This document shows, piece after piece, positions 1-64,000 of a stretch of DNA of 64,000 bases. Positions within the stretch are counted from its first letter, which is position 1; each line of letters starts with the position of its first letter. The notes beneath the pieces are model-generated. The model made no database searches and was not told the origin of the DNA. It saw only the letters and a list, made by a program, of their open reading frames with translations. The stretch is from Polyporus tsugae (taxonomy: Eukaryota; Basidiomycota; Agaricomycetes; Polyporales; Polyporaceae), in contig JAHRBS010000002.1 in the NCBI GenBank assembly GCA_024305745.1, positions 1,612,001 to 1,676,000 of the forward strand, in the 5' to 3' direction. The position numbers were made by a program, and so were the translations under genes.

Positions 1-2748
1 ATATTTGATCCGTATGCTCCGGTCCGAGGCGTTGAAGGTAGTTCACCGTGGACATAAGCTTGTCGCGTGGGTCCGCCTCCTTCTCGCTCAGTCTGCGTAG
101 GTGTCAGCAAGCAAGACGTGCGACGAAACCATGGATAGTTACTGTCGAAGCAGATCCAATGCCTTGCCATGCATCTTCCTACCGTTGTACAAAGAGATCA
201 TTTCTTGGTATTTCTGCACATCCCGCATCAGCAACTACTGGCGCGTTGATCAGTGAGTTTAGGAGCAGATCACCTCGCGATCACGCAGAAGCTCCTCGAC
301 CTCTGACACCTCGCACCAGCCAACGCGGCACAGCGGACCAAGCAGCCCAGGCCGGACGAGCAAGTACGACTTGAACAGCGCTGTGTCAACAATCTGCGCG
401 AACCGCACGAGCTCCTCCGGAGTAAGAGCAGAAAGCGGAGCATTGGGAAGGTTCAGCAGGTCCTCCCTCGATGTCGTCGACAAGTGTGGCATCTCGTGCG
501 ACTGCGTCGGCGTAATGTGGAACGCAGAAAGCGCACCCGCGATCTTAGGTCGGCGGTCGGAGAGGTAGCGCATGAGCGTTTCGATGGAGCGGTGGAAGTT
601 ATCTGGCGCATATATGCGAATCTTAGCTGCGTCTTCGAAGGTATTGGGCTGAGATTCATACCAGGTTTGGGTGGTCGACGCACGCTCCGTATGGACGCCG
701 TATCGTCATCATTCGCTGCAGAAACGAGTCCCTCTAGGCCAGTCCTGAGCACGCCTCGAATCGAGCCTTGGGGTGGTGTCCCACGTAGAGGCGATGGGGA
801 GCTCATGCTCGCTGGTCCACCTTCCTGCTCGGACTTCCGGGCATCATCAGCGTGTACTGTTGGAGGCGTCGAAGACTGCTCTGGCTGCTTGGGCTTGCGT
901 CCACCATACAGAGGTATCCACTCATCCTGAGGAACCGATAGCCGGCCTGCAATGCTTTGTGGATATAGCGCGACAACCTTGGCAGGGTTGATGTCGAGTT
1001 CGAGGAAGGCGTCGATCGCCTCGTCGTACTTCGTGTGCCGGAAATGGTCGACTGCTTGAAGGGCGCGGATCTGCTTGTGCCTCTCTTCCTGCGTCGGTGT
1101 GTTCAGCAACTCTTCAGATAAACGCAACGTGTTTGTCAAATTACCTTGTCAGTGATCAGGGCTGAGTCCAGCGACTCAAGCAATGAGAGAGCATGCGCAT
1201 AGGCTCCAGCATCAACGAGCTCGTCGATCTGCTGGGTCCAAGGCTTCATACGGAAGCACCATATTGCGCTTCCGTTATTGGTTGCTGCTGTGCGATCAAT
1301 GGGTGTGCTGATGACAAACAGGGGAGATTTGGCGGATGGTGAGGGACTCAACAAGCGGATTGTATGCGTGGCAGTAGTGGCGAATGGTGTGAGGGGACCA
1401 GGTGGAAAGGGTATGGTCTGGACTGGTGATAGGGATATAGCTGAGCGAATCTCGATGACCGGAGAGGCAACAAATGTAGATGCGGATACTCCGGGGACGT
1501 TGCCTAGTTGCGAGGTTGGTACTGTTCCGGGAGGGAGAATTGCAAAGACATAGGGCTTCACGAGAGCTGACGTATCTCATTCAGCACACCGATTTGCAGA
1601 GCGTATTGGTGCTCACTTGCCTATCTCCTCTGGTGGTGCCGGCCAGTCAATCGATTCGCTCCTCACAGTCTTGTCTTCACTTCCAACCAGGAAGCCGTTG
1701 TCTAGTCTGGATAAGAATATCGTTTCACAGCACACGAGGAATGGTACTCACTGTCCTTCGCGATGAGCGCCTCGTTATCGTTTACGTTTGAGACATTTGG
1801 CTTCGCCTTGACTCCCAGTCCCAATGTCATGTAGCCACCAAGTCCGGAGAAAGCACCCATGCCCATGGTACTTATGCTGCTCCCGGAGGTGACGGTAGCG
1901 ATGGGGGTGGTGACATCGACGGTAATGGACGTCTTCAACGAAGTGACACAGTAATCCGTGGGCGTGTGTCCCCAACACAAGGTCTCTCCGTTTACGAAGG
2001 CGATTGCCCTTGGGGAATGGGCTAGTCCAATGATTTCCTACGCTCCGTGAACGACGTAGCTTGGGCCCGTGAAACAAGGACGCACCTGTGGTTCCTGAGG
2101 TTCGCCATCCTTCCACGAATAAAGCACAATCTTCCGTCTACATCCAACAGCGAGCTTCGTGATGACTGCCGGAACACCCTTGCCCTTTCCTGGGGTGCCT
2201 GGACTTGAAGGGACCACAACATCGCCGTCGTGGTACTCAACCCCGGTGTTCAGCGCGAAGCACAGGGCACCCTTGGCCTTGACGAGAGGGGTGGGAGGCG
2301 CGAAGGCAGGGGATGGAAGGAGGGTGAGCTGCGTCTCTGGGCAGCACGGATTCTGTCAAGTTGCGCCTTCGAGTCACTCTGGATGAGGGCTCACCGGAGA
2401 GGACGAGTAAAGAATTCACGTCCTTAATGTACGCGAGCTGGTCAATACTCCTCCGACATAATGCCTTCTTTGTCTCCACGAGTTCAACCGGTGCGTCTGG
2501 GTTGGCCGTTATGATCCAGTTCAGTAACCTTTCATGATCAGGCGAATACAGACCTGACGTCTCCCCAAACGCGTATACGTGCAGGTTTCCGGTGGAAGTT
2601 CCAATGTATAGTCTGTCAGCTAATCTCCCTGTCAGGTTTAGATACGGGGTTGCAGATGGCAGCGATGTGCACCGTGGACAGCAAGACACTCGGCGCGTTC
2701 CTTGAAACCATCCAAGACCACTTCCGGAGCGATGAAGGGGCCCCCCAT
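1..2748 (-). CDS. VPS39: VPS39/VAM6-like HOPS subunit (C-terminus beyond window)
   Basis: This is a vacuolar/lysosomal tethering subunit. In the family, Vps39/Vam6 belongs to the HOPS complex, binds Rab7/Ypt7 on vacuoles and late endosomes, and helps membranes dock. The N-terminal exons read as a CNH (citron-homology) beta-propeller, for example LYIGTSTGNLHVYAFGE. The downstream exons read as the Vps39 domain 1 helical region, TALFKSYLLVRPGLLGPLC, followed after an intron (about 220-260) by KYQEMISLYNGRKMHGKALD, and after another intron (about 93-142) by NYLQRLGPEH. At least seven exons are visible. The start is the ATG at 2748 (MGGPFIAPEV), which leads straight into the CNH reading frame through an intron ending near 2640. 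The gene runs off the left edge, so the clathrin-repeat and C-terminal Vps39-2 parts are missing here. Family assignment is strong; exact exon limits are by eye. Confidence 0.88.
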
Positions 2749-3416
2749 CGTATATCTGGATATGTTGACTACAGAGTCATGCAACACAGTGCTAGCGGTG
2801 GATGAGGAAAGATGGAAAGGGCAGATCCCGAAGAATGAGGATAGAGGGAGAGCCCAAACAGCGTGTCCGAGAGTCTCGGACCTTGTACGACACACCCTCG
2901 TGCAACACGACGTCACTCCGGAGGGGATCCATGTTGCTCGCAATCGTGATCGCACATTTATTCGTCTCTTGGGTGTCGAGTGGCATTAATTGGTACGCAA
3001 ACCCCTTCAGCCATTTTGGACAGTCCTAAGCTCAAAGAAAACGACACTGAAACACGTGAATTCATAACCTCCGCAGTTAATAGTAGTCCGCATCCTTCCA
3101 GAGTCCGTTCCGCACCCTCGACCATGCCAATAGCTATAACAAAAGGGATCGCATATGGACATCGAACGTGGATGTGAATAAAAACACAGCAGAAGATCGG
3201 CAACATGGACGCCAACCCAACGGACATCAGACCCAGCTGGTACACCTGTGCAATACAAAAGCCGTCGCGCAGCGCATAGAAGGTCTACCATGGAGTACAT
3301 TTTTACCTGGCCGGGCAGGGATTCCCTCGTCCGCCGGCCAGGCGGAGAGTCGTGAATCAAGACAAGGCAAGACACAGACACAAACAAACAACACATAACA
3401 CAAAGTCCCATTCTCG
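2749..3416. other. intergenic spacer, VPS39 promoter side
   Basis: No gene is supported here. The stretch lies upstream of VPS39 (minus) and downstream of the AT-hook/Myb gene (minus). Short open frames are present on both strands but none has a splice context or recognisable protein. Confidence 0.5.
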
Positions 3417-5679
3417 TCATGCCCCGGAATCCCTCCTGACGGTGCCGTTTGGCCGATACATATACTGATGCTGTGTTGAGCCGTGTGAAGATGTCGGTCG
3501 CTGTGTATTCGAAGCGGCAGCGGCAGCAGCACCGTATGACGTAGTCTGCGTCGGTCGTGGTCGGTAATAGTTGTTGCTGCTGCTGCTGCTGCTGCGCGTG
3601 TCGGTCGGTATAGTCGCGGCAGAAGGGGTGGGACTCGGGAAAGTAGTTGATGAACTAGCCATGGTCGGGAGTGGCCATGGTAAGGAGGAAGCTGTGGTCG
3701 GGGGAGGTGCGGCAGCAGCAGCAGTTCGCGGGGGATGCATTGTGTTCGCGGTTTGTGAGGGTGGACGCTGCGGCTGCATGGCTGGCGATGCGTTGATGGA
3801 AGTCGGAGTCGAGTTCATGGGACTTCGAGTCGGTGAAACGGCGCTCGTAGGCGCGGTAGGTTGTGGGATGTGTTGCTGTTGTTGTTGGTGTTGCTGTGGC
3901 TGAGGCTGAGGAGGCGGAGGATGCGCGGGTTCCGAATGCGCGGGTTCGGGTTCTCGTCTTCGTTTTGTCCCACGCGTCGAACTCTCCTTCAGTCCCAAAG
4001 AAGTCGCCTTCAACAAAATTTGATGCCTTCAGCGAGTCGCGTGAGCACCTGTTGCGAGACCTTGAGGGGGATTGGACACTCTACCTTGTCCGGCTATTGC
4101 CCCATTGCTGAATGACCCAATCCCACTCGATCTCGCCCTTGTTCTGCGGACCGCCCATATCCTTGCTCTGTTCCGCGAGCTTCCTTAGCCTATCAGTCTC
4201 CTCCTCCGACCAAGTACCTTGGTGACCACCAGGGGCCGTATTGCCCGTTGCTGCGTTGAATGTCGAAATAGTACCTGTGTTGGTGTGGATAGGGGACGCC
4301 GCGGGTGGACTTGCTTGAGGTGCGGCATGGTTTGCCGGAGGAGGGGCAGGCGCTGCAGCCGGAGGAGGGGCAGGGGCAGGGGCAGGGGCAGGTGGAGGTG
4401 CAGATGCTGGGGCAGATGTGGGGGCAGGTGTGGGAGTCGGCGGCTGGGCGGCTGGGGGACTGGCAGCCGGAGCAGGCTGTGCAGGAGGGTAATATGGCGT
4501 AGCACCTTGTGGAGGAGGATAGTAGTAAGGTGCGGTGGGGTATCTAGAGCCCGCAGGAGGCGGGTACATGGCAGGGTAATAAGGCTGCGATGGGGGAGGG
4601 ACGGAAGAGTTGAGGGGCATAATGAAGGTTTGCGGGTTGGTGATCACTGAGCCTACAGCAGGGGCGGGGCCGGCAGCGGCCGCAGTACCAGGAGGTGGAG
4701 GCGGTGGCATGGATGAATAACTGGTGTATGTTGTCGTGGGGACAGGTTGGCCAACCAACTGGCTCGGGTTCGCGAGCTACGGTAGGGTGAGATCATGTTC
4801 AGGACAAGGATGGAATCAGCGTACGAGGTTATCACAAACGCGTTTCGCGTCTGCAATCATCATGAGGGGGTCTATCTTGGTAGCGGGTCCCATTTGATAG
4901 CACTGCGCTATGACCATGGGAGACGCCGCTTTCTATAGTGCGGATAACACGGCAGTTCAGGCAATCACAACGGTGAAATAAACATGACATTACGTACAAC
5001 CAGTTCTTCCGCCGCATTGTAAAACTCGGAGCAAAGATTGAGGGCTCTCCATTGGAACTCGTAGAATTGTTGGTTCTGCTGCGACATGTTCGTACCTGGG
5101 GCAGGGGGGTACTGATAGAAGCCTGGGTGCTGCGAGTTGGCTGGAGCCTTTGTCGCGCTTCCTGAGGAAACCCGGGGTTTGCGATTGCGGGAGCCACGAG
5201 GGCGGCCTGGCCTGCGCTTCTCGGCGCCATCGTCGTTGGCAGCCGAGGGGGTCTGCTCCTGTTGGGGGGCAGGCTGTCTGTAGTCCGCAGAGGCGGTGGT
5301 AGCGGCCGCGCTTCGGAAATGAAAGAGAGGTCAGAGGCGGGCGTGAGGAGGAATCTCGATCGGGCAATACGCACCCCGCTGAGCTGGATTGGGACTGAGC
5401 AGCGTTGACGCGAGGAGAAGAGTGGGTGCTGGCGGAGTGGTGGTGGTGGTGGTGGTGATCTGCGTCGTGGTGGTCGAGCTCCTCCTCGACGACCTCCTCG
5501 TCATCGTCGTCTTCCTCCTCTTCTTCCTCACGGTGACCAGAGCCGGCGCCATTCGTCACGGGGGGTTGTTGATGGGGGGTGTAGTGAGTATATGACTGGC
5601 GAGGAGAGGAGTGGGACGTGGCGACCACAGGAGCATGGAGGGCGTGCGAGAGGGGCTGATAATATTGCGGATTGTCCAT
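3417..5679 (-). CDS. AT-hook and Myb/SANT-like nuclear protein
   Basis: Probable chromatin or transcription protein of a basidiomycete-specific type. The first exon starts at the ATG at 5679 (MDNPQYYQPL), with an acidic run (E/D-rich, about residues 50-70) and a His run. After an intron (about 5311-5374) comes a basic AT-hook-like segment, KRRPGRPRGSRNRKPR. Next is a helical segment spread over two small exons (AAEELV, then PMVIAQCYQMGPATKIDPLM). The last two exons hold a Pro/Ala-rich stretch, then a Myb-like helix, GTWSEEETDRLRKLAEQSKD, with conserved Trp (EWDWVIQQWG), and a Gln/Ser/Asn-rich tail. What is seen is the AT hook and the tryptophan pattern; nuclear DNA binding is inferred. It shares a divergent 0.65-kb promoter with MEX67. 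I do not know a named orthologue. Confidence 0.72.
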
Positions 5680-6335
5680 GATTTCCGGGTTGGCCTATGT
5701 GATAAAAGCCCAGAGATGGGTGTAACGCTGCGAGCGGAGAGCTGCAATCGATGTCGACAACGACAACCAAACCCCGTGGGAACCGGACCTCGACGCATTT
5801 GCCCTCCCACACGGCGTGCCTTTCATCGCTTTGTGGTGCATCCAAAATTGCAGAAAAAAACAGGGCTTCATGTCGCACTCGTTCACTCTCTGCCTGGACG
5901 GGCGGGATGGCTGGAATCGCCATGGACATTGCCCGGCGAATATAGGCTGGGATCTCGTGTGTCCCAAATTTGTCCCGATGGCGAAAACTCGAGGGAACAC
6001 AGCCGCCGGCACGCCAGGCTCACAGAGAGTCACAGAGTCACAGCCTCATGTCACCCGTGACGTGACAGCAGGAAATGCCGGTCGTGACGAGTCACTGGAC
6101 TGCAACTGGTGACCAGCGCGGGTCCGGCGCGCACAGTCTTACTCTCGAACCGTCATCTCGCCGCCACAACCACCTCCTTGTCTTCCTCCCTCCTCTTCCC
6201 TACCGCAGCCCTTCTCAACGCCTGCACCTGCGGCGTTGTCTTTTAAACACCACGAACATTACGCCTGTTACGCCCTCGCGCAATCGTCCACAGCCGCAGA
6301 ACTCGCTTGGCACGAAGGCGCCACTTCTCCCGACC
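5680..6335. promoter_or_regulatory. divergent promoter between AT-hook gene and MEX67
   Basis: A 656-bp gap between divergently transcribed genes. A cluster of GTGAC/GTCAC words lies at about 6028-6095, including the palindrome-like GTGACGTGAC at 6057-6066, which resembles a CRE/bZIP site. A pyrimidine-rich tract at about 6178-6200 precedes MEX67. Regulatory meaning is inferred from composition only. Confidence 0.35.
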
Positions 6336-8680
6336 ATGTCTCAACCGGCCTTCTCGAGCCCAACTCCTGCTCCTGGCAGCCGTGCCATTGCTACGAATGC
6401 CCTCCGCAGAGCCGGCCTCATGGACCAGGACACGAAGATGAGGGATATGTCTTCGGACAAGCCTGGCGGCCGCAAAGGGTCAGCACTCAAGATATCCAAA
6501 CCCCGCCATCCGGCTCACAAACCCCGCGGCCTGGAGTCGATCCTTGGGAAAAGCACCCCTGTGTTGGCACAAACGGTAAATATACGATGCTCCTCACCGT
6601 TCTTTTCAAGCGTAGCTCCGCGCAAGTTGCCCTGAAGAGGACGGGCGTCGAGTTTTCGTTTCCCTAATATCTACCCAGCACGACGCTTACGAGGTTCATC
6701 CTTTCCATGTCCACCATCAACCCCGCCATCCCGCCGTTGCAACATAGATTGCCACACGACCGAACGATCCCCGACTCAAAAAGCGTAGAAACGCTGGGAT
6801 GTCAGGTCCTGTCACGGAGAGGGTTATTGAGATGTGGAAAGAGTGGGTTCGTAGGAGGTGGAATCCGGAGGCCAAGTTTCTTAACCTCGAGGTGAGTCGT
6901 CCTCTGTGAAACCGCGACCTCCTTTCCAACTGGATGTTTAGCGTATCGCTTCCGACGAGTACCTGAGGAAACATGGCCTGACGTCACCGACATCTGATGC
7001 CGCGAACAAGGAGGCTCAGGTAATCCTCAAAATTGCGGGCAAGCTACAACCAGAGGTATGTAACGTCGCGTGCAGCGGCATACAACTGCTGATTTAAGCC
7101 ATCCAAGATTGAGACGGTCTCCCTCGCACATAACGGCCTGACCAGCGGGCGGATGATGTCCACCATGGCACACTACCTTCCCAGGCTCAAGAATCTTTCG
7201 CTTGAGGGGAACGCATTCCGTGGCTGGAAGGAACTCGATTACATCTCGGGGAAACGGGGTCGGTTGGAACAGCTCCGCGAACTCATCTTAGTCGGCAATC
7301 CTATACGAGAGTTGGAATATCAGAACAACAGGGCGGCAGGCTACAAGAGGTATGGGCATGGTTCCTTGAGATCTGTCATGTTGTGCTGATGTATTAGTAG
7401 CGAGGTTGCACGGAGGTTCCCGTCACTGGAAATCCTCGACGGAGAGGCTGTGACGAGAGTAGGATTTGATGCACCTGCTGCTTCGACCTCCTCCCCTTTC
7501 CAAGCGCCTTCCATGTTGTCGACATTTGCGTGGAAAATGGAACCGTCTTTCATCGCTGGCGTCGATGGCAGCCTAGTTGTCAACTTCCTCATGCGCTTCT
7601 TCCCATTCTTCGACAATCAACGGGGGGCTCTTCTCGACGCCTACGCACCCAACGCCACCTTCTCCTTCTCTGCCAACACCAGTATCCCACCACGCGCTCG
7701 AATAGAGGGCATCCACCACTCGAAAGAGTTCCCTAACCAACGCAAGTTGGAGTGGGGAATCTGGCTCAACGCTGGACAGGGTGGCTCGAGAAACCTCGGC
7801 AGGTTGAACGAACTTACGAGGGTGGCGCAGTCGCTGCACTTGGGCAACCAAGAGGCCGTCAAGGCGATGGCCGCTTTGCCTCAAACCAGGCATGACGTTG
7901 CTGGTTCCCCTGAGAAGTTTTCCGTGGACGCTTTCCCTGTACGACAAGGCGAGCAGACGAATCTTCTCGTGACTCTGCACGGTCAGTTTGTCGAGCGTAA
8001 GTCCAGTTCTTTGTTTCTTCCGCTTCGCATCGCTAATCTAGTACATTTGTATCGATGTCACTGCCTGTAGTACCATCCGAAGGCATACGGTCTTTCGATC
8101 GATCATTTGTATTGGCCGTTTCGCCCGAAGGATCACGGTATGTCGGTGTCTGTAGGAATAACATGTTTGATACTGAGTCGTCGATGATAGGGCTAAGCAA
8201 AGCGGTTGGGACGTCATAGTCCTCTCCGACCAGCTCGTCATACGGGCGTACTCACCCTATGACGCCTGGAAACCTGGACCGATGCATGTCCAGTTTGGGG
8301 ACCTCTTGCCATCTTCAGGTTTACAAGAAGCCCTGGCGCCCCTGGTAAGTTTTCATCTGCCATCAAATCTGTCTACTTTATCTGCGATATGAGATTAAAA
8401 CCTGCCTGTCACGTGTGCTGACTTTGTCATCACTTTAAGCCCCAACCACAGCGCGGACGAATGCAGGACGTCATTCTCCGCACGCGTCTCAACCTCCAGT
8501 TCGCAGAAGACTGCCTGAAGAACAACGACTGGGACGTGGAGCGCGCCATTGGGAACTTTGAACGGGTGAAGGTAAGCAGCGATCGCAACTCCTCGGGTCG
8601 CAATAGCTGATTGCACTATTACGTTTCAGGCAAGCCTCCCAGCCGACGCATACCTGCCACAAGATGCATTCCTGCCTTGA
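6336..8680 (+). CDS. MEX67: MEX67/NXF1-like mRNA export receptor
   Basis: General mRNA export receptor. In the family, Mex67 pairs with Mtr2/NXT and carries mRNPs through the nuclear pore by binding FG nucleoporins. The domain order is visible across the exons. There is a basic N-terminus ([15 protein letters not shown], then a [14 protein letters not shown] basic patch). A leucine-rich repeat part follows at about 7100-7350 ([33 protein letters not shown]). Next comes an NTF2-like domain from about 7500 ([32 protein letters not shown]), and last a UBA/TAP-C domain ([19 protein letters not shown]). The stop is at 8678-8680. The start is the first ATG in the frame and opens the conserved N-terminus. 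At least eight exons are present with short GT-AG introns. No defect is seen. Confidence 0.92.
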
Positions 8681-9448
8681 ACCATCCCACGGGGCTTCGG
8701 ATGGACATATCGACTCCCATGGCCGGCTGGTGACTATGTTTATCCAACTGGACCTTCGTGGCGTCGGCCTCGTTCTTCTTGATCGACATGTTGAAATACG
8801 TACTCTTCACATATCTGCCACACCCTCCTATCAGCATAAGTATATCGCAATGTGTAACCTATAGCCACCTATCATGATGCATCTGAATCGCGCTTGACAT
8901 CGCACGTCGTTATCCCGCTGCACATATATTGTTTACAGCACGCAACTCGTCGCACATCATTCACTCCCCTCGTATATCGATATTTCTATTAACGCATAGT
9001 TCTATTGTCGCTTGCAACAGCAGACACCATGGAGGATAATTAATCGGAGATGCCGAAGCCTCACGTCTACTTATTAGTTTTCGACAAAAAGATAAGTAAG
9101 CGGAGCCCCGGCTAAGATTGTTCGAGGATGCGAGGTTCGGAACAATGGCCTCGGAACGGACATGTAAACAACGGAACACAAACAGGCACCGTGAGACGAG
9201 CGCCACAAAGCCCTCGCCTGAGTCCAACCTTAGTCGCCTCATTGTCCCGCCCTGACGTCGCGTACCGCGCGTCCACGACGAGACAGACCCCAAACCACGG
9301 CAAAAAAAAATTGTTTGTCTGTCGCACCGCCCGCCGAGGCGGAACAGATGGGCTTTGGGGCGGCGCGATTGGCGAGTCGCAGGCGGGGCTTCGCACCATC
9401 CGTCTACGGGAGTCGGGTAAACGCCGCCTCGAGGCTTGGGCATTCGGG
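8681..9448. other. intergenic, no gene seen
   Basis: Downstream flank of MEX67. AT-richer DNA with no splice-supported open frame. Short ORFs on both strands around 9112-9526 have no recognisable protein and run into the transposon end. Confidence 0.5.
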
Positions 9449-9450
9449 TA

Positions 9451-10017
9451 CTATCCCTCCACCAGTGTTGAAAAAGAAAACACTGATGCGCCCCTCCGTC
9501 TCACAATACTCGTCACATCGTTCTAAAATTTTGAGGCATTGTTCTTAACATGATTGGCTTCATTACCTCAAAGTTTGGTGGGGATTGGTGAAGAAGAGCG
9601 GGAGCTATGGCAATGCCGCTGTTTCAGGGCCTTCGTAAGGCCGGTTTTGAAAACCCTTCGGCGCTGTCGAGAAAGGTCATCCCTGACAGTTCCTCCCACC
9701 TCACCCACTATCGGGCTCAATAACTAGTATAAAAAAATCCCTTAAAACATGCCTCAGAAGAAATATTGGCCTTCAAAGTGGCAACTGAGGAGGGATCTTC
9801 ACATCAGGTTGGGCGCTAGGTCGCTTAAGGGGTGTAATCAAATGCCCTCCTCTCGCCACAACCCCCTCCCTCATATTTCGTCACGAAAAGTTGATAAAAC
9901 CGTCAAGGGGAATCATAGAATCCTATGGTTGAATTTACAGGGCAAACCGTTCACGGGGGAAGGTGGACTGGGGGTTTTGAAAAATCCTCAGATTTTTCAA
10001 CACTGGTGGAGGGATAG
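9451..10017. mobile_element. MITE with 25-bp terminal inverted repeats and TA target duplication
   Basis: The 5' end (9451-9475) is CTATCCCTCCACCAGTGTTG followed by AAAAA. The 3' end (9993-10017) is its perfect reverse complement over 25 bp. Both ends are flanked by TA (9449-9450 and 10018-10019), the target duplication typical of Tc1/mariner-type elements. The 567-bp interior has no transposase frame, so this is a non-autonomous miniature element, probably mobilised in trans. It sits between MEX67 and the promoter of the ankyrin gene. Confidence 0.88.
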
Positions 10018-10019
10018 TA

Positions 10020-10366
10020 TGGGAAGAGCAAGCCCAGGCAAGCCCCCGATGTCTGTGCTATTCTGATGCAGGCTTGCAGCGTGGTTTCCGGCCTCGTGCC
10101 GAACCGACCCTTCTGGAGGCGAAGGGTCGACCTTCGCGGTCCTGCCCTCCCAAATACTTACTTATACCGTCCGGGGCGCATTCACCTATCCCCGCACTTC
10201 CTCCCGCCAGCAAATTTCCGCGGGACGGCTTCTGGGAACCTCGCGCCTGCACTTCTTGTACCACCACTCCACTCCACTCCACTCGGACTCGCTCTCGCTT
10301 TCGGACGCTACCTCTCATTCGATATACCCATCACCTTGTACCCTCTGCACGCGCACCTGACTAACG
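10020..10366. promoter_or_regulatory. promoter region of the ankyrin gene
   Basis: A 347-bp leader directly between the MITE and the ankyrin ATG. It holds a short CCACT tandem (10261-10280, ACCACTCCACTCCACTCCACT-like) and CT-rich runs common near fungal transcription starts. No TATA box is clear. Confidence 0.3.
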
Positions 10367-13300
10367 ATGGCGACCATGCACACACGAGGGCGACGGCGCG
10401 CAGAGCGCACTGCACTGGATGCAACCCTTCTGGAGGCCGCAGCGAGGGCGGACGACGGCGGAGTGAGAGCGGCGCTCGCGCGCGGCGCGGACGTGAACGC
10501 GGCGGACGACGCGACGGGCAACACGGCGGTCACCTGTGCGATTGCGGGAGACAGGTGCGTCCGTCCTCCTATATGCGCGTTCGGGAGCGGGGATGCTGAG
10601 TGTTTGGCCGCACGCGTCCGGCTGTATAACAGTTGGGAAGACATCGACGTGTCCGACGCGTCATTCATGCAGGAGAGCAGGGTCCAGGTGTTGAGGACCC
10701 TCTTGCGTAGCGAGGCGGCCTCGTTGTACGCACTGAATGCGCCGGCGAAGGGGGTCACTCCTCTGGGACTCGCCGCTTGGCTGAACGTCCCCGAGGCTAT
10801 CCGTGTGCTCCTTGAAGAGAGGCATGGGTTGGTCGCAGTCGACGGGACCGACTGCCTTGGCGTTACTCCTCTCATGTGTGAGTATCACTCGACACTCGAG
10901 TACGGCATGAGCTGACATCGGATTTCCAGATACTGCTCGTGATGGCGCCGTCGAGGCTGCGTCCATCTTGGTACGTCGTTGACTATCGTTGATCGGGGAA
11001 TTCAATTGAGGTCTGTGTATTTCCCAGCTTGCGAACGGTGCACGACCCGATCTCAGGGATACACACCACCGGACCGCGATACACTACGCGCTGCGTCACC
11101 CGCGACTGCTTTGGCTGTGCGAGTCCTCCCTTCGCAAACAAAGAATCCGCGAATATATCGTAAGCCCTCTTTGTCCGATTGGCGCGATCACTCAGGCTTA
11201 CGATTCATTCGTTCAGAACGGAAACCGCCGACAACTACATCCTCTTCCTCAACCCCATGTCGCATACGCACAATCGCACGTTGCATCCTCGTTCGATTTG
11301 TCGCATTGGCCCGCGCCTTCTGAGGCTATCCTCTCACGCTCCACATCAACACTGATCCTTGCCGTAGTCGCTAACGACATCTCCACAATTTATCAGGTTC
11401 TCTTCCCCGCTTCTCACCGGGCAACTGTCCTTGTCAACCGCCTGGATTCCCAAGGGTGGGGCCCCCTCCACTATTGCGTATCTTCGCAAATACCCTCTGT
11501 CCAGGTCCTCGACGCTCTTTTCCTGGCTGGCGCGGATACCAGCCTGTACACTAGCTCGAAGCATGGAACCCCCCTGCATTGTCTGGCTCGGAAAGGCCAG
11601 GATCCCCTCGGCTCCCTGAATGCAGTACGCCTCCACCACTTTATCTGCCACCTGGTGCGCGAGCTTCGCGCCCCTCTAGCTGCCACAGACGAAGATGGCG
11701 AGACGTGCCTCCATGTGGCGGCCGAGCACGGGCAAAGCATCGAAGTTCTCATTGCACTCCTCGCATGTGACGTTCGGAACATCGTGCGTGAGATGAAGAA
11801 CTCTCGGGGGTGCGTTCATCATGCGTTCATCGCCAGATTGGTCTCCTGAATGTGCGCTAATTGTTTTGCAGGCTGACGCCCTTGGAGGTTGCGCGGCCTG
11901 AGCTCCGAGTTGCCTTTGGACCCGATGCGGTGCCGGAGCGAAGCCACTCTGTGGCTTCCTTCCGCACCATTCGCCCTTCGATGAGTTCTTCGACTTCGAC
12001 GTGGACCACCGCGAGCGCGTCCATGATTGTCCCCCCGCGGCCCCAAATCGGTCCCGGTTCCAGGCTAGAACCGCTTCTCGACGACGCCGAGGCGTCACTG
12101 CTTCCCCAGCGCATACTCGAGAGCCTAACCACGGTTGGGCAGGAGGCTCCCTCTGCTGGCGTCCTCGAGCTCAGCGGCCTGCGGGAAATGCTCGACGAGA
12201 CGTCGCAGCTCGGCGAGATGTGGGTGCACGGTATGCACTCCCGCATCCGAGAAGCCGCAACAGACCTACGAGACGCCCGGAGCAGGTTCAACGAGGTCGA
12301 CACCTTGCTCGAGGCCGTCGCCCATGAGCTGGAGGAGATCTTCGGCAGCGATATTTCGGATCACCGTGACAGCACCGAACGGGCGCGGAGACGGACGCGG
12401 GACTCGGGCGACTCCGACTCTACCGCGGTCTCGAGTTGCACTTCTTCCACCCTCAGCAGGAAATGGCGCTCGATGTCGGATCTGCGAGCCTCGGCCGATG
12501 GAAATGGGTTCGGACACCCCACCGACGTCGCCGAATTGTCCTACTTCGCCATCAAGGAGGAAGGGGGGTCAGCCGTGCTGGCGGACAATTTGACGTCGGA
12601 AAAGTCGTTCCTCAACGCCCTCTTATCCCCGGGCAAGGACCTCCTCCACAAGTCCAGCAAGCTTTCCGTCGACTCTGGACGAACTGTGTCTCCCGCTCCT
12701 CACAAAAAGGATGGGTCGTCAAAGGGGACGGCGAAGCTCAAAGCGTGGTTCCGGAAGAAACTGCGGTTTGAGATCCCAGACCCCTCTTGTCAACCAAGGA
12801 TCGTCGTCCCCGGTGAGCCGTCCCCTCGCAATTCTCCCGCCCCCTGGCGTCTACATGCCCCGTCCTCAACGGAGGAGCTGTTGGATGCATCGCGTCAAAT
12901 CATCCGAGTTGCTGGACGGGACCTGTCTTGTATCCAAGGCTGTATGGACGATGTGTGTATTCTATGCATTGACTGCTTCGGAACGGTGACTAACGGTCTC
13001 TCTAGGCGGACGATCTCCTGTCGTTAGCTACTAATCTCCTTTCTCAAACTGAACGACGATTCAAGGTCATCATTATCGTGCGTAGTCCTCGTGTTCTTCG
13101 TTTGTCGTTCGTTTTCCGAACTCTTCTCCAGAGCCGACAAGCAGCCCTTGAAAGTGCTCGCGTAGCGCAACTCAAAGACCATCTTGACGATCCCTTCATG
13201 TCAGCCATCGCCTCCACCATCCGCTCCGCACACACAGACGGCGCGATCCCCTTCCCCATCACTTCCCAGGCACGGACCGACAGTGGTTCGGACGGCTCTC

Positions 13301-13539
13301 TGAAGTCGTCATCCGCTGGGTCGTCCATGGTATCTCTGTCCTCGACACTCATCGAGGCCGAGGACGACGACACGCGGGTCCTCCGCCGTCTACTCACCCG
13401 AAAGGTCGAGGCGAGAACGGACGGCGCGTTCGACGCGATCGACAAGGCGTTGGTATGGCTACGGATCGTACAGGACACACTCCGGAGCCTCCGGCGACGC
13501 ACACCAACCTCCAACGCCGCCGCCGGGGCCCTCCCATAG
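10367..13539 (+). CDS. large ankyrin-repeat protein
   Basis: The start is the ATG at 10367. The N-terminal part contains ankyrin units: ALARGADVNAADD, KGVTPLGLAAWLNVPEAIRV, DSQGWGPLHYCVSSQ, ALFLAGADTSLYTSSKHG and DEDGETCLHVAAEHGQ. The first intron (from 10555) and several later ones are recognisable. After the repeats the protein becomes Ser-rich and likely disordered (about 11,950-13,000), then ends in a helical, charged segment (VAQLKDHLDDPFMSAIAS; LRRLLTRKVEARTDGAFDAI) with stop at 13537-13539. Ankyrin repeats are protein-binding scaffolds, and the partner cannot be read from the sequence. There is no transmembrane segment, so it is presumably cytosolic or nuclear. I do not recognise a named family. 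Confidence 0.78.
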
Positions 13540-14266
13540 ACCTCGTATCCTGGCATCCGGCGATTGTACAATCTGTATCCTGTTCCAAGTAGGTGTTCCA
13601 ATACCCCAGTATGGTCCCCGAGACCCAGACATGTAGACAGTGAACATTTGTGATCAAAATGTTGTACTACTATATGCAATGTGCAGGTGTACGTAGGCAT
13701 TCAACCCCCCGCATCATATCCCCCAATCCCCTTCCCCCCAGCTCCTCAATATCCACAAACCTGACATGATCTTATGATCTCCAGATATCTATGTTGTATA
13801 TATACGCACATTTTGTATAGGTAGCTCTCATGTTCCGGACGTTGACCGGACTCACGTCTCCGTTGTACGTAGTTTTCTGCTGTCGATATTTGGAATTCTG
13901 CACTCCGCGACGCTCTGTATATACCTAGCTTTCGATGTTCGAATAATGACCTTTTACGATGCCCACCTACTTTTATGCGAAGAATCAGCGGAACCTACTA
14001 ATACACCCTCTTTCATTGAACGGAGACGCCCGACTGGGGGACTGGTTGATTCGAACCGGTTCGGCGCCTTTGACCGACAACCACTCGCAACCAAATCCAC
14101 GCATGTCCTCGAGGTGAATCCCCCGCTCTCTTCCCATTGAAAACATACCTAACCCGACTCGGACATCCTCCTCGTTTCGCCTCGAAGCTCGCTCAGCCAT
14201 GCCGCAGCGGCCCAGAACGACGGCGGGCAGGGCCCCGTCGGGTCCGAGCCAAATCACTCCCCGACG
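13540..14266. other. intergenic region and 5' leader
   Basis: 727 bp with no supported gene, AT-rich near 13,780-13,930. It includes a short upstream open frame (14199-14270, 23 codons, MPQRPRTTAGRAPSG...) whose TGA stop overlaps the ATG of the next gene as ATGA. Confidence 0.45.
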
Positions 14267-14617
14267 ATGATTCCAGGCATGAGCCAGCCGCCAAACCACG
14301 CGGGCCCGGTTCAGGTTCAGGTGCGTCCGTCGGTGTGCCCTCGACCGTCGATGGTTACTGAACCGAATTTAATTTGCCTTCTCTTATCCTTGCCAATGCC
14401 AATGCCAGGCCACGCCGTACGCCGCGGTGCACAGGCAGCATCCAGGCGCGTATGGGCTGCCCCAGTCCGCCCCGAACGCGTACCAGCAGCACCCTCAGCA
14501 TCCGCATCCGCAACCCCACCATGTCATACAATACGTCCCTGGGCCTCCCCACCCAGGCCATGCGCCGCAGGGACACACGGGCGAACTGATGTACCCGGTC
14601 GGGTCCTCGCCGCAGAG

Positions 14618-14648
<31 letters not shown>

Positions 14649-16183
14649 CAGGGTCAGGTACAGGCGGTGCCGCAGGAGGAAGAAGAGGACGAGCCCCCAC
14701 CGCCCGCCAGCACGAATGGGAAGCGGAAGCAGCCCGACAGTGCGACCCCTGATGCAGGTGCGAAGAAGCGGCGGCAACGTTCTGGGGCCGCAGGCGCGAG
14801 TGCGGGTGGAAATGCTGGTGCGGGCGAGGACGGGGAGGATGGACAGGATCTGGAGGTGGGCCCGAACGGGGGTGCGAAGCATTGGACGGAGGAGGAGAAG
14901 ACGCGGTTCTTCACGTGGATGTTGACGAGCGATGAGCACTGGGACGCGTTCAAGACGAGGATGAACACGGTGTTTCGTGAGGTACGTGCCCCATCTCGAG
15001 CACGCTTTGCATATCTTCGCCGAACGTGCGGGCGAGAGGAGAGCTGACCTTGCGCGCGTGGATCAGTGCTCGGCCGAGTTGTTCCCAGGGCGGAAGTCCT
15101 ACACTGCGCTGAAGAGCTGCTACCATCGCAATCTCGAGGTGTTCAAACAGATCCACGCATTTCAAAACTTCTCCACGAATCATTTCCGCCAACTGCAGGC
15201 CGAGAACCCGCACGCGGAGCAACCCTCTATCGAAGCCATGCTCGATGTCGCCCGCGTCGCAGGGCTCAACGTCGGGAACCTGAGCGTCAAGGCAATTGAT
15301 CGTTGGTACGAAACGGGCTGGTACAATCTCTTCAAGAAAAGGTGGATATACCTGTTCCTAGCTGGCAAAGTGTGCAGTTGCTCATACACCCGCAAGGTAC
15401 CGCGAGGACCCGAAGACGGGCCTCCCCGCACCCTATTATGGGCCGCCCGACCAGCCCACGGAACCTGGCCCTTCTTCATCTGCCCCTCCGATGATGGGCC
15501 TACACACAACTATCGATCCTCAACTCATGGCTGGCCACTCTGCGCAAGCCAGTCAGGAAACTCAGTATGTCCCTCCGCCGGGTGAGGGCTCTCAGCAGTC
15601 CGTCAGCGCGATGGTATCCGGTGGTCCCTACTCCTACTCCTCGCCTTCGCGGCCTTCATATTACCGCGATGCCGGCCCGAGTGCGGCCAGCCAGCCTCCA
15701 GCCGCTTCCCAGTCGTTCCAATACTTGCGGTCACAGAGCGCTGTCCCACCCAAGGTATTGCCCGGGGCTTCTTCGCAACCCCTGAGGCCTCCTGTCGCAA
15801 ATGGCCAACGATATTCGCCTTTCCAAGAACACTCGTCAGGGGGCGAACAGTACGTTGCCGACTACCATCCACAGACTGCTCATGCCGTGTCGCAACTCAC
15901 TGCCGTGGCTGAGTCCCTTCTCGGCGTGTGCTCGTCGATCAAGGACCTCCTCCAGCAGCAGGTCGAGGAGAGCAAGGCGCGTACGGAGCTCATGCGCGCT
16001 GAGGCGGCCTCGAAGAGGCAGAACGGCGGGGGCGGGGAAGGGCAGCCGAAGGAGCGAGAGAAGGAGATCTCTATGGAGAAGGTGACGTTCGCGACGGAGA
16101 TTCTCAAAAACGGCCCGCAGAACGATGAGATCAAGAAGGCGGCGATCGAGTGTTTGACGAAGTACCTCATGCGGGATTTGTAG
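14267..16183 (+). CDS. Myb/SANT-like disordered nuclear protein
   Basis: A small first exon (MIPGMSQPPNHAGPVQVQ) is joined by an intron (14321-14409) to a Gln/Pro/His-rich exon with a hexanucleotide AGCCAG tandem coding SQSQSQ. A basic patch (GKRKQPDS, AKKRRQRSG) resembles a nuclear signal. A SANT/Myb-type segment follows: HWTEEEKTRFFTWMLTSDEH, WDAFKTRMNTVFRE, ELFPGRKSYTALKSCYHRN. A further helical exon includes AIDRWYETGWYNLFKKR. The last exon ends in a coiled-coil-like region (ESLLGVCSSIKDLLQQQVEE; ISMEKVTFATEILKNG) and stops at 16181-16183. DNA binding in the nucleus is inferred from the SANT pattern. The start is uncertain because an upstream ATG at 14199 is in another frame. Confidence 0.7.
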
Positions 16184-16390
16184 TAATGTGGAGTAGTGCG
16201 TTCGGATCTGTAGCGAGTAGTCTGTTCTAATAATTAAATAGTTGGCGATTACATCCATACGTACATACACACATCCTTGTATAAGTATACCGACTCTGAT
16301 CTGTTCTACTACTACGTCGTCAAAACGTATTTGTCAAAACAATATAATGTCCTCAATCTGCTCGTCACCCCGAAATCGGTTGATCAAAGG

Positions 16391-17612
16391 TCAGTTCCGC
16401 CAACGCCACCAAGGCTTCTGCTCACCAGCAGCCATCTCCTCAGTAGCGCGGCTAGACCCTGCAAGCGGGAACGAAGGGATGGCGACCTTCCTCCCCTCTG
16501 CGCGCTCGCGTGCCTCCCAGTCCGCGTCGTCGAAGTACTGGTCCATCGCGCGGCCGTCTAGGCTCGTGCTGCCTTCCCCAGCGAAGTCCGATTCCCCACC
16601 AGTGTGAACTCTGCGCTTACGCAGCCCACTGTCCTTACCCTTCTCGTACTCGTACTCCTTGATGTCCCCGCTCAGCTCTTCTGTGCTCTCGGGGAGACCG
16701 GCGAGCGAGACGTACGCCTTCGCGACGTCGCGGTCCGTCTCCTTGGTCAGGGCTTGAAACCGAGTCTCGGCGCGCTCGATCGCGAGGCGGGCTTTGCGAT
16801 CCTCGTCGAGCGCTTGCTCGGCTGGGGATAGCGGAGGCGGCGCGCGCACGGAGGGAGGGAGAACGAGGAAGGAGCGGGTGTGTAGTAGATGTGGGGTCGT
16901 GCGGAGGGTCGAGGGTGGGAGGCCGTTCAGACGGCAGAGGATACGGTCCTGCATACAGCGAGTTGAGCTTAAGCTGTAAGAGGCGCGAGGGAGAACGCGA
17001 GGATGGACGACGACGCACGTCTATTCCGAGCCTTAGGGATATCCCGAGCAGAGTATCGTCCGGCTTGATGAAGTACTTGGGTGGCTGTCCTGGCGTGTTC
17101 TGGATCTCGCCCTGGGAAGCCGTCTCCGCGTCGGGCGCAGAGTCATCTGCAGACCTCGCAAACTGAGCACGACTTGCGACCGAGGCATCGGAGTAGTCGT
17201 GTGCGCGATGTGGGGGGGCTCCGTTGTCCGGGGGCGCAGAGGCAACTGACCCTTCGGTAGTATACTCGCGAGCCGACGCTCGTTCATCCTCTGCGCCCGA
17301 CTCCGAGTCGTCTTCATCGTCGATCACAAATACATCCTCGTCTCGGAACGATCCATCGACATTGATCCTTGCGGTTGTCTCCTTCCCGCTCTCAGCAGTC
17401 TGGTAGCGAGAGCTAACTGCTTTGACTCCGGCCAGACATCGGAGGCAGGGGTTATACCGCGCGAGACGCGGATTGGCGGCGAGACAGTTTGGACAGATCG
17501 GTCGTGAGCAACAGCTTGTGCGGTGTACATTTGCACTGGCCTTTCCTGGGGGCAGCGAGGCGGAACACGCGAGGCAGAGGGTGACCAGTGGAGGTCTGGC
17601 GGCAGGCGACAT
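16391..17612 (-). CDS. intracellular LysM-domain protein with N-terminal cysteine cluster
   Basis: Starts at the ATG at 17612 (MSPAARPPLV); an in-frame ATG at 17642 is also possible. There is no signal peptide. The N-terminus has a dense metal-site-like cysteine pattern: CLACSASL, then CCSRPICPNC, then CLRC. An acidic stretch follows (FVIDDEDDSESGAEDE). A single LysM domain spans an intron (about 16,950-17,015): YFIKPDDTLLGISLRLGID joins DRILCRLNGLPP, which is the typical LysM turn. The tail is charged and coiled-coil-like, ending EQKPWWRWRN. Cytosolic LysM proteins of this layout (LYSMD-like) are known in eukaryotes but their role is poorly defined. They are not the secreted chitin-binding effectors. 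The acceptor that restores the LysM frame is TGTATGCAG at the 16,950 end. Confidence 0.75.
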
Positions 17613-17950
17613 GACAAGGTTCAGTAAGCCCTGCTGCGTCATCCCTGGCTGTGCTTAGATAAGGTACTCGATGTTGGAAAACGTGGGCAAAACGTGGGGT
17701 TGGTTCCTTTCTTTGTCTCCAACACCGCTTATTATTACTTAAGTTAAAGCTTTGTCCACAGCCCTTGTGTTTCTGAGCTGTCCAGGCGTGGACATTCTCA
17801 ACCAAGTGCTCCCTTGGGAACTCTTTCAGAAGCGCCTATATAGGAATATTGCGTGCACTGTGCGCTGGCAACCTTGGCTCTGCCTCCCAGCTTCATTCAC
17901 TTTGACGACCTCAAACTGCTACGACCCACTTCCAGCAAGCTTGATCACTC

Positions 17951-20404
17951 ATGAAACACTTCACGGCCCTGAAGTTGTTGGCTCTTCTGGCCAGCGGGGC
18001 ATTCGCAGTTACGATATCGGAAATTCAAGGAATTGCCTTTCAGTCTCCCTTAGCGGGACAGTTCGTGCATGGATTGACCGGAATAGTGACAGCTAAGGTG
18101 TCTCTCTTTCTAGAGTTTCCCACCGAGTCATTCATCTAAATTCCTTTCTCTACAGGATAAATACGGCATATGGATCCAGGACGAACGCACTGACGACCCC
18201 CGAACCTCCAACGGCATCCGCGTCTACGGCGCAAACGTCAGGTCCACCAACGTCGGCGACCTCATCTCTTTATCCGGACGCGTCGCAGAGTACCGCAGGA
18301 GCGTGGCCGACCTCTTCCTCACCGAGATCGACTACATCACTGAGCTTACCACTATTTCAGGGGGCCACACCGTCGTGCCCCTTGTCCTAGGCGAAGACCG
18401 CACCCCACCTAGCAACCAGCTCTCGGCTCTCGACGTCGGGCGGGATGGCTGGCTGTCCGTGCCCAGCAACCTCACCCTGCTCGAGTCCGTGAATGCCACT
18501 CTGCGCCCTGACGAATTCGGGCTGGACTTCTGGGAGAGCTTGGAGGGCCAGCTCGTGACCGTCAAGTCCCCTGCCGCCGCGCAGTTCTCGGACAGGTTCG
18601 GGTCTGTGTGGGTGTACGGCAACTGGCCGACGACTGGTAAGAACGAGCGCGGTGGCCGAACGATTCACTTCAACGGTAAGCACATCTCGTCCTCGGGAGA
18701 TGTTGCGTCTCGGTCTTAATCATAAGTACGTATTCCTACACAGGGCCAAACGAGGCGCCTCCAGCTCACCCAGAGGCTATCTTCATCGGACGTCCCCTGG
18801 ATGGCACCCCAAACCCCAAACCCGTCATGGGTGCCGTGCTGAGCGACATCACTGGCGTAGTCACTTATCAGGTATGCTCAACCGCTATATACACTCAGAC
18901 CTGCGCACAACCGACACTCCGCACAGTTTGGCTCCTACTATATCCTACCCCTCACCGCTCCTGAGGTAGTGGAATACCCAGATTTCGACGTCCCGGCATC
19001 AGCTCTTAACGCAACCAGCCATCCATGCCAAATCCGCATCGGGGACTACAATGTACGTCGCCCACCACAGACACCATGCTACAACCCCCGTTCCTCATTC
19101 CAAAACCAACGCATATATGCACCCCCTCTGTCTCGCAGGTCGAGAACATGAACCCGCGCTCGCACCACATCCCCCAGATCGCAGCGCACATCGCGCACCA
19201 CCTGCACACGCCCGACCTCGTCTTCGTGCAAGAGATCCAGGACGACTCTGGCCCGCGCAACGACGGCGTCGTCTCCGCCGACCGGACGCTCCGTGCACTC
19301 GCGAACGCGATCAAGAAGGCCAGCGGGGGCGTCGAGTACGCGTTCGTGAACGTCGAGCCCGAGGACAACAAGGACGGCGGCCAGCCTGGCGGCAACATCC
19401 GTGTTGCGTATCTGTATGTCTCTCTCACGGCTTCATTGAGAAAATGGGATAGGCTGAAAGAACACGCCCACGCCGTGTAGGTACAGGCCGGAGAAGGTCT
19501 CCCTGGTCCCGGGGACGGCCGGGAACGCGACACTGTCCACAGTTCCTGTGATTGAACGGGAGGGCAATCTCGAACTCGCGTACGCATATACTTAAATCAT
19601 CTTCTACCTTTAAGCCTGCTGAACCCGTTTCTTGTGCAGCTTCAACCCCGGCCGCATCGAGCCGGAACACGCCGCATGGGAAGAGGCACGCAAGCCGCTC
19701 GCAGCAGCCTGGCAGACCGCCACGGGCGCGCGGTTCTACACCGTGAACGTTCACTTCAGCTCGAAGCGGTTCAGCTCGCCTCCGCAAGGCAACGCCCGCC
19801 CGCCCGTCAACGGTGGCTGGGAGAAGCGCACGAGCCAGGCGAACGTCACTGCGGTAAGAACGTGCATGCCCTCGTTTTATCGAAGAGCCATGTCCAGCTG
19901 ACACGGACGATCCCCGCATGCACGAATGCGACAGCGCTTCGTTTCATCCCTATTAGACCTCTCTTCGGACGCCTCCGTGATCGTCGCGGGGGACATGAAT
20001 GAATTCACCGCCGCGCGGTCCGTGCTGCGCCCGCTCACCGCGCTCCTGCACGACGCGAACGACGTAGGGGGCGTGCCGCCCGCGGAGCGGTACACGTACG
20101 CGTACGACCAGCATGCGCAGGAGATCGACCAGGTCTTCGTCTCCGACGCGGTCGCGCGGCGCGGCGGGGACATCGAGCATGTCCACGTGAATACGTGGGC
20201 GAGGACTGTTGGAGAGCGGGCGAGCGACCATGACCCGACCGTGGTGAGGCTGTGGGTGTGTGATGCCGAGACAGGTAGGCTTGTGATTCGAATGTTGAGC
20301 AATAAGCATGGTGGGGATGGTACTAACGGACTTTGCGTGCGTTTACAGATACGGGTTTGCCGATGGAGGAATACGGCGCCGACCACAGACAGACGGTCTT
20401 GTAG
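17951..20404 (+). CDS. secreted endonuclease/exonuclease/phosphatase-family nuclease (ExeM-like)
   Basis: Predicted extracellular DNase of the EEP superfamily. It begins with a clear signal peptide, MKHFTALKLLALLASGAFA. An N-terminal OB-like domain follows, as in bacterial ExeM/YhcR nucleases (YGIWIQDER, GDLISLSGRVAEYR). The EEP catalytic motifs are then spread over later exons: GDYN joined to VENMNPR, LVFVQEIQDDSG (metal-binding Glu), ASVIVAGDMNEF (D-x-N) and RASDHDPTVV (the S-D-H triad). The last short exon (DTGLPMEEYGADHRQTVL) ends at 20402-20404. About nine exons. Known members cleave DNA or phosphodiesters outside the cell; scavenging of nucleic acid is an inference. All expected catalytic residues appear intact. 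Confidence 0.82.
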
Positions 20405-20578
20405 ATATGGGAATTATGAGGTTGCATGCATCGATATTCTCACATGGACGGCTTGCTCTCGTGATACCATGTAGGTTATACCAGACCCGATGACTCTGAA
20501 GAAATCTGCTGCTTGATCTATAACACTGAGAAAAGGACGGGTGCAAGAAAATACCTCATATACAGGCCCACTTGCCGC

Positions 20579-22105
20579 TCACCAATCACTGTCGTCCTCG
20601 ACAACCTCTTCCATACTTAGCTTGTCTCCCATCAACGGCACGCCGCACACCGTCCTCAAGTTTGCGGCGACCCACTCCAACTTCCCCAGCTTCCAGTCCG
20701 CCCCCTCCCAGTACGCGGACCCATCCTCGCCCTTGAAACCCGTCCCTTCATTCGCCTGCTTAAGTTGCATGTGGAACCCCACGGAGGCCAGTACGAGCAG
20801 CACGGTGTCCAGCGTCGACACCATCGCACCCACCGCATCGGCCGCGTCGGTGGCGCCGAACAGCGCGTCGTGCAGCTTGAGGGCGTCCGCTCGCGTAAGA
20901 CCCCACGTGCGCCGCTCGACGTCCTTCCTGCCTCGCCTCGTGCGCTTCCGGACCTCCGAAAGGCTCATTTCGAAGAACAGGCGCCAGCCGTCGAGCCCGT
21001 GCTGCGGCTGACCGCCGACGTCGCGGATGTGAAACCTCTTCGCAGTGGGAGTAGAACGTGCGTGGGCGTCGAGGAGCGGGGTCGTGGATGCGGTACAGGA
21101 CCTTGATGTTGCATGGACTGGGGTAGTGCAGGAACACGTCGAGCGTTGTGGGGGAGGTGGGGGAGGAGATGTGCGTGAAGACAGTCACATCGTTGAGCTG
21201 TTGTGGAGTGTCGCATTTATGACGTAGAAGGGTGTATGCATCAAGTTTAGACAAGGATGAGTGCGCATATACCCATCGGAAGAGGAGTAGCACATACGTA
21301 GCAACCATCGGACCCGTCATCCCATACTTCCAGGCCTTGCGGGAGGATACCGTCTGCGACGACGGCCTGTTCATCCGTGGATAGTTCCGTGCCTAGTAAA
21401 ATGGTCTCGATGCCTTCCTTTATCTTATCGAGGAAAGGCGGAATCGTGAGGCTGAGGCTCTAGCGCTGGCGCATCAACGTCATATTCCATTCCGCGTGGC
21501 GCCGCTGGGCTATGTAACGCGCCCAGTAATTATTCTGCGCAGGCGAAAGGAGGTGCCAGGCTGCGAGAGCTTGCGCGAGCGGGTCGGTACGACTGCTGGG
21601 TGGCGATGGGGTGGGTTGGAGCCGCTTCCAGTCGCGCATATACTCATGTCGTGTGAGGTAGAGTGGGAGTGCAGACTCCGGGATGAGGAGAAGTTCTAGA
21701 AAATCGGCTCAGGCTCTTGGTTGCATAACATAAAGTTCGTGTAAGTACTTACCCACAGGTTTGGGCTGTGGTTTGGCATTATAAGCATCTATAAGCGTGT
21801 GGTAATCTTCGCAAAGGCGGGTCTTGGGGGTAAGACGCTAATAGAGAGGATCAGCGCAACTCGCAAAAGAGTCCGAGTCTTGATATGAGCATACCCAGTG
21901 CTCGGAAGGGACACGCAGGATGTCTTCTACTTGCCGGATGACTGTGTGCTGGTGAGAAATGAGATGAGTACAAAGATTGTCCCATACAGGTAGTGGAGAC
22001 CGGCAGCGCCGGCCTAAGCGAGGAGGCGCGCGTACAATCCTCACGCCCCTCGCGTAGATAGCTGGCGACATCAATGTAAGAGATAACGTCGGCTGTTCGT
22101 GTCCG
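20579..22105 (-). pseudogene. unrecognised gene, probably broken by a stop and a frameshift
   Basis: A multi-exon open frame read on the minus strand. The pieces are IDVASYLREGREDCTRASS (about 22,030-22,080), HTVIRQVEDILRVPSEHW, RLTPKTRLCEDYHTLIDAYN, LLLIPESALPLYLTRHEYMR, LLSPAQNNYWARYIAQRRHA, then IPPFLDKIKEGIETILLGTE, LSTDEQAVVADGILPQGLEV, LDVFLHYPSPCNIKVLYRIH, and finally HIRDVGGQPQHGLDGWRLFF to the stop at 20579. Two defects are visible. A TAG at 21460-21462 interrupts a frame that is otherwise continuous on both sides. A one-base shift near 21,031-21,040 lies between YSHCEE and HIRDVGG, with only 28 nt available, too short for an intron. It could instead be two genes or an unusual splice form. 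The family is not recognised, and its 5' end is not found. Confidence 0.5.
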
Positions 22106-23628
22106 CTACTTGATCAGAGACGGAGTCGCTGGTACTGTGGGCCCCTCTACTCTTTCTGCAATTCCTCGTCATCCCCTGCTCCGATTGCCATCGGATAAAG
22201 GGAAAATGATAGGTAGACTTATGGGGTACAAGATTTTTGGGACAATTTGTCCAGAAATGCGGTGAGTATTGAGAAAAACAGACTTCTAAGAAGCCAGCCC
22301 AAAGGATATGAGCTCTACATACATAGGACTCGGAATATGTATCGCTTTTTGCGTGCAACCAAGTGTGTGCTCTGCAATTCAAGGATCTCAGGGGGCCAGG
22401 GCGGAGGACTTGCATCACCAAAACGGCGGCAAAGTGGGAAGGGGGCCAATTATCCCGTCGTCGATAATCCCCTTATTATGTACACAATTATTTGATACCC
22501 ATTACAATATGAATCTAAGTCCCACGGAATCCTTGGGCCGGTCGCAGCCGGCTGAAATGATGGGGGCGCTTGCAACCGCCTTGCCACCAGCTTGCGACGT
22601 CCTTGCAACTCCCTTGTATCTGCGCGATATCTTCCACCCTCCTGCAATGTTCTAGCGACAGTTTGCAAGTACAACGTCGCACCCCATCAACCAGCCGAGA
22701 TCCCCCATCATAAACTGTACAGCACATCGCCGGGGTTTCAATTGTCCACCTTTAAAAAGCCTGCCTCCCCCTTCCACCGGTCATTTCTGCCCTTGACTTT
22801 GACCCCCACGGTGTCGAATAATAGCTAAGTAAGTCATCTCTCAACTTGTCTTCGGCGTTGTGGGACTATTCCACTGCATGAAATTGAGGTACGTCCCTCA
22901 TAATGTACCACACTGGTTCTCTGTGCCTTGGCTCCTCTGGGATGTGCCTACGTTCTCTCGCTGAGCTCTGGTCTGCAATACTCCTCTGGGTCCTGGCTTG
23001 CTGGCGACATCGCGCTCTCGTCCTGGTTGTGTTCGTCTGGGTTGTGTTGCGTCCTCCCTCCCTCCCCGGACTGGTGTCCAGACGTCCATCCATCACTGAT
23101 GGATGCTGTCGCCGTTGCTGTCGTCGTCGCTGTATAACCTCCTCCTCCCCGGCTGCCTAATAGTATGAGTAGATACCCGCTTCTGTCTCCTGTATGGCGG
23201 CCATGGCCTGTTATTCGTAGCTATCACAATATACATATTTTGGCGCAATCTCTCTCGAGTTGAGTGTACAATCAGCCCTGAAGTAAATTGCAGAGCGATG
23301 AGATTTTTGGATTGTCTATCATCTTCGCGCACCTTGCAACTGATGGCATCATGGCGTTCATTGCCATTGACTTACCCGTGTCTTACAACCAACTTGCAAC
23401 TAGCCCCACCTCGTCATAGTGTAACTATGATAGATTGGGAGTTTGAAATGATTCCATCACATAAAATGACACTACAAGGGATTGCAATCCCCTTGCAATC
23501 CCCTGCAACTTGCTGCAAGATCCGCGCCAAAACGGTGATGTGACAGCTTTAGCGCGCGGGACAGGACGCGCGGCATTATTGCCTTCCATTTTTGGTAGGT
23601 TAAACCTTCCAGCTGTTACTCTACGACA
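22106..23628. other. gene-poor stretch with TTGCAA clusters
   Basis: No splice-supported protein is seen. The word CTTGCAAC and close variants cluster at about 22,569-22,670 and again at about 23,329-23,520, the latter including TTGCAATCCCCTTGCAATCC-type repeats. Such subterminal clusters are often seen inside DNA-transposon ends, but no terminal repeat was found, so this is only a suggestion. Confidence 0.35.
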
Positions 23629-23898
23629 ATGGGCCGTACTCGCCGTTCTGCTGCTCAGAAGGCCCATTCTGCGAGGCAACTACAGAAGATCAAAAACCGT
23701 CAAGAAGGCAAGGAGAATTTAGGACCTTACCCTATTCCTCGTCCCATCCTGAGACATCCTCAACCTCCACCACTCGCCACCTCTACCTCATATGTCCACC
23801 CAAAATCTCGACGTGCACAGGATGAGATGAAGCAGAAGCTTGCATCCAGTGAGCAAAGGCTCGCTGATACAAAGTGCGAGCTTCGCAACACTCGACGC
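23629..23898 (+). pseudogene. 5' fragment of a basic ORF cut by the Ty3 LTR
   Basis: An ATG-led frame, MGRTRRSAAQKAHSARQLQK, rich in Arg/Lys/Gln. It passes through a Pro-rich linker into a coiled-coil-like segment (DEMKQKLASSEQRLADTKCE). It stops being host sequence exactly where the LTR begins (23,899); the following codons and stop are LTR DNA. Basic-plus-coiled-coil N-termini of this kind are common in agaricomycete transposon-associated genes, which is an inference from memory. The 3' part is not found in the window. Confidence 0.5.
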
Positions 23899-24342
23899 TG
23901 TCATGAACATTCCATTCGGCGCCTGCTACTAGCGCCTTAGTTTCCTTTTTCGGATGATCTACTTCTCACATTGTACTTATTGTTCTCCGTTGCATTGTAT
24001 CTCGTCCTTTGTTCCTCAGCACAATAGCTCCTTATTGTCTGTCGTCGCTATTGTTCCATTTCCATTGTTCACCCATGTCCATAGTTACCTATTGTCCCCA
24101 GGTTCTCATTGTCCTCTATACGTATATAAGGACCTGTACTTTGCTGCCTGGAGACCTCAGTTTCGACCTCTTGTCTCCAGGTAAGCCTTGCTGTATTTCC
24201 CTCGTTAGTTACCTCACTCAATACATCTTGTCTCCAGCCCTGACCATCGAGCCTTGCTCCGCTCTTGCTGCACAAGTGCTTGTCGGCGCTCCTGCTCGTC
24301 TTGTACGTATCCCTGATCCTTACTCGACGTCCAGTCGTAACA
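23899..24342 (+). repeat. 5' LTR, left Ty3 copy
   Basis: 444 bp, TGTCATGAAC to CAGTCGTAACA. It contains TATATAA at 24,123-24,129 and, 36 nt downstream, AGTTTCGACCT (24,159-24,169), the predicted transcript start that matches the primer-binding site. It is a mosaic: near its start it resembles the right 5' LTR (GAACATTCC), while CGGATGATC follows the 3' LTR version. Confidence 0.93.
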
Positions 24343-24344
24343 TT

Positions 24345-24355
24345 AGGTCGAAACT
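24345..24355 (+). other. self-complementary primer-binding site
   Basis: AGGTCGAAACT lies two bases after the 5' LTR. Its reverse complement AGTTTCGACCT occurs at 24,159-24,169 in the LTR just downstream of the TATA box. In Tf1-type elements the first 11 nt of the mRNA fold back on such a site to prime reverse transcription. Confidence 0.72.
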
Positions 24356-25090
24356 TCTCCACGAGCACCAGCGCACCTTTCCCCCAGGAGTTTACACATG
24401 TTTATCATTCCCCTTTCCCCTCGTACGGTACGCACTCAGATCCTCTGTGTTGGCCTAGGGTAGTGTGCGCTCTAGTCACACCATCGGACGTGGTCTTGAT
24501 TCAACTCGAGGCTTGCCACTTTCAGTGGTACAGTGCGCCGAAAGCTCCTAACCCGAGACCCCGGCACTGACAGAAGTGGTCCGCCTCACGGCATGGGAGG
24601 CTAGAGAAAGGCGGCGAAACAAAGCCAAGGCAGGACACCCCCGGGCTCGTGTCCCTTGTGGTTAAGACACAGCAATAGGCCAAGGAGGCTGAGCAGACAG
24701 TGTTGGATTGTGCATCCGCCGTCTCTGTTCCTTGAATAGGAAGCGAGTTCCAACAACCTGGCGAGCTGTAGTACATACGGACACGTCTTCCACGTCGTCA
24801 CGGTCGAAGACCAGCATTGGCATCGGTTAGACTCACAGTGGTACATCTGCGAACAACAACCCTGCCCCAACCGGTCGAACACCTTTGACTGGGACGAGGA
24901 AAGCTAGTCTCAATATCCCAGTTTTGTCACAACCGCCCCAGAGCAGAACGATCTCATCACCCAGTCACAACCCAGAGTCCCCACCAACCGCCTCCCACGA
25001 GCAGCCTCTGCTGCTGCAATCAGCTGACCAGGCACACGTCCCCCTAGCCATGCTCCTAGTCGCATCCCCACTCCCAGCGGATCACCCTCG

Positions 25091-26131
25091 TTGGGATCCA
25101 TTCCACTTGGCCAAGCACTTACGCTAGCCAGTGACCGTATTACACGACGAACATCCAACCCCCCACCCACACCCTCTCTGGCAGGGACCCCTCCACCACA
25201 AACTGTTATTCTCAACACTCCGAGTAGCCCCTCACCTGTGCCAGGTCCCTCACCCGTGCCAAGTCCCTCTCCACCCTCATCACCCGCTTCCATTATGGCC
25301 ACGCCCGCCCCCTTCGATGTTTCCAAACTCCTCTCTCAAATCGCCCCTCGCGAGTACGATGGAAAACTCGCGCAGGAAGGGCTTCGCTTTGTAGCTAATG
25401 CCCGCATCTACTACGATCTCCTCGAGGCGCAAGGTGTCGCGCACGAGATCCGCTGGATCACAATCCTCAACAAGTTGACCAGTGGCACTGCTGAGTGGGC
25501 CGGTCCATACATCATCACGGTGGCCAGCGGCAATGTTGCATGGTCGGACTTTGCGGCCTTTGAAGGGTCATTCAAGGCGCACTTCTGCACTGCGAACGAC
25601 GAGGAAGCAGCCATCGCAGAACTCACCAAACTCTGCAAGGCTTCGCATCGGCTTGGCACCGTCAAGGACTATACCAGTCAGTTCAACGCCATCGCTGCTT
25701 GCACCAGGTTCAATGACGCAGACAAGCGCGAACGGTACCGCACGGCACTCCCTTACAAGATCAAGGACGCCTTTGCGACCACAGCGCACGACATCTCGGA
25801 CCTCGCCAAGATCCAGAAAGTCGCGCTGCAGATGGACCAGCAACTTGCCGTGCGCGAGGAGGAACGGCCGAAGCAATTTGGATGGAAGAAGAAGGGCGAA
25901 AAGGCAGCCGCCTCTGGTTCGGGCAAGAAGAAGTTCGACGGAGAGTGCTGGAACTGCGGTGAGAAAGGACATCCCGCGTGGCACTGCCCAAAGCCCAAAG
26001 TCGAGGGCCAACGGGCTGCCTCTTCTTCCTCATCCAGCACTGACGAGCTCACGACACTCAAGGCCCAGCTCAAGGCAATGGAGGAGAAGATCGCCACCCT
26101 TATGGTGGTCGATAAGAAAGAGGGTTTTTGA
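25091..26131 (+). CDS. gag: Gag of Ty3/sushi element (left copy)
   Basis: A 346-residue capsid precursor. A Pro/Ser-rich N-terminus is followed by the retrotransposon Gag helical region (EWAGPYIITVASGN, YTSQFNAIAACTRFND, YRTALPYKIKDAF) and a CCHC zinc knuckle (CWNCGEKGHPAWHC) near residue 290. It assembles virus-like particles around the RNA. The frame is intact, the only intact one in this element. It ends at TGA 26,129-26,131 immediately after the slippery heptamer GGGTTTT (26,122-26,128). The ATG at 25091 opens the frame; the 5' leader from 24,356 has no supported coding sequence. Confidence 0.9.
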   Translation: MGSIPLGQALTLASDRITRRTSNPPPTPSLAGTPPPQTVILNTPSSPSPVPGPSPVPSPSPPSSPASIMATPAPFDVSKLLSQIAPREYDGKLAQEGLRFVANARIYYDLLEAQGVAHEIRWITILNKLTSGTAEWAGPYIITVASGNVAWSDFAAFEGSFKAHFCTANDEEAAIAELTKLCKASHRLGTVKDYTSQFNAIAACTRFNDADKRERYRTALPYKIKDAFATTAHDISDLAKIQKVALQMDQQLAVREEERPKQFGWKKKGEKAAASGSGKKKFDGECWNCGEKGHPAWHCPKPKVEGQRAASSSSSSTDELTTLKAQLKAMEEKIATLMVVDKKEGF

Positions 26132-29100
26132 TTAGAACCACATTGGACGCTGCGCGTGCTGGTTCTTGTAGTAATAGTCGATTTTCTGTACTGGGTTCGT
26201 CGTTTGTATATGAAGTAAATCATGATGGTCAACACTTTCATATACCGGTACGGTTAATCGGCAAGCAGTGACATAAGGACATTGTAGCTATGGTAGATAG
26301 CGGTGCTACTACTAAGTTCCTACATAGACGATTCGTAGAACAGAATAGGGTTACGACGAGGAAGTTGGCAAGGCCAATTCCTCTGTACAACATCGACAGT
26401 TCAGAAAACCGTGATGGTACAATCACAGAGGTTGCCGTGTTGGATATGGCAATCGGAGACCACAGGGAGAAGGTGGTCTTTGTAGTGATGGATATAGGAG
26501 AAGAGGATGTCATCATCGGCCTGGACTGGCTACACGAGCACAACCCTGAAGTAGACTGGGAACGTGGCTCGCTGCGCCTGTTGAGATGTCCAGAGACATG
26601 CCCGGCTAACCAGAGAACCTCTGAACCTGTCGAGACCAAAGCGCGTGATACGGAGGTACAGCTTATGGCGCGCCGCGGTCCTCGACGGGCAAAGAAGGTT
26701 AGGAAGGTTGGAAGGGCGTGTGCGGCCGTGATGACTGAGGAGAAGGAGGAGGATAGGCCCTGGCCGCCAGGATTCCTGCCGCGGTGGGATGGAACTGAGA
26801 CGTCTCTTCTCGATGCATGGGAGGATGGACAACGCCTTTATGGTGCTCCGCAACTGTTTGCTTCAGCAACATACACATATTTGCAACAACTCGCTGAGCA
26901 AGAGTACCAGAAGAAGGTAGTCTGCCCCGTTGAAGAAATCGTACCCGAGCACTATCACAAATACTTGCATGTGTTCTCGAAAGAGGTGTCCGAACATTTG
27001 CCAGAACATAGACCCTATGACCATGCGATAGAGCTCGTGCCCGATGCAAAGATGTTCCATTCCCATGTGTACCCCCTATCACCCAGCGAACAAGGAGAGC
27101 TTGACAAGTTTCTCGCTGAGAACTTGGCCAAAGGCTATATTCAAGAGTCGAAGTCGCCGATGTTGTTGCCATTCTTCTTTGTCAAAAAGAAGGATGGTAG
27201 CCTACGTCCAGTCCAGGACTATCAGCGACTCAACGAGATCACCATTAAGAACTGTTACCCACTACCGTTGGTATCGGATCTGATGGATCGACTCAAGAAG
27301 GCCAAGTACTTCACAAAGCTCGATATTCGCTGGGGGTACAACAATGTGCAGGTTAAGGCCGGCGATGAATGGAAGGCTGCCTTCGTGACCAATTGAGGGC
27401 TGTTTGAACCGAACGTTATGTTCTTTGGGCTAGCCAATTTGCCCAGCACATTCTCTGCGCTCATGAACGACATCTTCAAGGACCTCATCATACTCGGCAA
27501 AGTCACTATCTACCTCGACGACATCCTCATATTCACCGACAGTCTTGAGGAACACCGCACATTGGTGCGCGAGGTCCTGAAACGTCTTAAGGAGAACAAT
27601 CTGTTCTGCAAGCCAGAGAAGTGCGAGTTCGAACAGCCTAAGGTGGAATACCTTGGTGTACTCGTCTCGGAGAACTGCGTAGAGATGGATCCGGTGAAGG
27701 TGAAGGGTATCGCGGATTGGCCTGTCCCTCAGAACGCCACAGACGTACGGAAGTTCCGCGGTTTCGCAAACTTCTATCGGCGGTTCATAAAGGACTTTAG
27801 TGCCATCTGCAAACCCTTGGATCGCCTCACGGGCAATGCGCCATGGCAATGGGGAGACGAAGAGCAGTCTGCCTTTGACGAGCTCAAGCGTTGCTTCACC
27901 AAAAGCCCTGTCCTGACGATCTATGATCCAGACCGCAACACCCGCATCAAAGTCGACGCATCTGGCTTCGCTACGGGCGCGGTTCTGTCTCAGGAGGGGG
28001 AAGACGGCAAATGGCACCCCATCGCTTTTCACTCCGAGTCGATGAACAACGCTGAACGCAACTACGAGATCTACGACAAGGAGATGCTCGCCATCATTCA
28101 TGCCCTGCAGGCCTGGCGTCACTATCTCGAGGGTCTCCCCAGTGTGTTCGAGATCCAGTCGGACCACAAGAACCTTGAGTATTGGCGCACAGCACAGAAC
28201 CTCACACGCAGGAAGGCACGATGGGCTCTCTATCTGTCACGATTCGACTTTGTCATCTCGCACAAGCCTGGGACGTCTAATGGTAGGGCCGATGCACTGT
28301 CAAGACGGCCCGACCACCAGCACAAGGATGCAGATGACAATCTCAGTCGAGTCTTGCTGCAGCCAGAACATTTCCAGGTACTGGCAGCTAAGAGAGGGCA
28401 CCTATCGGTGGTTCCAGAGAAGGCACTGCTTTGACGCATCCGCGAGTGCGGAGAGCGCGAGCAGGAGGTCGTGGAGGCACTCAGTAAACTGGACAAACTT
28501 GGACCAGCGCGTCTTCAGAATGACTTGGTGGACTGGAACAGTGAGCAAGGCCTACTACTGTACCGAGGCAAAGTCTATGTCCCCAAGGACGACGTGCTGC
28601 GCGCTGAGATTGTATGCATCCACCACGACCTCCCGCCCGCTGGACACCCTGGGCAGTCGAAGACGTTGGAGTTGGTCACGCGAAACTACTGGTGGCCGGG
28701 CATGGCAAAGTTCATTAAGGATTACGTTGAGACCTGCGACACCTGTCGCCGCGGCAAGGGTTCGCATGCCAAACCGCATGGTCCTCTTCAACCAAATGAA
28801 ATCCCTGATGGCCCGGGCCAGATTGTGACGTGCGACTTTATCACTGGACTCCCAGAGGTGGATGGATACAACACGCTTCAGCTCATTGCTGATCGGCATG
28901 GAAAGATGATACATCTTATTCCTTGCACTGAAGAGATCGACGCAGAAGGAGCTGCTGACAACTTCATCCGAGAACATTTTTGTCTTCACGGGCTGCCACG
29001 GAAGATCATCTCTGATCGTGGGCCCCAGTTCTCAAGCAAGCTCTTCCGCGCCGTACTCAAGGGACTCGGCATAGAAAGCGCAATGTCCACAGCCTACCAC

Positions 29101-29895
29101 CCACAGACAGATGGGCAATCAGAACGATGGAACCAGGAGATAGAGGCGTACCTTCGTATGTTCTGCTCACGGCACCGCAATGACTGGGTCAAGTGGCTGC
29201 CGATTGCAGAGTTCGCCTTTAACTTGCACCAGCACTCGTCAACGGGTTACTCGCCATTTTACCTCATGTACGGCTACGAACCCCGGTTCCACATTCCGAT
29301 GTTGCCTACGGCGGTGCCTGCAGCTGATGAATGCCGGGAGGAGTTGCGACAGGCACGAGAGGATGCAACCACGGCCTTGACTCTAGCAGCTGAGCGGATG
29401 AAGGAGTACTATGATCGGTATGTCCGTGATGCTCCAGAGTTCAAGGAAGGCCAGAAGGTGTGGCTCGACACGAGGAACTTCCGCGTTCCTGGAGTCTCTC
29501 AGAAACTGGTGGATCGATACGCTGGCCCGTATCTGGTTGTACGCAAGGTGGGCAATCTGGCTTACGAGCTCAGACTCCCCAAGGACCTTGTAATCCACCC
29601 CGTATTCCACGTTTCTCTCCTGCTTCCGCACAAGGAGAGTCAACTCCCCGGACGTCACCCGGCAGAGCCAGCGGCAATTGAGGTGGAGGGGGAGGAAGAG
29701 TACAAAGTGGAGGAAGTGTTGGAGTCGCGGTGGTATGGGCGGTGGAAGAAACTGCAGTACCTCGTACACTGGAAGGGTTGGGGCCCTGAACACGACAGCT
29801 GGGAGGATGCAGTGGACCTTACAAACGTGCCGCAACTCGTGCAGAAATTCCATTCAACGCACGCAGAGGCGCCTGGTCCTCTCAAGAAGACTTAG
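26116..29895 (+). pseudogene. pol: Pol of Ty3/sushi element (left copy), three nonsense codons
   Basis: The -1 frame runs from within gag to TAG at 29,893-29,895. Domains in order: aspartic protease (MVDSGATTKFLH at about 26,290); reverse transcriptase (FFFVKKKDGSLRPVQDYQRL, FTKLDIRWGYNNVQVK, active site YLDDIL near 27,515); RNase H (KVDASGFATGAVLSQEGED); integrase with HHCC zinc site (HPGQSKTLELVTRNYWWPGM, CDTCRRGKG) and core (CDFITGLPEVDGYNTL, IISDRGPQFSSKL, TAYHPQTDGQSERWNQEIEA); and a chromodomain (YKVEEVLESRWYGRWKKLQY, LVHWKGWGPEHDSWE). Stops are at 26,269-26,271, 27,394-27,396 and 28,432-28,434. All are TGA where an Arg CGA is likely. The chromodomain directs integration to modified histones in known chromoviruses. 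Confidence 0.92.
26122..26128 (+). promoter_or_regulatory. -1 ribosomal frameshift heptamer at gag-pol junction
   Basis: G_GGT_TTT in the gag frame fits the canonical X_XXY_YYZ slippery pattern. It lies directly before the gag stop. The pol frame is open on the -1 side from 26,116, so a single backward slip joins Gag to Pol. The mirror site in the right copy is 44,149-44,155. Confidence 0.65.
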
Positions 29896-29927
29896 TTGTG
29901 AAGGCATGACCCTTAGGAGGGGGGTAT

Positions 29928-30371
29928 TGTCATGAATGTTCCATTCGGCGCCTGCTACCAGCGCCTTAGTTTCCTTTTTCGGATGATCTACTTCTCACAT
30001 CGTACTTATTGTTCTCCGTTGCATTGTATCTCGTCCTTTGTTCCTCAGCACAATAGCTCCTTATTGTCTGTCGTTGCTATTGTTCCGTTTCCATTGTTCA
30101 CCTGTGTCCATAGTTACCTATTGTCCCCAGGTTCTCATTGTCCTCTATACGTATATAAGGACCTGTACTTTGCTGCCTGGAGACCTCAGTTTCGACCTCT
30201 TGTCTCCAGGTAAGCCTTGCTGTATTTCCCTCGTTAGTTACCTCACTCAATACATCTTGTCTCCAGCCCTGACCGTCGAGCCTTGCTCCGCTCTCGCTGC
30301 ACAAGTGCTTGTCGGCGCTCCTGCTCGTCTCGTACGTATCCCTGATCCTTGCTCGATGTCCAGTCGTAACA
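29928..30371 (+). repeat. 3' LTR, left Ty3 copy
   Basis: 444 bp, TGTCATGAATG to CAGTCGTAACA, preceded by the polypurine tract. It differs from the 5' LTR at several bases (for example GAATGTTCC versus GAACATTCC), so the insertion is not recent. Confidence 0.93.
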
Positions 30372-32316
30372 TTTGGTGCCTCTGCCTACATTGACTTCGA
30401 GTCGCTCTTTGCTCCCAGAGACTATGATTTAATGCGACCTAGGGGAGAGTATGTGGGTGTTCGGCCTCATCCAGACGATGCATGTACCGAGCTCGACAAG
30501 TCCCAGCCTATGCAGACAGCTGCAGAGTCTGACTCTGCCTCCGATGAGGAGGCCAAGCCCTCCGATGCAAACACTGACGATGTCGAGGACAACAATGAGG
30601 TCGACAAGTCCCGCCTAAGGGAACCTGTCAGAGTAGACTTCGACGAGTTCCTCTCCAACACTACAGACAACTCAGACGAGGATCCGGGATATACGAACAA
30701 GGACTTCCTCACCATAGAGGGGAAGGACTACTGGATTGGGTCCATCGTTACGGCCTGGTGCAGTGATCACCGTACAAAGAAGGTGGTGCTCCGTGTCTTG
30801 CGCACGGCAGGCGTGACACTCAAGGACCTCTGAGGTGGCGACCACTGGAATACCACCGAGTTGGATGAAGATGACCTCGTCAAGTCCGGAGATATTGCGG
30901 GGTCACTTGTACGGGTAGGAAGCGATGTTGGATTGGCCATTTTGGAACTCACCGGGTTTGAGCGTGGTCGGAGCAAAGGACTACCCGCGGTCCCTGTCAC
31001 TGATCTGGAGGATCCGTCCTCTCATGTGACTGCGGTAACACAGATCCTCGATATTGCAGTGCAGCATCCAGAGTCAGAAGATGCTGGCAAAAATTGGTAC
31101 TGGAGACAAGCGTACCTTTCTTTCGGCAATTCAACCCATGGCCAAGTGACAAAGAAGAACCTCGTGCTGAGACTTCCTGGCTTCCTGGTACATCCCCTCG
31201 CTCCAACACTCGCTCCACCTCCGCCTCCCTCCGATGAGTCTAATATAAGTGCTGTTAACAAGGCAGTAAGTCAGAATTGCTATACAACCTCAACGGTTAC
31301 TGACCCAGATCAATCTACACTGTAGCCGATGACCTGGTGGCTGAAGGAGACCGACTTAGAAGAGACAATGGCCTATGCATGGGAGTCCCTCCGTCCTGAT
31401 ACGAACAACATCCTCGGAAATATGGAACTCCTACCCAAGCTCACCAATGTGACACTTCCATACCGGACTGAAGATGGTAAGAGAACCATCCTCTAGAGCA
31501 AGACGGCTCACATCATCTCACGTATTTGATAGGGCGCGAATGTCTGAAGGTTTTGGATGTGCCTGCGCCACTCTCAACAGAGAAATGCTTGGGAGACCTC
31601 AAGATTGCATGCCTTATATGCCAGACATCAATGGTGTACCCTCTCAAGAGCATGCACAATCATGTTGGGTATCACATACTCCGCTCTCTTCGGGTCAAGG
31701 GGAGCGGAGAGCAGGCGGGTCTGAATAGCAATTTACTGTGACATTGTTTCTAAAGATGCACACACAGGTTGGCACAGAACCATGTGGTTTCTGTGGACTC
31801 GATGGCTGCCTCACGCAGTTGACTGTGAAAGGCTCCACTCGCACCATCGCTTCCAGCTGCCACTACCATTATGCGTCAATGGTTTACAGCCGCACTGCCA
31901 AATACTCCGAAACCTCCCCTTGCACCAATGTCCCCATCCATTGCCCATTCTGTCCACGGAGCGCAGCAGGTCTACCCCGGACAATATAGAAGTACAACGC
32001 CATGCAGCATCTCATCCTCGAGCACATGGAACCCGGTGAAGATGGCAACTTGGACCACTTACCTCCTATACCTCCTGAGCTCATGGTCACCATGCATATA
32101 TCTCGCAGGGAGGAGAAAAAGTTGAATATTGATGAAGAGATGACCGACCGTTGGAGAGGATTGTATGGCGTGCCTAGGAGCGATGCTGTCGAGGACGTGG
32201 AAAAGGAGTTGGCCGAGACAGAGAAAGGAAAGAAGAGGGATGCAGCGAAGAGACGGGAACGAGCCCCATCCGTGGCCTTAGCACAGCCTAGGAGCAAGTC
32301 TCAGCGAACTAGTTAG
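30372..32316 (+). pseudogene. 3' part of DNA-transposon protein, left arm copy
   Basis: This continues the protein broken by the Ty3 insertion. It opens with GASAYIDFESLFAPRDYDLM, then an acidic region, then DFLTIEGKDYWIGSIVTAWC. Introns lie at about 31,265-31,325, 31,475-31,531 and 31,723-31,767. The C-terminus has three zinc-finger-like pairs: CLICQTSMVYP...HNHVGYH, CGFCGLDGC, and CPFCPRS...HLILEH. It ends KSQRTS at 32,314-32,316. Two in-frame stops are seen: TGA 30,831-30,833 (likely Arg CGA) and TAG 31,987-31,989 (likely Trp TGG). The 5' half of this gene is absent in the left arm and present only on the right at 46,379-49,400. Confidence 0.78.
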
Positions 32317-32655
32317 AGGTAGTCTGCATTGTAATTGTGGCGAGTGGTTGAAGAGGATGATCGCGAGATGCACGTCTTGGACGAGCACTGCGCGCGCCAC
32401 ACAATCTTATCTTGAATCTGACTCGGCGCCTCAGGCTCGGCGGCGCAAAGTTCGCCTTTCCTCAGAATATTGATGTGCAGAACCTCGAAACAGTCTCAAA
32501 TGATCCATTCATGCTATAGAAATACATTGGTAGAGTTGTTTTTGCTTAGTAATTTATGTCTCGGACATGGGAGGCCAATCTTCATATGCCGCTCGAGCGC
32601 CTACTTGCTGCTGGTGCCCTACCGGTGTCCGGGGTCAAGCGCTTAACTTCTTGAT

Positions 32656-32691
32656 GCTCATGTCGAAAATCTCCCAAGCTGACCCCCCCTG
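32656..32691 (+). repeat. terminal inverted repeat ending the left arm
   Basis: Mirror of the 37,586-37,621 TIR, ending CCCCCCCTG at 32,691. It is followed by GGCAGCAT (32,692-32,699), an 8-bp sequence that recurs in reverse complement just outside the far end of the right element (49,777-49,784). Confidence 0.85.
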
Positions 32692-32692
32692 G

Positions 32693-33240
32693 GCAGCATC
32701 CTTCGCCATGTAAGTATCACGTCAGTCCACCTCGAGTTTGTATACCAAGGTCAAACACTACTAAACATTCAGTTCTGCAACATTTGCTAGGGTTCTTCCA
32801 ATATCTGCAGCCAAGATGCGTTTTCTCCACCCGCCGCAATTTGATGCTGACCGCGGTAAACGGCCTGAGAACAGGGCATGTCACGATTCTCGTAACACTC
32901 CCACTGTCGTAGCAGCTCCACGCGTGAGCGTTCCTGCGCAGCTAGCCGCACTCTCATAGTCATGGTGCTCGTGCGGATGCGCAGTTGGATAAAGTCACCA
33001 CAGCCTCATATAAGTATATTCAGTTGCTTGTGGAGCCGTGCTTTGATGGGAGTTCATTTAGACCTGCAGCCCCCCCCCCGGCAGGAACAGCACACTGCCT
33101 CACTTGCGGAATGGATCCACTGGCATGTCTGAGCCTTTCAGCAGCTTCCAACATCGGACCGTTACGAGTACTCAATGCTGCGAGGTACTTGGTCTGCTTA
33201 ATGGGATTCGCATCTCACCCAACCAGAACTCCTTGACATC
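32693..33240. other. spacer left end, no confident gene
   Basis: A splice-like frame (acceptor near 32,771, then ATFARVLPISAAKMRFLHPP to a TAG near 32,957) has no recognised product. A TATATAAG-like box occurs near 33,006 ahead of the DUF6593 gene. Confidence 0.35.
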
Positions 33241-33949
33241 ATGTCTCCCCCTGCGACTGTGACCTTGACTTTGACTCCGGACAACGTGTCCGATGCAACT
33301 ATTTGCAATACCTCTGGGAGAGCGTTATACACCGTCTCCACACATCTTGCCTGGTCTGCCAGTGCGATGCAAGTGAAGAACGGTGACGGAGAGGTAGTGG
33401 CGACGTTGGAGTGGCGAGACGTCCTCCCCACTCTTGGAAAGAACCCCCCTACTTCCCTCCGTAACTGGCTGCAGACGAGTCTCATGCCATACTCATCCAA
33501 AGGGTGCGTAGCATTCACTATTTCCCAGGCAGTGCATGCGGCTGAACTGTGACCTGCAGGAATGCGTCGTTCAAGGATGATTCTGGATGGAAGTACCAAT
33601 GGAAAGGGACGACATACAGCAAAACACTCGAGGTGCGGAACATGGAGCCTTCGTGTGCCACATAACATGCCGACTAATTGTGGAATGTGTTCTATAGCTC
33701 TTTGCAGAAGACGATGGTTACAAGGAGCCCATCGCGACCTTCAAGAAGTCGCGGCTCAACCTAGGAGAGGACTTGCCCGTGGAACCTGCAAGTCTGACTC
33801 TGACCGAATGTGCGGTGGAGATCCAGGACACCGTTGTCATCTCGTTCCTCTTCCTGGAGAGATTTTGTCGAGGGCAGGAGAATATGTCGCAGAACAATGC
33901 CAATGCGCCACCAGTTGGCACTCGATCACTTGGGGGGATCGGTCTCTAG
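33241..33949 (+). CDS. DUF6593 protein (intact copy)
   Basis: A three-exon gene of a basidiomycete family of unknown function. Exon 1 begins MSPPATVTLTLTPDNVSD and runs to SSKG (donor at about 33,503). Exon 2 reads NASFKDDSGWKYQWKGTTYS. Exon 3 starts LFAEDDGYKEPIATFKKSRL and continues through LTLTECAVEIQDTVVISFLF to a stop at 33,947-33,949. The beta-rich layout is as known for the domain: GR-LYTVST near the N-terminus, K-x-W-K-G in the middle and I-x-D-x-V-V-I-S-F at the end. It lies in the spacer between the inverted arms and has a decayed paralogue 0.8 kb downstream. Small, about 190 residues; no signal peptide. Confidence 0.85.
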
Positions 33950-34781
33950 TATGCACGCACAGTGAGATATATCAACGATAATATGTGTCTTCCGCCTGCG
34001 GTGTGTTTTCGAAGCATAGAAGGATTCAAATTGATGTAAAATAGGCGGCCACCAACCGACCGGGCGGCGGTTTTAGAGTGATGCGGAAACATTGATCACT
34101 GACACTGACGCTGCACGCATGGCGCTTGAATGCGGCAAGCCCAAAAGATCAGTGGAGACTCCCGTTCAAATCTGTGCAAGAGAAAATTTCAGACAAAGGG
34201 GACCATATAAGTCGCCGTACTGCGAGCAAACACAGGACGTCGTTCGAATATTGGCATCAATCGTCGTGCCAGCGTGCGTGTGGTTACCGCTGCCAGAAAC
34301 AATAGGCCCTTGAGCCCGTCTAGCGTTGTTACGACCGATGTACACAAAGGGTAGGCGCTGCCTCGAAGGAGACGGTTTTGTCTGAGGCGTCGACTTGGCA
34401 GATACGTTGACTGAAGGTTCAAACTTGTCTGATTTGTTTCCCTAGTTTCACCTCGTGCATGTCAGCAGAGTGACGTGCCGCCGCAGGAAGACAATATACA
34501 TACCAGCTGATACATGTTCTCCTCTGCGACAGCGCTCGGCATGCATAGTACAGATGCCCTTCCTGGGCCAAGAGGTAGCTTGACTACGGAGTTCATTGTC
34601 TGAACTGTGCGCGTTAGGTAGTGGCAGCATGAAAAACCGCTCACATATGGACATCCTGAACTCTTCGAAGCATCGGAGGCCTAGTGACATGGTTACACCG
34701 GTGTCGCATCCTGCAAGCTGCAGCCCAAATGCAGAGCGCAGAAGGTTGAGAAATACATAGGCATCTCAGAACGATGTTCGA
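33950..34781. other. intergenic between DUF6593 paralogues
   Basis: 832 bp, no supported gene on either strand. Confidence 0.5.
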
Positions 34782-35542
34782 ATGAGCGTATCTCATCCAC
34801 TACCGGCCACTAGTCCAGTCAACCCGATGTCAGCAATGAACGTTAACCTTGGTCACGGCCCCAAAGCAGCCTTCACATTGTCTCCGGACGACCCATCCAA
34901 CACAACCATATCCGACACAGGTCCAGATGGGACCACGCTCTACACCATCTCGACGCGGCGCCGCTGGAACAGGACAACAACGTACATCACAAATGTGCAT
35001 GGGGCAGTCCTGGCGTCGCTCGAGCGAGGGTTTGTCCTCAACGACAGGGTCATCCTCGGGCGGAGCCAGCCCATGTCCCTGTGGGAGTGGTTGTGCATGG
35101 GCCTCCCGGACAAGCACTCTATCATGTGAGTTCCAGGTATCGACAATTTGCTGTCGTCGGACTGATGTGGCGGCGAAGGGAAACTTCGTTTAGAGACGAG
35201 TCTGGGCGCAAGTACAAGTGAAAGGGGCACATTGTCAGCGGCTTGAGCGCGCTCGAGGTACATCCTATGCAGACGTGAAGCTGCTCACCAGTCCTCGTTC
35301 CCTGTCCCCGACTTTTGCCCTCGTTTTCACAACCTGACTTGCAACCTTCTTATACACAGCTCTTCACGAAAGACGACGAGTACACTCACCCCATCGCACA
35401 CTTCGACTGATGTCGAGAGATGTCGGGTTGGTAAGAAGAACCCGTGACGCTGACCCTCACAAGGCGTGCATTGGAGATCCGGGACCTCGTCGTGATCTCG
35501 TTCGTCTTTGTTGAGGATGGGCGTCGCAAGGAGGAGGCCTAG
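34782..35542 (+). pseudogene. DUF6593 paralogue with three nonsense codons
   Basis: The exon layout is the same as the neighbour. Exon 1 starts MSVSHPLPATSPVNP and contains GTTLYTISTRRRWN. Exon 2 has RDESGRKYK, where the invariant Trp of the K-W-K-G motif is TGA (35,219-35,221). Exon 3 starts LFTKDDEYTHPIAHFD, then TGA (35,408-35,410) and TAA (35,432-35,434), before the conserved EPVTLTLTRRALEIRDLVVI segment and stop at 35,540-35,542. The intron positions match the intact copy, showing tandem gene duplication. It could be a fresh pseudogene, since frame and splice sites survive. Confidence 0.8.
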
Positions 35543-36112
35543 ATGCGGCCCCGGGGCAATCCTCAGGGCGATCTTCCACTCCTGATGATCGCTTCTTATG
35601 GTCGTGCGGTAGTGGGTTCTGGGTAGTGAATGGTGGGCATGAGCACGCGGACCGCAGAGGAACAGATAGTAGACCAACCTCAGTGCACGAGGAGTAGGGG
35701 TGGCCCATTCGAGTGCTGTCTCACGTGAGTTTATGGTGCACCAGGAGTTGACGAGATGTGCATCTATGTGCAGTTACTGCTCTAAAATACAGAACTCCAG
35801 ATATTGACATTGTGTCGCGAAGCACCTCAATAGTACGCGGATGAGGTCAGTGTAGCATATGTCAGTCTCTGAACATCTTCGTCAAGGCCTAATGACATGT
35901 AGGGCGCGTGTGTTTGAGGAGCAAATACGAGGAATTTGAAACCAATAAACGAGTATCCTTATTGTTATCAGTGTTGAACATACTAGGAAAGCCTAAGCGT
36001 CGCGGAGCCCGAATCAGCGCTGGGTATATAAGAATGCGCGAGGTCACTCACCTTCTTTCCTCTCGATCATCTCGACCCCCTCCGTATCCTCCTGCTCTCG
36101 TGTTCAACGTTC
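35543..36112. promoter_or_regulatory. intergenic with TATA box
   Basis: No gene is seen up to about 36,000. A good TATATAAG (36,025-36,032) is followed by a CT-rich tract and an ATG at 36,113, which looks like a fungal core promoter. Confidence 0.4.
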
Positions 36113-36592
36113 AATGTCAATGCACACGGCACAGCACAACACTCATAACGCTTCGCAGATGGGTTGTCAGCCACTGTCGCCGATCGTGTTATGGATCGCT
36201 CTTGGTTGACAAAATACACGATCAGCGGTGGTTGACAGTCCTCGATCGTCGGATCCCAATGTCAGCCACCAAACTCGTGCCTACTCGAGCGACGCACCTC
36301 CGCTTCCCATCCTATTCACCCAGGTCCCCTTTGCTCACCTCGACGCACCCCAACCACTCAACGTCACCTGCCACAGTCGGCAAGCATCTGGGTGTCGGAC
36401 GATGAGGGAGGAACGAGGACTGCCCAAGGTACATCTGCCAGACTGCCTTTCGGGCCATTAGCAATGCTTGGTGGTTTGCATCCAGAAACACTCGTAGCGC
36501 GCACACACGGGCCGAGGGTATCTGCTGTCGTCGTCCGCATGACGCCAGTCCCAAATGAGCGACGATCCCCAAGCGCGTCCACGATACAGTAG
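36113..36592 (+). other. possible small spliced gene, unrecognised
   Basis: Downstream of the TATA box an ATG opens MSMHTAQHNTHNASQMGCQP and reads to a donor-like GTTGAC at about 36,207. A plausible acceptor (GTCAG at about 36,263) could join either ATKLVPTRATHLRFPSYSPR (ending 36,405) or an overlapping frame containing SASIWVSDDEGGTRTAQG (ending 36,592). No family is recognised and coding potential is unproven. The exon choice is a guess. Confidence 0.25.
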
Positions 36593-37585
36593 TCGGGGCC
36601 GGGGGAGTGTGTGGGCAGTGATCGCTCGTCTACGGTCCTGCATTCCTACCCCAACGGAGCCTCATCGTGCCCAAGAGGCCGGGGACTCGGAAGTTTGGAA
36701 CAATCCCATGGCCCCGCGTTGCAGGACTGAGCCAGGAAATGACGTCTACGACGCGGTCAATGCAATGGTGGACTGTGCACCTTGTGGTGGTCTCGGAACA
36801 GTCATCGTCCGCTACCAAAACAAAGGTTTGTCATGTGACCTAGAAACAAAAAGGGGATGAAAATGTTCCAAGCAGGCATAAATCTGCAAAGGTGTGTATA
36901 CAAGGGATGAGCTATTGAGGGAGTGTGTGGGCAGGATTGTCGGTAGACAGTCATCTGTTCCCTACCCCATGCCGTTCTCGTGACGCACCAGGCGACATCA
37001 AAACAGCGTTTGAATGCTTGGCCATGTAGCAATATTCATGTCCTTCCCAGTCCCCAATCGGCATCGACTGCGTCAAACCGAAAGCAAACATCACGTGTCG
37101 ATCGCAGCACCGACAAAAACGAAACTGAAGGAGATCAGATCATGCACCCATGGATGAACGAAAGTACGTGGTCGGACGTTGCAAGACATTTAAAAGGACG
37201 TAGACAGAGTGACCTGATACACAAGAACACATGAAGCCACGCGATGACAATTGGCCATGGAGGACATACGCACCGCAAATGGAACCCCAAGAGGTATGCA
37301 TACGCTGCTCTGGTGTTATAGTTGGAAGTTAAAGGGGTATATGTTGCAATTCTGCCGTCACGTCCGGAGCAGTGTCGTTTGTTTGGAGGCAGCTCTCGAG
37401 ATAAGCAAGTACTGTAGCATTAACACTGCATTATTACTATTAGGATATGTTGTCTGAGACAACTTGTGACGTCGGATGGTCACAGCGAGGCACAGTCTCA
37501 TGATCGTGACTGAAGTGCCCTCCGCACGCACTGGGCACTGGCACGATCACGAGTGGACGACGACATGGAGAGGACTTGCCTGGAC
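36593..37585. other. spacer right end, no gene seen
   Basis: About 1 kb without a supported gene. It ends with GCCTGGAC (37,578-37,585) directly next to the TIR. Confidence 0.45.
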
Positions 37586-37621
37586 CAGGGGGGGTCAGCT
37601 TGGGAGATTTTCGACATGAGC
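37586..37621 (-). repeat. 3' terminal inverted repeat of the DNA transposon
   Basis: CAGGGGGGGTCAGCTTGGGA, then GATTTTCGACATGAGC. It matches the other end with four substitutions. Outside lies GCCTGGAC, which is not repeated at the other end. Confidence 0.85.
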
Positions 37622-39905
37622 ATCAAGAAGTTAAGCGCTTGACCCCGGACACCGGTAGGGCACCAGCAGCAAGTAGGCGCTCGAGCGGCATATGAAGATT
37701 GGCCTCCCATGTCCGAGACATAAATTACTAAGCAAAAACAACTCTACCAATGTATTTCTATAGCATGAATGGATCATTTGAGACTGTTTCGAGGTTCTGC
37801 ACATCAATATTCTGAGGAAAGGCGAACTTTGCGCCGCCGAGCCTGAGGCGCCGAGTCAGATTCAAGATAAGATTGTGTGGCGCGCGCAGTGCTCGTCCAA
37901 GACGTGCATCTCGCGATCATCCTCTTCAACCACTCGCCACAATTACAATGCAGACTACCTCTAACTAGTTCGCTGAGACTTGCTCCTAGGCTGTGCTAAG
38001 GCCACGGATGGGGCTCGTTCCCGTCTCTTCGCTGCATCCCTCTTCTTTCCTTTCTCTGTCTCGGCCAACTCCTTTTCCACGTCCTCGACAGCATCGCTCC
38101 TAGGCACGCCATACAATCCTCTCCAACGGTCGGTCATCTCTTCATCAATATTCAACTTTTTCTCCTCCCTGCGAGATATATGCATGGTGACCATGAGCTC
38201 AGGAGGTATAGGAGGTAAGTGGTCCAAGTTGCCATCTTCACCGGGTTCCATGTGCTCGAGGATGAGATGCTGCATGGCGTTGTACTTCTATATTGTCCGG
38301 GGTAGACCTGCTGCGCTCCGTGGACAGAATGGGCAATGGATGGGGACATTGGTGCAAGGGGAGGTTTCGGAGTATTTGGCAGTGCGGCTGTAAACCATTG
38401 ACGCATAATGGTAGTGGCAGCTGGAAGCGATGGTGCGAGTGGAGCCTTTCACAGTCAACTGCGTGAGGCAGCCATCGAGTCCACAGAAACCACATGGTTC
38501 TGTGCCAACCTGTGTGTGCATCTTTAGAAACAATGTCACAGTAAATTGCTATTCAGACCCGCCTGCTCTCCGCTCCCCTTGACCCGAAGAGAGCGGAGTA
38601 TGTGATACCCAACATGATTGTGCATGCTCTTGAGAGGGTACACCATTGATGTCTGGCATATAAGGCATGCAATCTTGAGGTCTCCCAAGCATTTCTCTGT
38701 TGAGAGTGGCGCAGGCACATCCAAAACCTTCAGACATTCGCGCCCTATCAAATACGTGAGATGATGTGAGCCGTCTTGCTCTAGAGGATGGTTCTCTTAC
38801 CATCTTCAGTCCGGTATGGAAGTGTCACATTGGTGAGCTTGGGTAGGAGTTCCATATTTCCGAGGATGTTGTTCGTATCAGGACGGAGGGACTCCCATGC
38901 ATAGGCCATTGTCTCTTCTAAGTCGGTCTCCTTCAGCCACCAGGTCATCGGCTACAGTGTAGATTGATCTGGGTCAGTAACCGTTGAGGTTGTATAGCAA
39001 TTCTGACTTACTGCCTTGTTAACAGCACTTATATTAGACTCATCGGAGGGAGGCGGAGGTGGAGCGAGTGTTGGAGCGAGGGGATGTACCAGGAAGCCAG
39101 GAAGTCTCAGCACGAGGTTCTTCTTTGTCACTTGGCCATGGGTTGAATTGCCGAAAGAAAGGTACGCTTGTCTCCAGTACCAATTTTTGCCAGCATCTTC
39201 TGACTCTGGATGCTGCGCTGCAATATCGAGGATCTGTGTTACCGCAGTCACATGAGAGGACGGATCCTCCAGATCAGTGACAGGGACCGCGGGTAGTCCT
39301 TTGCTCCGACCACGCTCAAACCCGGTGAGTTCCAAAATGGCCAATCCAACATCGCTTCCTACCCGTACAAGTGACCCCGCAATATCTCCGGACTTGACGA
39401 GGTCATCTTCATCCAACTCGGTGGTATTCCAGTGGTCGCCACCTCAGAGGTCCTTGAGTGTCACGCCTGCCGTGCGCAAGACACGGAGCACCACCTTCTT
39501 TGTACGGTGATCACTGCACCAGGCCGTAACGATGGACCCAATCCAGTAGTCCTTCCCCTCTATGGTGAGGAAGTCCTTGTTCGTATATCCCGGATCCTCG
39601 TCTGAGTTGTCTGTAGTGTTGGAGAGGAACTCGTCGAAGTCTACTCTGACAGGTTCCCTTAGGCGGGACTTGTCGACCTCATTGTTGTCCTCGACATCGT
39701 CAGTGTTTGCATCGGAGGGCTTGGCCTCCTCATCGGAGGCAGAGTCAGACTCTGCAGCTGTCTGCATAGGCTGGGACTTGTCGAGCTCGGTACATGCATC
39801 GTCTGGATGAGGCCGAACACCCACATACTCTCCCCTAGGTCGCATTAAATCATAGTCTCTGGGAGCAAAGAGCGACTCGAAGTCAATGTAGGCAGAGGCA
39901 CCAAA

Positions 39906-40349
39906 TGTTACGACTGGACATCGAGCAAGGATCAGGGATACGTACGAGACGAGCAGGAGCGCCGACAAGCACTTGTGCAGCGAGAGCGGAGCAAGGCTCG
40001 ACGGTCAGGGCTGGAGACAAGATGTATTGAGTGAGGTAACTAACGAGGGAAATACAGCAAGGCTTACCTGGAGACAAGAGGTCGAAACTGAGGTCTCCAG
40101 GCAGCAAAGTACAGGTCCTTATATACGTATAGAGGACAATGAGAACCTGGGGACAATAGGTAACTATGGACACAGGTGAACAATGGAAACGGAACAATAG
40201 CAACGACAGACAATAAGGAGCTATTGTGCTGAGGAACAAAGGACGAGATACAATGCAACGGAGAACAATAAGTACGATGTGAGAAGTAGATCATCCGAAA
40301 AAGGAAACTAAGGCGCTGGTAGCAGGCGCCGAATGGAACGTTCATGACA
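39906..40349 (-). repeat. 3' LTR, right Ty3 copy
   Basis: 444 bp mirror of 29,928-30,371. On the minus strand it is followed by TTTGG, the right-hand target duplication, and then by the resumed transposon reading frame. Confidence 0.93.
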
Positions 40350-40381
40350 ATACCCCCCTCCTAAGGGTCATGCCTTCACAA

Positions 40382-43300
40382 CTAAGTCTTCTTGAGAGGA
40401 CCAGGCGCCTCTGCGTGCGTTGAATGGAATTTCTGCACGAGTTGCGGCACGTTTGTAAGGTCCACTGCATCCTCCCAGCTGTCGTGTTCAGGGCCCCAAC
40501 CCTTCCAGTGTACGAGGTACTGCAGTTTCTTCCACCGCCCATACCACCGCGACTCCAACACTTCCTCCACTTTGTACTCTTCCTCCCCCTCCACCTCAAT
40601 TGCCGCTGGCTCTGCCGGGTGACGTCCGGGGAGTTGACTCTCCTTGTGCGGAAGCAGGAGAGAAACGTGGAATACGGGGTGGATTACAAGGTCCTTGGGG
40701 AGTCTGAGCTCGTAAGCCAGATTGCCCACCTTGCGTACAACCAGATACGGGCCAGCGTATCGATCCACCAGTTTCTGAGAGACTCCAGGAACGCGGAAGT
40801 TCCTCGTGTCGAGCCACACCTTCTGGCCTTCCTTGAACTCTGGAGCATCACGGATATACCGATCATAGTACTCCTTCATCCGCTCAGCTGCTAGAGTCAA
40901 GGCCGTGGTTGCATCCTCTCGTGCCTGTCGCAACTCCTCCCGGCATTCATCAGCTGCAGGCACCGCCGTAGGCAACATCGGAATGTGGAACCGGGGTTCG
41001 TAGCCGTACATGAGGTAAAATGGCGAGTAACCCGTTGACGAGTGCTGGTGCAAGTTAAAGGCGAACTCTGCAATCGGCAGCCACTTGACCCAGTCATTGC
41101 GGTGCCGTGAGCAGAACATACGAAGGTACGCCTCTATCTCCTGGTTCCATCGTTCTGATTGCCCATCTGTCTGTGGGTGGTAGGCTGTGGACATTGCGCT
41201 TTCTATGCCGAGTCCCTTGAGTACGGCGCGGAAGAGCTTGCTTGAGAACTGGGGCCCACGATCAGAGATGATCTTCCGTGGCAGCCCGTGAAGACAAAAA
41301 TGTTCTCGGATGAAGTTGTCAGCAGCTCCTTCTGCGTCGATCTCTTCGGTGCAAGGAATAAGATGTATCATCTTTCCATGCCGATCAGCAATGAGCTGAA
41401 GCGTGTTGTATCCATCCACCTCTGGGAGTCCAGTGATAAAGTCGCACGTCACAATCTGGCCCGGGCCATCAGGGATTTCATTTGGTTGAAGAGGACCATG
41501 CGGTTTGGCATGCGAACCCTTGCCGCGGCGACAGGTGTCGCAGGTCTCAACGTAATCCTTAATGAACTTTGCCATGCCCGGCCACCAGTAGTTTCGCGTG
41601 ACCAACTCCAACGTCTTCGACTGCCCAGGGTGTCCAGCGGGCGGGAGGTCGTGGTGGATGCATACAATCTCAGCGCGCAGCACGTCGTCCTTGGGGACAT
41701 AGACTTTGCCTCGGTACAGTAGTAGGCCTTGCTCACTGTTCCAGTCCACCAAGTCATTCTGAAGACGCGCTGGTCCAAGTTTGTCCAGTTTACTGAGTGC
41801 CTCCACGACCTCCTGCTCGCGCTCTCCGCACTCGCGGATGCGTCAAAGCAGTGCCTTCTCTGGAACCACCGATAGGTGCCCTCTCTTAGCTGCCAGTACC
41901 TGGAAATGTTCTGGCTGCAGCAAGACTCGACTGAGATTGTCATCTGCATCCTTGTGCTGGTGGTCGGGCCGTCTTGACAGTGCATCGGCCCTACCATTAG
42001 ACGTCCCAGGCTTGTGCGAGATGACAAAGTCGAATCGTGACAGATAGAGAGCCCATCGTGCCTTCCTGCGTGTGAGGTTCTGTGCTGTGCGCCAATACTC
42101 AAGGTTCTTGTGGTCCGACTGGATCTCGAACACACTGGGGAGACCCTCGAGATAGTGACGCCAGGCCTGCAGGGCATGAATGATGGCGAGCATCTCCTTG
42201 TCGTAGATCTCGTAGTTGCGTTCAGCGTTGTTCATCGACTCGGAGTGAAAAGCGATGGGGTGCCATTTGCCGTCTTCCCCCTCCTGAGACAGAACCGCGC
42301 CCGTAGCGAAGCCAGATGCGTCGACTTTGATGCGGGTGTTGCGGTCTGGATCATAGATCGTCAGGACAGGGCTTTTGGTGAAGCAACGCTTGAGCTCGTC
42401 AAAGGCAGACTGCTCTTCGTCTCCCCATTGCCATGGCGCATTGCCCGTGAGGCGATCCAAGGGTTTGCAGATGGCACTAAAGTCCTTTATGAACCGCCGA
42501 TAGAAGTTTGCGAAACCGCGGAACTTCCGTACGTCTGTGGCGTTCTGAGGGACAGGCCAATCCGCGATACCCTTCACCTTCACCGGATCCATCTCTACGC
42601 AGTTCTCCGAGACGAGTACACCAAGGTATTCCACCTTAGGCTGTTCGAACTCGCACTTCTCTGGCTTGCAGAACAGATTGTTCTCCTTAAGACGTTTCAG
42701 GACCTCGCGCACCAATGTGCGGTGTTCCTCAAGACTGTCGGTGAATATGAGGATGTCGTCGAGGTAGATAGTGACTTTGCCGAGTATGATGAGGTCCTTG
42801 AAGATGTCGTTCATGAGCGCAGAGAATGTGCTGGGCAAATTGGCTAGCCCAAAGAACATAACGTTCGGTTCAAACAGCCCTCAATTGGTCACGAAGGCAG
42901 CCTTCCATTCATCGCCGGCCTTAACCTGCACATTGTTGTACCCCCAGCGAATATCGAGCTTTGTGAAGTACTTGGCCTTCTTGAGTCGATCCATCAGATC
43001 CGATACCAACGGTAGTGGGTAACAGTTCTTAATGGTGATCTCGTTGAGTCGCTGATAGTCCTGGACTGGACGTAGGCTACCATCCTTCTTTTTGACAAAG
43101 AAGAATGGCAACAACATCGGCGACTTCGACTCTTGAATATAGCCTTTGGCCAAGTTCTCAGCGAGAAACTTGTCAAGCTCTCCTTGTTCGCTGGGTGATA
43201 GGGGGTACACATGGGAATGGAACATCTTTGCATCGGGCACGAGCTCTATCGCATGGTCATAGGGTCTATGTTCTGGCAAATGTTCGGACACCTCTTTCGA

Positions 43301-44161
43301 GAACACATGCAAGTATTTGTGATAGTGCTCGGGTACGATTTCTTCAACGGGGCAGACTACCTTCTTCTGGTACTCTTGCTCAGCGAGTTGTTGCAAATAT
43401 GTGTATGTCGCTGAAGCAAACAGTTGCGGAGCACCATAAAGGCGTTGTCCATCCTCCCATGCATCGAGAAGAGACGTCTCAGTTCCATCCCACCGCGGCA
43501 GGAATCCTGGCGGCCAGGGCCTATCCTCCTCCTTCTCCTCAGTCATCACGGCCGCACACGCCCTTCCAACCTTCCTAACCTTCTTTGCCCGTCGAGGACC
43601 GCGGCGCGCCATAAGCTGTACCTCCGTATCACGCGCTTTGGTCTCGACAGGTTCAGAGGTTCTCTGGTTAGCCGGGCATGTCTCTGGACATCTCAACAGG
43701 CGCAGCGAGCCACGTTCCCAGTCTACTTCAGGGTTGTGCTCGTGTAGCCAGTCCAGGCCGATGATGACATCCTCTTCTCCTATATCCATCACTACAAAGA
43801 CCACCTTCTCCCTGTGGTCTCCGATTGCCATATCCAACACGGCAACCTCTGTGATTGTACCATCACGGTTTTCTGAACTGTCGATGTTGTACAGAGGAAT
43901 TGGCCTTGCCAACTTCCTCGTCGTAACCCTATTCTGTTCTACGAATCGTCTATGTAGGAACTTAGTAGTAGCACCGCTATCTACCATAGCTACAATGTCC
44001 TTATGTCACTGCTTGCCGATTAACCGTACCGGTATATGAAAGTGTTGACCATCATGATTTACTTCATATACAAACGACGAACCCAGTACAGAAAATCGAC
44101 TATTACTACAAGAACCAGCACGCGCAGCGTCCAATGTGGTTCTAATCAAAAACCCTCTTTC
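40382..44161 (-). pseudogene. pol: Pol of Ty3/sushi element (right copy), three nonsense codons
   Basis: Protease, reverse transcriptase (YLDDIL), RNase H, integrase and chromodomain in the same order as the left copy. Stops are at 44,006-44,008, 42,881-42,883 and 41,843-41,845, exact mirrors of the left ones. It differs from the left copy by a few residues, for example YDRYIRD here versus YDRYVRD there in the integrase tail. Because the nonsense codons are shared, they were present before the arms were duplicated. Confidence 0.92.
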
Positions 44162-45186
44162 TTATCGACCACCATAAGGGTGGCGATCTTCTCCTCCATT
44201 GCCTTGAGCTGGGCCTTGAGTGTCGTGAGCTCGTCAGTGCTGGATGAGGAAGAAGAGGCAGCCCGTTGGCCCTCGACTTTGGGCTTTGGGCAGTGCCACG
44301 CGGGATGTCCTTTCTCACCGCAGTTCCAGCACTCTCCGTCGAACTTCTTCTTGCCCGAACCAGAGGCGGCTGCCTTTTCGCCCTTCTTCTTCCATCCAAA
44401 TTGCTTCGGCCGTTCCTCCTCGCGCACGGCAAGTTGCTGGTCCATCTGCAGCGCGACTTTCTGGATCTTGGCGAGGTCCGAGATGTCGTGCGCTGTGGTC
44501 GCAAAGGCGTCCTTGATCTTGTAAGGGAGTGCCGTGCGGTACCGTTCGCGCTTGTCTGCGTCATTGAACCTGGTGCAAGCAGCGATGGCGTTGAACTGAC
44601 TGGTATAGTCCTTGACGGTGCCAAGCCGATGCGAAGCCTTGCAGAGTTTGGTGAGTTCTGCGATGGCTGCTTCCTCGTCGTTCGCAGTGCAGAAGTGCGC
44701 CTTGAATGACCCTTCAAAGGCCGCAAAGTCCGACCATGCAACATTGCCGCTGGCCACCGTGATGATGTATGGACCGGCCCACTCAGCAGTGCCACTGGTC
44801 AACTTGTTGAGGATTGTGATCCAGCGGATCTCGTGCGCGACACCTTGCGCCTCGAGGAGATCGTAGTAGATGCGGGCATTAGCTACAAAGCGAAGCCCTT
44901 CCTGCGCGAGTTTTCCATCGTACTCGCGAGGGGCGATTTGAGAGAGGAGTTTGGAAACATCGAAGGGGGCGGGCGTGGCCATAATGGAAGCGGGTGATGA
45001 GGGTGGAGAGGGACTTGGCACGGGTGAGGGACCTGGCACAGGTGAGGGGCTACTCGGAGTGTTGAGAATAACAGTTTGTGGTGGAGGGGTCCCTGCCAGA
45101 GAGGGTGTGGGTGGGGGGTTGGATGTTCGTCGTGTAATACGGTCACTGGCTAGCGTAAGTGCTTGGCCAAGTGGAATGGATCCCAA
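44146..45186 (-). CDS. gag: Gag of Ty3/sushi element (right copy)
   Basis: 346 residues, same as the left copy over the whole translated length: Pro/Ser-rich start, helical Gag region, CCHC knuckle CWNCGEKGHPAWHC. The frame is intact and ends just after the slippery heptamer at 44,149-44,155. Confidence 0.9.
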   Translation of the reverse strand: MGSIPLGQALTLASDRITRRTSNPPPTPSLAGTPPPQTVILNTPSSPSPVPGPSPVPSPSPPSSPASIMATPAPFDVSKLLSQIAPREYDGKLAQEGLRFVANARIYYDLLEAQGVAHEIRWITILNKLTSGTAEWAGPYIITVASGNVAWSDFAAFEGSFKAHFCTANDEEAAIAELTKLCKASHRLGTVKDYTSQFNAIAACTRFNDADKRERYRTALPYKIKDAFATTAHDISDLAKIQKVALQMDQQLAVREEERPKQFGWKKKGEKAAASGSGKKKFDGECWNCGEKGHPAWHCPKPKVEGQRAASSSSSSTDELTTLKAQLKAMEEKIATLMVVDKKEGF

Positions 45187-45934
45187 CGAGGGTGATCCGC
45201 TGGGAGTGGGGATGCGACTAGGAGCATGGCTAGGGGGACGTGTGCCTGGTCAGCTGATTGCAGCAGCAGAGGCTGCTCGTGGGAGGCGGTTGGTGGGGAC
45301 TCTGGGTTGTGACTGGGTGATGAGATCGTTCTGCTCTGGGGCGGTTGTGACAAAACTGGGATATTGAGACTAGCTTTCCTCGTCCCAGTCAAAGGTGTTC
45401 GACCGGTTGGGGCAGGGTTGTTGTTCGCAGATGTACCACTGTGAGTCTAACCGATGCCAATGCTGGTCTTCGACCGTGACGACGTGGAAGACGTGCCCGT
45501 ATGTACTACAGCTCGCCAGGTTGTTGGAACTCGCTTCCTATTCAAGGAACAGAGACGGCGGATGCACAATCCAACACTGTCTGCTCAGCCTCCTTGGCCT
45601 ATTGCTGTGTCTTAACCACAAGGGACACGAGCCCGGGGGTGTCCTGCCTTGGCTTTGTTTCGCCGCCTTTCTCTAGCCTCCCATGCCGTGAGGCGGACCA
45701 CTTCTGTCAGTGCCGGGGTCTCGGGTTAGGAGCTTTCGGCGCACTGTACCACTGAAAGTGGCAAGCCTCGAGTTGAATCAAGACCACGTCCGATGGTGTG
45801 ACTAGAGCGCACACTACCCTAGGCCAACACAGAGGATCTGAGTGCGTACCGTACGAGGGGAAAGGGGAATGATAAACATGTGTAAACTCCTGGGGGAAAG
45901 GTGCGCTGGTGCTCGTGGAGAAGTTTCGACCTAA

Positions 45935-46378
45935 TGTTACGACTGGACGTCGAGTAAGGATCAGGGATACGTACAAGACGAGCAGGAGCGCCGACAAGCA
46001 CTTGTGCAGCAAGAGCGGAGCAAGGCTCGATGGTCAGGGCTGGAGACAAGATGTATTGAGTGAGGTAACTAACGAGGGAAATACAGCAAGGCTTACCTGG
46101 AGACAAGAGGTCGAAACTGAGGTCTCCAGGCAGCAAAGTACAGGTCCTTATATACGTATAGAGGACAATGAGAACCTGGGGACAATAGGTAACTATGGAC
46201 ATGGGTGAACAATGGAAATGGAACAATAGCGACGACAGACAATAAGGAGCTATTGTGCTGAGGAACAAAGGACGAGATACAATGCAACGGAGAACAATAA
46301 GTACAATGTGAGAAGTAGATCGTCCAAAAAAGGAAACTAAGGCGCTGGTAGCAGGCGCCGAATGGAATGTTCATGACA
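45935..46378 (-). repeat. 5' LTR, right Ty3 copy
   Basis: 444 bp. It differs from the left 5' LTR at a few bases near its start (CTACCAGC versus CTACTAGC; TTGGACGATC versus TCGGATGATC). Confidence 0.93.
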
Positions 46379-49300
46379 CCGAACACGTCCACCAAGAACT
46401 TGTTTGCATCGCTTTGTGCACGCGCCCACTCTGCATCAATGTCAACGCGACCAACATGAACATCTCCGGTCCAGGACTTCGGGTTGATATGATCGACACC
46501 CATCGCATCTTTGAGGCTGAGACGTCTGTGTCCTCGATCAAGGTCTGGATTGCGCTCAAAGATGGTGCTGATAAGGGCACTGACTGCGAGCTTCTCCGAT
46601 AGTTGCAGGATGTTGAAGTTTCGGCTATGGTCCTGCGTGCGGACATCCCCGAAAAGGAGCTCGAGATGGTCAGTGCCCTCGAGGATGAGATAGAAGGTAA
46701 GGGTGGGGTCGATCGCCTTGAGACGGAGGATAGTGATGACAAGGTTCTTCACAATGCTTTGTGAGTCGTAGTACAGAGCCCCGGTGAAGAATGTGTTCCC
46801 GTGTTTAGACTAGAGAGCAGCAAGAAGGTGAGCAAAGGTGATGAGAGATCGGATCTGTGTTGAGAGGTCCCAGATTGGTGTGATGAAAGGACGAACAAAG
46901 TAACCCATAACCTCTCCGATGAAGAGGACCATTCGACGGCGGTGAGCAGCATTTGGAGTCTCGAATAGTGTGGGCTGCTCAATGACTTGTCGTAGGTCAA
47001 GCAACTTCTGCACTAGACGCACTGCCTTCGGAATGTTCTGCTTATCAGCAGGATTCAGCAGCTCGCGTGCCTGGGAGTCGGACATATGAGGGAGGACCTT
47101 GAGAGCATCGAGGACATCGCTTGAGTAAACCACCGTATGATCGGGGAGTGAGATACCGCTAGGGTTTCGGAGGAGTGTTGTGAAACCTGGGATAGTTTTC
47201 GTAAGTGTCTGACAAAATTGTGGATATTAGATGCACTAACGCTTGATGACATGCTTCAGATCACAAGTTGCAATGAGTGTGTTTGCTCCAGCCTCGCAAT
47301 TGAGACCAGGCAAGTGGTGCATCAAGACTCCGAGAGCAGAGTCAGGGGTGACGACCTCTGTAGTGCAGAGCTTGTGCTTTGTGGCTCTGTATGTGCTGTC
47401 TCCATCGGTGGCGAGTGCCCAGACATTACCATGAGTCTTTCCTCCCGACTCGTGCTTCTCCCACACATTCACTACCATGTCCAGCCACCGAGCAAGCTGT
47501 GTACCCTTCTCCAACTTGCAAGAAGGTGAGACGACGATTGGGATTGCGGAGTAGTGATCTGCTCACGCATAAGGGGCAATTGCAACCACTGTCCCATCCT
47601 TTCCGTAGTGACACTTGAGCTCAGCATCCGGGTTGTGGAGTGCGTCTGCGACCTGCTTGATGGACTCGACATCCTTCACCTCCATCCCGATCCCTACGCT
47701 GTGCTCCCGACAGACTCCGATGATCGAGCGGCTCTCGCAAAGATATCGGCATCGCTCCTCCATCGCCACTCCGTCGACTTGGAGGACCATCCCAGGAAGC
47801 TGTCCGGTTGCCATTCGAGGAGGGACGGGCTTCACCGTTGGGTCAAACATTGCGCTGATGTTCAAGCTAACTTTGTGCTCGGTTGGGACACCAATAGAAG
47901 GCAGGATGCGCGGGATCTTTCGTGCCTTCGAGAGTGTTGATTGGGCAGCCATGCCATAGGCCTTGCATAAAGCATGTAGCAACCTCGGGCCGCCAATGCT
48001 TTTCGAAAGGAAGGCGAGATCCATCTCGCGCTCTGTGTAGTGACCACGGGGAGCGTACACGCCAGCTGCAGCTTTCTCAAGCTGCCGCGCAATGCCTGGT
48101 GCGCCCAAACCATGTGTTAGAGAGATGTTGAGGATGCGCGAGAGGCGCACGTATTCGTGGGAGGCAATGAGCTTGGTTAGGCATTGGTGATCGGTGAGAC
48201 GGCACCGCAATGATGAGGTACGTCGCTCGAAGTTGAGTTTCTATTTGTTTTGGTACCAGTGAGACAATTGCCTTGTTTTGAATCTCTGGCATAACTCACC
48301 TTCATCTGCAGGACTCGATATTTTGACATCAACTTCATGCATCGCCGGAGCAACTGCTGCTGTGATAGGAGTGGCCAAGTGGTCTCTTCGGGCACATTGG
48401 TCGCACGGGATAAGAATGCCTTGAATTTCATGGACCGAGGCACCTTGAGACAAGCTTGGCAGACTGCCTCTGGTGGAGCAACGCGCTGAGGACACTCCGT
48501 GGAACGGAGGCGAAGCCATTGGCGGTTCTCAATCGCAATCGGCTCCCAGGGGTAAGTATGGTGCTCATGGGCATGATACGGGTAGGTGTCCCATACCGAT
48601 CCAGCAGTCCATTCCACACGAACACCGATGCATTTGTTGGATTCACCGTCACCATCACTATCACTTTCACCAAGAGCTAATGCGGCAGCCGAGGTAGACA
48701 GATCAGATGTGAAAAGCTCGGAGGAAGGGCGGGTTGCCAGTGGCGTCATCATGGGGGTAGTAGTAGGGTATATACGACTTGTGGACTCGGATGGGCCAAA
48801 GAAATCATGAAGGGAATGCGATAGTGCCGGAGTGACTAGACTCAGGCTCAACGGCCCTGCAGATGCAGGCCTGGAGGGAGGGGTGGAATGTGAAGTGGTA
48901 GGTGTCTCCATGCCATGCTCGCCGGAAGCATGCCGCTATATTGATGGACCAGGACTTGAGTGGGAAGAGCCGGCACGAGCAGGGGTAGAAATTGATGATG
49001 CAGTGGGGGAAAGGTGTGTTTGGATCCGCCCCGCACCTGTTTCACCGAGAATCTGAGCGATAACTGACTTCTCCGCCGATGAGAGCACTGTTCCAGCAGG
49101 GCCGCCACCCAATTGACGAAGGCTTCGGTGTTCTTGTTCTTGGCGGCATTTCTGTGAGGAGCGGTGTGCAAATAGCCTAGCGGGGTTCCCATGTTCTGTA
49201 AGAACAATTTGAAGACCACATAGATCATAATGGACTGCGTGCAATCCTGTTAGCGGGTTCTCGAGCACTGTCCAGAGCATCTGCTGGGAAGGAAGGGTGA

Positions 49301-49740
49301 TCTCGACAGATTTCCAGGTTGTCGTTATGGGCTCTGCGGTGGGGTTGCTGAGATCCATGGAGGATAGGGTCAAGATGACACTGATTATTTGCCGACTCAC
49401 TGCCTGCGTACAATGCGCCTCAAGGCCATACTCGCACTAATACTTGAGGGGCAGTCGCATAGAGCGCTTAACAGGAGTACCAATTGCGATAATCTCCAGA
49501 TCTCGACACCGGCTAGATCAGGTCAAAGTGGCCGGAACGACGGCCGTCAATAGCAATGTAACTGTGCTTTTACTCTGAATCAAACATGTGGGATATATTC
49601 TGCAAGTGTTCCTCTTGCTGTACACAAACTTACAGGCAAATCTGGTGAAAATTGGAGGGACGGGGACAAAAGGAATGGAAATGGCACAGAGAAGCACCAT
49701 CAGGGACCCCGGTCACCGGTTTCGCCGCCAGCAGCAGGGG

Positions 49741-49776
49741 GCTGATGTCGGAAATCTCCCGAGCGGACCCCCCCTG
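49741..49776 (-). repeat. 5' terminal inverted repeat of the DNA transposon
   Basis: On the minus strand it reads CAGGGGGGGTCCGCTCGGGA, then GATTTCCGACATCAGC. It is followed on the plus strand by ATGCTGCC (49,777-49,784), the reverse complement of GGCAGCAT at 32,692-32,699. Confidence 0.86.
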
Positions 49777-49869
49777 ATGCTGCCATCGGTGCCACACTGC
49801 CATCACCGGCTGTCCGTGTTCGTCATCCATCATCTCTACTATATTTGTTACTGCTTACATACTGATAAG

Positions 49870-49958
49870 CCTTCGATAGCTCAGTTGGAAGAGCGTGAGA
49901 CTGTAATTGGATATCACGGTGCATCTCAAGGTCACTGGTTCGATCCCGGTTCGAAGGA
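49870..49958 (+). tRNA. tRNA-Tyr (GUA) with 16-nt intron
   Basis: Acceptor arms CCTTCGA (49,870-49,876) and TCGAAGG (49,951-49,957) pair fully, with discriminator A. The D-arm reads AGCTCAGTTGGAAGAGC. The anticodon stem TGAGA/TCTCA encloses CTGTAA, with GTA at 49,903-49,905. A 16-nt intron (49,907-49,922) sits after position 37, the usual place. The T-arm GGTTCGATCC is intact. A short T-run follows (ATTATTTTT), a Pol III terminator. Confidence 0.93.
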
Positions 49959-49984
49959 TTATTTTTCGCTTGGGAACTTGTTCT

Positions 49985-50560
49985 TCGATTGAGCCAGTCT
50001 CCTCAGCGCCTGGCTATCTGGTTATGTGATTTTCAATCGCGTTCGGGGGAGAATCCGTTCGAAGCCAGTGCCTCATTCACTGGATTCCTGACACAAAGGT
50101 GGATGGGTGATCTACGCTGTGGCCGCCAGCGCACGTCCGCTTCGCAACCTTGTCTCCCCTAGGCAGACCTAAGACAGTCTATGGAGGGGAAGGAGGGACG
50201 ATCATACCAAGTTCGCAACCGCGAGGGCTTGGTGCTGCGATGGTCAAGGTTTCCCCACACCTGTGAGTCCTTGCTGGAAAGCTCGATAGAGGGTGCTCGG
50301 CTTGCTTCGTGTCGCGATCGGACGTAGGACTAGGTGAGAACGAAAGGAACGAAACTATGCATTGGTGGTGATGATAAGGAGTTCGTAGGGATGCAACCAC
50401 GGCAAGTGAAACTAGTCAAGACGATTGTGAGTGGTGATTATACCGGAGCAATGTATGAGTGTGAGTGTGTGCATGCATAAGTATCGACGATGAAGATAAC
50501 GAGGTCATAAATTCGTGACAATCATGGAGCGAAAGGACGAATGCCTGTCGGACCCCGAAT
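49985..50560. other. intergenic, no gene seen
   Basis: Lies between the tRNA and the 3' end of the prenylated-protein gene. No supported frame. Confidence 0.5.
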
Positions 50561-53500
50561 TTACATGATAACGCACCACTTCCCTTTGTTCTTCTTGTCG
50601 TCCACGTTGCCGTCGACAGGTGTCACAGGAGGGGCTTCCACGACTGGAGATGGCGCAACCGAGTCGGTCGGACTCTTTGTGAACTCGCCGGTGGCGATCT
50701 CGAGGGAAGTGCGACTCTCCTCAGGGAGCTTCGTCGTGCTCGAGAACCAGCCACCAGGGAAAAAGCGAGAGGATGTCGTCGACTCCAGACGAGAACGAGG
50801 CTTAGACGTGGAAACCCCAGCAGGAGCCGGGGTCGCCAGCTCCTCGATCTCGATCTGTTCATTCTCGTCGACGACCGCGAGACGGCTGAGACTTGGCCTA
50901 ATGGAACACGATGTCAGTACTTGGTAGCTGCACGAGTTCATGGAGGCTTACTTGGAAGAAATCTTCTTGGGCTCCTCCTTGACCTCCTCGAGCTCCTCCT
51001 TTGACTCTTGAGAAACGGGGAAGCTAATGGTGTGGCCGTTGCCACTGCCATTGGCCGCAACGTCCGACGCAGGTTCCGCAGCCTTTTCAGCGACCGGCTC
51101 GTCACCAGTACCAACATCAGAACCAGAGCCCTGCCTTGTCACCGAGTAAGAGGGCGTCCATGAGCGAGCAGGAGGCTCCTCGGAAACGGGACCGTTGGTA
51201 GCCTGGCAGGGAAATATTAGATATACGACGGGTCTGGAGAGAACAGGTAGTTACGCACCTCAGGCACTGACGTGGGGACAGACTCCTCGACGACGATCAA
51301 AGGTTTCTCTTGAACAGGGGCAGGGAGGTCTTCAACCTCTTCCAGCTCCTTAGTCTGGACAGCAGGGGTGCCGAGAGGACTGTTGCCCTGGTAAGTGACA
51401 GAGTACGAGGGCGTCCAAGGAGACTTCGGCCTATCTGCAGGCACAATGGGAGGCGTCTGGGGCTGCAGTACGATAAGCATCGAGGCACCATAAACGTCTA
51501 AAAGCCAGCTTACCTCCGGAACGTCTGCAGTCACTGTATCGGTGACGATCACCAGTGCAGCCGCCTGTTCAGCCGATTCGGAAACCTCAACGACAGGCAC
51601 AGCGGTCTCAACGGGCTCGGCAGCTTCCACGACAGGCTCAGGCTCTTGGACGGCCGGGGGCTCAACCGCCGGCGCAGCCTCAGGTTCAGCCGGAGGGATG
51701 GCCTCCAACTCGGTCACGGGAACGGGGGATGGCTCGCGAGGAACTTCGACCTCGATGACAGGCTCGGGAAGCGACTCGACCTCGATGACATCCAAGTCCC
51801 CGACAGTCTGCTGAGGTGCGTGGAGAGGACTAGAGCCTTGCGAGCTGACCGAGTACGAAGGAATCCAAGGGGCCGACTTCGAGGCCTCCGATGGCTAGAA
51901 CAAAGGCGGGTTAAGTACATGCCTTACCCACGGAACGTATGGAACATACCTCGGCGACACCAACTTCTTCTGTCGCGATGACGGGAACATCAACAATCTG
52001 CGTGTCCTCGATAGCTTCGACCACAGGTTCCTCGACAGCTGATTCCTCGGACACCGCAACCTCCGGAACAGCTTCTGCTTCAGTCACTTCGACGACAGGC
52101 TCAGCGACAGCGACAGGCTGTTCAACAATCTCCACAGCTGGAACAGGCTCGACTGGTGCAGACACAAGCTCCTCGACGACCTCCTCTGCCAATGGCTTAG
52201 GAGAATGACGCGGACTCGGTCCCTGAGAGTTGACGGAGTACGACGGGACCCAAGGAGACTTCGGACGGTCAGCATCGGCTGTAGGTGCATCTGTCACAGC
52301 AGTCGCTTGTTCCTCGGGCTACACATTAGCGCATACAGTCAGTCAAGCTGCAGAAAAATTCAAGCAGTTTCTTACCTCCACGGTGACCTCGACCTGAGGT
52401 GCAGCTGGTTCCTCCATGGTGGGGGGAAGCTGTTCGGGCTCGTCGCTTTCCTTCTCTTCGACGGCGTCCGCGCCGGGGCCCTGAGTGGTAACGCTGTAGG
52501 ACGGAGTCCATGGGGACTTGGGTCTCTCCTGGAGGGACGGTGACGGCGATGGGCTGCGCGAGGCAGCGATAGGCTCCTCCGCAGCCTCAACCTGCTCGGG
52601 CTCATCCGTAGCTGCATCGATCGAGACAACAGGGACCTCGACTTCAGCGGGAGTTTGCTCCATAGGTTCCGCGGCCTCTGTCGCCTCGGCAACGGCCACC
52701 TCTTCGACAGCAGTGACGACCACAGGCTCGACCTCGACTGGGGCTTCATGCACGGCGGGAACTTCTTCAACAACGTTCTCCACGACATCCTTGGCATCCT
52801 CGACGACCGCGGCTTCTTCGACAGCTGGAACACTGGTTTCAGGCACAGGCTCTTCAACAACAGCCTCCTCGACAACGGAAACTTCCTCGACGGCAGTAGC
52901 CTCTTCGACAGACGGGACTTCTTCGGCAGCAGACGCTGCGTCGACGACACCGACCACGTCCGCCGTCGGTGCGGCAGCTTCAACAGGCTCTTCGACAACG
53001 ACTAGGGCCTCGGCCTCGGCCACGGGTACAGCGATAGGAGCGTCGTCCATTTCTTCAGAAACAGGGGCTTGCTCCTCTGCGACTATCGCGTCCGCCAACT
53101 CTTCGGCAGCGACTGTCTCAGCCTCCTCCACGATCGGCACTTCCTGAACAGAGACCACTTCCACATCTGCGACGGCCGCCTCGATTGACTCCTCGGAAGC
53201 AACGGGCGCAGGCTCGGCCTCTGGCTCACCCTCTGGAACAGCTGGGGCCTCTTCAGCGGCGACGACGGGCTCTTCAGCGGACACCTCGGAGTCGGTAGGC
53301 TCGGGCGCGGTCTCTTCCACGACAGGAACGTCTTCAACCACGGGCGTCTCTTCGGAGACGGGAACCTCAGCGACGGCGGGTGCCTCGACAGCGACAACTT
53401 CCTCCACGATACGGACCTCTTCAGCGACCTCATCAGGAGTAGTCTCGGCGACTTCCGCGCTTGCAGGCGCAACAGCGGCTTCAGCTTGAGCAGGCGTTTC

Positions 53501-55655
53501 TGCCGGCACCTCGTCGACAGCAGGAGCGCTCTCCACAACCTCCTCAGCTTCGGGCTTGCTCTCCTCGACAGCAGGCGCGATCGCCTCCGCCTCAGCAAGT
53601 AGTTCCTCCGCGGAGGCGACCGCGTCGAGAGTGACTTCGGACGCAGCGGCCTCCTCTTCGACAGGCACTTCGGCAATCGGCTCGGGCGCTGCCTCTGGAA
53701 CGACTTCTGGCTCAAGTGTGGGCTCCTCGATAGTGGCGGCAGTGGTCTCAGCCGTCTCAGGTTCTTCAGCGGAGGCGGTCTCGGGTTCTGTGGGAGTGCT
53801 CTCGACGACTAGCTCTTCCTTGGTCTCGATGACCGCTTCTTCCTTGGATTCGACGACTGGCTCTTCTTTGAACTCGACGACTGGCTCTTCTTTGGACTCG
53901 ACAGCTGCCTCTTCTTTGGACTCGGCGACTAGCTCCTCCTTCGACTCGACGACCGCTTCGTCCTCGGACTCGAAGATTAGCCCCTCCTTCGGCTCAACGA
54001 TTGTCTCTTCCTTGAACTCGACAAGCGCCTCTTCCTTGGCCTCGATGACCTCCTCGACTACAGCAGCTGCGCTCTCCTCCACCGCAGGCTCGGCAACCGG
54101 CTCTTCGATCAGCACTGCGTGCTCTTCAGTGGCAGGTGTCTCGTCCGCAATGAGTTCGGAAACGACTTCGATGACGGACCCTTCAGGAGCCGTGGCCTGG
54201 AAAATGGGCTCGGGCTCGGGGACGGATACCTCAGCGAGTTCAAAGGCAGGAGTTTCTTCAACAATCGGTGCTTCCTCAGTTGCTGGCGGCTCCTGGGTAA
54301 CTTCCTCGACGATGGCGGCGGTCTCTTCGGTAGCTTCCTCGACGACAACGGCGGGCTCTTCAGCAGGAGCGGAAGGCTCTGCGATCACTTCTTCGACGGC
54401 ATCAGGGACGTCCTCGGTTACCACCGTGGCCTCTGTAACAGTGACAACAGGGACCTCTTCAGCCGAGGCAGGAGCCTCCTCAGAAGCAACGACCTGTTCA
54501 ACGGGTGCAGCCACTTCGACCACAGGCGCCTGCTGGACTGCTGCGCCTTCCTCGATAGCAGGAGTTTGCTCGATTACTGGAACCTCCTCGGTCGCAGGTG
54601 CAGACGCATCCTCCTCGGTTGGTGCTTCCGTGGCACTGGCAGCCTCCTCCGGCACTGCGGTCGCGTCCTCGACAGGCGCGGTGGCTTCGTCAGCAACGGC
54701 AGGCAGGTCGGTGATTGCGGTCGGCTCCTCAGGCACAAACGGCACCTCTTCCCCGACAAGCGTCACCTCGGCCGCGACCTCTCCTCCCACTGGTGCGGGA
54801 GCCTCTTCAACGGCGAGGCTCGACCCTTCACCTTCAGCAGGCACGGTCTCCACGGGGACAGGGGCCTCTTCAGTAGCGAGCGCCGGCTCGCTCGCCGCCT
54901 CCGCCACCTCTGGTTCGGGAGCCTCGTTCTTTGCGACAGGTGGCTCAACCGTCTCGGTGGCGGAGGGAGTGGCATGGAGAGCCACAGGTTCGGGAGCAGG
55001 CTTTTCGACTGCTTCACTGGAGTGAGCCGCTTCATCGGTTGACTTAGGAGCAATGGGTTCAGCGACGGACGTCTCCTCCGTGGGACCAGCGTCGCCCACA
55101 GTGGCAGCAGGCTCCTCGGGAGCTGGGACTTCTGCTGGGTCCACTTCGACTAAATGTTGGGTCAGCGTGTAACGCACACGAGCGGCTCAAAGATGTACAC
55201 ATACCAGCAGTAACTGTAGACTCTGTAAGCATAGATGCCACTGCTTTCTCGTCCCGTACGTCCTCTGCGAGGTGGTTCGCCTAGTTCAACGACGGGTGGC
55301 GCAGATGAGCCGGTGGGCGATATGGCAGACACGAAAACGGACGCACCTCAACCACAGCGGGAATTGTAGTCACTATAGTGTCCTCGACACCATTAGCTTC
55401 GATCGCGTCAGTCTGTGCGCCAAACTTCATGTCTGCTGGCGGCTCGTCCTCGTCCTCGTGGTCCTGTGTGCTGGCATCTGAAGTTACATTCTCCTCGTGA
55501 TGGATATAGCCGTTTGCTAGGGTCTCAGGGTTGCTGAGCGCGTCGACGACTTCTTTAAGAGACGCGGGTTGGACGTCACCAGCCGGAACGGGATCCGAGA
55601 GGGCGCCGTTGGGGAGATGAGTGGCCTGTGGTGGCTCGTCGAGAGCGACAGACAT
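50561..55655 (-). CDS. giant acidic disordered protein with PSYSV repeats and C-terminal CVIM prenylation box
   Basis: The start is the ATG at 55655 (MSVALDEPPQATHL). Small exons lead to one very large exon (about 52,376-55,150) of Glu/Val/Ala/Pro-rich low-complexity sequence, then several short exons. Five copies of a motif close to KSPWTPSYSVTxQG occur: PKSPWTPSYSVTTQG, PKSPWVPSYSVNSQG, KSAPWIPSYSVSSQG, PKSPWTPSYSVTYQG and ARSWTPSYSVTRQG, the later ones at roughly one per exon. The C-terminus is DDKKNKGKWCVIM and stop (50,561-50,563), a lysine-rich tail plus CaaX box. CaaX with Met is typically farnesylated, so membrane attachment is predicted. No transmembrane or enzymatic domain is seen. 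Length is about 1,500 residues. I do not recognise a named family. A scaffold or cortical role is only a guess. Confidence 0.78.
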
Positions 55656-56071
55656 TGGGAGGGGAGAATAGGATGTGGGTGGGAGAGAGAGAGATAAGCA
55701 GGAGTGGCTGTACGTGTCAGTGGGGAGTAGACTAAGAGATGGCGGGAGTGCTCACGCGCCCCCTTCCAACACAGAGCAAACAGAAACCGACCATTCGTCC
55801 TTTTCCCCTTCTCGCCAATCGAGATCCACTTCGTTTCCCACACGACGCGCCATACACGTGACCGTATTTATTCCTTATCAGGCAACTTCGCCTCCCGACC
55901 CTGGTTGTTCTCTGTCTACTTCCGAGTTCCGAACGGCGATCCGAGAGTGTCCGAGTTACTGCACAATCACATTAAGTCACTCACATCCGCATACACGCAA
56001 CGGTGAGATGACTACAACACAAGATTCCAAAGCCCATCCTAATAGTCTGTGCGCACAGGACGCGTAACAGC
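55656..56071. promoter_or_regulatory. promoter of the CaaX-protein gene
   Basis: 416 bp between the CaaX gene start and the 3' end of the GPI-protein gene. CT/GA-rich near 55,680-55,700. No TATA box is obvious. Confidence 0.3.
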
Positions 56072-57162
56072 TTACCCAAGTAGGGCTGCCCCAAGGAACC
56101 CGAGAAAGCCTACGAGACCAAACGACCCGCCAGTAGTCCCAGCAGCATTCTTCGCCGGCACATTCACCGGCGCAACACCGGTAGTCGACGGCGACGTTCC
56201 AATGCCCGAACCTGCGCCCGAGACTCCAGCTGTGTGGACAACGGTAGCGGTCCCCGTCGAAGGACTAGTCCTGAGCGGGTGACAGTGGGTCAGAACATTT
56301 CCTAAAACCAAGCAAACGAAGATCATTACACGTTGGAACCAGCGATGGCAGACTTGACAGTCGTTGCAGCCGACGACACTCGGCTTGCTACCGTCGAAGC
56401 AGCATTCGCCACTGGCATCGGGCTCGAACCTTCGTCGACACAACTACAAAACGTCCCCAGACACATAGGTGATAAGGGCCAGAATTTCGCGGTCAACAGA
56501 GCAACATCACCCACCTGGTGTCCGGCCCACTTTGAACAGTCTGACTGTCCGAATAGGCCATCATGCCGGTACTGTCCTTGAGAGCCGACGAGCTGCAGCG
56601 TGATGGGTTCAATATGGACATCAACGATAGTAATATGCCACTCACAAAGCGGTTCCTGGCGGCATGTTGACGACCCAGGTCATTGCATTACCGTCCTGGA
56701 CCGGGAACTGTTGCATCTGCAGAGTGTGTTGTGACGGGGTCAGAGCGCACACGCATGCAAATGATCGCATAAGCCATACCGCTGGGCCAGACGGTTGTCC
56801 AGCTTCGATCACAGTGAACGTCAGCCACGAATGCACGTCGGTCAAGGGTCTCAAGAGTATATACCAGGAATGATCGACAGGTAGTAGGGGCCCTTCCCGC
56901 CCGACCATGTGAATTGCGCTGGCTCTGCATGAAGGTTTGATTAGTTTACTGGCACCTTCAAAGGGAGCGGTGCGCAACTAACCGCACGCTGTAGGACTCG
57001 ATCTGTATAAGACGGGTTCAGAATGACGTGTTCGACGAACTGTCAATAAACTTACAGCGTGTAGATAGTGAGAGGTCCTGGTGCAGTGCTAGATTCCTCC
57101 GTATCGTGAGCCGCGACCCGGAGGGTGGCCGCCAGAACCACAAAGGCAGTGGCGATCAGCAT
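56072..57162 (-). CDS. secreted GPI-anchored Ser/Thr-rich surface protein
   Basis: The start is the ATG at 57162 with signal peptide MLIATAFVVLAATLRVAAH. Small exons follow: HDTEESSTAPGPLTIYTL, then a beta-sandwich-like part with TFTVIEAGQPSGPAV, MQQFPVQDGNAMTWVVNMPP and DSTGMMAYSDSQTVQSGPDT. This layout is typical of a large fungal family of extracellular Ser/Thr-rich proteins (Kre9/KNH-like). The C-terminus is Thr/Ser/Gly-rich and ends in a hydrophobic tail, GSFGLVGFLGFLGAALLG, consistent with a GPI-addition signal after AKNAAGTTG. It is expected at the cell wall or plasma membrane. Some exon limits are uncertain because exons are short. Confidence 0.72.
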
Positions 57163-57579
57163 CTCGGTTTGCGATTGAGGGATGATGTTGAGACTGAGAA
57201 CAAAGGAGGGTGCGGTGGAGGAGATGTCGGCAGAGAGAGAAGAGTGAGAGGCGAAAGAAAGTTGGAGGACGCGAGGTCGGCGACAGATATATGAGTGCGC
57301 CTTGCGAACATGTGAAGGATATTAGAAGACGCGGCGGAGAATGAACAATGACGGGGACAGAGTGAGCGACGCGGCCGAATATGGCTACCGAACTGCCGTC
57401 TTGGGTCGCGGGCCGCGGCTCCACCTACCAACGTCGGTAGCCAAACGGTATGTCAAGGGACAGAATCGGTGTAAGATAAGCCACCGATCGAGTGCACGCG
57501 ATGACAAGATACTACAGACGAACAAAATGACGTACATCGATGATACAAAAGAAGAGATACAGCACCTAGATTGTACACA
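57163..57579. other. intergenic, GPI-protein promoter side
   Basis: 417 bp, no supported gene. Confidence 0.4.
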
Positions 57580-60500
57580 TTACAACCCAATCCAACTGCT
57601 TTTGCCTCCAGCGTTGTGCAGCGCAGTCTGGCTGATCTTCACAAGGCTCACGGCCTCCTTCTGTCTGTCCTCCACCATCCCAAACGTCCCCGCCCCAGTT
57701 GGCACCTGCAACGTCAAATGGGGAATGTCCAGCAAAGGGCTCGTCGCTTGGACCGGCGTGGTGGGGACCGGGTTCAAGAAGCTGCTGTCCGGGGATGGGC
57801 CCATCGGCGACAGCGTGTCCTTCCAGATAGGCAACGACACAGACGAGCTGGGCACGGGGAGGAACGCCTCCGCAAACCACTCGTACCACACCTTGCGCGT
57901 GTCCGTGAGCCGCCAGAGCGAGACCGTGAGCTCCGCGTCGGCGGGCAGGTACAGCGGATCCTGCGGCGTCCCGCATCAGCACGCAGCCCTTCCCTGAGCC
58001 GTCAAAGAGAGCAACAAACAAACTTACCTTGAGCGGGAAGAAGAGCGGGAACCAACTAAGCATGTCCTTCGATATCAAGGCCATCCGCTCCGGGTGAATG
58101 CTGATGCCGACGTTCCCATACAGCACGGCTTCGAAGTAGCCCCCGAACCCGTGCAGGACGCCGGCGTGGGGGATGTGGAACGTGAGCTTCGCCGACCGGA
58201 CGTTATGGCTGTTCGTCAGCGGCAGACCTGTACACGTGCGCGGCGAGCCGACAAACAGGGTTGAGCCTCGAGGACATGGACAAGGACAAGGACGAGACAA
58301 AACGGGAATCGGGAGGAAGTCGAAGGGGCAGCGCGACCATACCTTGCTCGGTAAGCGCGGCGTCCTTCCGCGGGTGTTCGAACTCCCAGCACTCCTGTAT
58401 CCGAGGGCCGCACGTCCCGCTGATCCCAGTCCCGTTGTCGCTCAGGATGTTGATCGCGTGGAGCATGACCACGTATGGCGTCTCAGACGACTTCGGGTCC
58501 TTGCTCGCCCTCGTCTCGTTGTACAGCTTCGACGACGAGAGCGGCGCGATGTACGCCGTGTACGACGACGGTATCGAGATACCGTCCGCTAAGTACGTCC
58601 AGTGAGCCTTCGCCACGAAATCGAGCCAAATGAAACCTTACGCTTTAAGAACCTCATCCCGCCATCGAGACATTCAGGGCTAAGCTCGTTGTCGCCGAAC
58701 GAGCCCAGCAGCTCGCTGACGAGGATGTCGACCTTCTCCGGGACGTCAAGCGTCCGCATGTCCCCATACAGCAGCTTCACCCTCTCGTCGCCCCATTCGT
58801 TGCGGTGGCGCTCCTGGAGGCTGCGTACTGCCCCTATCAACGTGAGCGCCCACGGAACCCGACCTCGATCGACTTACGTGACATACGCGTTCGGGTTCTT
58901 CTCGACCGCATACACGAACGCGTCGACCTTCGCACGCTCGATAGCCTTGAGCGACCGCGCGACCAGAGGCCCGCGCCCCGCACCTGCGACGCAGATCGTG
59001 CTGCGAAACAGAAACATGAGCATGGACATGTGTCACGATGATACACCACCACAGTGGCTGCGCTCGCTCACACTTTCTCAGGCTTGTCCCAGTCCTTCAG
59101 GGCCAAGTATATTGCCTGCGCAAGCCTCGTGAGCGTGCACCACGTCGAGGACCCTGCACTAGCACTGTCTCACCTCCTCGTAGTTCCGGTACTTCACCGG
59201 ATCTTGCTCAAAAGTCTGGTACGTGATGCTTTGCAGGTTATCCATGAGCGGCTAGACCGGAACCCGCTGAGCCCAGGGCAGAAGGGTGCAGAAGGTCAAA
59301 CGGCCGCACCTGCAACGGGGCCTGCAGGTAGTCCTGATAGCCCTGCGCGAAGTTCTCCACAGTGCCCGCGGTAATCGCAGCCTTCACGAATGAACTGGTC
59401 TTCTCGAGGTGTTTGACATATTGGATGTAGGCCACCTCGCCACCTCGGGCGTGCTTTTTTGCTTTTGTTCCTGACAGAATCACGGTTGGTTGCAGCTAAC
59501 GCGGAGGTTTCAGGGTAATCAGCGACCCCGTAACTTTCAGAGGATTCGCGCACACGCGAACCGACCTTAAAGATGTCCCGGACAAAGGACTGCGTGCCCT
59601 TGGGCAAAACAGGGTACCCCTTCGCGTTCGCGATGAACGTCGATGCCGGCAGCCACAGGTACCGGACCGGCTCTGCAAGCCACTGGTTCAGAACAGTCGA
59701 GGACAACGGTAATGGCGGAGTGAGATCGAGGGCTGTGGCCATCGCGTCAGTCCGTAGCACTCCTGACGCGTAAGGCTGCACACTGACTCAGAGTTAACCG
59801 CGGGTTGTAGCCACATATTGTCCGTATCGTGTCCCACATGTCCCATGTCGTCATGTTGGACTCCGGAGGCGAGCCGCCCCCGACATCGTTGATCGACGCC
59901 ACAGAGAAACGGGACTTGGGTGGCGTTTCTGGCGCCGGGGAGGGCGAGCGTGAAGGGACCTGCATCACCGTGACCGCGTCGTAAATGGGGATCCTGACGG
60001 AAAATTCCATGTATGGTGTTGCGTTCAGACACGCGTTGATGGCGCGGGCGTACGACCCTATTTGCGTGCGGTTGTTCGGAGTGGGGAGTATTGCACATTG
60101 CGCGTTTAGGTAGGACGCGAACGCGAGTTCTTGGTGAAGAGCCTGGTAGCGCGCCGGGAAGACACGCATGTGAAGAAAGGGTCAAAGACCAGGAAGAGGA
60201 GCGTCAGTTTTGAGGGATTCATGTTTGCCAAGGAAGGGAAATATATGGGCGCGACTCACAATCTCTGCATCGTGGCGGACCCAGTCGTCGGTCGCGTCGA
60301 GCTCGAGCCAGTCCGAGATAAGCAGTGTGAGACACTCAACCTCCTCTGACGGCACATAGTGCAGCTCCTGTCAAAAGAATTCTCCGGTCAGGAAGCACAT
60401 AACTCACCCAGCCGAGACACCGTCACTTCGTCGCGAAAGAAGGCGGGTTTTGATCTCCATGCCTCTGCGCGCTGCTCAATCTCCGCGAGCTTGTCCTGGT

Positions 60501-60702
60501 CCTCGTCAGGTTTCAGCAGACACAATTCGCTCCATCGTTGCCGCCATTTGTCGTTGGTGAGGGGTGCACAGATGGTCTCGTACCCGTCCGTGCGCGCGTC
60601 GGTGAGGGCTCGGAGGACAGGCGTGTCGTCCCCCCCTGGGTCGTCGAGTTGTGAGATGCGGTCCAAGTCATCGTGAGTGTGGTGGCAGCAGAAGACAGGC
60701 AT
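57580..60702 (-). CDS. PRMT5: PRMT5-like type II protein arginine methyltransferase
   Basis: Makes symmetric dimethylarginine on histones and Sm proteins in the known family (Skb1/Hsl7 in yeasts). The start is the ATG at 60702 ([17 protein letters not shown]). The N-terminal TIM-barrel part is seen in [31 protein letters not shown] and [16 protein letters not shown]. The SAM-binding Rossmann fold includes [20 protein letters not shown], followed by the family signature [20 protein letters not shown] with the two catalytic glutamates. The C-terminal beta-barrel includes [20 protein letters not shown] and [19 protein letters not shown]. It ends GGKSSWIGL. About nine exons. All key motifs are intact, so it should be active; a partner such as MEP50/WD45 is not in this window. 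Confidence 0.93.
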
Positions 60703-61036
60703 GTCTGGTCAGAGTCGTGCAGGCTATCGCATTGGAACACTGCGGGGATGAGGAGGGCCCGGAATCAATAGATGAAAAGCAGCGTTCAATTGCTCCAACG
60801 TGCAGAAAGACGCCGCGATGGTGGCGATCAATGTACTTACTCATTGAACGTAACAATGAGATTGACGCTCGATCGACCATGCAGTGCGATCAGATCGACA
60901 CAGTGGCCCGGGGTTGCAGGTGTCACCAAATTCATTCAGCCTTGCATCTCATAAACCGCAAGCAGCTCTACAGTGACCAACTTGCACACGGACATAGTCG
61001 ATGATCGTTTGCAGTAAACTCCGCGGACACCCCTGC

Positions 61037-61996
61037 TCAACCGCCCTCCATCCGCGGTCTCTTCGCGTCGTCCCCGTTCCTCTGCTGTGGACCCGTCTCT
61101 CCCGCAGCATCTGCACCCATCCCATATCCTGTAATTACGCCTTCAATCACCGCTCTGCCCACGATCTGCCTCAGCTCTTCCTCTGGCACGTCCCTGCCCT
61201 CGGCCTGGGCGCGCTGGATGACATCTTGCACGGACTCGAGCAGCGACGAAGTCAGGTTCTCGGAAGCGGCATTCTGCGGATGCTGCGACGGCTGTTCATG
61301 CTCCGGTGTTCCTTCACCCTCGGCAGCGCCGCCGCCGCCGACACTTCGAAGATAAGCCGCTCCAGCGGGGAACTCCTCTCCCTCGAGGTATTGGGCAGGC
61401 TGACAGTCGCATGAGCGGGCGATCCTCGTGAAAATGTCACGAATACGCTTACTGATAGACCTTCTGCGTTTTGACGGTCCACGACCGCACCGTGTTCGAC
61501 GAGAAACTTGGCAGTCTCGATATTCTCGACCACATAGAGCGGGGTATCTCCATCTTCGTCGGTGATGTTGACGTCTCCGCCTAAAAATGCGAATGTCAGG
61601 GACAAGATCATCACGCCGAATTCGCACTAACCGTGTGATATCAGGTATTCCAGGATATCCAAGTGCCCATACGATGCAGCAGCATGCCTGACAGACGCAT
61701 CAGCAAGCCCGCCAAGATTCGGCAGGAAGACCGTCGGAATGCTCACATGGGCGTGTAGGTGTTTTCATCGGGCGCATTTGGGGAAACAGCTAAACATACA
61801 TATTCAACATTCCATGCCAGGCCAGCCCTGGCGATCTCACAAACAGTGTCCTTCTATCAATTCCTGGGGAAATCGTTTCAGCTGTCGAAAAGCGAGGCGA
61901 TAGCGAATCCATGCATACCCGCACGCGCTCTAGATCGCCGTCCCCTGCCGCGATCCAAATGTTCTGGTCATGTTGGACGGTGATAGGGACTGGCAT
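61037..61996 (-). CDS. small ankyrin-repeat protein (P1E11.10/YAR1-like)
   Basis: The start is the ATG at 61996 (MPVPITVQHDQNIWIAAGDG); the intron follows DLERVR. Ankyrin units: HAAASYGHLDILEYLISHG-type segment at about 61,630-61,690, DVNITDEDGDTPLYVVENIE, and AKFLVEHGAVVDRQNAEGLS. After a short intron the C-terminal tail reads PAQYLEGEEFPAGAAYLRSV, then helical DVIQRAQAEGRDVPEEELRQ and a basic end, DDAKRPRMEGG. This order resembles the fission-yeast P1E11.10 and budding-yeast Yar1 type, the latter an Rps3 chaperone. The functional transfer is an inference. No signal peptide. Confidence 0.78.
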
Positions 61997-63759
61997 GGTG
62001 GTGGTCGTCTGTGAGTGAAAGTTTAAGCCGGGGCCCTGGAATCTGGATGCAAGCGCATCCCAAAACGGGTCGACTCCTTCCACGTGGGGTGCCTAATATA
62101 GCCGTCAACTCACTGGTGCCTGGCGCTAGCTCCTTCGAAGAGAAATCTCCTACCTGGAAGCACGATGAAATCTATATTCGGGCATATTCTACACCAGCTA
62201 AGTCGAATACCATGGTCTAAGTGGATGCGGCCACCGTTGGCCCGGAGTCTTGCCAAGTTCTGGGTAACTGCACAAATGCCGTTACTCAAAGTGACAAGGG
62301 TGGCTACCATTTATTTCCCTTCGTTTCATCGAAAGTTGGAAGTTCAAGAGCACAGTACGAGCAGTGCTGGCAGAGCGGAAGTGAGCATGGCGCTACCTTC
62401 ATGATCAAAACATATCGGCGTCCCGGGTAGGCTGAAAGTTCGCTGCAACGGCCGGTCATTAACACTATTCATCTATCCATAAGTAAGTATACCTACTGCG
62501 GATTTTATCTGGATAGAACTTGATGAATTCTAGCTACTGTCAGTCTTCAGAGCAAGTCAGAGGGCTCTTTATGGCATCCTCCATTCCGTCCAACCCCACA
62601 CTCGAACTTAGTCTGCCGCCTAAAGCAAGCCTGTGGGACAGAAAGATGACGAAACACACCCATTTGGTATTTGTCATGCGCTCATATCGCAGTTGAGCGT
62701 GCCAATTCAGGCGTGCTGGTCGTATGACGCTCGGCAAGGCATGAACACTGGACGTGTTTCGAGTCAAAAGGAATGGAAGAGGGTGTGCGTGGAATTAGAT
62801 GAACGCTGGACATGCGTATTGCCATTGGGGCGACGGGCTCTCTGTGAGCGTGGGTGGAAGGCTGGCTGAGGCTGGCTGAGCGTGTGCCAGTGAGACCCTG
62901 AGCCGTCGTCGGAACTTAGGCGCGAGTGGCACGGACGCGCGCACGATGGAATCTGAAGAAGCGGATCTGAGATCGGAGACTGGATCTTCCGGATGGGCCG
63001 CAAAGCGCCAGGGAGCCGACGGGGACAGATTACATCCGGTGGCCCGGGCATTTAGCAGCGTCCAATTTTCCCAGATCCGCGCACGCTGTGCTATTTGTAA
63101 GTTTGCATACGCATCGTTCGTCCACCTGTATTTGGGAACGGGCGACGCACGACTGGGTTCGTGGGGCTGCGGAGTTGGTGCACCACGCCCAGGCGTCGGG
63201 GACGCGGCGGATGCGTGGATTGGATCTGCGCAGCTAATCAAATTCGGGGCGACGGCTAACCGGAATAGTGCGTGTCCGCCTCGGGGCACGATTTGATGGC
63301 GGCACTCGTGGCTCGGAGGCGAGGACGGCTGGAGTGTGCTGGCAGCGCGGGGCGGGGCTGGGTGGGCGTGGGCAGCGGGCAGCGGGAGGGGTGGCTCGGG
63401 GCGGGGAAGGGCGGGCGGGCGGGCGGGCGGAGAGGTGTTCGAGGGCGAGATAGGCTTTGGTGATCGAGAGCGTGCCGAGGGATATGCGACGTTGACAGAG
63501 GGCGAGCGTCTGTGGGGAGACGAACCTTGTCCAAGGCTGCAGCGGCAGGAGGCCGATTCCGCGCGGGCGCCCCTGTGTTGCAATTGGACCTCCTGTTCAG
63601 AGCTGCAGCTGCGGCCGCTCTCGCCTCGCATTCCGCTCCTTTGCCCCTATCCATCAGGATCGCCTCCCTCCCGCCTCGTTCTTCCGTCTACCTTACTGCA
63701 TTGTCTAACCACCACGTCCCCATATCTTACACCCTCCTAGTCTACCTTATCTTCTCGCC
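61997..63759. other. intergenic, GC-rich towards the right, no supported gene
   Basis: About 1.8 kb. The long open frame on the minus strand near 62,795-63,631 is a by-product of GC-rich, Arg/Ser/Pro-coding DNA. A (GGGC)n run lies at about 63,405-63,430. A pyrimidine-rich leader precedes the ATG at 63,760. Confidence 0.45.
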
Positions 63760-64000
63760 ATGAGTTTTTTGGCCTCCCGCTACGACTCTCTTTCCCATCT
63801 TGACCTCCCCCACCATCCCCCGATCCACGCAGCCCACCCATCCCGCATCCCCATGCACGCCCTGCCCTCTTTCGACTCTCTCCCGCCCTCCTCCTTCTCT
63901 CCCGTCCCCTCAAGCTCTATGGTTTCCATCCAGTCCAACCCCGCCCATTCATCTCATGTCCCCGATCGCCCCCACTTCGGTCTGCCGAGAGTCGGTGAGA
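63760..64000 (+). CDS. first exon of an unidentified gene, cut by window end
   Basis: The ATG at 63,760 opens MSFLASRYDSLSHLDLPHHP, and the frame stays open, Pro/Ser/His-rich, to the edge (about 80 codons, ending FGLPRVGE). The leader is CT-rich, as expected for a fungal transcription start. A low-complexity N-terminus of this sort is common in transcription regulators but proves nothing. Product unknown. Confidence 0.5.
   Translation, partial: MSFLASRYDSLSHLDLPHHPPIHAAHPSRIPMHALPSFDSLPPSSFSPVPSSSMVSIQSNPAHSSHVPDRPHFGLPRVGE

What the first reader, a model, noticed from the sequence alone, without database searches (positions are those of the whole stretch)
32692..49784. Swapped 8-bp target duplications reveal an inversion of the DUF6593 spacer
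The right DNA transposon should have matching 8-bp flanks. Its inner flank is GCCTGGAC (37,578-37,585), but its outer flank is ATGCTGCC (49,777-49,784). The exact reverse complement of the latter, GGCAGCAT, flanks the left arm at 32,692-32,699. Inverting the DNA between the arms restores a perfect direct target duplication around the right element. So a crossover between the inverted arms appears to have flipped the spacer after insertion. Rejoining the flanks also opens a frame MAASFA across the old site, a weak extra hint.
Basis: partly seen in the sequence, partly recalled or inferred. Interest (0 to 1): 0.86.

Follow-up and report, generated by a model that had tools for sequence, protein, structure and literature searches.

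The report
Gene segment flipped between mirrored transposons
In a mushroom-type fungus, a 4.9-kb stretch of genes lies between two mirrored copies of a mobile element, and the short repeats left at the insertion site indicate that the stretch has been turned around since the element landed, which is a known kind of rearrangement seen here with clear marks.

Summary
The complete right element (37,586-49,776) has unlike 8-bp flanks, GCCTGGAC inside and ATGCTGCC outside; the exact reverse complement of the outer one, GGCAGCAT, abuts the left arm. Two other elements in this genome have perfect 8-bp target duplications, and a chance match at a fixed place has p of about 2.5e-5. Turning the spacer round restores a perfect duplication, so sequence 49,785 onward and sequence 32,700 onward very probably once met at one target.

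The cause is less settled. Crossing-over between the inverted arms (99.90% identical over 8,793 bp) fits best. A single hybrid-element transposition gives the same order of parts, and the published test between the two cannot be applied. Assembly error is not excluded: no reads or sister genomes were available. The MAASFA hint has no support. A homologue of the transposase folds like the Drosophila P-element transposase; Galileo, of the P superfamily, made Drosophila inversions with this signature. New member of a known kind.

The parts
37586..49776 (-). Right element E: 12,191-bp DNA transposon, coding strand minus, ends CAGGGGGGGTC...GACCCCCCCTG (TIR 32/36), carrying a nested LTR retroelement
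37578..37585 (.). Inner flank of E, GCCTGGAC (does not match the outer flank)
49777..49784 (.). Outer flank of E, ATGCTGCC
32692..32699 (.). GGCAGCAT, exact reverse complement of the outer flank, at the inner end of the left arm
30372..32691 (+). Left copy E' remnant: inner terminus and 3' part of the transposase gene of E (match at 30,501-31,472); the other terminus is missing, and the outer half was found elsewhere only in E itself and as short partial matches on C16
23899..30371 (+). Ty3-type LTR retroelement of the left arm (chromodomain integrase, in-frame stops); 5' flank GACGC does not match 3' flank TTTGG, so the left junction looks recombinant
39906..46378 (-). Same LTR retroelement in the right arm, inserted in the transposase gene of E; flanks TTCGG/TTTGG = 5-bp target duplication with one transition
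32700..37577 (.). Spacer, 4,878 bp, single copy apart from one 45-bp match, inferred to be inverted
33241..33949 (+). DUF6593 gene 1 (three exons by eye, 195 aa), homologues in Ganoderma
34827..35542 (+). DUF6593 gene 2, first exon matches the family; later exons read by eye with two in-frame TGA, probably a pseudogene
46379..48935 (-). 5' part of the transposase gene of E, in-frame stops at 47563-47565 and 46810-46812; the 3' part follows beyond the LTR element (match at 39,776-38,805)
49870..49958 (+). tRNA gene, 85 bp outside the outer flank: anchor of the right host side

Best explanation
A P-like DNA transposon (E) inserted at an 8-bp site that then read S1-GGCAGCAT-S2 (S1 = reverse complement of 49,785 onward; S2 = 32,700 onward), duplicating it. 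A Ty3-type retroelement later landed in its transposase gene. A second, inverted copy (E') came to sit 4.9 kb away at GTCCAGGC. Homologous recombination between the inverted copies then flipped the 4,878-bp spacer, exchanging the inner flanks, and an LTR-LTR exchange removed the outer half of E' with its outer target duplication. Shown: the flanks, the 8-bp rule, the arm identity, the nested LTR element, the unlike flanks of the left LTR element. Inferred: the order of events and that recombination rather than transposition made the inversion.
For: Exact 8-bp match after un-inverting, p about 2.5e-5 per pair; perfect 8-bp duplications around two other elements of the genome; inverted arms of 8,793 bp with 9 differences, all transitions, 6 in CpG, an ample substrate; modelled product equals the observed order apart from the lost left end; left LTR flank GACGC against TTTGG, while 2 of 3 other full copies checked have matching 5-bp flanks; 3 of the 9 arm differences lie in the first 57 bp of the left LTR, as an LTR-LTR exchange there would give. 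Inverted repeats of about 4 kb flip a region repeatedly over evolution in Saccharomyces (PMC9731477, abstract and sections 9 and 10 read).
Against: Only one of the two expected swapped pairs can be seen; the outer target duplication of E' is gone. Chimerism cannot be tested, because E' lacks half the element and no other long copies were found. E' shares the LTR insertion and broken transposase gene of E, so its birth as a second insertion needs transposase from elsewhere or later gene conversion. The Saccharomyces region showed no flip in about 53,800 mitoses and 950 meioses (PMC9731477, section 9), so flipping is not automatic. One of the three LTR copies checked also has unlike flanks, so such flanks are not unique to this locus.
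Confidence: 0.58

Rival explanations
1. Hybrid-element (aberrant) transposition: one end of E from one chromatid and the other end from its sister or homologue inserted together at GTCCAGGC, 4.9 kb away. One event made the second inverted copy, inverted the spacer and left the same exchanged flanks. The left end was later trimmed by LTR recombination.
For: The symbolic product is identical to that of recombination and, but for the lost left end, to the window. Delprat and others state that this model leaves two identical copies while recombination leaves chimeric ones (PMC2775673, section 10 part 1 read); here the arms are 99.90% identical including the nested LTR element, and searches of the genome found only these two long copies, one short relative and a fragment. 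Needs one event, not two.
Against: The transposase gene of E is cut by the LTR element and carries stops, so active transposase had to come from elsewhere; the relatives on C9, C13 and C5 are 29-34% identical to the homologue P0004 and 4 of their 5 matches read through stops, though introns were not modelled. Arm identity can equally come from gene conversion. Alternative transposition is rarer than standard transposition in maize (PMC8225341, section 15 read).
Confidence: 0.22
2. Assembly error: E and E' are two ordinary insertions and the assembler placed the spacer the wrong way round between 8.8-kb inverted repeats.
For: Nothing but the arms anchors the spacer in sequence; the arms differ at only 9 sites in 8,793 bp; no reads were available.
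Against: 43.2 Mb in 18 contigs points to long reads, probably able to cross 8.8 kb (inference); no N in the window. In yeast, independent long-read assemblies agreed on the orientation and on the sequences of comparable repeats (PMC9731477, sections 9 and 10).
Confidence: 0.14
3. Reversed-ends transposition using the inner end of E' and the outer end of E into a target between S1 and S2, inverting S1 rather than the spacer.
For: Would also give GGCAGCAT at those two ends and leave GCCTGGAC as the old flank of E (worked out on paper, not computed).
Against: Predicts a donor scar with GCCTGGAC further right; none on the + strand from 49,785 to the end of the window or in the next 9,990 bases, though the scar could lie farther out. 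Needs active transposase.
Confidence: 0.05
4. Chance match of an unrelated 8-mer.
For: GGCAGCAT or its complement occurs four times in 64 kb.
Against: The place is fixed by the element end; p about 2.5e-5.
Confidence: 0.01

Closest known systems
Galileo inversions of Drosophila buzzatii (2j, 2q7, 2z3), PMC2775673
   Same: Two copies of a cut-and-paste transposon in opposite orientation at the ends of an inverted segment, target duplications exchanged as reverse complements (described for 2z3); Galileo is in the P superfamily, and a homologue of the transposase of E has the P-element fold.
   Different: For 2z3 both swapped pairs, chimeric copies and uninverted chromosomes were seen; here one pair, no chimerism test, no other chromosome. 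The segment here is 4.9 kb, in a fungus, target duplication 8 not 7 bp.
Saccharomyces 24-kb flip/flop region, PMC9731477
   Same: A fungal segment between near-identical inverted repeats that recombine and homogenise.
   Different: The repeats there are host genes; orientation polymorphism was seen in many strains. None could be examined here.
Maize Ac/fAc alternative-transposition inversions, PMC8225341
   Same: Inversion ends lie exactly at transposon termini with matching 8-bp repeats across the two junctions.
   Different: There the 8 bp mark a newly cut target from a known parent allele; here the order is equally explained by recombination.

Membership tests
Inversion by ectopic recombination between transposon copies | Two homologous copies in opposite orientation at the ends of the segment | tested here: met
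   Arms 23,899-32,691 and 37,586-46,378, 8,793 bp, 9 differences
Inversion by ectopic recombination between transposon copies | Exchanged target duplications, pair of the complete element | tested here: met
   GGCAGCAT at 32,692 and ATGCTGCC at 49,777
Inversion by ectopic recombination between transposon copies | Exchanged target duplications, pair of the second copy | tested here: inconclusive
   Outer end of E' is lost; the terminus pattern has 3 places in the window, two of E and one of E'
Inversion by ectopic recombination between transposon copies | Copies are chimeric | tested here: inconclusive
   E' holds only one half, and no other long copies were found in the genome to compare
Inversion by ectopic recombination between transposon copies | Uninverted chromosomes carry the single empty target | not testable with these tools
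   G000 has no relatives in the held set
Hybrid-element insertion | The two copies are identical, not chimeric | tested here: inconclusive
   99.90% identical over the shared part, but gene conversion would do the same
P superfamily of DNA transposons | P-element-like transposase fold | tested here: met
P superfamily of DNA transposons | 7- or 8-bp target duplication | tested here: met
   8 bp around C16 and C9 elements; none found for C13; the 8 bp of P itself is recalled, the 7 bp of Galileo is from PMC2775673
P superfamily of DNA transposons | N-terminal THAP DNA-binding domain | tested here: inconclusive
   No Pfam THAP match in the N-terminal ORF at 48,177-48,935 or in 11 homologues, most of which start later than P0003
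hAT or Kyakuja-Dileera-Zisupton transposons | Transposase matches the Pfam family models | tested here: inconclusive
Ty3-type LTR retroelement with chromodomain | RT-RNase H-integrase order with chromodomain, 5-bp target duplication | tested here: met
   Pfam matches in that order on separate pieces of the left copy; matching 5-bp flanks in 2 of 3 other copies

The most novel reading that the evidence does not exclude
A single aberrant transposition of a fungal P-like element, using ends from two chromatids and transposase supplied from elsewhere, made the second inverted copy and the inversion in one step. The pair of arms now forms a palindrome-like structure that can keep flipping a DUF6593 gene pair, so a defective element has become a standing inversion switch.
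Probability: 0.12. Interest if true: 0.55.

Novelty: new member of a known kind. Interest (0 to 1): 0.36.

Why it matters
Exchanged target duplications are strong evidence of an inversion that can be read from a single genome; the documented cases that I saw are in Drosophila. Here they appear in one fungal assembly, beside an element whose transposase family folds like that of the P element. The case gives a ready PCR test for whether mirrored transposons keep flipping host genes in mushrooms, and a reminder that the orientation of short segments between long inverted repeats in assemblies can be checked against target duplications.

Tried and rejected
MAASFA as a gene across the empty site: the joined frame is 19 residues, and the only residues that the join adds are M-A. 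Of the six frames across the join two are longer (96 and 88 residues) and three more are 36-39. The control join (37,585 to 49,785), forward frames only, is open for 56, 50 and 107 residues (my count). For the spliced 68-residue product no candidate homologue was found. Rejected as evidence.

GTCCAGGC at 17,780 as the missing outer duplication of E': not followed by an element end. Rejected.

Segmental duplication as the origin of E': the likeness of the two inner ends stops within one base of the element terminus, so a break at random is unlikely.

Transposase naming by sequence: the pieces gave only one weak Pfam hit of the expected kind (TNP-like RNase H, E 0.24, below its cut-off) and a stray one; the joined query gave none; 11 homologues gave four scattered weak families; a profile search of solved sequences gave one hit at E 0.36. 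The fold search was clearer; other families absent there are not excluded.

C13 relative: no 8-bp duplication with matching termini found. The third LTR pair checked (L019/L033) has unlike flanks. ARAGORN found no tRNA, Rfam found one.

Alleles of the left LTR edge were compared with the 26 LTR copies outside the window for which loci were returned; an earlier alignment mixed orientations and was dropped. Two of the three odd alleles also occur in the 3' LTR of the same arm, so the donor of the exchange is not identified.

Literature: nine searches. Their listings showed me no report of this locus; only named Ganoderma (2 papers, neither on this). Searches listed no paper that I recognised as being on P-superfamily elements in basidiomycetes; that is no proof of absence. 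Four papers were opened, none read whole: PMC2775673 (passages and section 10 part 1), PMC8225341 (passages and section 15), PMC12730594 (passages), PMC9731477 (outline with abstract, sections 9 and 10). Viral, metagenome and prokaryote collections were not scanned.
Full report
What is there. The window is C15:1,612,001-1,676,000 of a 43.24-Mb genome in 18 contigs. DUF6593 gene 1 of the spacer has its nearest homologues in Ganoderma (75% in G. adspersum, 73% in G. sinense, 86% over 61% of the query in G. leucocontextum), so the organism is probably a Ganoderma-like polypore. Two inverted arms, 23,899-32,691 and 37,586-46,378, enclose a 4.9-kb spacer that is single copy apart from one 45-bp match. 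The arms differ at 9 of 8,793 sites, all transitions, 6 in CpG; the T or A is in the left arm at 7 of 9.

Anatomy of the arms. Each arm is the inner end of a DNA transposon plus a Ty3-type LTR retroelement with a chromodomain integrase and in-frame stops (the Pfam search was run on the left copy). In the right arm the retroelement sits in the transposase gene of the transposon with flanks TTCGG and TTTGG, a 5-bp duplication with one C-to-T difference. Its two LTRs differ at 13 of 444 sites in the left arm, and at 14 of 450 in either arm, about thirty times the divergence between the arms. So the retroelement is older than the present likeness of the arms, whether that came from copying or from gene conversion. 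In the left arm its outer flank is GACGC, which does not match TTTGG, and three of the nine arm differences fall in the first 57 bp. That fits an exchange with another LTR copy, which cut off the outer half of the left transposon. Of the outer half the genome search found E itself and two short partial matches on C16 only.

The flanks. The transposon has GCCTGGAC inside and ATGCTGCC outside; GGCAGCAT abuts the left arm. The size of the target duplication was tested in this genome: AGTCCGCC on both sides of the C16 short relative and TCTGCTAC on both sides of the C9 relative; nothing was found for C13. A chance match at the fixed place has p about 2.5e-5. Inverting the spacer gives ATGCTGCC-element-ATGCTGCC. 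I therefore accept that S1 (beyond 49,785) and S2 (from 32,700) were once neighbours.

How it came about. A symbolic model shows that recombination between two insertions and a one-step hybrid-element insertion give the same order, and both equal the window apart from the lost left end. The published test that separates them, chimeric against identical copies (PMC2775673, section 10 part 1), cannot be applied: the left copy is half missing, and near-identity also follows from gene conversion. I favour recombination because 8.8-kb inverted repeats are a ready substrate and because no other copy of this element's own transposase gene was found; the distant relatives on C9, C13 and C5 were not tested for intactness. 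The birth of the second copy needs transposase or conversion in any model. A fungal precedent for repeated flipping between homogenised repeats is the Saccharomyces flip/flop region, where nonetheless no flip was seen in about 53,800 mitoses and 950 meioses (PMC9731477, sections 9 and 10). Assembly error keeps a real share because no reads were at hand.

What it does. Nothing shows a function. Gene 1 of the spacer looks intact, gene 2 looks broken by two TGA codons read by eye; a flip would move both genes with their own upstream regions. The MAASFA frame does not support a gene across the site.

Verdict. By the flank evidence a real, well-marked small inversion, unless the assembly is wrong; the kind is known, from Drosophila Galileo above all. 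Interest is moderate. The useful extras are the P-like fold of the fungal transposase family and the recombinant LTR end.

Noticed in passing
37586-49776; relatives on C9, C13, C5: A fungal transposase family without a fitting Pfam model, one homologue of which folds like the Drosophila P-element transposase; 8-bp target duplications in two elements; named homologues in Ganoderma sinense, Antrodiella, Mycena and Favolaschia.
   Followed up: partly
22413-23540: 1.13-kb non-autonomous element with termini CATCACC...GGTGATG, three copies at about 99% identity elsewhere in the genome and four checked at about 70%; the termini fit those given for PlavakaB in PMC12730594 (passages).
   Followed up: partly
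23629-23898: Single-copy open frame (MGRTRRSAAQ...) cut off at the left LTR; the rest of the gene was presumably lost with the left half of E'.
   Followed up: partly
23899-30371 and 39906-46378: The LTR has 41 listed matches in the genome, 40 of them at 93% identity or more, four of these in the window; only 40 of 225 candidates were scored. It offers many partners for LTR-LTR exchange.
   Followed up: partly
23899-46378: Arm differences are all transitions, 6 of 9 at CpG, and 7 of 9 have the T or A in the left arm, as methylation-driven decay would give.
   Followed up: no
C17 LTR pair L019/L033: Another full-length copy of the LTR element with unlike 5-bp flanks, a possible second recombinant.
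   Followed up: no
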